Source: Polychytrium aggregatum
Taxonomy: Eukaryota; Chytridiomycota; Chytridiomycetes; Polychytriales
Assembly (NCBI RefSeq): GCF_025602895.1
Contig: NW_026516416.1
Location: 1 to 50,282, forward strand
Length of the DNA: 50,282 nucleotides
Direction of reading: 5' to 3'
The position numbers and the translations under genes are program-made. The notes below the pieces were generated by a model. The model was not told where the DNA came from and did no database searches. It saw only the letters and a list, made by a program, of their open reading frames with translations. Positions 1 to 50,282 of this stretch are shown in pieces. Every line of letters starts with the position of its first letter. The stretch's first letter is position 1.

Positions 1-57
1 ATCAACCACGATGTCCATGGGGCCATGACCTACTACCGAGCCACACCCCCAATCATG
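1..57 (+). CDS. possible 3' end of an exon, alpha/beta-hydrolase-like (partial)
   Basis: The first 57 bases are open in frame 1 and end in ATG followed by GTATGC, a plausible splice donor. The peptide contains HGAMTYYRATPP, which resembles the region of epoxide-hydrolase-like alpha/beta hydrolases where a Gly-x-Leu/Met-x-Tyr-Tyr-Arg motif precedes the lid. The stretch is very short, cut by the window edge, and I found no matching downstream exon in the AT-rich sequence that follows. It may be a chance open frame or a gene remnant. Confidence 0.2.
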
Positions 58-1304
58 GTATGCGTCCATAACACTAATCAATTGTTGTGATCCTGCAAGC
101 TGTTTGGAATCATTCAACTGACATGACTTATGAATACCCAATGTTCATGCCCTTAATATAGTACGGGTGGAAATTTGTTATTCATTTATTTGTGTGGGTA
201 AATATCTTTGATTTGAATGGTAAACTGATCGCGTTGCCAGGATAAGCTCTGAAGATTCATCAAATAATTTGGACTCTAACCTTGATTGAAAGACGAGGCC
301 CTGACATCCGAGAGAAGCTTATATTGGCCATGACACAAATCTTATTACCCCGTGAGAAAAATGAGTGAATTCATTCATATTTCATTCATCATGGCGTGGT
401 TTATATCCCGACGGAGGTCGATTCTATACTATATTGAGGATGGAGGTATAAGTAGACGATTATGGGAACGGAAAGAGAAAGCTAAATAAGTGATATTTCC
501 ACTCATTACTTCTGTATAAGATTATTGATCTTCAGAACGCTGAATCCATTCTATTTTCACACCATTGTCATTCCTACGCCATGTTCACCATGTCAGTTCT
601 AAATAGCACAGAATTTATTAGCGAATTCGTCAATGAATCTCCTTGAAATTCGGGAAAAACGAACTTGACGTGATAGGACTTTCCATACCAGCGTAGCACG
701 GCCTGTTTGTGACATACACTAAGGAGAATGATGATATTCATCATTTATCTTCCTGACCACACGTTATATATTGGTGATCCTCAACCCCAAATGATAATTT
801 GGAAGATGCATTCGGAGTGTGGTCCTCCAAAGGCGGGCAAACATCCTCAGGTTAGAGGATTCCCTGTCTAAAAATCTTCTCTTTGGAGAAAACCTTACCG
901 ACAGACCTTACGATAACAGAGCGAAGAGGACCAAACAATGTTGCTGAACATCCACTGGTGAGACCCTGCTGCAACTCTTGCGAATATAAAGCAAGAGCCC
1001 ATTTGGTGGGCAATAATAGGTGAAATCTCACAAGTTACACAGTCGAACCGCTTTCAAGAGAAGTTCTCTGTGGATCTCCAGCCAAGTCCTTTCAATCTAC
1101 ATTCATGATTGTTCAAGCGTTCAACTAGTCGCACTACATGAGTTCCAATGAATCTAAACCATTAACGGAAACGGCACGAGGTTCAATGTCAATGAGCTCA
1201 TACGCTGGCTTGCCATTTGTATGAATTATGGAGCTCATTTTGACTAGAGTGTTTTTACAACCCAAAAGTACACATTCTGACCAAGAAATGGATAGAATCA
1301 TTGG
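58..1304. other. AT-rich stretch without recognisable genes
   Basis: Markedly richer in A and T than the rest of the window, with no reading frame or RNA gene I can support. It is the left flank of the retrotransposon and was contiguous with the sequence after 7033 before that insertion. Confidence 0.5.
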
Positions 1305-1309
1305 ATTAC

Positions 1310-1775
1310 TGTCACAGATCGCTCTGCCCGCCTAGCTGCACCGTCGCACTTGTGTCACTGTTTGCGTCGCACACTTTCCTTTTCCTTTGTCCTGTGACGC
1401 CTTTCCTTTTTCCTTGCTCTCATGTTGCACACGCCGCTCTGTTTTCCCTGCATTTGTCATCGACCATGCATTAGTCAGACGCTGTGTCACCCGCATTTGT
1501 CAGCCACCGAGCATTTGTCAGACTTTCACATGTTTCTCCGGTTAGCCGTTGCTGCCTGGCTGCTGTCCCGCCGCCTCCACTGCTTCGCCCCCGCTGCGGC
1601 AGGCTTCGCCTCCGGGACCGCCAGACAGATAAATAGCCCGCCTTCACCCGCTCATGTTTCTGGTCATCACCTTCGACCCCAGACACACTTGACTCTAGAT
1701 CCTAGCCTCGCTAAGATCAATAAAACCCTTCTCTATCTTTTTCTTTTGATCTCCTCTTGATCCCGTGATCTGACA
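1310..1775 (+). repeat. 5' LTR of the intact chromovirus
   Basis: Starts TGTCACAGATC and ends ATCTGACA, 466 bp, same as the copy at 6563-7028. It contains a TATA-like GATAAATAG near 1627 and an AATAAA polyadenylation-like signal near 1720, so transcription probably starts between them. A 112-codon open frame inside the LTR (1422-1760) is not considered a gene. Confidence 0.95.
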
Positions 1776-2833
1776 TGGTAGCATCGGTCGATCCCGCCGT
1801 CAATGCCTGTCTCCAGGCCCTTGAACAACTATCGCTCGAGGACCGCGCCCTGGTCCTCTCCGCCCTGACTGCCCAGCCGAATCTCCCCACGGTCCCTCCC
1901 GGTTTCAAGCGTCCCAAGATCCCGCTCCCCGACGCCTTCACTGGCGAGCGTAAGGCTGCTGTCGTTGACGAGTTTGTCTTCTCAATGACCGAGTACATTG
2001 CCTTCCACAGTCTCGATGACGCCACCGCTGTCGCCACCGTCGCCATGAACCTCAAGGGCAAGGCCAAGACCTGGTGGCGCCTCTGGTCCCAGGGCAAGCA
2101 ACTCGACAACCTGACCCCGGCCGCCGTCCTGTCCCTCGTCCGCGACACCTTCCTTCCGTCCACCTCGCTGCGCACCACCGAGGATGAGTTCGAAGCACTG
2201 CGCCACACCGGCTCCGTCGAGCAGTTCAACTCTCGCTTCCGCGATCTCCTCCTCGAGCTGCCCCACTTCAGCAACAACCGCCAGAACCTGCAGCGCTACC
2301 TCACCAAGCTCAAGCACAGGGTGCGCATCGAAGTCGAATGGAAGCTTGACTCCAACACAGCCACCCTCGAAGATGCCATGGCCCTCGCCGAGCGATACGA
2401 GTCCATTATGGGTCAATCGCAACCCCTGATGCAGCAGCCCGCTCGCACTCAGTTCCGCGATCAACCCTTCCGCGAGCTCCAGTTCCAGCGACCTCCTCTC
2501 TTCCGCGCTCCACCTGGTCAGCCGCAGTTCCGCCCAATGGTCCGTCCTCCTCGTCCCGCCTTCCAGCCGACCCAGCCTCCCGCACGTGACCCCAACGCCA
2601 TGGACCTCGACAACGTCGACATGCGCCCGATCAAGAAGCTCACCGACCGCGAGAAGGAGTACCTCCGCCGTAACGGAGGCTGCTTCCGCTGCCGCAAGTT
2701 CGGCCACATCGCCTCGCAGTGTCCCTTGAACCAGCCCCGCATCAACGCCATCGTCGAGACCGCCGACCAGGCCACCTTCTACGAAGATCAGGGAAACGAC
2801 GAGGCGGCAACCCCTGGATACTACGACCTCTGA
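1775..2833 (+). CDS. gag: Gag polyprotein of the intact chromovirus
   Basis: A 352-aa protein that forms the virus-like particle. A central retrotransposon Gag domain contains WWRLWSQ and a following helix around residues 95-130. The C-terminal part is Pro/Arg/Gln-rich, then a single CCHC zinc knuckle CFRCRKFGHIASQC (about residues 303-316) binds RNA. The ATG at 1775 is the first in this frame after a stop at 1766-1768; it uses the final A of the LTR, so the primer-binding site is translated as residues 1-5. The end of gag overlaps the start of the pol frame by about 115 bases, and pol is in the -1 frame, so Gag-Pol is probably made by -1 ribosomal frameshifting inside 2719-2833. Confidence 0.93.
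   Translation: MVASVDPAVNACLQALEQLSLEDRALVLSALTAQPNLPTVPPGFKRPKIPLPDAFTGERKAAVVDEFVFSMTEYIAFHSLDDATAVATVAMNLKGKAKTWWRLWSQGKQLDNLTPAAVLSLVRDTFLPSTSLRTTEDEFEALRHTGSVEQFNSRFRDLLLELPHFSNNRQNLQRYLTKLKHRVRIEVEWKLDSNTATLEDAMALAERYESIMGQSQPLMQQPARTQFRDQPFRELQFQRPPLFRAPPGQPQFRPMVRPPRPAFQPTQPPARDPNAMDLDNVDMRPIKKLTDREKEYLRRNGGCFRCRKFGHIASQCPLNQPRINAIVETADQATFYEDQGNDEAATPGYYDL
1776..1787 (+). promoter_or_regulatory. Primer-binding site, initiator-tRNA-Met type
   Basis: Immediately after the LTR comes TGGTAGCATCGG. Its first seven bases, TGGTAGC, complement the CCA-terminated 3' end of initiator methionine tRNA, the usual primer for many Ty1 and Ty3 relatives. The gag start codon is formed from the last LTR base plus the first two bases of this site. 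Confidence 0.65.
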
Positions 2834-5800
2834 AGGACCCGGCGAGTTGCCGCCATCCGACTCCGACCCCCGACGCTGAACTATTGACTCTCGCCACCGG
2901 ACCTCACCTGATCAACTCTCTCATCGACGAACCCCACCGCATTGCCGCCAACCACGGCAAGGGACTGCTTGTGATCGACGCCACCCTCAACGGCTCCCCG
3001 ATCACCGTCCTCATCGACCCTGGTGCGACCAACTCGCACATCTCCGAGACCCTCGCCTCGACCCTCGACCTTCGAACCAAGACCACCGCCAACGCCGTCA
3101 CGATGCCCAACGGCAAGTCCTTCCCGTCCTCCGTCACCGATCCCGTCGACCTCACCATCCACGACTACCACGCCCGCATCAACCTCTTCACCGCGCCACT
3201 CACCTGGGACGTTATCCTCGGCAAGAACTGGCTCGACCAGACCAACCCCGAGATCGACTGGCCCTCCAACCGAATCAAGTTCTCGATCGACGGGAAGCAC
3301 CACACTTGGACGGCATCGCGACCCGACACCGGAATGCCACTCACGACCCTCGAACTCCGATCCCAGTACCACATGTCGACCCAGCAGATCAACGCACTGG
3401 CTTCGACTCCCGGCGCCGTGTATGTTTGTACTCTGAGCAGTGACTTGAATACAGTTGCTGTTGAACCCTACGACCCCGTTGCCCAACTTGCCCGTGTCCT
3501 CGAACCACTGACCCCCGAACACCGATCCATCATCGCAAAGTACCGCGATGCCTTCAACGAACTCAAGGAACTCCCGCCTCACCGACCCGGCATCGACATG
3601 AACATCCAACTCGACGACTCTGCCAAGCCAACCTGGTCGTCGCTCTACCAAATGTCGGCCGAAGAACTCGCTCGTCTCAAAGACGAACTCGACCGATTGC
3701 TCCGGATCGGCCACATCCGCAAGTCCGTCTCGCCCTTCGGCGCACCGATCTTCTGGGTCAAGCAGGGCGACAAGTTCCGACTCGTCTTTGACTTCCGCGC
3801 CCTCAACAAGATCACCGTCAAGGACCGCACCGCGCTGCCCAACATGCGCGAGATCATCGACCGCCTGTCCAAGTGCCGTGTCTTCTCCAAGCTCGACTTG
3901 CAACGCGGATTCCACCAGATCCGCATTGCCGACGCCGACACCCCCAAGACGGCCTTCAGGACCAAGTACGGCCACTTTGAGTGGCTTGTGATGCCCTTCG
4001 GCCTCGCCAACAGTCCCTCCGTGTTCCAAGCCGCGATGAACGACATCTTCCGCGAGTTCATCGACGACTTTGTGTTCGTCTACATCGACGACATCCTGAT
4101 CGCATCCGAGGACGAGGACCAGCACATCCGCCACATCGAACTGGTCCTCGACAAGATCCACCGACACGGCTTCAAGATCCGACCCGAGAAGTGTTCGTTC
4201 TTCAACTCGACCGTCACCTATCTCGGCTTCATCATCGGCGAAGGACGCATCCAAGTGCATCCCTCGCGCATCGACGCCATCAAGAACTACCCGCGACCAA
4301 CGACCGAACACGAACTCCGCAGCTTCCTCGGCTTGACCAACACCATCATGAGCTTTGTCCCTGGCTACGCTGCCCTCGCCGGTCCACTCTCGACTCTGAT
4401 CACCACCCGCTCCGCCAACTCGACCAAGTCCGTCGTCTGGGACGACAACGCCATCGCCGCCTTCGAGCAGCTCAAGTTGCTCTCGCCTCAGTCGCTGCAC
4501 ATGGTCAACCCGGACAAGGACATTCACCTCTTCACCGACTGGTCCGAGTCAAGCGCATCGATTGGTGGATGGATCGGGCAGGACATGGACGGATCCGGCA
4601 CGGTGCGCCCCATCGCTTTCAACTCGCAGAAACTGCACGGATCCGAACTCAACTACTCGCCCTACAACGGCGAGCTGCTGTCGATCACCCGCCACCTCGA
4701 CAAGTTCAAGAACTACCTCGTCGGCCGCAAAGTCTTCCTCCACACCGACCAGAAGGCGCTCAAGCACATCCTCGACTCCAAGACCCTCAACAAGCGCCAA
4801 CAGCGAGCCATCGACACGATGCTGGACTTTGACCTCGAGATCCAGTGGATCCCCGGCTCGTGGAACAAGGTCGCCGACGTGCTCTCGCGCACACCGACAG
4901 CCATCTCCAAGGCCGTCCAAGTCTCGATCATCAACGCGATTGTCAACCTCGGACCCTCGCCCGACGATCTCTTGGACACCATCCGCACTCAGTACAGCTC
5001 CGACCCGATCCTGTCAGCACTGATCTCGGTCCTCCGCGACAACTCGACCGACGGACTCAAGCCGTGGATGAAGGCACAGCTGCACCGCTTCTCACTTCGA
5101 CACGGGATTCTCTACTTCGACTCGACCCGCATCTGCATCCCCGGCAAGGACCTCCGCATCTCGATCATCAAGGACCACCACGACTCTGTCTGTGCAGCTC
5201 ACCCCGGCACCAACACGCTCTACAAAGCCATCTCGACACACTACTACTGGCCCGCCATGTCCAAGGACATTGCCGAGTGGGTCTCGCACTGCGACATCTG
5301 CCAGCGAGCCAAGATCCGACGACAACAAGCATACGGTCACTTCTCCCGGATCCCTGTGGCCACCCGCAAGATGGACACTGTCGCCCTCGACTTCATCCTC
5401 GGACTCCCGCCTGTCACGGACTCACTCTCGGGACGCACCTTCAACTCGATCACGATCTTTGTCGACTCCCTCACCAAGTACGTCGTCCTGGTTCCTGGCA
5501 ACAAGACCGACTCGGCCGAAGACGTCGCCCGCCAGTACTTCCGCGATGTCTTTGTGCACTTTGGACTCGCCGGCACTTTCATCTCGGATCACGACACACG
5601 CTTCCGGTCGGCCTTCTGGACAGGACTTAACACTCTGCTCAAGACCGAACTCCGGATCGCCTTTGCCCACCACCACGAGGCCGCCGGACAAGTCGAACGC
5701 TTTGTGGCAACCGTCGCCGAGGCCATCCGCTGTTCGACTCTGGCCCTCGGCTCCCGCTGGATCGATCAAGTGCCATACATCCAGTTCGCGCTCAACTCAC

Positions 5801-6528
5801 ACAGCTCAGCTTCGACTGGACATTCGCCCTTCTTCCTGATGCACGGTCAGCATCCTCGCACTCCTGCCAACACCGACATCATCGCCGAGTCCAACCCTGC
5901 AGCACAGTCGATCGAGGAGATGCAAGCGACTCTGGACTTGGTCTCGGACAACATCGGCAAGGCCCAGGACCGGGCCCTGTACTACGCCAACCGACATCGA
6001 CGCGATATCAGCTACGACATTGGCGACCAAGTCCTGATCGACACGACCGCGTATCACTTCAGCACGGACGACGTCACACCCTCCAAGATGCGGATGCCGT
6101 ACTTGGGACCCTTCAAGATCATCGAGAAGATCGGAACGACTGGATATCGACTTCGACTCCCGAGGACCCTCCGATTTACAACCGAACTCCCCGCTTCCGC
6201 CCTCGTCCCCTACAACACACCATCGACCGACCAACTTGTGTTTGATGAACCCGGACCCAACCACAACGACGAATCAGTGTTCGAAGCGATCATTGGACAC
6301 AGGATCAACCGACGACGTCGACTTCCTGGATATCGACACGAGTTCTTGCTCCGCTGGCAGGGATACGACCCATCTTACGACTCGTGGGCACCACTGGCCG
6401 AACTCTTGGATGGAGGACTCGCAGATATCCACGACTTCCTCAGCCGCAACCGCAACCTTCCGGAAATGGACACACTGATCGACCTTTGCCAAGCACAAGT
6501 GCAACGCAACTCGGGATCGAAAAATTGA
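2719..6528 (+). CDS. pol: Pol polyprotein (PR-RT-RNaseH-IN-chromodomain) of the intact chromovirus
   Basis: About 1,260 codons open without interruption in the -1 frame of gag. The frame has no ATG at its beginning, which fits expression as a Gag-Pol fusion. Protease: LIDPGATNSHIS with the catalytic Asp at 3016-3018; Pro replaces the usual Ser/Thr after it. Reverse transcriptase: YIDD at 4081-4092. RNase H: a TDWSES segment near 4537 and HTDQKALKHI near 4741. Integrase: an HHCC zinc domain around 5176-5310 ending CDICQ, then the catalytic triad Asp 5389, Asp 5587 and Glu 5695, giving a D,D35E spacing. C-terminal chromodomain at about 6277-6460 with FLLRWQGYDPSYDSWAP, which binds modified histone tails and steers integration. 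All catalytic positions except the unusual protease context look intact. Confidence 0.95.
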   Translation: MSLEPAPHQRHRRDRRPGHLLRRSGKRRGGNPWILRPLKDPASCRHPTPTPDAELLTLATGPHLINSLIDEPHRIAANHGKGLLVIDATLNGSPITVLIDPGATNSHISETLASTLDLRTKTTANAVTMPNGKSFPSSVTDPVDLTIHDYHARINLFTAPLTWDVILGKNWLDQTNPEIDWPSNRIKFSIDGKHHTWTASRPDTGMPLTTLELRSQYHMSTQQINALASTPGAVYVCTLSSDLNTVAVEPYDPVAQLARVLEPLTPEHRSIIAKYRDAFNELKELPPHRPGIDMNIQLDDSAKPTWSSLYQMSAEELARLKDELDRLLRIGHIRKSVSPFGAPIFWVKQGDKFRLVFDFRALNKITVKDRTALPNMREIIDRLSKCRVFSKLDLQRGFHQIRIADADTPKTAFRTKYGHFEWLVMPFGLANSPSVFQAAMNDIFREFIDDFVFVYIDDILIASEDEDQHIRHIELVLDKIHRHGFKIRPEKCSFFNSTVTYLGFIIGEGRIQVHPSRIDAIKNYPRPTTEHELRSFLGLTNTIMSFVPGYAALAGPLSTLITTRSANSTKSVVWDDNAIAAFEQLKLLSPQSLHMVNPDKDIHLFTDWSESSASIGGWIGQDMDGSGTVRPIAFNSQKLHGSELNYSPYNGELLSITRHLDKFKNYLVGRKVFLHTDQKALKHILDSKTLNKRQQRAIDTMLDFDLEIQWIPGSWNKVADVLSRTPTAISKAVQVSIINAIVNLGPSPDDLLDTIRTQYSSDPILSALISVLRDNSTDGLKPWMKAQLHRFSLRHGILYFDSTRICIPGKDLRISIIKDHHDSVCAAHPGTNTLYKAISTHYYWPAMSKDIAEWVSHCDICQRAKIRRQQAYGHFSRIPVATRKMDTVALDFILGLPPVTDSLSGRTFNSITIFVDSLTKYVVLVPGNKTDSAEDVARQYFRDVFVHFGLAGTFISDHDTRFRSAFWTGLNTLLKTELRIAFAHHHEAAGQVERFVATVAEAIRCSTLALGSRWIDQVPYIQFALNSHSSASTGHSPFFLMHGQHPRTPANTDIIAESNPAAQSIEEMQATLDLVSDNIGKAQDRALYYANRHRRDISYDIGDQVLIDTTAYHFSTDDVTPSKMRMPYLGPFKIIEKIGTTGYRLRLPRTLRFTTELPASALVPYNTPSTDQLVFDEPGPNHNDESVFEAIIGHRINRRRRLPGYRHEFLLRWQGYDPSYDSWAPLAELLDGGLADIHDFLSRNRNLPEMDTLIDLCQAQVQRNSGSKN

Positions 6529-6554
6529 TGGTTTGACTTGAGCACAATTTTTCT

Positions 6555-6562
6555 GGGGGGGA
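6555..6562 (+). promoter_or_regulatory. Polypurine tract
   Basis: GGGGGGGA directly before the 3' LTR, the expected primer site for plus-strand DNA synthesis. Confidence 0.8.
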
Positions 6563-7028
6563 TGTCACAGATCGCTCTGCCCGCCTAGCTGCACCGTCGC
6601 ACTTGTGTCACTGTTTGCGTCGCACACTTTCCTTTTCCTTTGTCCTGTGACGCCTTTCCTTTTTCCTTGCTCTCATGTTGCACACGCCGCTCTGTTTTCC
6701 CTGCATTTGTCATCGACCATGCATTAGTCAGACGCTGTGTCACCCGCATTTGTCAGCCACCGAGCATTTGTCAGACTTTCACATGTTTCTCCGGTTAGCC
6801 GTTGCTGCCTGGCTGCTGTCCCGCCGCCTCCACTGCTTCGCCCCCGCTGCGGCAGGCTTCGCCTCCGGGACCGCCAGACAGATAAATAGCCCGCCTTCAC
6901 CCGCTCATGTTTCTGGTCATCACCTTCGACCCCAGACACACTTGACTCTAGATCCTAGCCTCGCTAAGATCAATAAAACCCTTCTCTATCTTTTTCTTTT
7001 GATCTCCTCTTGATCCCGTGATCTGACA
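6563..7028 (+). repeat. 3' LTR of the intact chromovirus
   Basis: 466 bp, TGTCACAG to ATCTGACA, matching the 5' LTR wherever compared. The right target-site copy ATTAC follows at 7029-7033. Confidence 0.95.
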
Positions 7029-7033
7029 ATTAC

Positions 7034-7682
7034 TCTCAATATCATGATTGCCCCACTGTTCCCCTCGTGGTATGCCAGTAACGGGTACATCACATTTGAT
7101 GAGCAATATACTGTCCTTCTCAATAGTGGAGTCAAAACTAAAAAACGAGTACGTCCTAAACCCCGGTTTCATTTCTTTCATGTGAACTCATCATGTGCCA
7201 TCATCGCGGTTTCCTTCCCCCGGTTTGTACATCGAGTTGAACTTGTGATTTGCAACCGTTACCGCCATCTGGCCGGGAGATGCATCTCCTGTTCACCTCT
7301 CTAAAGTATCGAGGGAAAACGATCATTGTTCTCTTCTATTCAAGTAACGCTTCAATCATTAACGATAACAAGAAGGATTGAGAATGATAAACTGGTCCGA
7401 TACATATCGATTCAGTAGTGGAGCGTGATCAACTCGGAAATATAAGGCTTATTGACAACTTCTACCAGTAAAATCGTGGACTGAGTTCCTGATTTAAAAT
7501 TGTGGCACCAGGTTCCTGTCATACTATCATTTTATGGTTTTGATACACCTCTGACTTTGCTTAACTCACATATCGACCCCGCTAATTAGGGTCACATGTT
7601 TTTGCCAAAGGACCGAAACATTCGAGGGTTTCCCCAAATCCGAAGCTGAATCAACAACTTGATCGGCCGCCTTACCTCTCTC
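7034..7682. other. AT-rich stretch between the two retroelements, no gene seen
   Basis: Same AT-rich character as 58-1304, with which it was joined before the chromovirus inserted. A short open frame at 7044-7304 has no recognisable similarity. Confidence 0.5.
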
Positions 7683-7960
7683 TCGAAAAAAACGCGCTTG
7701 AGAGCGCAACACGGAAGGCTGGAGAGACTTCCAGCACCACTTGTGCTGCGCCTAACCCGTTTGCCTTCCGCAGGCACGCGTCGGAACGCCCGCCTGAATG
7801 CCCGCCATCGCAGATATGAGCTGCTGGTATTTGGCCCCTCAATAAACCAGCAGGCACACAACGTCGTTCAATCCAGCTTGTCCTGATCGCCTTCAACCTT
7901 CCACCTTGCCTCGTCCCGTCTTTGCCTCCACCCAGCCCTACCTAGCCCTGCCCCATTACA
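7683..7960 (+). repeat. 5' LTR of the degenerate chromovirus
   Basis: Aligns with 12650-12926 at an offset of about 4,967, sharing blocks such as CCCGTTTGCCTTCCGCAGGC and CCCCTCAATAAACCAGCAGG. The AATAAA inside the second block is a likely polyadenylation signal. The first bases no longer read TG, so the outer edge is decayed or approximate. Confidence 0.8.
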
Positions 7961-8013
7961 GGTTGTTTGCCTCATCTCATGCTCAGTCCGTTCAGTCATG
8001 CTAACAGCTTCTC

Positions 8014-9002
8014 ATGTCAAGAAAGTTCAATACCCCCGCCGAAGAACCCGAGGCCTCCTTCCCTGAGATTGACGCCCAGCCCAACCAAGAGGTCAATCAA
8101 CACCTTGCAACCTACCACCACCTCCAAGGCCAATTCAATCAGCTGCAGGCCCACCTGGGTGTCGTGCACCATGCCCAGGCTGCCGCTGCCGACTTTGCCC
8201 AGCTCCAGGCCAATCTCCAAAACGCACCCAGAGAACCCCGAGTTCCTGACCCGGCCTTCTTACCGGTCGCCGCTCCGAGATCCGCAGCTTTGTCAACCAA
8301 CTTCGCCTCGTCTTCTCGATGCAAGAGCCGCGGTACCCCACTGATCGCCTCAATGTGACGTTTGCTGCCAGTTTCTTGCGCGAGACTGCTGCCGCCTGGT
8401 TCGCTCCGATTCTCGAACGTGACGGCCAGGCTGTCCTCGACAACTTCGAGGAATTCCTCCGCCGCCTTGATGTCTCCTTTGGTGACCCCAACAGGACCAA
8501 GACTGCCGAGAGGGCCCTCGACGCCCTCACGCAAGGCAACCGCTCAGCTGCCGCATACATCTCCGAGTTCAGCCGGTTGGCCATCGACACCGACTGGAAC
8601 CAGGCAGCTCTCCGCCACACTCTGCGTCGCGGTTTGCATCCCGAGATCAAGGATGAACTTGCCAAGTCGACCGAACCCTGTGATTACGAAGAATGGACTA
8701 GCCACATCATCAACATCGACGTCAGTCTTTACGAGAGACGGCGTGAACAGAAGTCGGAACGCCGACAAGGAACCTTCGACCCCCGCCCTACAACCAGACC
8801 TTGGCCCAGCGCACGCTCGCCTCCCCAAACGACCCCGATTGAGGCTGACGCCCTCCAAGTGACCTCGACCGGGGAGCCTCAACCCAAAGGAAAGCTCACC
8901 CAGGATGAAAGAGACAGGCGCCGCAAGCTCGGATTGTGTTTGTATTGCGGCGAGAAGGAGCACTATGCCAAGTCGTGCCCCGCAAGACTGGATTTTCAGT
9001 AA
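8014..9002 (+). pseudogene. gag remnant of the degenerate chromovirus
   Basis: Begins with an ATG at 8014 (MSRKFNTPAEEPEASF) and reads in frame 1 to about 8255, then continues in another frame through RSFVNQLRLVFSMQEPRYP to a stop at 9002. The join marks a one-base frameshift near 8255-8270. The second part carries a Gag capsid-like region and a CCHC knuckle CLYCGEKEHYAKSC at about 8938-8980, typical of Tf1/sushi-type chromoviruses. Not expected to give functional Gag. Confidence 0.85.
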
Positions 9003-9065
9003 GTCCGACGGCCACCGCAGGAGCCCCGTCGGACTCCCCAAACCCCAAGCCTCCTGATCCTCCAT

Positions 9066-12000
9066 CATCCAGGGACAAGCCCCCAACCAGTCCGCCGGAC
9101 CGACCCATCCCGCGCAGCCTCGAGATTCTGACGACCTGTCGCTTCGGAGAGACAAGCTTCGTCGTCAAAGCCTTTGTCGATTCGGGATCGCAGCTCAACT
9201 GCATGGACATCGATGTCGCCAAGCAACACTGTGTCCCCACCCAGCTCCTCGATCGCCCAGTACAGGGCCGCGCCGTGGATGGCGAGATTCTCGCATCCGG
9301 CGGCATCACCCACGAAACGGTTCCCCTTGAGTTCAACATTGACGGACACCAAGAAACTGTCAGCTTCAAGCTCATCCGCCTCCGTTTCGCGAAGTAAATC
9401 TAGGGTACCCGTGGCTCAGTAGGCACGAACCTGAAATCCAATGGGGCGCACAGAGGATCAACCGCCAGTCCTGCTCGTGCGGACAGAATACAATTTGTGA
9501 GCCAACACCTCCTCCGCAGCGACCCACAGATATCAAATCAATCCAGGCCCCCCTCGTATCCTTGGTTGGTGCTTCTGGTTTCAAGAGAGCCATGAAACAA
9601 GGCCAACTATACTTGATAAGTGCACTCGACTTGGAATCTCCGAGGGAGTCGCAGGGTGTGCCAGACAAGTACTCGTACTACGCAGATGTATTCAGCTCTC
9701 AGGAGGCTAATCATCTCCCTGATCGCCGCCCCTGGGATCACAAGGTCGAGCTCACTGATCCTTCCAAGCTTCCGGCCCGAGGGTCTGCGTACCCTTGAGG
9801 AGCACGAGATGAGTGCGCTCCGAGATTACATCAAGGATAATCTGACAAAGGTTTTCATCCACCGAAGTCTCCCCTGTCGCAGCACCGATCCTGTTTGAAA
9901 GAAGAAGTCAGGGGAACTCAGACTGTGTGTCGACTACCGTCGACTCAACCACCTGTGCAAGAAGCAATCCTAACCCGTTGCCCAACATCAAAGAGATGTT
10001 CCGCAAGGTTCGACGAGCTCGCGTGTTTCTCCAAGCTAGACCTCCGAGGGGCCTACAACCTCGTTGAGATAGCGGAGGACCACGAGTGGCTGACGAGCCT
10101 TCACCTGTCCCCTTGGACAATTTCGAGTACCTCGTTATGCCCTTGGCCTCCAGGCCCACCAACTACTTTCCAAGCAACTCATGGACCACGTTCTCAAGGA
10201 CCTTGGGCACTGCACCGCTATCTACCTTGATGACATACTAGTTTTCTCGGACGACCCTCTGAGCACGAGGCACATGTACAACTTGTGCTCGAGCAGCTGA
10301 GAGGTCAACGGGACTCTTTTGCAAACTAGAGAAATGCCCGTTCGATGTGGACGAGGGAGAGTTCCTCGGCCACATCGTCAACACCCGCCGGCCATCAAAA
10401 TGGATCCTAAAAAGGCCCCAAGCCGTCCTCGACTGGGAGGCCTCTACGCTCGGTGAAGGCAGCTCCAAATGTTCCTTGGCCTAGCAAATCTTACGACCGG
10501 ACATTCATCGCCAACTTCAGTGGCATCGCTGCGCCACTACCACAAGATGACAGGAAAGAACAGCAAGTTCAACTGGGACGCAACTGCCCAGTGCGCATTC
10601 GATAGTCTCAAGGAAGCCTTCACCACTGCACCGGTGCTCACGCATCCCAAACCCAGACCTACCGTTCATCGTTGAGACGGACGCCAGTGACTTTGCCATC
10701 GGCGCCGTGCCCTCCTGTCAGGAAGGACCAGACGGCAGTGTACATCCAACATGCTACTGGTCGCGCAAACTCACAGCCCCCGAGATCAACCACGAGATAT
10801 ACGACAAAGAACTCCTGGCGATCGTCACCGCTATGAAGGAGTGGCGCCCACTTCCTAGCCAGCTCCAAGCACAAGACCATAGTTACATAGCGAACCACCG
10901 AAACCTTTGTGTACTTCACAACCAGCCGAGTACTCAACCGCCGTCAAGCGAGATGGTCCATGTTCCTGACCGAGTTCGACTTTGAAATGGTATACAAGCC
11001 CGGCAAGGTGTGGTGGTTGCGGAACGCCCTCTCCCGAAAGCCTCAGCTGGAGCTTGCCGAGGACGATCCTGCACGTCTCCAACAGAGACAAGCGATGCTC
11101 AGGCCCAGAGCACTTCCGGATCGCGGCCCTCCAGGCACAGTCACTCACAGAGTTCGAAGAGAGAGTCAAGCAAGCCCTGTCTTCCAACCAATAGGGCGCA
11201 AGAAGTGATGCAGATCCCGCGAAGCCAATGCACAAGGCATTCAAGTCTGTCGATGGCCTCCTCTACCGCGACGAATTGGCTGTACATCCCAACAACGGAG
11301 CTTCAGCTCGAAGTCCTCCGAGATTGTCATGGCTCGAAGACCGCGGGGGCATTTTGGGAGGGAAAAAAACCATCGAGCTGATCACGCGAAACTACTGGTT
11401 TCCCAGGATGCACCAGATAGCGGGCAACTGGTCAAGTCATGTGAGGTGTGCTGTCGCGCCAAAGCCGGTCCGACACTCACCCCTACGGGTTGCTGAAGCC
11501 ACTCCCGATCCCAGAAGCACCATGGAGTGCAGTGTCCATGGAATTCATCGTCTAATTACCGAAATCCGAGGGTTACGACGCCATCGTGGTCTTTGTCGAT
11601 AGACTGATAAAGATGGCCCACTTCCGCGCCTGCAACGTCGCAATTCACAGCCGAAGAGACAGTCAAGCTCTTCGTCGACACTGTGTTCTGGAGCACGGGC
11701 CCCGAGATCCATCGTCTCGGACCGAGGCCCCCAGTTCAAGTCAGCCTCCTGGAAACGATTTCACGAGCTCCTGGGAGCGTCAGTCGATCTGTCGAGTGCC
11801 TATCACTCCGAGGATGACGGACAGTCAGAGAGAGAGTCAACAGCGTCCTCGAGTCGCTCCTACGCTGCTGCTGCTGCGGTTATCAACAGGATGACTGGGC
11901 ATCCCTTCTCCCCTTGGCGGAGTTCGCATATAACAACTCGGTGCATGCGACCACCAAAACGACCCCGTTTCTATGCAAACCATGGCTTCCATCCGGTGTG

Positions 12001-12600
12001 CGACTTCAAGACCATAACACAATCTAAGATTCCGGCAGCTGATGGAACACGTCCAGCATCTCGAGCAGGTGCTCGACGACCTCAAACAGCACCTTCGTGG
12101 AGCCCAAGAGAAGCAAAAGCGCTACGCCGACCGACACCGCAAGGCCATTAACATTCTTGTGGGGTCCAAGGTATGGTTATCGAGGCGCAACATCAGGACC
12201 AGAGACCATGTGACACATTGGCTTTGGAAACGATTGGGCCCCTTCGAGGTCATCGAGTGTATCAACGAAGTCGCATATCGCCTCCAGATGCCAAGTCGAT
12301 GGCCAAGGTCCACCCGGTGTTCCATGTCTCGCTCCTCGAGCCAGTACATGCGAACACGATTCCAGGAAGAACAGTTGCCCCTCCACCACCCATCGCGATT
12401 GAAGACCATGAAGAGTACGAAGTGGAGAGCATCTTTGGATGCACGCAATGAGAGGTAGACGCGTGGAATACCTCATACGATGGAAATGGTACGGACCCGA
12501 GGAGGACGCGTGGGACCTGAGGAGAATTGCACAAGCGCCCCTGAAGTCGTCCGCGCGTTTCATGAACGCTATCCAGACAAACCCCGTGGACAACTTTATC
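9066..12600 (+). pseudogene. pol remnant of the degenerate chromovirus
   Basis: Pieces of pol survive in shifting frames: protease AFVDSGSQLNCMDIDVA near 9170-9225; reverse transcriptase with YLDDILVFSDD near 10218-10250; an RNase H segment SRKLTAPEINHEIYDKELLA near 10760-10820; an integrase region near 11240-11900; and the chromodomain around 12415-12540, split between EYEVESIF and EYLIRWKWYGPEEDAWDL. At least ten frame changes or stops separate them, so no polyprotein could be made. Confidence 0.85.
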
Positions 12601-12649
12601 AACATCGTGCTGAGAGGAAGCGTAGGGGGAGGACTTGAGAGGGAGGTGA

Positions 12650-12926
12650 TGTAACGGAATGTGCTACAGAGCGCAGCACGGAGGGCCTGGAGAAGCTTCC
12701 AGCACCAAGCTGTACTGCGCCCCACCCGTTTGCCTTCCGCAGGCACCCACCGGGATGTCCGCCATTGCAGATAAAAGCTGCTGGTTTTTGGCCCCTCAAT
12801 AAACCAGCAGGCAAACAACGCCGTTTAACCCAGCTTGCCCCGATCGCCTTCCGCTTTTCTCCTTGCCCTATGAATTTGCCCCTCGTTACGTCCTGTGCTC
12901 GCCTCTCTCCTGCCCTGCCCGTCACA
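12650..12926 (+). repeat. 3' LTR of the degenerate chromovirus
   Basis: Starts TGTAACGGAATG directly after a purine-rich run (GAGAGGGAGGTGA) that would be the polypurine tract, and ends near CGTCACA. Diverged copy of 7683-7960. Confidence 0.82.
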
Positions 12927-13963
12927 GTTGTAATATCTATCGTCGCATACAGCGTCGGAGTATCTATTCCGCCAAATTGCGAGGCGAACGTTAACTTCCA
13001 TTCAAATATCAATCCCCTCTTGATTTTCGTCGTTTATCATCGCCGCCACGTTCTCTATCATCAATCTGATCGATATCCTTCCTTCCATCATCCTTCGTAC
13101 CTCTGCCACTTCCTCTTTTATTTGTCCCATTTTTGAGTTTCCCCTCCAAGTTCCTGAGCTCCTGACCGCTTCTGACTCCTTGTTGCTTCCAAGACCGCGA
13201 TAGTCGCGAAGCATGATTGCCACTCCTTCGCTCCTCGGCTGGTTGCTTTGGAATGAAGATTTATCCCGTTTCTACCGTCATTTCCTCACCTGTACCCATT
13301 GGACATTTTCCACATTTACACATTTGGAATGTACTTATCAATTCCTCGTCCATCTCTCGCAATTTATTGACCTTGGCTTTTGATTCACAAACCATTCATT
13401 GATTCACCCTACAACGTCGCTTCAAATCACTCACAATTCATTGGGAACGTTTCACAGCTGTATTAGTACTATCTACTAGAATAGCAATCGCAATGAAGCG
13501 ACAGTCGATGGACGTGGTGTAAACCAGCGCTTTTGTCTCGCCAGGTTGTTTGCTGGCACATATTCGAGTTACTTCGTGATTATGATGCCCATCACCACGC
13601 ACAAGCTTCGTCCTGCCTGTCTATTCGTTACCAGACAACTTCTGGATCTGTTTCGAGTCCTCTCATTCCGTTTGAATCATCCAAGCAGACCTTACCACCC
13701 ACACAACTCCGACGACACTGATGGATCGATTCGCAGTCGGTAATTCTTTCGAGATCATCACGCGGATCCGCTCACAGGGGATTCTGCACACGCCACCGTC
13801 TTGTTCTTGGTTGACGACCCAATTCGCGGGCCGTTTCGATCGCCTTGATGGCGATTGTGTGGGGGGCATTGAAAGCATTTCCATTTGTATTCAAACTGCA
13901 GAATGATTTGAACCCGGCCCAAATTCCCCCTTGTACGTTGCCGTCCCAGAATCCCTATATCCG
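12927..13963. other. Gene-free spacer between the retroelement and RAD2
   Basis: About 1 kb, pyrimidine-rich and low in GC around 13000-13450. No supported gene; it holds the 3' flank of the minus-strand RAD2 gene. Confidence 0.5.
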
Positions 13964-16900
13964 TCATTTGTCGTCTCGTTTTCGCCCGGCATCTCGGCGC
14001 TTCCATTTCTCGACAACGCTCTGGATGCGTTGGCTGGAGTGTTTTCCATCTCCGATCGGCTTGAAAAACGCCTGTAGGGTCGTCTGCTGGCTATGTGCTT
14101 TCTTGCTCATTTCCCTGATCACCGGAATCAGGGACGTCCTTGATTTGCTTGGGGCCCCAGCCAACCCGGTCCCCCAAATAGTCTTCCAAGGCGTCAATTT
14201 GCGGAAAGCCCCACTGAAATGCTTGAGTCTCCGTGTCCACGACCGGATGAAGGTTATCCGTCTAAAATGGCTGGGTCTGGAAATCCATCAGGAATTGCAC
14301 TCTTTCTCGCTATTGGCAACTGTTATCAGCCCGATATCCAGCATTAGTTTCATCAGCCGAGTCGCTTCATTTGACTGCAAACTAGATGGCGCATCGCTCA
14401 AACTTGGCGATGTGGATTGTGAATTTCTCACCAATTTTCGTCGCACAGGCGAAGCTGTGTTTGGCTTTTCGCCGTGTCTGACAAGTTTCCACCAATCTCT
14501 AAACTCTTGCAGTCCCTTGATGCCTTGCTCGGCCGACTCGATTGATGCCCCAACCCACTCTTCCAGGATCTCCATGGCTCGGACGATTCCAATACCATGT
14601 ACTCCATCGGTGTAATCGCTTCCAAGTAAGAACGCAAGAAATATCAACTTGAGGCGATCCAACTTCATCGTCTCGTTGATTGATTCCAATTCGTAGAACT
14701 CGACAAATTTCTTCTGGTTGAACATATTTCTGTAGACTCTCGTTCCTCCAAACAAGAATACGTCCGAGTCATCGGTCACAATGCCATCAACCAGTGATTC
14801 TTGCAGTAAAAACGCACACTGAGCCTCAGCTTCCATTGGCGCCACGATAAATGGGATGCCAAATAGTGTCAGAAGTTCCTGGAATGGAAATCAAAATTAG
14901 GAATCGTCAATGACCGATTGCAACCGATTGAGCCCTCGTATAAATTGATTCCAGATTTACTCGCGCCGATACCTTTGTTTCATTGACCATATCGGAGCTG
15001 ACTTCGTGGGCATCGCGTTCATCTTTCTGCTTCTTCATGCTCAGTGAGTTGATTTCATACTGGAGCTCACTTTGAACATCGTTGACGCTTCTGTTGCTCA
15101 ATTCCGCGAAAAACCGGGCAAATTCGTTACTTTCCATCTCCAAGGAAGCAGAAGCCGCACGCTCCTCTTCATCAGCTTCCAGGTCGGCGTGGGCAGCGGC
15201 CCTCTCTGCTTCGATCGCCTCGACGTCAACTCCCAATTTTCGGCTCCCAGCTTCTGGGTCGTGGGTCGACCAAGTTGCCTTCAGTCAAAATATGTGAGCG
15301 GCGAATGATTGTCGCGGGAGCCATGTATTAGAATTGACTAGATTCCGCTGTCGTTCATATATTGATGCGCTTGGGGTGCTTACCGCGGTGTCATTGGGGT
15401 TTCTCTGGTCATCTTGGTCCATCTGTATGCATTTCGTTCCGGGAAAGGCCGTGAGGGCTCCTTCTCCGCGTTTGTGGGAAGATATTGGGGAGAACATTGT
15501 CGGAACAATGTTGGCTTCATGAATGAATCTTGTTTGCTCCGCAAGGTCAGCATCTTGAGTCCCGCTCTCATTAAAATGGCGGTGGTCGACGGCTTCCGCC
15601 AACATGGGCCAGCGAACTATATCTTCGAGAGAGGTTTCCGCTCCGTGGCTTTTGCTTGATTGCCCATCGTGCGCATGTGCAATTATATTTGCTGTGGTTT
15701 GACTTTCCTTGAGAGCCAGAGGTCGTGTGCTGCTTGGCGCCGAAGCAAGGCCACAAACCGAGTTTTGCTTTGTCCTTGATATTGGTATATCACCGCTGGT
15801 TGCCCGTATATCGCCATCATCGTCATCGCTATCATCGCTGAATGAGATGATCATGGTCGATTTGACCGATTGATGTGAGTCGGTGACCACAGCCAAACCT
15901 GGTGCTGGATCGTAGGCCTGGATCATACACTCGTCGTCTCCTGAGTCCGCATATAAGGCGGCTGGTTCGACACTGGGTTTGCCATGGGGCGTGGAATTCT
16001 GTGTTGATGGCCAATCCATCAAATGGTGCGCAGCTGATTTGGTGCTGAAATCTGAGTGAACTTTCCATTCAACCACGGACGCTAAATAATTTTTCCAGAA
16101 TAGCAAGGCTACTGCCCTTTCGTGATTCACATCCGTTTGAGCCAGTTTCCCCAATGACTTGTTCACCAAAGCTAGCTCATCCATTCCATCTTGCAGTGTG
16201 TGTTTGAACAACGCATGCTCCATCTTCAGATCGCTATCGGCAAATTCCTTAACAAACTCTGGCGGAGCAAGTCCCTGCCAGTACCGGAGGAAACTTGATG
16301 GATCTGTTTGAAGCTCATCCTCATCCTCATCCATTTCGAGTAGTGTTGCGGGTCGATACTCGCGCCCTTAAGGTATGCAATTTTCAGGTGATTAGACTCC
16401 CTTTCAACTCGCCATACCAGGAGCTCGATCATGTCCTACCTTCAGCATCATCGTGATGCACAGCTGTTCCCATGTTATCTCCAGCGGCATCAGGCTCGCC
16501 TTGAGGTGGTCGGTGGTCTGAGCCCCCACCTATTTCAACCTCGACAAAATCATCGTCTTCGTCTTCCTCAGTATCGCTTTCGATGCTGACGTCGCCTTTG
16601 ATGGCGCTCATGCGGTCCGAGATACTTCTGGTTCTATCCTTCCGGCCTGTGTCAGAGTCACCATCGGCTCCGGCGGCGCTGTCGGTCTCATCGTGGATGG
16701 AGATTGGACTCGCCATGTGGCGGCTATCCATTTGTCCATGTTCCGTTTTGGACAGCGTCGGCTCCGAGTTGACGTGCATTTGATCATCCGTATCATCAAG
16801 GACGACAATCTCCTTGGTGCTCTTGACAAGAACGACTTTCTGTGGCTCAAGAGCCTTCATCGTCCAGCCGCCCTTCGACGACTCGGCCTCATCCTTGACG

Positions 16901-18197
16901 AGGACGTACTCGCGCCCACGTTCGGCAGCGATCCGATGCTGTATCTCTTTCTTCTGCCTCTTGTTGCGAGTTTGTCTTGAAATCTGCACCACGCCAGCTG
17001 TCCGCGAAAAATCGCTCAGCTTCTCAGTGAGTCTGTTCCGATGGACCAAGTTTCGGATCTGAAGCTTTGAAAAATCAAGCGAGTTTCTTGAAGCGCTTTC
17101 CATCTCACTCAGCCTTTCGAAATTGGCCTGGCGGGACTTTGTCTTCTGGTCCAAAATAACTTCGTACTGAAGCTCAACGGGCAGGAGCTTGAAAGACTGT
17201 GCATCGATATCCACGGAGGTCAGATCGAGGTCGGTCGAGTGTGAGCTGATAAACTTGCGGAGGTCCTGCTCGGTGGATATCCGAGGATCAAGCTCTGGCA
17301 TGCTGCAACCGTCCAAATTGCGGGCTCTGATCAGTCCTCAGTCACATCGGGGCTGTGGCCGGCACATCCTTCAATTGCTGGCTCCAGCTATCGGCCGATA
17401 ACAGAGGTGTCACTTTGATCGATAATACCTTTGGGCATTGCCCGTTCCGGAAGCGAGCTCAAACATGTCCCTCTTTCGTTTGCTTGGCTGTCCGATGAGC
17501 GAACGCAACTGATCGCCGAACGGCACCGCTCCATCTGCTTCGGCAGCAATGACTCTGGCCGTGACATTAGAGCCGGTGGACATAACCATAAGTAAGCAAG
17601 TTTAACCCAGCGCCTCCTTATAGTCGCACTGCCCGCCAGATCGAGGGGCGATAAAAGCTTGGACTTACTCTCGAGTTTCGTCGGAACCCGAGAGGCTGTG
17701 AAGCATCAGCCGTGCTTCAAGTAGCCGCTCCGCTGTCTTCTTGAGAGAGGCTGCCGAGTCCGCCTTCCGTCGTCTTCTGTTGGACTGGGCAGAAAAGCAA
17801 CTCACACAGGATCAGTGGCGTTCATTCAACTCCAGGAAAGCCGGCAGGCCAGTCAAAATACGGCGTTGTTCGCTTCGAAAGCCATGTCGACTTCGCACGC
17901 AAGATCGGGGCGGCCGTCATCCAGCGATCTTACAATGGTCACTCGCTTGAGGGTCGGGGCGGCCCCATCAAATACAAAGACGGGCTTGATGCCGTAGAAC
18001 AAAAGTTTGCAGATGCGTCTGAAGAAGCCAACGATGTGCGCTCCATTGAGGGAATTGCCATCCTTATCCCGCATTGCCTTGAGAAATTGATAGAGCCAGA
18101 TGCTGGCGTCGATAGCAAGACGCTTGCCGGCCAGGGTCTCCAGGCGGACGGGTTTGTGTGCCGTTTCCAGTAGGCTCCAAAGACCTTGGACACCCAT
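13964..18197 (-). CDS. RAD2: RAD2/XPG/ERCC5-type nucleotide excision repair endonuclease (with three C-terminal frameshifts)
   Basis: Structure-specific nuclease that makes the 3' incision in nucleotide excision repair. Seven exons in consistent phase: 18197-17934, 17784-17669, 17554-17429, 17326-16440, 16363-15384, 15278-14973, 14878-13964; about 1,200 codons, usual for the family. N domain starts [11 protein letters not shown] with metal-binding Asp in [12 protein letters not shown] and FVFDG. The long acidic spacer follows. The I domain has [22 protein letters not shown] and [10 protein letters not shown], so catalytic acids are present. The C-terminus has [15 protein letters not shown] and a PCNA-binding PIP box QTTLQAFF. 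Oddity: in the last exon the conserved reading needs single-base corrections near 14292-14299, 14252-14259 and 14129-14134, each an apparent extra base in a short run. These are either assembly errors or real damage removing the PIP box. Confidence 0.9.
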
Positions 18198-18640
18198 CTG
18201 CGTCTCGGTGCGGGGTGTGCTGTTGTGGGTTGTGTCGGTGGTGAAGCCAGAGCTGTTGGGCAGGCCAGGCCGATCGGAAAATGGCTTCGCCCCTTGCAAC
18301 GAGCGGAGATTTCAAGCATGGACAGACAGGCCACGGGCACATGACATGCCGATGGACTCGAGGCACACGAGCAGTCCACCCCCAGTCTATTGCGCACGTC
18401 TTCGAGCCGTGTATCGTTTGGAGAGCCATGCAAGGTATATTCCGGTATATACAGCACAATCAGTGAAACGGGACACTGTGTATTGAGGGAGGGTTGCCGT
18501 TTTCTGGGTCCTCGATACACTTCCACCATGAACAAGCAATGTGTCCATCATGGGAGGCCAAGCGACCCGAATCGCTCGACTCCTCTGATATCGTGAGCCC
18601 ACGGAGCTCTCCCGGCGATCGAAAGCATGCATTGCGCTCC
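18198..18640. other. Upstream region of RAD2, no gene recognised
   Basis: Probable promoter side of RAD2 (minus) and left flank of the Fanzor remnants. Short overlapping frames on both strands show no recognisable similarity. Confidence 0.4.
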
Positions 18641-18716
18641 TGCAGCGTAACATCAACGCCGGCCAACCATCGACACAGATAATCGCCACGGGAGATCGAC
18701 TGGGCATTTTCAATAC
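18641..18716 (+). pseudogene. Fanzor C-terminal remnant, copy A (older)
   Basis: Translates to QRNINAG...STQIIATGDRLGIF, matching the RDINASRN...CQSIIATGDRPGVF segment of the intact Fanzor at 27146-29758. This contains the last RuvC motif. It is cut off by copy B, which restarts at the same motif, so one 3' end seems to have landed in or recombined with another. Confidence 0.65.
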
Positions 18717-18911
18717 TGCCAGTCGATCATCGCCACAGGAGATCGACCGGGTGTATTCAAGACTGTGCTTCCCAAACCAATCAAAACAAAGAGATTGCCA
18801 ACCAGGACGGGAAACAATCTCACGGCCTGCCCGCTGGACCTACAGTCAGTCAGCGGGCTTCAGACATCCGAAGCCAGGAAGGAACTGTCCCGTTTCTTTC
18901 TGGATAGACTG
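18717..18911 (+). pseudogene. Fanzor 3' end, copy B (right end conserved)
   Basis: Nearly colinear at DNA level with 29567-29762, from TGCCAGTCGATCATCGCC to the shared right end CTTTCTGGATAGACTG. Everything 5' of the last RuvC motif is missing. In its middle it resembles the deleted copy at 36807-37213 more than the full copy (both have CCAGGACGGGAAACAATCTC), so these two are probably from the same subfamily. Not translatable into an active nuclease. Confidence 0.85.
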
Positions 18912-19049
18912 TAATAACAGAGCATCTCGTACTTAGCGCCCCTGCTCTATTTTCTGTTGGTGGCGGGATTACCCACATGATCAATTTACGGATCTGTCCC
19001 GACGATCTGATATACCCACTACACTCCGCACCCAATCTCACTGTCGTCT

Positions 19050-19126
19050 TGAACATGATCCCGGTGTGGCAGTCAATCATCGCCCGTGGGCACCGGCTGG
19101 ATGTATTCGCGATGTCACTCCCAGGA
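19050..19126 (+). pseudogene. Fanzor C-terminal remnant, copy C
   Basis: GAACATGATCCCGGTGTGGC and the following bases align with the GGAACATGATCTCGGTATGC region of the full copy. The peptide NMIPVWQSIIARGHRLDVF matches NMISVCQSIIATGDRPGVF. Similarity fades after about 75 bases. It is the third remnant of the same segment within 500 bp. Confidence 0.7.
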
Positions 19127-19276
19127 TCGCGCACGAGGACAGACGGTCATTCGGCAGGTCGTGATCATGCGACCTACAGCGCAAGTCCGATTTGGGTGCA
19201 GGTCTGCTTTCAACAAGAATGGGTGCATCGCTCGATTGGAAGGCGTCTGTATACGCTCTTACGATTCAATTTTGAT

Positions 19277-20659
19277 TCAAATCGGGGCCTGGAGAGCAAA
19301 CACGGAAAAATCAATTCATACGCCAGACCGAGGCAGGACGCTGCAAGAAGGATGGTATCGGGTGCTAAACGGAGCATCGGATCCTCAGGATAGGTCGACA
19401 CCGCCGTCGACAGCCCCACAGGGCTGCCAGGCTAACGAGAGGCGTGATAGGGCAGGGCGTACCTCAGGGAGCCGCTCGATGGCATATTTGCGGCTCGCGA
19501 TATACATGATCGGAATGCCGGGGATTTTCCGTATCCGTCTCTTCAAATCTTTATCGCAAGTAGCGACAATGTAGCACTTGTGTTGCATCACTCGATTGAC
19601 GATGCAGTCGTCCGCATAGGTGCCATTGTGTGTGCACGGGAGTCGCTCAAATCGAGGATCTCTCGCAACCCTATCCACAATCCCATGCAGTTGCGCGTGC
19701 AATGTTAGCAGAGGTATGAGACCTGGAAGCAGCCGAGCTCATATAAGGCAGCTATCCAGATGCTTACTTCAGAGCGATCCGATATTTGACGCCGAGCTTC
19801 TCGAGTTCGGCAATCACACAGTCCGTGACACAGGGAATGCCTGTCGAGTTGTGGCGGGCGCCGGATGCAACGTGTCAGTCCGAGCAAATAGCTTGCAATA
19901 AGAGGCGAGGTGGTCTGCCACTCGAGATTTCATCGGCTCAGATGCCACTTTGATCGCCGCACTGCTCACATTTGGCATAGAGGCAGTCCATCATGGCCTT
20001 GACCAGCTCGAGTTTGTTCTGAATGGAAAAGTTGATAAAGTTGGTGTCGACCAGGACATGGTATGGCGGACCCAACGCAGCATTGTACTTGAAAAACAGC
20101 GAAGATGCCACTTGCGGGCTGAGGACGGGTCATGGGGCGGTTGCAATAGATGAGAGCAGAAGGTGAGGATAACTCGTGGTGGAAACAGTGCGATGCACAG
20201 TCCAGGCGAGACAGAGCAGCATTTTCGGCGAGCATGTGAGATAAAGTTCAAGCGATCGATTGCTGGACCGATGTGTAGGAGTGCTAAGGCGGAACGTCAT
20301 CAACACACATGTGCCGAACGAGCTCGGTTTCTGGCTGCTTCTGAGCCTGCTCCTCATTCTTCTTGTTGGCTTTTCTGAGAGACCAGATGGTTTGGACGCT
20401 TAGTCTTTCCACTATCGGATACATCGAACAACAGAGTGCATATGTCGAATGCAGCTGCCTACAGCCTGGTGTCTTTCGGGTTGAGCATCCGCTTGACTTC
20501 GGCAAACTTTCTGGTCTTCTTGGCTTTGCCCTGCCGCCAAACGAGTTGCAATAAATGAGAGCCCGGCAAGCAGCTCTCTCGGAAGAAACAGGGACTCGCT
20601 CAAGGTGCTCGTGCACTGTTTCGCAAAGCAGGCCCCCCCCCTCTGCAGAGCCATACCAT
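19277..20659 (-). CDS. FCF1: FCF1/UTP24 PIN-domain endonuclease of the small-subunit processome
   Basis: Nucleolar PIN-domain nuclease that cleaves pre-rRNA at early sites during 18S maturation. Exons, all phase-compatible: 20659-20657 (only the ATG), 20530-20463, 20374-20309, 20118-19970, 19840-19768, 19670-19463, and a tentative last exon 19288-19277. The protein begins [18 protein letters not shown], then [36 protein letters not shown] (PIN-domain first Asp), [34 protein letters not shown] and [20 protein letters not shown], with PIN acidic residues conserved. The first exon holds one codon, an unusual arrangement supported by GTATGG after ATG and GCAG before GGCAAAG. The last exon is the weak point: the coding frame up to 19463 is firm, and the end could instead be a read-through stop at 19385. 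Divergent from PrimPol. Confidence 0.92.
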
Positions 20660-20898
20660 GATGGCGTATCGCTGGACGTGCGGCGCTCGGTGTCGGTCGT
20701 TGGATCAGGTTCGGAGCTGGTGTCGGTGCTTGTGGCGGCCGGACGGGATTTTTCTTTTTGGCGGCCCGCGCAGCGCAGCCTCCGTCACGTGTCGCTGTGC
20801 GCGTGACACAAACATGCATGGCTCTTGCCGTCTCCCGGCTCACCGCCAGGCCCGACAGCCTTGCATTGCACTCGCGCCGGCTGCCCAACACACCCGAG
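20660..20898. promoter_or_regulatory. Shared divergent promoter region of FCF1 and PrimPol
   Basis: The start codons of FCF1 (minus, 20659) and the first PrimPol gene (plus, 20899) are 239 bp apart, head to head. The interval is GC-rich without a clear TATA box, so both genes are probably fired from one bidirectional promoter. Individual sites cannot be assigned from sequence alone. Confidence 0.55.
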
Positions 20899-23299
20899 AT
20901 GGATGGCGGCGCTCGAAAGAGGTCGTCGTCTTCTGGGCGGGAAGACCTTCAGAGCCCAGATGCACAGCTCTCAAAGCGTCTCGCAAGCACTCCCGGTGCG
21001 CGTGATGACCAATTGCCTGCGATTGTTTCTTGGTGCCAAACTGCCCTCCCCAATCGCTTGCTGACCTGCAACCTCGGGCTCTTACACCGGGCACCAGCTC
21101 CTCCAGCCAGCTTCTACGGCTCCAGTCGCGTGAGCAGCAGGTCAGATATCGTCATCCTGTTGGCGCTTCCTCTATTGTCGATCGGCTCAATCGATTCACA
21201 CCGCCGTTTGCAACCATCCAGACACGAGGAAACCCATGCCAAGCGATGGGCCCAGGTTCTCAAGACCTTGAAAGTCGTTGGCACGCCACACTCGCCGAGG
21301 CAAAGCACCTTGATGCTTTTCAAGAAACAGGAATTGGCTTTTGAGTAAGTACTCCGAACTGGCGGACAGCAGCATCGGAAGCCTCTGCCTCTCTACTTGG
21401 CAAAACTCACCCATGCTGCGGGCTGTTGGCCAACATCCTAGGTATCAGAGGACGTGCTCCAATCCAGTCCACGTATTCTCCTTCGAGACAGATATTTCCA
21501 ATCCGGGCAAGCGAAAGTTCCTCGCCACCACGTACCCGCATTTTTGGGAGCATTATCTGTGAGTAGCCAACAGAGGGCGCCCTGCCGTGAGCGCAACCAG
21601 AGGCCGGGGCCTTTGGCAGATGACCGCCTGGAAATGGCCTGCAGCTTCTGAGTCAGCTCCAAACACCGATCAGCACACTCGACCAGCGCCACTACTACGA
21701 GGTTATCAAAGAAGGAATGCCATGCAAGCTCTACTTTGATCTCGAATTCATGACCCAGGACAATCCCAATCTCGACCATGAGCGGGTCATGGCCACCTTC
21801 ATCCAGGTCTGCACTACAATTCCGCGCTGGCAGCGGTGGGATGTGCCCGATTCCAAGTGTGTGGGCTGACGGCCGCCGATGTTCGGATCGACGCTCTATC
21901 CAGCAGGGCCCGCGGCATGTTGATCCCAGCCGCAGGGTCGATTGATTGGTGGCTGTCCCGGGCACGAACTGCTTTGGCGAACTGAAACTGAGGCTTCGAA
22001 ACAATTGCTAGCTTCTACTCGACGAGCTGCTCAACAAGTTTGGGATCCGATGCCGCCCAGAACATATTGTGGATTTGTCGTCAACGACAACATCAAAGTT
22101 TTCCCGCCACATCATCGTCAACCTCCCCGGGGCCGTCTTTCAAGACAATGGCCATGTCGGTATGTTGTTGTATGGCCTCTTCGCTCCACCATGTGTTCTA
22201 CCAGTGTACTGGTCTCTAATTTCAAAACGGCACAGGTCGGTTCGTTTCGTATCTCATATCTCGGATCCATGAATACAGCCAAGGAAATGGCGAAACTAGC
22301 GTCAAGTTTGCTGAGCTCATCGTCAAACATCCATCGAGCGGCCGGGCGGTATTCATCGATGAGAGTGTGTACAGCAAAAATCGCAACTTTCGCATCATAT
22401 ATTCATCCAAAATTGGCAAATCATCGCCTCTCTTGCGAGCAGACAAGCCTGCACTGGATCAACGGATCGAAAACGAGACCTTCAAGTTCTTCAAAGAAAG
22501 TCTTGTGTGTGCAGTGGAGTATGACGATGACCTGCGACTCCTCTCGTTTGGCGAAAGTCCGGTGCTCCGTTTCCCAGGGCCGCTTTCGGGGCGCAGCAAT
22601 GACGCAGCGCAAACGACATCCTCGCAGCCATCGCCATTTCCTCAAATCGATGAATATGTTTTGAGGTCGATCCAAAGCCGGAATTCGAGGGCCTGTTTTC
22701 GATCGGCCACATATTTCCCCGAAAGTAAGCGTCCTGCTTCCGATACAGCCCAGAGGACACGGCAAACGGCACCATACTGACAACTATTTTCCAGGCAAAT
22801 CTCTCGTCTATGCCATTGGTAACGATCGATTTTGCTTCAACATCGGACGGCAGCACAAAAGCAATGGCGTTTACTACGTCGCCAGCCTCAACAATGGTAC
22901 ATTTACCCAAAGGTAATGTCATGCGACTGGTGAATATCTCGGCCATAACCCAGCTGCTCCAGGAACCGCGCTGTTATGAACAATTCGAAGGGCCAACTGA
23001 TTTGATATGATTTGATATGATTTGATATGATTTGATTGGTGGTATGCCATTGCACATCCACCTACAGATGCTACGATGTTGATTGTCGCCGCTTCCGCTC
23101 GGCCGAGCAAACTATCCCGTTATCACTGGTGCCATTTGCCCTCGACACCGTCAGGCCCGATCTCGACGACGAGAGCGACAATCAGCCCGACGAATATGAT
23201 GAAATCATCGCCAGTATTCCAGAGTCGCTCTTTATACCTCACACAACCAGACCTGCCGATCATGAATCCAAAGAGAGCAGCCCGAAAACAGGCAGCTGA
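20899..23299 (+). CDS. PRIMPOL: PrimPol (primase-polymerase), paralogue 1
   Basis: Archaeo-eukaryotic primase that reprimes stalled forks and bypasses lesions in nucleus and mitochondria. Exons: 20899-21344, 21442-21558, 21653-21806, 22012-22159, 22236-22724, 22795-22912, 23068-23299; about 567 codons, the usual size. Key segments: LFKKQELAFEYQ, ATTYPHFWEHYL, CKLYFDLEF with the metal-binding Asp-x-Glu, TSKFSRHIIVNL with the catalytic Ser-x-His, YSKNRNFR, and the zinc knuckle formed by Cys and His of CFNIGRQHKSN plus CYDVDC. The acidic C-terminal tail may serve in RPA binding, but that is inference. Exon 1 stays open but may hide an intron near 21130. The last intron contains a 10-bp tandem repeat. 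The gene is followed head-to-tail by a second PrimPol with introns at matching positions. Confidence 0.93.
22998..23037. repeat. 10-bp tandem repeat in a PrimPol intron
   Basis: About four copies of TGATTTGATA inside the last intron of PrimPol paralogue 1. Confidence 0.9.
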
Positions 23300-23811
23300 T
23301 TCGAGAAATACATATCACCGTCTCTTCTGGCCGTTCATCGTCTCGGCGACGCCTTTGTTGGCTGAGTCGATATTCCGTCCAAGTGCATGTCCACACTGCA
23401 AGACATCCCGGTCGGAGCAGAGGACCATCACCGCCGCCCTGAAACCGTGCCATGCCCGAGCCAGTCTGTTGTATGCATCGTATGCATTGCATACGCTGCG
23501 CCCATCGCATGCATCGTCTCCAGCACATGCATCGTCTCCGGCAGCCCAGAGTCCCGCCGACAGCGTGGGCGAAGGGTTTTCTTGGTGGTGGTTTCTCCCG
23601 CGCTCGAGGCCCCGTTTGCGCTCCGTTTGCGCTGCCTTGGTATTCGTCCTGCATCTTCCTCCTTGATCGAACCCGAACTCGGATCCTGTTCCCGATGATC
23701 CGCCGTCTCTGCGGCAGCCTCTGCCGCCGTACGCTACCGCTGACATGTTCCATCCCGCCCGCTACCAACGGCTCACCAGCCTTAGGGCCTTGTCTTCGCT
23801 ATAGCCGGCAG
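23300..23811. other. Spacer between the two PrimPol genes with short ATGCATCG-type repeats
   Basis: Holds the 3' flank of PrimPol 1 and the likely promoter of PrimPol 2. Around 23470-23550 the words ATGCATCG and GCATCGTCTCC recur several times. Long open frames on both strands here are GC-driven and show no recognisable domain. Confidence 0.45.
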
Positions 23812-26189
23812 ATGAACACCTCGGCCCCCGATCGCTCGCCCAGCCGGAAAGACCAAAGATCTCACGAGTCTCATGCAACCGGCCACATCACGCCTCACGC
23901 CGTCTACAGCTACCCACTCCAGCGCATCGTCTTCACAAAACAGGCGCCGGCCCTGCGGTATGGGCTCGGTACATCTCTATGACTCCGCCGCCGCACTGCA
24001 CAAGCATCATTCCGCTCGAATTCCATCCGCTGCCGGAGCGTACATGACCCATCGTGCGAGGTCCCTGGGTTGGTCTTGGAGCCTTCGTCATCCCAATCTG
24101 TAAATGCCTCTAATCACACCAGTCTGCAAGATCTGCGGCCCGAGCTGCCGTTTCTGTTTGCATATGAGGTACGATCGAAAGGCATGATAGGATGCGATCG
24201 ATGATGACTGCTCGATCGACTCGTGGCATCACCGTCCTTTCAAAGTTTGCCATGACTTGGAGCATCCGTCGCCCGATTCATACCAACAACGCCCCGTCCC
24301 TGGTCTCTGGCCACGAAGCTATCCCAGCCACACACAGGTCCTCGCTACTACTTCCCGGCGTCATTGGATGACTTTTGGCCAACATATCTGTGGGTATTTC
24401 TTCAGCTCCAGCGCGCTTGAGGCCCTCATGCTGCGACTCTGCTTGCTGATCGACTCTTGTTTACTCTCGATTTCGGTATAGAGCCTTCAAGCCAAGCGAG
24501 CGCTGCTTTCATGAGGTCATTCGCCATGATCGGCCATGCAAACTCTACTTTGATCTCGAGTTTGACAAGTCAAAACACCAGACCGTCAATACCCAAGACA
24601 TCATGGAGCGGTTTCGGCATGTATGAGTCCGGGGCAATCCCGCGGGATGGCGAGCCGTGGATGCTGTTCGATTGAAGGTCTGGGCGACATGCGGTGCCGG
24701 CAGCGATCGCCACTCACTTCCGCCTGCATTTGCACATTTGTTTCGATTCATGGTCGCCTGCTCCCCAGATAGTTATCACCCACCTGACCAAGTTGTTCGA
24801 CATCCCCGCTGCGGACTGTACCGTTGTCGATCTGGACTCAACCTCTGCCGTCAAGTTCTCGCGACATTTGATTATCAATATTCGAGGAGTGTGCTTCGAG
24901 AGTAGCCTGCATGTTGGTGGGTACGGGTATAAAATCAATGCGATCCATTGCTTCGTTCTCTTTGGACAGCAATCGAACTGACGCTCTTCTTGGGCATTTG
25001 TGTCTTGATAAGGGGCGTTTGTTCGAGATCTCCGGCAGCGACTTTATCTCAAGGCATTTTCCATCGACCAATACCCAAGCTACGTTGCCAGCTCACCTAT
25101 CGCCATTGATACACTAGCGGAGGTGGACCCCGAATATGTCCGCAGTCTGTTTTTAGACGAATCTCTTGGCATCAATGGCCTGTTTGTCGACTGCTCCGTC
25201 TACAGTCGAAACAGAAACTTTCGCATCCTGGGATCACGTAAGCCCGGCCGGACCGAGATTTTTTCGCCCACCAACCCCGTTCATGCCAGTAGCATTACGC
25301 TGGAGTACTTCCGGACGACTCTTGTCTCGGAATGTGAACAAGGTGCCCGCCGGATCTCATTCAAGGCTCCCCAGACCGATCTTTCGGCTCATTTTCCGCA
25401 TACGAGGGAGGCAAGAAGCTTCCTTGCGGTACAGAGCGATGACTTTGCCGACTTGGAGAACTATCTGTTGCAGCGGCTGCGGGAGCGCTCTCCATCAGCT
25501 GCGTTGGGTGATCCTGTTTACGAATTGACGACAGGTGCGTCGCATGTTTATCAAGGCCTCATTGCTGTTGCAGCGATGTCTAGCATCAGCCCATCATCCT
25601 CCGAAGCGCGACCCGACGCTCTGCGACTAGGGTCATTGCATTGACAAGTCTTTGTTCGCCGCATAGACGGTCCGCGGCTATTTTATCCGATCAAGGGCGA
25701 TCGTTACTGCGAAGTGCGCGGCAGACAACACAAAAGCAATGGGACGTTCTTCAACATCTCGATGTCGTCGGGCACGTTTACTGAATGGTAGGCGTTGCTG
25801 GATCGCAGTCACTGGGGATTGTGAGACTGATACTGGAATCCCAGGGCGCTGGTGCATCATATATAGTCATCAACGTCAAGCGCGAGAGCATTGTATAGCA
25901 GCGTCGCGGGGAAGGGATTAGACAGATCCATGGTGTCCTCTATGCTGACGCCATTGTACTCCTATTGTTCACCGGATCGACTTGACGGGCGTGATCACCG
26001 TCTCAACCATCCTGCTCCAACCATCCTGCTTCAATCGTCCTGCTTCAATCGTCCTGTATCGGTGCCATCAGCTGTTTCGACCACGACTGTCGTGGCCATA
26101 TGAGGATCACTCACCTATTGCCAGTTTCCATCAAAGAGTGCCTACAATCTATTCAGAAAAAAATCGGGACACCACACCCGCTCCCTTGA
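23812..26189 (+). CDS. PrimPol (primase-polymerase), paralogue 2
   Basis: Second copy, diverged from the first but with the same motifs and intron phases. Secure exons: about 24260-24389 (ending FPASLDDFWPTYL), 24482-24620 (CKLYFDLEFDKSKHQ), 24769-24916 (VKFSRHLIINIRG), 25013-25534 (VYSRNRNFR), 25649-25787 (GRQHKSNGTFFN), 26072-26189 (zinc knuckle CCFDHDC, then a short tail). The catalytic Asp-x-Glu and Ser-x-His, and the zinc ligands, are all kept. The 5' end is uncertain: a segment near 24120-24170 reading LRPELPFLFAYE may correspond to LFKKQELAFE, and an ATG at 23812 would open an upstream exon. It lacks the acidic tail of paralogue 1, so the two may differ in partners. A 14-bp tandem repeat lies in the last intron. 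Confidence 0.85.
26003..26058. repeat. 14-bp tandem repeat in the last intron of PrimPol 2
   Basis: Four units of the type TCAATCGTCCTGCT / TCAACCATCCTGCT, imperfect. Confidence 0.85.
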
Positions 26190-26239
26190 ACATGTAGTAT
26201 GTGAGGACTTATGTCCAATGGAGACACATGCAATTCAAC

Positions 26240-26452
26240 AGATCACCTCCGAGTAAAAGCCACCGGTCGCTCCCCGTCTCCACATTCGATCTGCACTGCT
26301 CAAAGTACCGAGCAAACCGCTGCCTCCGAGGGCTGGATGCACAGCCCATGCCTGTGGGTCGCTGCACTGGTCTCGGAGTGCCGGCGGTGAATGGTGCTTT
26401 TGGACACACTGAAGATGGTGGCGACCTTACGCAAGCTGCGGAGCAGCGAGGG
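26240..26452 (-). pseudogene. Chimeric remnant: helix-turn-helix followed by a Fanzor RuvC-II fragment
   Basis: Reading on the minus strand, 26452-26375 encodes LLRSLRKVATIFSVSKSTIH, a helix-turn-helix like those of transposases of the IS630/Tc1 type. About 25 bases later, in another frame (26352-26240), comes GCASSPRRQRFARYFEQC, clearly the YASSPRRLRFAKYFEQF segment just after RuvC-II of the intact Fanzor. The two are joined by a frameshift and a large deletion. It may derive from a Fanzor family with a helix-turn-helix, or from a transposon that carried a Fanzor; the sequence cannot decide between them. Confidence 0.65.
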
Positions 26453-26460
26453 TGCTGTGC

Positions 26461-27016
26461 TTGACCATGATTGCAATGAGTGGGCAGATGTATTCAGGTC
26501 ACAGAAAAAACCACTGTCATGGCTCAAAACGGGGTGTCCCATTTCATCTTGGAAAACGCTGTAAACTCGAACGTGGGGCCGAAAAGCACCTCGCGACCCA
26601 TGTCAGCCGGCAGCCGCCGGGTAGCGATGCAATCTGCTTATTTTTGACAAGATAAATATGCATCAAATCGGGTCTCGCGATGGACATGACTGCCTCATCT
26701 TGCCCATCGACGATCCTGCCGTCGCATTGCTTTGTGGGAGCAGCAAAAGTTGGAATCTGGCCATGGTCTGTTGACGGCATTTGGTATCGTCTTGAGCCAA
26801 TTGACGGTGGTGGTGGGCGACTGGTGTGGAGGAATGACCAATTGTATCATTGTTGGAAGCTCCACTCCGATTGCGGACAAGAACCACCACCGTCTGAATC
26901 TCTCTGGTTGGAAACCTAGTCAAGCGTGGCTGTGTGTCAGCGAGATGACATGATCGTTTGGCTATCAGGCAAGACTCACCTTGACAAGATGTCTTCCCAC
27001 GACTGATTGAGCGAGC
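26461..27016. other. Left flank of the Fanzor element, no gene recognised
   Basis: No supported gene. A 79-codon frame at 26680-26919 has no similarity I recognise. The left boundary of the Fanzor element is probably near the end of this interval. Confidence 0.4.
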
Positions 27017-27145
27017 GATGCGTTTCTGGATCTGAATCAAGGACGCCACTGCGCAGTATCTCTGCCAGCCCAAAATGCGCTGGTTTTGAGGAGATTCTTT
27101 CTTCCCCAAGGGCAGAACCAGCCATCGCTGCTATTTTCTCGCCAG

Positions 27146-29758
27146 ATGGCTCCCAAGAGAAAGACACCCCCCGATCCCGACCCGGGATCACCCAATGACT
27201 CTCCTGTGGCCAAGAAACCCGTCATCAAATCGTGTCGTGCCTGTGGCCTGACCAACCATGTTAGGCCCTTCACCAAGAAGTGCACAGCCAGAATCGACAG
27301 CAGCCCTGCCTCTGGCTCTGCCTCGGTCGCTGAAATGGTCAGCCAAGCACCCAAGGTCCCTGTATGTGCCACGTGCGGGGAAGAGGGTCATGCCAGAAGC
27401 AACACCCCAAAGTGCCGTTTCTATAACCCACTCTGGAGCTCTACCTTGCCTGGCTGTGGCCCAAACGAGTATGCCAAGGCCGAGTACTCCACCGTCAAGT
27501 GCACTCTGGACGCCATCATCAAGAACGACACCTTGCACGACAAGATCGAGGAGACTGTCCGAGCCATGACTCAAGTGCAGTACGAAGCATCTCGTCTCCT
27601 GGAGCTGCATCTCAGGCGGTGCTTGGACAAGGGCATCACCCTCCCCACTGTGTCGTCGAGTGAACCCGCGTTCGTTCGAAAATGCTTCAACATGGTGCAG
27701 ACAGGAATGACTAGTGTCAAGAAAGGCACGACCCAAGAAGACAGGCACATCATCGACACCTATGACCTGTATCGAAGTACATGGAGTGGATCGTATATCC
27801 TGCCTCCAGTGTCCCTCCCAAAGGGTACTGGGTCACAGGTCCTTGGTTTGGCTGTCAAGACCTATGTAGTCAACTGTGAGACCCACGTTCTCGATCGTTA
27901 CTGGTCTCTCCTCCGTCGATACTGCAATTTGGTCCTGGTTGCTCCGAAGGATGTCAAACGTCACACACACGTCGACGAGTGTATGAAGCTGATGGAAAAT
28001 CCCCTCTCCAAGACACTCCTCGTTGATCTGAGGAAGTCCTTCGCCCACCATGCCGACCAGCTATATCGGTTTCGCTACAAAAGCCACCAGGACCTGTATC
28101 GAGTTGTATCGAAACTGGCCAGTGAAGTCTCTCGACTGACCCACCTGAAGGAGGCCCTCTTCATGGTGGTCTTTCAGAAGATGATCATTCCCAGGCTCGT
28201 GAGGGATACCGATGTTCTGAAAGGAGAGCGTGGACGACTGAACGAGGAGATGTGTCAACCCATCGAACGTAGGCAGTCGGATCAATACAACGCACTCCAG
28301 ACCCAGCACGAGGAGGTGTGCAAGCAGATCACTGTCAACACGAAGCGGATCAAGCGCCTCACCGACCGGCTTGCCCAGACCAAGAAGAGACTCAAGGCCC
28401 CTCGAGCACAGTGCACCTTGGTCCCGCTCTGCGATGCCAGAGCCAAGTATGTCAAGCTCGACACCAAAGCACTGTGGGAAATCCTTGGATACCAGACTGG
28501 CACTGGGCTCAGGTGGGACGACCTGAAGACCAAGGTCAATGGCACCACAAAGCAAGAGACCTTCTGGCAGACCAACTTCAAGCTGGATCCGAGACTCTTT
28601 GGTGCCAGGGAGGAGGGGAAGCAGCTCTTTGGTTGCGAGATCACCACCGATGGGGTCGGGTGCTCGATCACCACACTCAGATACAAGATCCTGAAGAAGG
28701 ACCCCGATGTCAAGCCGGAATCCGTGGACAAGGACGACAACACACTCACTCCTGAGCAGAAGATCCAGGCCAGGGTCGGTCCCATCGACGACTCTCGGAC
28801 CACATGGATCGGGATCGACCCTGGAGTGGGATCGATCTTCACCGCTGTCAATCGAGCACCCGGTCAACCATCCATCCAGGAGCAAGACGGTGTCAAGGTG
28901 ACCAAGGCACAGCGTGCCAACGAGAAGATTGTGTCGTTCTCCAACAAGGAGTACCAGCATCGATGTGGCACCACCCAAGCGACCAAGTGGATCCAGAGCA
29001 CCCACAAGATCCTTGGTCTGCAGCAATGGATGAGCACCACACCAAGTCCCAAGATCCCTGGAGTGTCTTCTTTCTTGCGATACATTCGCCATGGGTTCGA
29101 TGGAGACATGCTGGAGAAACAGCTGTACTTCAGCCTGACCCGGCGACGGCGATTCAAGCGACTCGATCTCCACGGCAAGCGACAGCGCACTGTCCACGAG
29201 ATGTGCAAGCAAGTCATCGACCAGGCACCACCGGAGACCGAAGTGGCGATTGCCTTTGGGAATGCCTCCTGGAAGCAGGGGAAGGGATATGCCTCCAGTC
29301 CCAGGAGACTCAGGTTCGCCAAGTATTTCGAGCAGTTCCACCACCACCAGAGAGGCCCACCAGACCGATCCGTCTCCAAGATCCATGTGTGCTCGGTGAA
29401 CGAGTTCAACACATCCCAGGTGTGCTCACATTGTCGGGAAGCCAAGCGACTTGAGAAGGTCGAGCATCTTGATATCGAGAAACCACACTTTGTCCGGAGC
29501 TGTGCAAGCTGCCATACGCTGTGGGATCGAGACATCAATGCCTCAAGGAACATGATCTCGGTATGCCAGTCGATCATCGCCACAGGAGATCGACCGGGTG
29601 TATTCAAGACTGTGCTTCCCAAACCAACCAAAACAAAGAGATTGCCAACGAAGACAGGAGTGCAATGCCATGGCTTGCCCACTGGGCCTACAAGTCAGTC
29701 AGCGGGGTTCAGACATCTGAAGCCTAGAAGGGGAAGTGTCCCGTTTCTTTCTGGATAG
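27146..29758 (+). CDS. Fanzor (eukaryotic TnpB-like RNA-guided DNA endonuclease)
   Basis: An 870-aa protein in one exon. The ATG at 27146 (MAPKRKTPP) is chosen because the deleted copy keeps the same start, and upstream in-frame sequence has no ATG. Order: basic KRK possible nuclear signal; two zinc knuckles (C30-C33-H38-C46 and C74-C77-H82-C90); a long helical middle; then the RuvC-like core. RuvC-I is WIGIDPGVG (D558). The RuvC-II region EVAIAFGNAS (from 699) lacks the TnpB-type Glu at the usual place. VNEFNTSQVCSHC gives the displaced Glu (E753) typical of Fanzors. A four-Cys zinc ribbon follows (C760, C763, C786, C789), then RuvC-III WDRDINASRN (D796). All catalytic positions are intact. 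Known Fanzors cut DNA guided by an RNA encoded at the gene's 3' end. It is larger than many, mainly from the knuckle-bearing N-terminus. No interruption was seen, so it is probably recent or selected. Confidence 0.93.
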   Translation: MAPKRKTPPDPDPGSPNDSPVAKKPVIKSCRACGLTNHVRPFTKKCTARIDSSPASGSASVAEMVSQAPKVPVCATCGEEGHARSNTPKCRFYNPLWSSTLPGCGPNEYAKAEYSTVKCTLDAIIKNDTLHDKIEETVRAMTQVQYEASRLLELHLRRCLDKGITLPTVSSSEPAFVRKCFNMVQTGMTSVKKGTTQEDRHIIDTYDLYRSTWSGSYILPPVSLPKGTGSQVLGLAVKTYVVNCETHVLDRYWSLLRRYCNLVLVAPKDVKRHTHVDECMKLMENPLSKTLLVDLRKSFAHHADQLYRFRYKSHQDLYRVVSKLASEVSRLTHLKEALFMVVFQKMIIPRLVRDTDVLKGERGRLNEEMCQPIERRQSDQYNALQTQHEEVCKQITVNTKRIKRLTDRLAQTKKRLKAPRAQCTLVPLCDARAKYVKLDTKALWEILGYQTGTGLRWDDLKTKVNGTTKQETFWQTNFKLDPRLFGAREEGKQLFGCEITTDGVGCSITTLRYKILKKDPDVKPESVDKDDNTLTPEQKIQARVGPIDDSRTTWIGIDPGVGSIFTAVNRAPGQPSIQEQDGVKVTKAQRANEKIVSFSNKEYQHRCGTTQATKWIQSTHKILGLQQWMSTTPSPKIPGVSSFLRYIRHGFDGDMLEKQLYFSLTRRRRFKRLDLHGKRQRTVHEMCKQVIDQAPPETEVAIAFGNASWKQGKGYASSPRRLRFAKYFEQFHHHQRGPPDRSVSKIHVCSVNEFNTSQVCSHCREAKRLEKVEHLDIEKPHFVRSCASCHTLWDRDINASRNMISVCQSIIATGDRPGVFKTVLPKPTKTKRLPTKTGVQCHGLPTGPTSQSAGFRHLKPRRGSVPFLSG

Positions 29759-29762
29759 ACTG
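29560..29762 (+). ncRNA. Candidate guide-RNA (omega/fRNA) scaffold and right end of the Fanzor element
   Basis: In OMEGA systems the guide RNA overlaps the 3' end of the nuclease gene and runs past the element's right end, where the guide segment begins. Here the last ~200 bp are kept at DNA level in two other copies (18717-18911 and 36807-36990), one of which has lost nearly all other coding sequence. The tail after the last RuvC motif (about 60 residues, rich in Lys, Pro and Thr) has no known domain, consistent with DNA-level or RNA-level constraint. The RNA itself is inferred, and its start and end are not visible. Confidence 0.4.
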
Positions 29763-29891
29763 TAAGTATCTTGCACCGTTCCTTGAGTATTTCTACAGTG
29801 GATGCCGGGTCGCCCATATTCTGGGCAGTCCACTTCGGGGTTGCCATCCCTCTTGGGATGGTCGATGGGAGGTGTTTGACTCCCTTGTGCA

Positions 29892-29893
<2 letters not shown>

Positions 29894-29972
<79 letters not shown>

Positions 29973-29978
29973 GTGTGT
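29894..29978. repeat. (GT)n microsatellite, about 36 units plus a short second run
   Basis: Uninterrupted GT repeats from 29894 to 29966, then CAAA and a second short run to 29978. It lies between the Fanzor right end and the RF2 start codon, and can form Z-DNA. Confidence 0.97.
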
Positions 29979-30159
29979 GACGGCGAGAGGCTTCTCGCCT
30001 TCCCTCGGGGGTCTCTCGCCAGAGACTGCTCTTCTCGCCGACCGAGGTGGCTCCGAGAGCGCGCTTTTTCGTTCTCGCTCATTTTTTTAACAAGAATTTT
30101 TTTCATAGTGTCTTGAGGCAAGCCGCCGATCCGCCCCAGCACCATCTCTCGCCTGCTCG

Positions 30160-32509
30160 ATGGCCGCCGCCCTGCGATCCGTGGCCAGGCGCCTGGTTGC
30201 GCCAATATCTTTTCCATGGCCGACACTTGGGCGACACGAGAGGTACTGTTTTCCTCCAAGGTCGGCTGTGCCGTTGATTGGTCGGTGCAGGCCGTATTCG
30301 TTGGCACATCGCAACACCAAAGAATTGCTCGCCAACGTCTCGAGTCAGCTGGACCAGATCAAGTTAGTTCAGGAGCTCATAGACAGCCAGAAGGACTGGT
30401 CGACAATGCGAATCCGCTTCGCCGAAATATCGGAGGCAGTCAAGGTGGGCATCACGATCGGAAGACTTGGCTGGCGCACCAACGGCGATTGCGATCGACC
30501 GTGTCTCATACGTTGCCATGATCTGCGCTGACCCATCCGATGGCCTCGTATATTTGCTCAACAGTCCGAGACGCTGTGGGATGAAGATGCACAGAGGGCT
30601 ATTCAATTGCAGAAGGAGCTCTCGAGGCTGACGGATGACCTGGCCGAGCACGATTCATTCGCACAAAAGTTTGTGGAGTGTCTTGAACTGAAAGGTAGCT
30701 CCTCGGCCATGCCGTGCTTGTTTCGACGCAACCTAGCTGTGATGCACTCATCCACAGCAGTATATTTCCGCCGCTTGAGAGGCTCGGTACCCAAATGGGA
30801 TCGAGGAACACCGTCGATCTCGTGAGCAATCTAATTCGTCCTGGATATGACTCTGCTTGACAAAATTGTATATAGAACTGGCCCTTCAGGAGTCGGACTG
30901 GACGCTGATGGATGAGGTTCTTGCTGATTTAGCGAATCTACACACCTCGATGGAATCGTACTCTCTCCGTCTTTTGATGTACGTTACATCCATGCGATCG
31001 ATTGCAGCAGATCGATTGCAGCAGATCGAGTCAGACGCCGGCGGCTGCACCGACTGCGACATTTGCCGAATTGGAGAGTCGGCCGGCTCAGCGTCCATTC
31101 CAATTCTCTGTCTCCAGGGCCGATCCAGCAGACAAAAATGGCTGCTTTGTTGAGCTTCGTGCCGGCTCTGGCGGGACAGAGTCCTGCGACTGGGTAGCAA
31201 TGATAACAAGAATGTACACCCGATGGGCGCAATCGGCCGGATACACTGGTAAGCTCGGGCGATATAGCAGATGCGTCATTAGCGAATGTTTGCGGCCCAT
31301 CTGGCGAGACTTTGGCTCCGGTTCACTTACTGGACAATGTTCTGTTCTCACCCCATTGGCTGTTCACAGCCAAGGTCGTCGACGAAATGAAGGGCGACAT
31401 TGCCGGATTCAAAAATACCACCATCAGCATCGCAGGCGAAAACGCCTATGGTTGGTGCAAGTACGAGGGTGGCGTGCACAGATTTGTGCGGATCTCTCCG
31501 TTTGGCGATGTAAGTGTCCAGCTCTCGCTCATGCATCTTGGGGCTGTGGGGGCCAGCAACCGGCCGAGCAAACCTGAACTTGGTGGCATCGGGCTTGTGG
31601 CATGGTGCGGCGATAGATTGCTTCAGATACCAACATACAATGGATGGAAACAGGGCAACAAGCGACACACTTCGTTTATTTCCGTCCAGGTTTTCCCTGC
31701 CCATCAGTCCGCCGAGGACGGAAGCACCGGCTCTATCGATATCCCGCCGGGGGATATCAAGATCGAAACGATGAGGTCGCAGGGCGCCGGTGGTCAGCAT
31801 GTCAACACGACAGACAGCGCCGTGAGACTGACCCACATTCCCACCGGGATCATCATCAACGTGAGTCCTCGCTTTTTCTGCATCTCCGTTTGCGCAATCT
31901 GGACCACCGTCTGTCGGTGCCATCCTATCGGATTCACTCCGCCGGGGGCAGCATCGATCACTACGCCGGCTCACCCCCACACCGTTGCCGCTCTCCTATC
32001 CATCAGTGCCAAAACGAGCGATCCCAGCATCAGAACCGTGCAATGGCCATCGAGATGCTCAAGGCCAAGCTCTACCAGCGGAAACTTGCTGAAGAGTATG
32101 TATCGCTTCGGGAGCATGCCTATATCTTGGCGCCAGTGCGGGTGTTTGCTTCCCTCCTCTTGGTCGCGAGACCAAGCTGTATCTGATATAAAACGCCGCT
32201 ATTACATGGTGTCAGAGCGAGTGCCCGTGCCGAGCTGCGAGATGCCCTGCCTGAAAACGGATGGGGCTCGCAGATCCGCACATATGTCCTCCAGCCCTAT
32301 CAAATGGTCAAGGATCTCCGAAGTGGCTACGAACAATCTAATGTCCAAGGCGTGCTCGATGGAGACATTGATGGGTACGCTTTGTGGACAACCTCGCATT
32401 TTGCTTGCCATGTGCACGATAGACCTGTTGCATCGGCTCTCGGATACTAACGGCCTACACTTGCAGATTCCTGCGGGCCTCATTGATTCATTTCAAGCGG
32501 AAAAGATAG
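30160..32509 (+). CDS. Bacterial-type peptide chain release factor 2 (PrfB-like), probably mitochondrial
   Basis: Class-I release factor that hydrolyses peptidyl-tRNA at stop codons. Exons in matching phase: 30160-30444, 30565-30694, 30876-30976, 31118-31248, 31370-31509, 31654-31860, 32007-32095, 32216-32374, 32467-32509; about 428 codons. The N-terminus ([18 protein letters not shown]) is Arg-rich and nearly free of acidic residues, like a mitochondrial presequence. The core has [40 protein letters not shown] with the RF2 recognition tripeptide SPF (RF1 has a Pro-x-Thr tripeptide), and the catalytic GGQ in [17 protein letters not shown]. It continues with [20 protein letters not shown] and ends [19 protein letters not shown]2 reads UAA and UGA, so its presence implies that UGA still works as a stop in the organelle. 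That is unusual for fungi, where mitochondrial UGA is often Trp. Confidence 0.92.
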
Positions 32510-32669
32510 CACCAAACATGGTGCAGTCAGCGCAGAAAGAGAAGGGGCACCGCTGACGGCGACTCCCCCGGCAGCAGCCACGACTCGCATCGTCCGGACC
32601 TGCTGGCCGCGCGGAGGCGGCTGTTCAATTGAGTCCCGTCCTTGCCGCAATCGGACTCTTGACACTGAC

Positions 32670-33054
32670 ATGTGGCTCGATTACACCGTGCACGGTCGAT
32701 TTCGTCTGGCCGCGATCGATCAGAACAACAGTATCATGGTCCGTCGGGCGCTGACGCCAATACTCCACAGCTTTGAGTGGTTCAGACCGCTCCGTGCCAG
32801 ATGCAGCCTCTCGATATCAAGAGAGGGGGCACGACTCGACATGGATGGTAGGCCTCGATCGGCAATGACTTGGTGTGCGCGCCTTGGTCTGCTTTGACTG
32901 CGTGACGAACCATGTGTGTATTCAAGGCCCTGAGGAAGAGTGGTCCTCGGTCTCCTTGGAAGCAGAGTCACCCGTCTCGTTTGCAAAGTCGCATTCGAGA
33001 AAGAACAGACATTTCATCGCCCACCCGAACGACATTATGTGGCACTGTCTGTAA
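32670..33054 (+). CDS. Small hypothetical protein, two exons
   Basis: An ATG at 32670 opens 59 codons to a GTAGG donor after 32847. A 79-bp intron and a CAAG acceptor lead in phase into 32927-33054, ending PNDIMWHCL and TAA; 101 residues in all. The second exon begins GPEEEWSSVSLEAESP, acidic and soluble-looking. I recognise no family. It lies tail-to-tail with ERO1 in a 650-bp gap after RF2. The clean phase match is the only support, and it could be chance. Confidence 0.3.
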
Positions 33055-33432
33055 ACTTTTGACGCCAGGGTTCGAGGATAGCAACTCCGCCACAAACTGT
33101 TTGATTGTCCCGAGCTCAATCCCTCCCCAAGCCGCCGAGGTCATAGAGTTGTGGCAGAGATCAGGCATGGCGGATCTTTCGCTTTGACTTGGCCTGGTGC
33201 TTCTTCTGCGACTTCTTTGAAACATCGGTTTGGATCTCTTTCTTCAAGCTTTTGGAGGATGGTAAATCGCGTCAGGATACGTACCGACCCAAAGGCAGAG
33301 ACTGTGGGCGTTCTTGGTCACGCCGAAGCTGTCGCTCTTCAGCGGAATGAATCGAGGGTGCACAAACGAGCCCGGAATCTATCCTTCACAATCACCCAGG
33401 CGCGCGAAAGGGTGGCTCCAGGGGGATGCAAC

Positions 33433-36309
33433 TTACGTCTGCAGGAGAATCCGAGCCAGACCAAAGATAAAGATCACGGCTCCAATAAAGAGTCCCCACG
33501 GAGACTGGGAGTCCATGATGCTCTCGAACGAAAATAGAGATGGAGCGCTGCTCTCGGCTGCAGCACTGCCGTTGTCGTCCCTGTCAAGGGCAACAGGCTC
33601 GTGGATAGGCGTTTCGCTTGGAACGGCTTCAACGCTCCTGGAGGCCGAGGCAGTTACGCGCTCTGTTGGAAACGACTCGTGATAGAGCTTCCTAAACGAT
33701 TCTACCGCTTCCAAACTCTCCGACAGCCGATGGAAGGCATTGAATAGAGCAACCAGCTCGCTGCGGCGTAGTGTATAGCCCGAAATACTAAGAGGCAAAT
33801 CGACGAGTCAGCATGATGTCGTATGATATGTAAGGTCGCTCGAGTCGCAACAACAATGTCTTACTCTTGGACTGAAAAGAGGATCTTAAGTGCAGCTGCG
33901 AGACCTGTGCATGTTGGCGATGAGTGACGGCAAGATCCCATCGATCACAGTTCAGATAGGGAGCAGATGTCGCCGCCATAGACATAAAGCCGCAGAGTAT
34001 CGGGGATAACAACGATTAGCAGATAAGAGTTAGCGCCAGCGGGGGATGCTCACGCACGCTTCGTTCCGACATCGGTCATTTTGCAGCACCCTCTGTCGGA
34101 ACTGCGCGTGTTGCATTTTGAGGGAGGTTATCATGCAAAAATGCACAGTCATATCGCGCCGTCTCCTGTCCGTGGCATCATATTCGAGCGACGTGGGAGT
34201 CAACCTGCCTGATGTTTGCAGCTTTCCCCACAGGCGACATTTTTGGCACGACACACAGTCCATGATTTGAGTGATATTTCGAAACTTTTGCTTGAATTCC
34301 AGCTTCAAATACTGTCAGTTGCGGCACAGAGGACACCTGGTGAGGATCATAGATCTGCAGGGCACCTGCATCGGCGACGGTACTAAGGGCATTGTAGCAG
34401 CTACCTCTTGCGAATCAACAAAAAGTTGAGTTTCATCGAATGTGGACGGGTCCCGTGCGGTGATCTTGACAATGTCCGTCAGAATACCCTGAAGACAAAA
34501 TCGCATGTCGTGGAGCATGAGTTTGAATGCGCCGCCGGCGTGACAACGAGGCTAAATCGCAAAGCGGCGCACTGTTGGCCACCGATGTTTGTTGGCAAGA
34601 GATCGGGCAGAAAGCTGGTGCTGGATCTACCTCGGTTAGCTTTCCAGAGTTTTTGTCGCCTCCAGCACAAAAATTATAGTCGCCGAGGTGGGGAGACAAC
34701 TTGGCAATGGCCCTGAGTACAACGGCATAGGTGTAGTACATGTTCTTGAGACGCTCAGGAAAGTCTCCGACGCGATACATGAAGCATTTGAGATTCGGTC
34801 CCTATATTCAATAGCATGTATAAATTTAGTACGAGGCTCATCTTGCCAAGCTCGCCAAAACGGCAGCAAATACAGCCGCCTAGAAACGCCACGACGGACA
34901 TGCCCAAAGCGCCGACATCGACATTGGGCTGGTACACTCACCCATTCGCCGGTTTTGCGATCCAGATGCTCGATACAGATGTGCGTGGAGATGGAGGCAT
35001 GCAGGCCTGTGGGACGCACGATACAGCCGCGCTGATGAGATATGAGGGGAGAAGCGCGAGAGGCAGACCCGAGGGCAGCGTTCGCTTCTAACGTGAGGGG
35101 ATGCGGCCAAGCGAGCGCACCTGAAACCAGGCGATGGAAGACACGCTTCTCGAGACACTGGTTGTCCAGCCCATGAGCTTCGGTGTGGAAGCAGTTCTCG
35201 CTGTAGATCGACCGCCATATTCGAGTTGCCGAATCGCCACTGTAGCCAGTGAACCGCTCGGGGTTTTTACGGAGATCAACGTAGGTGCCGTCTGAAGGAG
35301 CATCGATTCAATTCATACAAGTTTGAGTTAGCCCGGCTTGACAGGAATAACTTTGCTCACGCCCAGAGGGCAACCCCACTCCCATACAAACCTGGCGAGA
35401 GCTCATCTTCAACAAGGCAAAAGTCATCTTCTCCAAAGGTACACTTCGAGAAACTTGAGAACCCAGCGCCGCCGATGGTGAAGTCCACTCCTGAGAGCGA
35501 CGAGGTCTTCCACTCATCAGGGAGCTCCTCCTGGTGTTGCCGAGGCAAGATGCATCAATACCGATGGCAGAACAACAAAGCCAGCGGAAAAGCCAGCAAG
35601 AGACAACAAACCTCATCGGCCTCTTCCACAGCACAGTCAGGCTGAGTGCACTTGAGCTCGTCGTCCCAGAATGGGCACTGTCGTTCGAGGTTGACCTATC
35701 GATGTACTTGGTTTGTCAGTACAGGCCACGGATACGAGGAAACATTGCAGGTGTGGCAGCAGCGGAGAGTCTAGCAGATCCACTGGCTCGCCCCATGCAA
35801 AGCGAGACGGATCGACAGAGGCTGTCTGCAACCTTGTAATATCGGAAATATGTTGTGGAAACGAGTCGGCTGATCAGGGGTGCGAGCTCGCGATTGACGT
35901 TCTCGACGGATTTGAAATCGCAGGTTGCAACGTCTCCGATGATGCCCTGGGGCTGTGGCAGAGGACAGAGAACGAGAGCAGAGGAAAAAGGACAGAAGTT
36001 AGGCACATGGATTGCCGGTATAGATAGCGGATGGTACATAGATGAGTCTCGGCGGATGGCAACGATTGCGGGCGGACATCAACGGCATGCGCAGGGCCAG
36101 CGCCATCGAAATTGGTACATGTCGGTCCAGGGCATGCGCTCCCGCCTGTCGAGCGCTCGGTTTGGGTTTGGGATACTCACGGTGCAGTACGTGAGACCTT
36201 GGTCGTCAAGCACATGGGCGGTAGATGAGGCCGTTGGCTCCTTGGCAAGGACCTTCAAGGCCAGGACGATGGAGGATGAGGCAAGAGACAGCAGCCACGA
36301 CGACTTCAT
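33433..36309 (-). CDS. ERO1: ERO1, endoplasmic reticulum thiol oxidase
   Basis: FAD-dependent oxidase that reoxidises protein disulfide isomerase in the ER lumen. The first exon (36309-36181) begins [18 protein letters not shown], a signal peptide. Following exons: 35952-35833 ([18 protein letters not shown]), 35695-35612 ([18 protein letters not shown], with the shuttle pair C-x4-C), 35530-35392, 35291 to about 35121 ([22 protein letters not shown]-binding), one with [14 protein letters not shown] near 35030-34940, one with [20 protein letters not shown] near 34780-34640, one near 34490-34410, one at about 34305-34205 with the active-site [14 protein letters not shown] (C-x2-C-x2-C), then [13 protein letters not shown] near 33900, and the last at 33790-33433. 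The C-terminus carries a membrane-spanning stretch [24 protein letters not shown] directly after it hints at further exons down to about 33161 encoding a Lys-rich tail. Some middle exon borders are approximate. Confidence 0.9.
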
Positions 36310-36696
36310 TCTGGAAGACAAGCGGCAGCGAGTGTGAGCGGTTCAGAGACGAGCGGCTCTCGAGGAGATGGGGCGTTTGGCAACCCAGGAGCCAGAACAG
36401 GAGTGTCCAAGGTGACGGAGCAGCTCTCTGGGCAGGGCGAGCGGGCGGCTTTATCGTGATCAGGACAGAGTCATCGGAGGTCACGAGGAAGGTTGTGTCG
36501 CTGGTGTAACCAATGATTTGGCCTGGGCCGAGACAATGGTGTCGGGCGGTGATTGGATGCGCCAGGTGGAAGCCGCAGACAGGGGCGATATCCAAGCGAG
36601 ACACGGACGTGGGAGCATGGGGAGAGCGCAACGGTACGGGCACTCAGGGCCGGGCGAGATGCATGGCCAAGATGCATGGCTGAGCCGAGATGCATG

Positions 36697-36785
36697 GTGA
36701 AGCGCATAGTGGGTACATGTGAAGCACATAGTGGGTACATGTGAAGCACATAGTGGGTACATGTGAAGTGAATAGTGGGGTAAAT
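36697..36785. repeat. 22-bp minisatellite upstream of ERO1
   Basis: Four tandem units of GTGAAGCACATAGTGGGTAC plus two bases; the last unit is diverged. Preceded by three loose copies of GATGCATGG at 36659-36697. Confidence 0.9.
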
Positions 36786-36806
36786 GGTGAGGTGCATGAC
36801 TCTATT

Positions 36807-37213
36807 CAGTCAATCCAGAAAGAAACGGGCGGTCACTCTCTGGCATCAGATGTCTGAAACCCGCTGACTGACTGTAAGCCCCGGTGAGCAGGCCGTGAGA
36901 TTGTTTCCCGTCCTGGCTGGCAATCTCGTTGGTTTCGTTGGTTTGGGAAGCATGGCCTTGAACACACTCGGTCGACCCCCTGTGTTGATGTGCGAGTGTG
37001 ATGCACCACACTCACACATCGAGTGGATGCACCACACTCGCACATCGAGTGGATGCATCACTCGACCCTCTGGAGAGCTCCATAGCTTCTCGGCACTGTG
37101 AGCACACCTGGAGATCGAGTCGCTTGAATCGCCGTCGCCTTGGAGATGTCTTTCGTTTGCAGGGAGCCATATGAGCGAGAAAGCCTCCTTGATTAAGATC
37201 CAGAAACACATCA
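36807..37213 (-). mobile_element. Internally deleted, non-autonomous Fanzor derivative
   Basis: Read on the minus strand it keeps the element's left end (GATGTGTTTCTGGATCTTAA), the start codon and first codons of the nuclease (MAPCKRKTSP, 37170 downward), then jumps to RRRRFKRLDL (from before RuvC-II), then to QVCSQCREAMELS (first half of the zinc ribbon). A 26-bp tandem repeat follows, and finally the whole conserved 3' end to CTTTCTGGATTGACTG. About 2.3 kb of coding sequence is missing, including every catalytic motif. Keeping both ends while losing the gene is what a copy mobilised in trans would look like. A short open frame (36802-37011) is not a gene. Confidence 0.85.
36990..37063. repeat. 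26-bp tandem repeat inside the deleted Fanzor copy
   Basis: Between two and three units built from GGATGCACCACACTCGCACA and ATCGAGT. It is absent from the full-length copy, so it expanded after the deletion. Confidence 0.8.
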
Positions 37214-37424
37214 CCGAATGGTCATGGCCAGCGTGCGATGTCTTGGGTGATAACACTCACCATTGACCAAAATCCGGGGTGACTCGTTTCAAACTCCGTC
37301 TGCTGACGTCAGATTTTTTTTTTTGCTGCTGGGAACGGTGTTGCCGTTGACCAATGCTGTTCCGGAGCAGCCGAGCCGGCTTTTGGTCAAGACCACGACC
37401 TGACGATCCAGCCGCGCCACCACC

Positions 37425-37487
37425 ATGGACACATCCAAGGATTCTGGTCCGATGGAAGAGGGCGAGTTTGACGAGCAAGAGCATATC

Positions 37488-37518
<31 letters not shown>

Positions 37519-40384
37519 GATCGGGTGTAAGCAGCACATTGCATGCATGTCGGGTCGCAACACAACCGTCCCGATCGCCAGTCAATCCGCTCCCCGATGC
37601 CGCTTTAGCATTCGGCGACTCGTGATGGGTGTGTCGGAAAGCTGATCGCTAACCCTGGCCACGCTGCTCGTAATCGGTGCCAGTCCGAGTCTGCCGAAGC
37701 AGCGGACCTGCTTCCAATGGCCATCATAGACCGCAAGGGAAACTCGGACTACCGAACGCGGCCATATGCCGGCATCTCCGAAGAGGACCACACCGAAGGA
37801 TTCGATACGACTCGCCCTAACGTGCTCGACCCTGATCTCAAAGTCCAGACTGCCCTCCCTGATTCCGGGTTCCAAGTGACAGGAGCATTGCCGAATCCAG
37901 CCGGCGATCGCGAGGACGAGAGAATCGTGTCCGGAAATGACTCCGAAGCCGAAGCTGGCTCAAGCTCAGGAGACTCGAGTGACTTTGACTTTGGAGCCGT
38001 GGAGGACCAAATGGATGATGGGAGCTCTGCCAGCAGCGAAGGGTGCGTTATCCAGAAACCATACGCAGCTTGATACTGTTGGGGGGATTGCTCTTTTGTT
38101 GGTTTGGGTGGTGCTCTGGTCCGACAAAACCCCGCAAGCGATTGACCGGGAGCGACTCTGTCCGTGGCCGAGCCAGGCTGACCAGCCCATGTTCTCACCG
38201 ATCGACAGAGAGGATGAATTGCCGTCGTCCCGGCTTACGCTGGCTGAGCGTGAAAAAATCCTCATTGCCGGTGATGAGGACGAGCACGGAAGATCGGGAG
38301 GAATTCTCCGAACCAAGAACGAGCTCGAGGTAAGAGCCGCCGATCCTCAACTCCTTCGCTGTGGCCCAAGACTTTGCTGGAGTATCAGAAGCTATGAGTC
38401 CGATGGCCCGTGCTGACAACACTGCGTGGACCGTACATTTGGGTGTCGATAGAAGCTACCTCCGGTGGAGGATCTTTCGCATATCTCCGTGCCCGCTGAT
38501 TTGCCGCTCGTTCCGGTCGGCATGGTCTATGCCATAGTCGATGATCTCGTTGTGGTCGAGGCACAGGCGTCTGGTGACATCCAGGTGCTGGACATGGGAT
38601 CTGTCCTCCTTCTCGAAGATCGCTCCGTGCTTGGCAAGGTATCGTACCCTGCGTCAATGTGGCCGATCGGACACCCTGGATATTATGCGACTGCGACCGA
38701 GGGGGCAAAGGAGTACAGAAACAAGCGCCTCATATCTGGACACAGTACCGATGTGCCTCTGACCGCTGCCTGCGATCATGTCTCCAAAACTCCACAGGTC
38801 TTTGACACGTTCGGTCCAGTCGCACGACCAATGTACTCGATCCGATTCAACAGCGCACTGGATATCGATCGAGAGCGTATTAAAGTCGGTCAGAGTGTCT
38901 TCTGTGTGCCTGACCTCGTGCATTATGTCTTTACGCAAGTACTGAAGAAGATGAAGGGCTCGGATGCTTCGAATATCTTTGATGAAGAAGTCGGCGACGA
39001 TGTAAGCCCGGTCTTGAACCAAGCAACATGCGTGGTTCCATGGCTGCCACCCGTCGATGCTACCCCGGATCGCCACCGCTCTAATCGCAATGCTTGAACT
39101 ATCGCCACATAAACTAGGAGCGGGAATTTTCCGATGACGAAGAGGAAATGGAGTATAGGCGCCTCCAGAAGAAGAAAAAACTGGATACCAAGACAGAGGT
39201 AGCGGCCTCAAGGTGTGTTGCTCGAGTTGCGTTCGCTGTGGAGGGCCGCTGTGGAGGGCCGCTGTGGGCCGGATTGCATTGTGGAAGATTGCATCCCATG
39301 ACATATGGCACTTGTGTATGTGATATACCCCCGGTGCTGCTGGCCCTCATAGCGTCTCCCTGACAACGTTCACACACTGTCTGTTTCAAGTGACGGTGAA
39401 CCGTATCAACTTCTGAGCCGACCGCTGCCCTCTCGACCGTTGCCGCCAGCACGCGATGGATCGGTTGGCGAAAGCGACCGAGCCGCCATGCGGCTTCAGG
39501 GGCCTCCAAGAGATGGATTCGGCGCTCCAGGCTCTCGGGGAGCTCTGCGAGGCCGCGGCACTCGGGGTGGTTCGCACGATGAGCCACGCTCGCGAGGCGG
39601 TCCACCTCGGCACAGCAATCGCAGAGCCGAGCCCTCGGCAGCGCTCAACGACGACGAACCCGGGTCTCGAGTAGAGCGAGGTCGAGGGCGAGGCCGAGGC
39701 ACCCGCGGTCACCTCGGCCACGGGCAACGCAGCTACTATCAAGAGAGCCGCCCTCTGCGAGCTGACTACGAGTTTGATGGATCAAGTCTGCCCCAAGACC
39801 AGTTTGGCGGCACCCACCACCACCCTCGCCACAATGCGCGGCACTTTCCGGGGGCTGCAGGCCACGAGGTTCACCAAGGGCCGGGCATGCTGGGCTATGG
39901 GATGTACCCTCCGAGCTCTGTCGGGACAGCACAACCCATGCCTGGAGGCGCTGGACATGGCGCCCCGTCGCTCGGTCAAATGCCGGCAATGGGCATGCCT
40001 GCCATTGCTGAGACTGCCCAGAGCAACTTCAACTTGCTGCAGGTAGCCAGTCTCCTGTCGACCCTCCAGCAAAACCAGCTTCAGACCCTGATTCGGAGTG
40101 CCGGGCTCTCGATGCAGCCCGGTATGCTGCTCCCTTCGCCTGCGCCGGTTGGGATGCCTTATGGCTTTGGGCCGAGCCAAGGCCATCCTGGCGCCGCGAA
40201 CCCACCACCCGCGCTCGCAGGCCCTGGATCGCAGCCATACGGAAACGGCGCCGGGCTGGCGCATGGCGGCGGCGTGCTTCCAGGCTCTGGCCAAGGATCA
40301 CAGGGTCCGGGCTCGGATTACCAGCAAAACGCCATCATGCAGCTCCAACAACAGCATTTCCAGCGGCAATTCCGGCCGCAGTAG
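37425..40384 (+). CDS. NAF1: NAF1, H/ACA snoRNP assembly factor
   Basis: Nuclear factor that loads onto nascent H/ACA RNPs before being exchanged for Gar1. Exons in phase: 37425-37526, 37684-38042, 38209-38329, 38453-38638, 38798-39001, 39118-39212, 39391-40384; about 686 residues. The N-terminus is acidic with a short Ala-Asp repeat encoded by (GCCGAC)n. The Gar1/Naf1 core covers exons 4 and 5: KLPPVEDLSHISVPADLP, VGMVYAIVDDLVVVEAQA, LLLEDRSVLGK|VFDTFGPVARPMYSIRF, then KVGQSVFCVPDLVHYVFTQ. EREFSDDEEEMEYRR follows. The last exon is a long low-complexity tail: RGG-like Arg/Gly stretches, then Pro/Gly/Gln-rich sequence ending in QQQHFQRQFRPQ, longer than in yeast and probably RNA-binding or disordered. 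Divergent from ERO1, with the Fanzor derivative in the gap. Confidence 0.92.
37491..37519. repeat. (GCCGAC)n hexamer repeat in NAF1 exon 1
   Basis: Nearly five units, encoding alternating Ala-Asp. Confidence 0.95.
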
Positions 40385-41057
40385 CCCCCTCGCCATGCAA
40401 TACAGTTGCTCTGGACCGAAGCAGGCCCGTCTCTCACGGAGTCATGACCCGCATCTCGGGCGGGACTGTCGTCTGGTTGTGGGCACGGCTGTGCGGCATG
40501 TCGCCTGATCCCAGGGTGCAGGATTGCGGCCTGGATAGAATGTGGTCTGCCGCCCGGATACAATGTATAAATACTTTGCACTCTTCCGACTCTTGGGCGT
40601 CTGGTCTGTGCTGTGCCATCGACCGATCGACGCCATTCAACCAGTTGGCCGATCAGCACAACCCATAGCAACCGCCTTGGCAGTCCTTGATCGCCCGCAC
40701 AGCGACAGTGGCCGGCAGCGGCTGGGCGCGCCTGTGCGACCACAACCGTGTCACCGCGAGGGTTGCTTTGGCGACCGTGGCTGTGCTGCAGAGCCCGGGC
40801 CACAGAAACAGCGTGTGCGACGGCAGATACAACCCCTTGTCGGGCGCTGTGTCACGGCCCGCACAACCATGCCGCCACTCGCCATCGCCATCGCCATCGC
40901 CATCGTCATCGTCACCGCCATCGCCATCGTCGCTGCCATCGGCCTGTGCTTTGGCCTTCCATCCGTGCTTCCTGCTCACCGTCGTCGTTTGCCACCCGCT
41001 TTCTCCCCTCTGCGTCACTCCGCTGCCGAGCTCGCTGACGGCACCCCCCCCAATTCA
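40385..41057. other. Spacer between NAF1 and the RA-PH gene, with an (ATCGCC)n tract
   Basis: Holds the 3' flank of NAF1 and the promoter or 5' UTR of the next gene. A degenerate (ATCGCC)n microsatellite lies at about 40880-40931. The frame of the next gene stays open through this region without a convincing ATG. Confidence 0.5.
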
Positions 41058-44000
41058 ATGTTCGGCCTCAAGAAGAAGATCCGAGCTCCTCGAGGTAACT
41101 GGCTCGGTCTCAATCGGCATGCTGGGCCACCGCTTCCACATCTGCTTTCCACCACAGACAGCTTTCCCTCCACCGCTGACAGCTTGCTCCTCGCTTCCGC
41201 ACCACCCTTCTCTCACGCCGCAGCCGCCGATGCGGCTCTCTCGCCAGGCATGTCACCCAAACCGTCCGTTGGCGTTCTGCCCGGCATGTCTCCCAAACTC
41301 GAGATGGACCTCCCCGAGCTTGACATCGACACCAACCTCGGCCTCGCCGACTCTTCTTACTCGAGCGATCTTCCCGAAACAGTCAGCAGTCCCATTGTCT
41401 CGCCAAAGCCCGTCCGAAGCCTGCGCTTCGACAATGTCATCCACCACATCCCAACGCCTTCGCACGAGACCGACACTCGCATACTCTCCGACAGCGACAG
41501 CGACGACCCGCATGATCATACCTTCTCTGCCGATGATGAGGAGGAGCGCACTGCTGCCGGTCCAGACACAAACAGCGATCGTATCGATCCACGCAACGAA
41601 CAGCGCAAGGGTAAAAGTGGCGCCGTTTCCTCGGACGACGGCGATGACGATGTGCCTCTGGGCATGCTTGGAGACGGAGCCCGGGCCCCCTCCGAGTTCA
41701 CCAGCATCAAGGCCGAGGTCCGCCTCGAGAAATATATGAAAAAGACCAAACGCACATCGCGGCTCATCAACCCAGACGACAATTTACCCTTGGCCCTGAC
41801 CCGGCTTCAGCTTCAGGAACAAATGCCCGCCGTCAGCTTGCCACCAGATTCAGCCTCACCCAAGCTGCAACCTAGCCAGCAACTGAAGCGAACTCCAACA
41901 GCCTCGGCCGCAAACCTCCCGAGTCCCAAGATGCCCGATTCCTCTCCACGACAGCCGCATGCGGCTCCATCGGCGAACCCTCATTCCGGTCACAACCGAT
42001 CGCTGCATGATCCAGCAGTAGACACCGTCCCCCACCGCCGCGCCACCGAGTATCCCAGCCCGTACGATAACCAGGCCAACGGCAAGAAAATCACCGCCCG
42101 CGTGTACATCCAGGATGCTTCCACCTTTACCATGATGGTCCTGACTCCACAGATGAACTCGGTGCAAGTAACGAGCGATCTTGTAGTGCGCTCTAACCTG
42201 GATCCGCTGCTCGGGTGGACTCTGTTCGAGATATGCAACGACTTTGGTGTGGGTATGTAGGCTTCGCCATGCGCTTGTCTTGATGCGGGAGATTGCAATG
42301 GATGTCGGTGCGGGTCCCAAGCTGCCGCTGTGAGTGACAATGTCCAGAAGGACAATGCCCATGGCGACCGCTTCTCGTGTGCAAGCGATGAAGCTCGGCC
42401 AGTGGTGATTCTTCGTAAGCCGACTGCATGTGTATCGCCTGAGCTCACATTCTTGCTCTTCCAGAACGACCGCTTCGAGATTGGGAGGTGAGCAGCCTCC
42501 GTTCACGCCACACGACCACATCTCGCTCTCGTGTATTGCGGCAACGCCTTTGTCCATCGGCGCCGTCTGCCATCGGGCGATGCGGTGCTACATATTGACC
42601 CTTCCAGCAGTACTTACCGTCATACTTACTCCTGGCCGGACTTGTCGGCTTTTTCGACTGGTTACAGATTGTTTCGGATGTCGTGTCATCATGGGACTCG
42701 TCCAACTCGGTGAACGCCATTGTCTTGAAGGTGTATGGCCTTCGAGATACCCTGCTGCCTGAGGTGCGCCTATTTTTGCGAGCCATGTGACGCTGTCGCC
42801 GTTTCATGGCACACGAATCGATATTTGGTGTGCAGAGGACCGCCTTTCGACTGACACTCCGCTCGGTTGCCTATGCAGTCCATCATTGGCCGCTATCCCA
42901 AAGTGCAAGGCTGGGTCCATCTGGAAATCAAGCCTGGAAAATGGCAGCGGCGCTTCCTATCGCTTAAGGATGGTGGCGTGAGCTACTTTAAGGACGGGGA
43001 GGTGAGACCAACACCCGCGCGGCCGAGAAGAAAGCTAACGCTGCCGAGACTCGCCCATATCTTGGTCGTGTCTTGATCATGTCCAAGACATGTGCTAAAA
43101 CATGCCTTCTCTGCCCGTTGGTCATAGTCCGGCTCCCAAGTATTCCTCTGCAGCTTGGGTGCCTTCGATGTGTACACGCTCTGCAAGAAGCGCAACCGCG
43201 CACCAACAAACTTTTGCTTTGCCCTCAAGTCCACGTCATCCATATCTTTCTTTGAAAACAAAGACGACTATATCAAGTTTGTCTGCGTCGACCGCGAAGA
43301 TCGGCTCTTCGACTGGGTCATGTCGCTTCGGATCGCGCAGGTATGCCCAACCTTCGGGTCTGGCGACCGCATTAGAGACCATGGATCGCTTGATGGTGTT
43401 TGCTGAACCGGACATGTACCCCAGCGACGGGGCTACAAGCAGGCCCGCGAATCGTCTTGCACCGGCTGGCTGGCTGGTGCGTGCCGCTCACTAGACTCCG
43501 TATTCGATCGCTTATACCCCCCCGTCTCGCGCTCCGTTCTTCATGTTCTGCACGCTGCTTCATATTCTCCAGAGTGAAAAGACATTCAGCGACAACCCGG
43601 AGCTATTCGACAATCTGTCAGGCATTCCCCCACAGGCATATGAGCGACGGCTGCGCAAGTTCCAGAAGGAAGACGTCCTGAAACCGAACCCAATCCTCTC
43701 TGGGACCCATTCTTCAGGCCATGTCGCCAACGCAGGCCTCCCCGATCATCGAATGTCCCGTCGCGATCGCGCTGAAGAGGTAGCGGGTGTATTTTGCATT
43801 TGTCGCGAGGCGGGCTCTGTCTAGCGGCTCTGCGTCAGTCACACGACCACCCGTTTACATATCATGTCGGTGAGTACGAAGAGCTGGCCTACGTGATGGC
43901 TAACAGATATCTTGCACCGTTTGTTCCAGACTTCGTCTCCTTACGGAAGAGGAGCCTTCGATCGTATGGTCAGTAGAGCTTTGGAACACTTGCCCTCAGC

Positions 44001-44643
44001 AGAACCCATCCGCTCTTGGCGCGTTGCAGCTACTCCCTGGTTGCATACTCGGGATACACCTCCGCATTCACTTATGATTTGACAGGATCTGTGTTGAGAC
44101 TCTAGTTTCGGCTGACGTGGTCACTGATGCGGGTCCATCTTTTGCTCACTTCAGAAGAGCCCTTCGCGATGGAAGGATAGCGCGCCGGCCGGTGGCGAAC
44201 GAGCAATAGGAAAACCGCTGTTGGCCTTTGACGAATCTGGATACCCGCACCAGGATACACCACACAGCTCTTCGAAACCTCGCCCCCAGGCGGATAGTGG
44301 GCTTTCAGAGTCCGAGGAGCGGGCCCATCGCCGGGCGCGAGGATCGCCCAAGATTCGACCAGGAGAGCAGTCGCGGGGCAGGGAAGGCGAGTACTCTGAT
44401 GCGCCTGGACGCCGTAATGGCGAGTCTGAAGCTGAACGGGCGGAGCGCAAGCGCCGAGAAAGAAGGCGGCGTGAGGAGCAGGGCTCCGAGCCCCCTCAGC
44501 AACGCTCGCGCTCAGTCACCCGCGAAGGGCGAGAAAGAAAGCCTGGAATCAAGCCTTTGATCGACATCTCGGACAGCAGTAACTGCCGCAGATGCGGCTG
44601 CAGCTTTACGCGAGATCAAAAGCGCATATGTTCGAACTGGTGA
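41058..44643 (+). CDS. RA-PH adaptor (MRL/Grb7-type tandem Ras-association and pleckstrin-homology domains) with C-terminal zinc ribbon
   Basis: Probable Ras-family effector acting at membranes. Exons: 41058-42252, 42465-42487, 42668-42763, 42879-43001, 43128-43340, 43573-43779, 44155-44641 or beyond. A long acidic, Ser/Pro-rich N-terminus precedes the RA domain (ITARVYIQDASTFTMMVL to VLKVYGLRDTLLPE). The PH domain follows: WVHLEIKPGKWQRRFLSLKD, ALKSTSSISFFENKDDYIKF, FDWVMSLRIAQ, in the arrangement seen in lamellipodin/RIAM and Grb7. The last exon is a highly charged Arg/Glu-rich helix ending SNCRRCGCSFTRDQKRICSN. The terminal codon reads TGG then TGA, but GTGAGT overlaps it: splicing there could make the next residue Cys and complete a C-x2-C...C-x2-C ribbon, so the true end may lie past 44643. 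Metazoan MRL proteins regulate actin; a similar role here is inference. Confidence 0.8.
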
Positions 44644-45392
44644 GTCGAGTGTGGACATTGTCTGATCCCAAGGCCGACGCATGTTTTACTCGCCCGCATT
44701 CGGTCGTAGCGACTGTGGCTGTCTGGCTCGATTGTCTGACTTTGTACTGCCCTCCCCCCCCCCTTCGCTAGTTTCCATGTTCACGGCGAAAGCTGAGGTC
44801 GAGAGGGCCTCTCCTCGTGTCCAACTTTCGCATCGTTTTCAGCCGCGGGCTCGGCGATCAGCGGTTGGCCCCTGGCATGGAATCGCTGTCCAGGCGCCGG
44901 TGTCGCCATGTGAGCTGTTGTGCCCATCACAGAGGCGGCCGACAATACTCAGGGGGGGGGGTCTGTGACTCTGGTTCCCGTCCAGCTCTGTTTCCACTTG
45001 TCTCACCGTACCCACCAAATGAAAGAACCTGCATTGTCTTTGAGGACATTGGTCATTTCTGGATCCTGAATACATGCATGTCCACCACGTGTCTACAAAC
45101 ACAACCGGATGCTACGAACTTTCACACACGGATGGCTTGTGGATCGGTTGATGCTGATCGATCTGGTTGAGCGGCTTTGATCGGTACCCAAACCAGCGAT
45201 ATCGCTCTTTACCCTGCATCATCCTCCCTCATCCCAGGTATGTCTTCTTGCTCTGACTTGCAGTGGCTGCATCTGCAGCGGCTCGCTGGTCCCTGTCGTG
45301 CCCACTCACTCCATGCATCTCCCTCACAGGGAAATGGTTTGACCCACTTGACCGGATGTGATGTGTCCCATTGTTATTTCAACACGCTGTAC
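44644..45392. other. Convergent intergenic region, RA-PH gene and MFS transporter
   Basis: No gene I can support. It may include a final exon of the RA-PH gene (an acceptor-like TTTTCAG ends near 44842). Homopolymer runs of C and G occur at 44758 and 44951. Confidence 0.4.
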
Positions 45393-47464
45393 TCAACCCA
45401 CAAAAGTCGCCCAGGCCATCCACATGTCGCAGTCTCCCGTTTCAATATGGGCGGCAATAAAATGTTCCAGCGGCAGCGGCATGCCCGCAGGGCGCCCCTC
45501 TCCGATAACATCTGGATCCTCCTCGTCCAGCGCTTCGCCAAACTGCCGACGCTGCGGTGCTGAGAAGAGCAGCATCACAACCGCCGCGAAGCGGAACAGA
45601 CTATCCACGAGAAAAATCAGGCTTGGAGAAGTGCCCACGGCGGCGGTATAGACGATGCCGAAGAGAACGATAGAGCAGATGTATGAGGCTTGCTCGATGA
45701 GGGTCACGAGAGAGAACAGTCGTCCTTGAATGTGGCTTGACAGGTTGCGGGAGAGTAGTGACTTTGTGATGGACAGCGCTAGGACCGAGACGCTGTCAAA
45801 GATGAGGACTGACGGAGCCGAATCTCAGTAACAGAGTCGGACTTGGGTCTTCCGGGCGCCTCGTGGGATATGCTCTGTGCTAGTCGATTGCTTACCACTG
45901 CAGAACACCCATTCATTGGTGGTTGCAAAGAGGATGACATGCGCCAGCGAGCTGATCAGGAGGGCAATCTTGACGATCAATAGTTCGGCAGATCGGATAC
46001 GACAAATGTGCTCGATTCCTCGCAGGACCAGAGGCAACACGAAGCTGACGCTGAAGGCTCGCAGCGAAGACCGGAAGAAGAGAAACTCGGCTATCTGGAG
46101 CGAACTCCACCCGAACCGGTAGTTGGTGTATATCAGCAGAGCGGTGGTTGTTCCAGAGACCGACATGGAGAAGAAAAGGATCGCCACGAGGATCAGGAGC
46201 ATGGAGGACTTGCCGTTCGTCGCAATCTCCTCCACTACGCTGGCCAGCGACTGGACAAACTCGCGAAGGCTATCCAGAAGCGATCCGGATTGCGAAGCAT
46301 GGCGGACATTGGATGTTGCGGTTGCTACGAGAACCTCGCTGGGAATAAGAACAGATGTCTCCGAGACCGAGCCGCCCGAGTGCGCAAGTCGCTGCCTCGG
46401 ATCCTTGAAGGACTCGGGAAGAACAAGCACTACATACACCAGCAGTATGATATGCATGATGCCGGACAGGTAAAAGACGTCCATGGTGCTGATCTGCAAT
46501 CAACAGGGAATTGAGAAACTGATATCTTGCGATCCCCCACAGAGCAGTCACTGCCAGCCCACCCGGCAAACACTTTGCAAACTTGCATACCTGGCCAAGA
46601 TATCCCCCTAGCAGTGGCGCAAACATGAACCCGACAATGGTGAAGGCCTCCAGGATTGCAAACTTCCGAGTCCTGGACTCCGGTGGCGACACATCGGCGA
46701 TGTATGCGTGGGCGGTCATGGTCAAGAGGCCATAGGTCCCGAGGAACCCGCCCAGCAGTCGGATCAGCACCAAGGGCCACAGGCTGAGGTTGTAGTGCCC
46801 GATGATAACCAGAGTAACTGTTCCCATGAGCGTGCCAACCATCGGCAGCATCATGACGGGTTTGCGGCCAATGCGATCTGAAAGTGCGCCAACAACTGGA
46901 ACGGCGAACAGCCCCGGGATTGCCATAGAGAGCGACAACATGGTTGTCCACCTTGCGACGATAGACTTGGATATTCGAAGCAAGGATGGGGGTGCGGGCA
47001 GTGCCGCGAGCCGAGGGTTGTCACCAGGTCATTACAAAGTCGACATGGAGTACTCAGTGGGTTACCCATAAGGCCGGCCGTCAAGCATGATGTCAACCAG
47101 CATGATCGCAGCCATCGGTCGGCCCTCTGGTGGTGAAGACCAGCGCCGACAATCCAAGCGCATCCAGCCCGTGCGAGACGGGGTTGGGACATACTCGGCG
47201 ATAGCATACCTGAACTTCCGGCGAGCTGCAGTCAGCATCGCCGTTGCTATCTCTGGTTGCGGAGCAGATGACTCTCAGGATGAAGAACTGGAGCGGGATC
47301 GTCAGCATGCCTGTGGCAAGGATGTGGACAACGACGGCAGGCACCAGGGTCTTCATTCGGGGCTTCTGCCACCATCTCTGCGGCTGGAGGGTGGAGGTGC
47401 TTGTGGATCGCGAAGCGAGAGGCTCAGCGAGGCCCCTTGATGGCGAGGCGGTCGTCTGAGGCAT
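45393..47464 (-). CDS. Major facilitator superfamily transporter
   Basis: Multi-pass membrane carrier. First exon 47464-47210 starts MPQTTASPSRGL and holds the first helix (LVPAVVVHILATGMLTIPLQ). The next, about 46995-46591, contains helices 2-5 and the MFS signature GALSDRIGRKPVMM between helices 2 and 3. Then 46492-45896 holds the central loop (DSLREFVQSLASVVEEI, cytosolic) and helices 6 to 9, and about 45830-45393 the last helices and a hydrophilic tail. The signature and the long central loop fit the SLC46/proton-coupled folate and tetracycline-resistance-like branch, but the substrate cannot be read from sequence. Borders of the second exon's 5' side are approximate. Confidence 0.85.
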
Positions 47465-47944
47465 TTGAAGAGTCGATGAGGTGAGAGACAAGTGCCACAA
47501 GCGAACCTGGGCAGCTTTTGAAGACCAACAGGCCCAGAATATCAGAACCGGACACTCGGAGACGGCGCGGTGCTGGCCGATAGCCAGCCAGCCAGCCGGA
47601 CTTTCAGCAATCCGCGATCCGGAGCATCCGGACAGACGAAAGGGGTCATGGCGGTGCCGTTCCCACGCTCGCGATATCGCAGTGGATGATACAAAACGGG
47701 GGCACCCGTTTCCATTTTGACAGTACAGTCTGCGATGACCTGGTCTCCCACAATAAACCTTCCAGATTGAATGGCAGCTGATGTCGAATAGAGCTCTGTA
47801 GATCAATCGGCTGCCACCGTAGAGCAGCAATCCAGAGCTGGTATGAGTGATGGATTGATGTGTATTCCCAATTACAAGATATACAAATAGCTGTCCAGTT
47901 TTCATTTTGGATGAGCCGTCGTCCGAAGACCGCCGGCTGTCGAA
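47465..47944. other. Upstream region of the MFS gene, no gene recognised
   Basis: Promoter side of the minus-strand MFS gene and 3' flank of the next minus-strand gene. An 80-codon plus-strand frame at 47481-47720 shows no recognisable similarity. Confidence 0.4.
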
Positions 47945-49019
47945 TCAAGTCGTTCGCAGCTTGAGCTTCCGAACGTTCTCTTTGACTCCCAATAGCCGAA
48001 CGTGGACCAGTATATTGATAAGCTTATTCAGAATCGCATCCATCCGAATCGACTCGTCCAAAGCAGCCAGCGGATTCTTCTCATCGATTCCACCCGTTGT
48101 AGCCGTGGGGGCTTTGTCGTTCAGTGACCGCTGGACGGCCTCCCTACCTCTCAACAGCATTGAGAGTGCCTCGCGATAGTTGTCCTGTTTAATCCAGAAT
48201 CTAGAGAGCTCGATACACTGGCGAACAAAGGCCCGAGTCCCAGAAGCAGCGCTTGTCTCGACCGTGCACCGAAGGTTCACTATAAACATACACGAGGCGC
48301 AACTCTGGTGAGGAGTAGTCCCTGCAGTGGTGATAGCAGGTCACAGCAGCTCTTCGAGTCTCGATCAAGAAGAATGGGCGTGCTTACCTAACCGATGCTC
48401 GAGCTCCGAAACAGGATCATCAGCGACTTCCCGACGCAGAGCGGCTGGCGTTGAGGACTTTGGTTCCGGCCGATCATCAGGATGGTGCATCTGAGGCATC
48501 CTTGGTGCTTGTGCAGGAGCAACGCGGCCCATGAGCCGGCTGGATTTGTTCCACACCGCAACGCTCTGCTCTGAGACAAAACCTGACTTTTGTGTTGTCC
48601 ATGGCGAACGGCGAACCAGGAACTTGGCTGGGACAACACAAACTGGATTAGCGACCGTCGGGAAACTCTCTCGAGATGGATAAGCTGAGGTGGCTGCTGC
48701 GGTCACCGCCGGTAATGGCTACTGCACATCGTCCAATTGGATCCAGAGGAGCAGGAGCAGGAGCAGCGTGCAACTTACGATCCATCCGGGTGCGAGAGGT
48801 AATCTTGGTTCGCTGGCTGTATCGGTGCTGCAGTTGGCTGACTACTTGTCTCCTTCTCGAGGCTGCTCGAAGGTTGTACTGATGCATCACCTGCGACTGA
48901 AATGGCGGATGGTCTTTGGCTGAGAGCACCATGCATCGACGGTCGTGGGCCTGCTTGAGCCTTTCAGCGTTCCCCAGGACCGAGCCGGAGGGAACAAAAT
49001 GCCGGTCGACGCTTGACAT
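47945..49019 (-). CDS. Uncharacterised protein, three exons
   Basis: The first exon (49019-48779) starts MSSVDRHFVPSGSVLGNAER and includes FQSQVMHQYNLRAASRRRQV, basic and probably helical, ending before GTAAGT. The second, about 48628-48389, runs FLVRRSPWTTQKSGFVSEQS to ADDPVSELEHRLG and is Pro/Arg-rich. The third, ending 47945, is helical: AFVRQCIELSRFWIKQDNYR, then LDESIRMDAILNKLINILVH, with a TPR-like flavour. I do not recognise the family. Given the probable zoosporic host, a ciliary or scaffolding protein is possible, but nothing in the sequence proves it. Confidence 0.6.
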
Positions 49020-49121
49020 TCAGCTAAAAAAAAAAGCAGAGGGGGTATCTATTTAATCTCCCTTTCGAGCGCGGTGGTCGCAACTGTGCATGTGTTTTGC
49101 TCTTGGCTCCTCCAGCCGGGT

Positions 49122-50282
49122 CTATCCTGCGACTCGCTGCTGCCCTGCTGCAGCTCTACGCCCTATAGCAAATACCTTTTGAAATTGGGTGACGCGGGGG
49201 ACTGACGCCGGTTTTTTTCTGCTGGTGAGCGTTGCCGGGTCATGGTAAGTGGCACAGTTGATGTTAGATGGCCTCCACGGAGGACGGCTGAGATGAGGTT
49301 GGGACTTGGTGCGCGGCGCCGCAGCAACCGTTTGGAGGTCGGTCCCGTCGGCGGCTTCATGGGAAGAAGCCACGGGAATACGAATCCGTCTTATTCTTTC
49401 CAAGGCCCCATTGGCCCTGCTTTCTGAGGACCGAGCTGCGGCTGGCTGGGTTGGACCTGTAGTAGCTGCAGCGTTGGTGATGGATGTGTTGATGGTCGGC
49501 TGCGCGGGGAGACGAGCCAAGATGTGAGCGTTGTGGTGCTGGGGAGTCGTCGGACTCACAGGAACGGGTGCTGGGTGATATCGAGGGGCTTGGCGAGGCG
49601 GCAAGTCCAGATATTCTGTGGTTCCTCCGAGTGAACAGCAGCGCATCAGAGTCCTCGGGTTGGTCGCTTGTTGGATTGCGATGCTGGGAAGTTTGATCTT
49701 GGACGGCATTTCCAAGCTCAGATTCGGAGTTGTGAAGGAGACGATTCGGACGGTGGAGGTGTCGCCGAACATTCGGATGCCGAGCCCAGGCTCGGTTGTG
49801 GATGACTATGTCGTCGCCCGAGCTTGAATCGGGTGAAAGTAGTGCGGACTCAGGTGGATGCGCGGGAAAGTTCATCGACCTGCGCTCATTGTCATCTGGA
49901 ACAGGAGGCGGCGGCTCTGTCTGAAGGCTGCTCGTGGACCATCCCCGAACCAGACTCCGCTTGACTGGAATCCTGGCCGGCATCGAGTCGCCCTGCAAGG
50001 TGCTGTGCCCTGAATGAGCCAGTGCCGTAGGATCAACTGGGGGGCTCATGGGCGACGCGCCTGGCGGATCTGCATGTGTCGGAAAGCATCACGCTCGGGC
50101 TCCAGCGGTGTGCCAACTGATTTTTGGGTGGCAGAGACGTCGGGGTCGGATTCGAGAAGTTGCACCGACGAACTCCTAACGATGACGGGGTCTTCAAAAT
50201 CGCCGTGGTCTTCAAAGTCGCCGTGTTCCTCGATGTCGCTGTGGTCCCAATGGTCACTGCGATACTCGCGATCTCTGCGGCC
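49122..50282 (-). CDS. Uncharacterised low-complexity protein, 5' end beyond the window
   Basis: Two long overlapping minus-strand frames run here, 50049-49357 and 49772-49122, and a third open stretch enters from the window edge with acidic DHSDIEEHGDFEDHGDFEDP. Composition is Ser/Pro/Arg-rich and disordered-looking, with no domain I recognise. A splice or a frameshift probably connects the edge piece to MSPPVDPTALAHSGHSTLQG and then to one of the frames further down. I cannot choose the correct exon chain. The coordinates give only the extent of apparent coding sequence. Confidence 0.35.

Follow-up and report, generated by a model that had tools for sequence, protein, structure and literature searches.

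The gene at 27146-29758 (+) of the window (the whole 50,282-nucleotide stretch of DNA analyzed) encodes a protein that, judged by its sequence, is a Fanzor1-type Fanzor with all landmarks. We consider it fairly likely that this protein is an RNA-guided nuclease carried by a transposase-less CACTA/EnSpm-type transposon, with flank-guided cutting at a TAM-like motif.

The reading frame comprises 870 aa with 0 internal stops. Residues 745-803 matched the TNB zinc ribbon family of Pfam, PF07282 (37.2 bits, cut-off 26.3, E 3.4e-9). The catalytic landmarks, all on the + strand, are the RuvC-I Asp D558 in GIDPG (28817..28819), the displaced RuvC-II Glu E753 in VNEFNTSQ (29402..29404), and the RuvC-III Asp D796 in WDRD (29531..29533); the four-Cys zinc ribbon covers residues 760-789 (29423..29512, +), with Cys at 760, 763, 786, and 789. 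In an alignment of the protein with eight distant relatives (A2; 25-35% identity overall), D558-P559-G560, E753, and all four zinc ribbon Cys were invariant. As read off the printed alignment, RD796 was present in 7 of the 9 rows; one row (P0012) was without RD, and another (P0014) stopped short of it. All 21 genomic copies compared retain D558, E753, and D796, and only 18 of them retain C760; these 21 are the window copy plus 20 matches from among the highest-scoring, a sample biased towards good copies. The Fanzor pattern quoted in PMC3627910, D-X(125,275)-[TS][TS]XX-C4 zinc finger-X(5,50)-RD, fits the protein, as it does 2 of 20000 shuffled versions. PMC10711439 lists DPG as a signature of Fanzors, and it is present here within GIDPG. 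The N-terminal part contains two putative zinc-knuckle-like motifs of the form C-x2-C-x4-H-x7-C, at residues 30-46 (27233..27283, +) and 74-90 (27365..27415, +). Two such motifs together occurred in 0 of 20000 shuffles, and CxxCGxxDHxRxSSxKC, which is similar to the second motif, is the majority sequence among the relatives.

A hmmsearch of PDB sequences with the A2 profile found SpuFz1 (8.5e-28 over profile positions 53-663) and GtFz1 (4.3e-9). In the A2 profile alignment, D558, E753, and D796 fall on D383, E541, and D606 of SpuFz1 (counted on the printed alignment, chain offset 394), which are named as catalytic residues in PMC10432273. The first-pass annotation had recognized an intact Fanzor by RuvC-I D558, the displaced E753, the zinc ribbon, and RuvC-III D796, and had proposed a profile search as a check; PF07282, A2, and the SpuFz1 alignment agree with this identification, and the three residues do align to Fanzor catalytic residues. 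SpuFz1 was not found at E<=1 by a single-sequence PDB search, and the known Fanzors in the PDB were also missed by A1, a profile of the genomic copies only. A whole-length search against 5.8 billion proteins gave 5334 candidates, 0 of them at E<=0.001; in a search restricted to residues 545-815, 13 of 746 candidates were at E<=0.01. The nearest database proteins were gene models of the chytrid Polychytrium aggregatum, which match 20-54% of the searched region at 85-95% identity, in keeping with the fungal host assigned earlier. These models (P0002, P0003, P0004, P0006, and P0009) represent Fanzor fragments, not whole Fanzors, and the fragments lie within other gene models, such as F-box, AMP-binding/male-sterility, and protein kinase models.

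Among the closest known systems is SpuFz1, encoded by the SPu-1 element of Spizellomyces punctatus, a chytrid. SPu-1 resembles the present family as a transposase-less TIR element with a single-ORF Fanzor1 in a fungal host. It is also described as having many copies, some of which are intact, ghost elements, a conserved right end, and conserved bases left of the element, which in SpuFz1 are part of the TAM. Moreover, the D/E/D active site of SpuFz1 aligns with that found here. However, SPu-1 is ~2.1 kb long, its TIRs measure 30-33 bp, and its putative duplications are TA (PMC3627910, PMC10432273), whereas the present elements measure 3.3-3.9 kb, have CACTAT/ATAGTG ends and 3-bp duplications, and encode an 870-aa protein that has two zinc-knuckle-like motifs in its N-terminal part. 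The gene had also been singled out as single-exon. One uninterrupted ORF was confirmed, but the absence of introns is not unusual for a Fanzor, since SpuFz1, too, is encoded by one ORF (PMC10432273). GtFz1, the Fanzor1 of Guillardia theta, shares the superfamily and active-site layout; however, its locus is apparently without inverted repeats (PMC10432273). High copy numbers are described for CMe-1A of Cyanidioschyzon merolae (~150 copies, some ORFs intact; PMC3627910), which differs in being given there as without TIRs, and for a Fanzor element of the phased diploid alga Auxenochlorella, which is its most abundant repeat and is termed uncharacterized (PMC12633428). Therefore, the high copy number here is not itself new. 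Bacterial TnpB (IS200/IS605, IS607) shares the TNB zinc-ribbon region, with NCBIfam matches far under cut-off, and differs from the present gene in the latter's displaced Glu, DPG signature, long N-terminal part, and eukaryotic transposon.

The gene lies in a 5'-truncated copy of the Fanzor transposon (26737..30110, +). Homology to most of the 20 other copies begins near 26737 and stops at 30110-30112. The termini of the family are CACTAT...ATAGTG, and the window copy has the right end only, with the terminal inverted repeat CATAGTG (reverse complement CACTATG) at 30104..30110 (+). The first ~67 bp, including the left TIR, are absent on both haplotypes, and the left junction on the second haplotype (C381, L099) is identical. 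The window copy is probably immobile because its left terminal repeat is missing. The window site on the homologous chromosome is occupied by a ~1.55-kb ghost element.

Genome-wide, 120 right and 126 left ends were found with <=2 mismatches, and the backward-read end patterns gave 0 matches in the same search. Pairing used 100 of the 126 left and 100 of the 120 right ends, 35 of each stayed unpaired, and at least 65 paired copies, falling in discrete size classes, were obtained among the ends listed. Full elements are 3.3-3.9 kb long, and ghosts (~1.58 kb) have lost most of the ORF. Of 67 sites, 48 had a perfect 3-bp TSD, against 6.7 on average and 16 at most after shuffling; the count omits L009, in which the left end is replaced. 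Judged on these ends, an IS607-type Fanzor2 element (no TIR, no TSD, and a serine-recombinase partner) was rejected, since short TIRs and 3-bp TSDs are both present in the family. Intact fungal copies had been presumed to be few; however, the gene is one of at least 52 long Fanzor matches in the genome (including the window copy and both haplotypes), and the ORF is intact in 15 of 21 high-scoring copies, a count biased upward because the 20 flank-bearing copies are the best-scoring ones except C307. In 12 of 19 examined full copies, a nested 366-bp element with the ends TGTCATGAACCG and CCGTTCCTGACA is inserted at an AGAAC site, with AGAAC duplicated; this site is unoccupied in the window copy (27114..27118, +).

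The earlier statement that the relatives near the gene are all broken holds for the four found by the homology search, two of which are weak. They are a C-terminal part at 18521..18914 (+), a weak, diverged relic at 26296..26487 (-; E 7e-5) in a dispersed repeat (~26142-26565), another at 32693..32821 (-; E 3e-4), and a broken relic at 36791..37212 (-). The listed copies of the dispersed repeat are 73-91% alike, which may be too little for gene conversion.

Comparisons of the 21 copies showed that the protein was under past purifying selection (dN/dS 0.295). After the removal of eight second alleles, older variants common to full and ghost copies had an N/S of 0.82, against a neutral value of 2.4-3.2. 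Ghost-private variants had an N/S of 2.56 and included 4 stop variants. The N/S of private variants in full copies was 1.76, which suggests that individual copies are partly decaying. A functional C-terminal protein encoded by ghosts (pairwise dN/dS 0.261, 26 ghosts) was rejected because ghost-private variants look neutral and the RuvC frame is out of frame with the ATG. RIP-like hypermutation is not needed as an explanation, the C>T and G>A excess being only moderate (90 of 226 private variants).

The genome is assembled as two haplotypes. Both were filled at 6 of 6 tested sites having a second haplotype, and also at the window site; this is expected anyway if the insertions predate the haplotype split. 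Allelic Fanzor elements are several percent apart while their flanks are near-identical, and at 4 of 25 allelic sites one haplotype carries a full element and the other a ghost (~1.8 kb difference, unique flanks). We rejected the allele-specific patchwork as evidence of Fanzor cutting because a control retrotransposon shows similar exchange. The patchwork and the full/ghost alleles are likely the result of ordinary ectopic gene conversion among dispersed repeats, with no part played by Fanzor. The Ty3-type element at 7700-12900 of the window is 97% identical to its own allele and 92-95% identical to its closest other copies, and the allele agrees with an ectopic copy at 19 of the 23 differences in 549 compared bases. 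However, this comparison covers one other family only, and the dispersed repeat at ~26142-26565 has 0 substitutions and one 32-base gap between alleles. A near-identical allele of a PF02992 locus, sought as a further control, was not found.

Insertions share the one-sided motif [A/C]|[T/C] (33 of 34 unique sites, background 0.258). The strongest position, T/C, is kept at 34 of 34 sites and is located inside the duplicated target. Outside the duplication, the information content is 1.84 bits in the left flank and 0.24 bits in the right flank. The motif is less well kept at sites that have no matching TSD, where 10 of 15 groups carry A/C at -1. We predict from these sites that the TAM of the Fanzor is [A/C]|[T/C], in its fuller form RAMY. 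There is somewhat less than an even chance that the motif is instead the preference of a CACTA-type transposase, and that the Fanzor is carried along as a passenger or serves some other function. In favor of this, the best motif position sits in the duplicated target, the choice of which falls to the transposase, and the duplication is weakly symmetric, with T or C at 0 and A or G at +2 in 22 of 34 sites. However, where a transposase joins two ends, a roughly palindromic motif would be expected, and only the left flank is informative outside the duplication. A comparable arrangement also goes with the measured TAM of SpuFz1, CATA: a conserved CA lies left of the 5' repeat of its element (PMC10432273), which has putative TA duplications (PMC3627910). 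We infer that CATA is CA + TA.

The right end (29978..30110, +) is a candidate guide-RNA scaffold on account of its low diversity. Diversity in full copies was 0.013 (29978-30045) and 0.033 (30046-30110) against 0.060-0.081 in the ORF, and that in ghosts was 0.017 and 0.042, respectively. The right end is not alone in this, as diversity is also low in the 5' UTR (0.028/0.037). The RNA fold of the right end was not significant (z -1.68; 16 of 200 shuffles equally good), there was no covariation (0 both-sided, 15 one-sided, and 29 broken changes among 1064 cells), and searches gave 0 Rfam matches at gathering scores and 0 tRNAs. The copy of the target duplication, TCT, and the adjoining flank (30111..30133, +) are a putative guide source, based on the TSD pattern of the family and the analogy with SpuFz1. 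The guide RNA had been placed at 29560-29900 in the first-pass annotation; diversity and SpuFz1 make the right end at ~29978-30110 plus the flank more likely.

With the motif read as a TAM, the following mechanism may be proposed. A CACTA-type transposase would mobilize the element in trans. A transcript of the right end would run on into the flank, and the resulting RNA would carry flanking DNA as a 3' guide. The Fanzor-RNA complex would read [A/C]|[T/C] (RAMY) beside that flank; the motif would be whole in the empty site but missing at the right junction of the element itself, where the element ends in G. Empty sites would be cut by Fanzor, which would favor refilling or retention of the element. 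Ghosts may supply guides in trans, and the window copy would probably be an immobile source of protein and RNA. We suggest only tentatively, and with more doubt than belief, that Fanzor shapes the insertion landscape, such that mainly insertions beside the TAM are kept, the empty chromosome is recut, the element is restored, and ghosts use the nuclease in trans.

Allele-specific divergence may also be partly an assembly or polishing artefact in repeats. We regard this as unlikely. The divergence does affect two unrelated repeat families; however, the ~1.8-kb full/ghost differences lie between unique flanks, and the assembly separates the empty from the filled site of an LTR retrotransposon.

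The transposase family PF02992 had 29 matches in the genome, 0 of which were within the at least 65 paired elements, and no transposase gene was found inside the Fanzor element. PF13359 (DDE_Tnp_4), a family associated with Harbinger, had 0 genome matches. It is improbable that the element belongs to another 3-bp-TSD superfamily, such as a Harbinger type: no transposase sequence is linked to the CACTAT...ATAGTG ends and canonical Harbinger elements likewise make 3-bp TSDs (PMC12730594), but the ends match EnSpm and the genome holds PF02992 rather than PF13359. CAC..GTG termini and 3-bp TSDs are given for EnSpm (PMC12730594), and both were found in this family. The family shares these features with fungal EnSpm/CACTA transposons and differs from them in its Fanzor cargo and in having no PF02992 match within the paired elements. 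Fanzor carriage by CACTA/EnSpm-like elements appears to be new, as does the one-sided insertion motif. Neither of the words CACTA and EnSpm occurs in the main text of PMC3627910 or of PMC10711439, and a literature search covering few subscription papers gave no paper in which Fanzor and CACTA both occur as whole words.

What Fanzors do in nature has been described as unknown (PMC10432273). The shaping of the insertion landscape by Fanzor, if true, would represent a trace in a natural genome, that of a diploid, of the Fanzor-driven retention of CACTA-type transposons. P. aggregatum offers a dense case: its genome, assembled as two haplotypes, has ~120 element ends, contains both full elements and ghosts, encodes many intact proteins, and yields a concrete prediction of the TAM. 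CACTA/EnSpm-like elements would also join the list of Fanzor carriers. If the TAM is the insertion motif, the retention hypothesis may be tested from genome data.

The 870-aa frame at 27146-29758 on the forward strand is uninterrupted in the window, and Pfam places a TNB zinc ribbon (PF07282) at residues 745-803 (3.4e-9). A protein search confined to residues 545-815 found 13 proteins among 746 candidates. Five of them, gene models of Polychytrium aggregatum (Chytridiomycota), hold fragments at 85-95% identity; the other eight, 484-748 aa long, are distant relatives. The host is accordingly probably P. aggregatum or a near relative. When these eight were aligned with the window protein, D558-P-G, E753-x-NTSQ, and four Cys were invariant, and the RD796 pair was read by eye in seven of the nine rows. 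The profile of this alignment found the solved structures of SpuFz1 (8.5e-28) and GtFz1 (4.3e-9). Counted on the printed alignment, D558, E753, and D796 align to chain residues 777, 935, and 1000; subtracting the offset of 394, which is the same for all three, gives SpuFz1 383, 541, and 606, all of which PMC10432273 names among the active-site ligands. The first-pass annotation was right to read this gene as a Fanzor. Fanzor fragments are also fused to F-box, AMP-binding/male-sterility, and protein-kinase-C-like kinase proteins in the P. aggregatum gene models P0002, P0003, and P0006, respectively, with a PF07282 match in P0003 and P0006. They represent exonisation or gene-model error.

The Fanzor protein matched the genome (64.7 Mb, 418 contigs) at least 67 times, with at least 52 long matches (76-100% identity, the window counted); these are lower bounds from scoring 52 of 1709 first-look candidates. 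Twenty of the best-scoring copies were taken with their flanks, and in most of them element homology spans CACTATCAATTTTTTCCGG to TTTTTTCATAGTG. Allowing two mismatches, 120 right and 126 left ends were found genome-wide, and reversed end patterns, the control in the same search, gave none. At least 65 pairs were obtained from the 100 left and 100 right ends listed. They measure 278-295 bp (two elements), 1.44-1.64 kb (31, the range of ghosts, which lack most of the ORF), approximately 2.18 kb (two), 2.6 kb (one), 3.33-3.42 kb (15, the smaller full class), and 3.70-3.88 kb (14, the larger full class). In the copies read, the larger class owes its added length to a nested 366-bp element, which has inverted ends (TGTCATGAACCG) and an AGAAC duplication of its own. 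It is located at element position 449-814 in copies of the L010 type, approximately 28 bp upstream of the ATG, and was present in 12 of 19 full copies examined. It is a passenger of many Fanzor elements. In the ghosts of approximately 1.58 kb that were read, the first codons are fused out of frame to RuvC codons from approximately 609 onward. The window copy retains its right end and is missing the left; homology begins at 26737, approximately 67 bp inside the element.

Both flanks were read at 67 sites, and 48 of these carry a perfect 3-bp target duplication, against a mean of 6.7 and a maximum of 16 after shuffling. According to PMC12730594, 3-bp duplications together with CAC..GTG ends are compatible with EnSpm/CACTA. 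In 15 of 49 insertion-site groups, the left and right flanks have no common perfect target duplication; these elements are possibly the outcome of mutation or of crossing-over involving copies at separate loci. PF02992, which we take to be the EnSpm-type transposase family, has 29 matches in the genome, none within the 65 paired Fanzor elements. The literature searched yielded no paper that mentions Fanzor together with CACTA or with P. aggregatum.

Of 21 full-length copies, 15 keep an ORF that begins at the usual start and spans at least 853 aa, a proportion biased upward because 20 of the 21 were picked for high score. Pairwise dN/dS among these copies was 0.295. Variants were classed in the C-terminal part common to 18 full copies and 21 ghosts. 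Since N/S was 0.82 (59/72) for variants in both classes, 2.56 (64/25, with four stops) for ghost-private variants, and 1.76 (44/25) for full-copy-private variants, against a neutral expectation of 2.4-3.2, we concluded that the Fanzor protein was maintained by selection through the family history, that ghosts evolve like non-coding DNA, and that recent full copies are decaying in part.

The non-coding right end (29978-30045) showed the lowest diversity of the stretches compared (0.013 in full copies and 0.017 in ghosts); the ORF in full copies ranged between 0.060 and 0.081, and the 5' UTR was also low (0.028/0.037). Because the right-end RNA fold was not significant (z -1.68) and showed no covariation, we infer from the sequence only a candidate RNA from this end.

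Insertion sites carry a one-sided motif. Of the unique sites, 34 have a target duplication; 33 of these show [A/C] at -1 and [T/C] at 0 (background 0.258), and 15 show RAMY (background 0.029); A/C at -1 occurs at 18/18 full and 15/16 ghost sites. Over four positions outside the duplication, the left side holds 1.84 bits and the right 0.24, with none of 5000 random flips as extreme. In the 15 site groups whose flanks do not share a duplication, agreement with the motif is poorer (A/C at -1 in 10). The main rival explanation is that the motif reflects a transposase preference. We predict, by analogy with SpuFz1, a TAM of the [A/C][T/C] or RAMY form for the window Fanzor family, since SpuFz1 has the TAM CATA, and its element is preceded on the left by a conserved CA (PMC10432273) and has putative TA duplications (PMC3627910). 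The window family's element itself ends in G on the right, a base that none of the 34 sites has at -1; therefore, the right junction of a filled site would escape targeting.

Two haplotypes are assembled at the window locus: the window flanks recur collinearly on contig C381, where a ghost of approximately 1.55 kb occupies the Fanzor site. Of 10 further sites checked for a second haplotype, six have a second copy, all filled and none empty; for the remaining four, the assembly contains a single copy. A full element faces a ghost at four of 25 allelic sites (window/C381, L028/L043, L016/C166, and L018/C413), a set composed of the window, the six second-haplotype sites, and 18 same-flank pairs, the last biased because they were detected through both being filled. 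Three pairs with 2.5-kb flanks showed flank identity of 99.68-100% and element identity of 95.6-97.1%, the flanks read being short in most other pairs. Ten pairs, one with zero differences, gave 576 allele substitutions, and both states occur in other copies for 503. Certain 250-bp segments of an allele show no difference from other loci, yet 7-13 bases separate them from the allelic partner. This patchwork looks like ectopic exchange. At L016 and L101, a full-length copy and its ghost allele have the same unusual 5' coding start, as though a ghost had regained the Fanzor body.

Two repeats served as controls. Alleles of the relic repeat in the left flank of the window differ by no substitution and one 32-base gap. 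The Ty3-type element at 7700-12900 is 97% identical to its own allele (alleles approximately 3-4% apart); within the part that was read, 23 positions differ, and at 19 of them the allele has the base of an ectopic copy. This element is older, and its allele lying closer to the ectopic copy represents exchange outside the Fanzor family. Because this control exchanges likewise, exchange is not special to the Fanzor family; it characterises the repeats of this genome or comes in part from the assembly. We rejected the patchwork as evidence of Fanzor cutting.

Among the neighbouring genes are those for an RF-1-type release factor, ERO1, a Gar1/Naf1-like protein, and MFS proteins. A young Ty3-type LTR retrotransposon (1310-7028) with identical 466-bp LTRs, an ATTAC duplication, and gag and pol ORFs is missing from the other haplotype (C381). 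Since the dispersed repeat at approximately 26142-26565 includes a weak, diverged Fanzor-like stretch, this genome may hold a second, older Fanzor family; a 1.5-kb query over the repeat gave at least 46 matches listed, with 40 of 1092 candidates scored. Two of the Fanzor relics in the window rest on weak E-values. At 36697-36779 and 37000-37051, short 22- and 26-base tandem repeats lie beside a Fanzor relic. A 30-base stretch occurs at 21719-21748 and 24533-24562 (93% alike), and one frame reads PCKLYFDLEF, which presumably recalls a PrimPol-type primase motif.

Beyond the first-pass annotation, the present analysis adds the vehicle of the Fanzor, the structure of its family, a testable TAM prediction, and a caution against crediting the allele patchwork to the nuclease.
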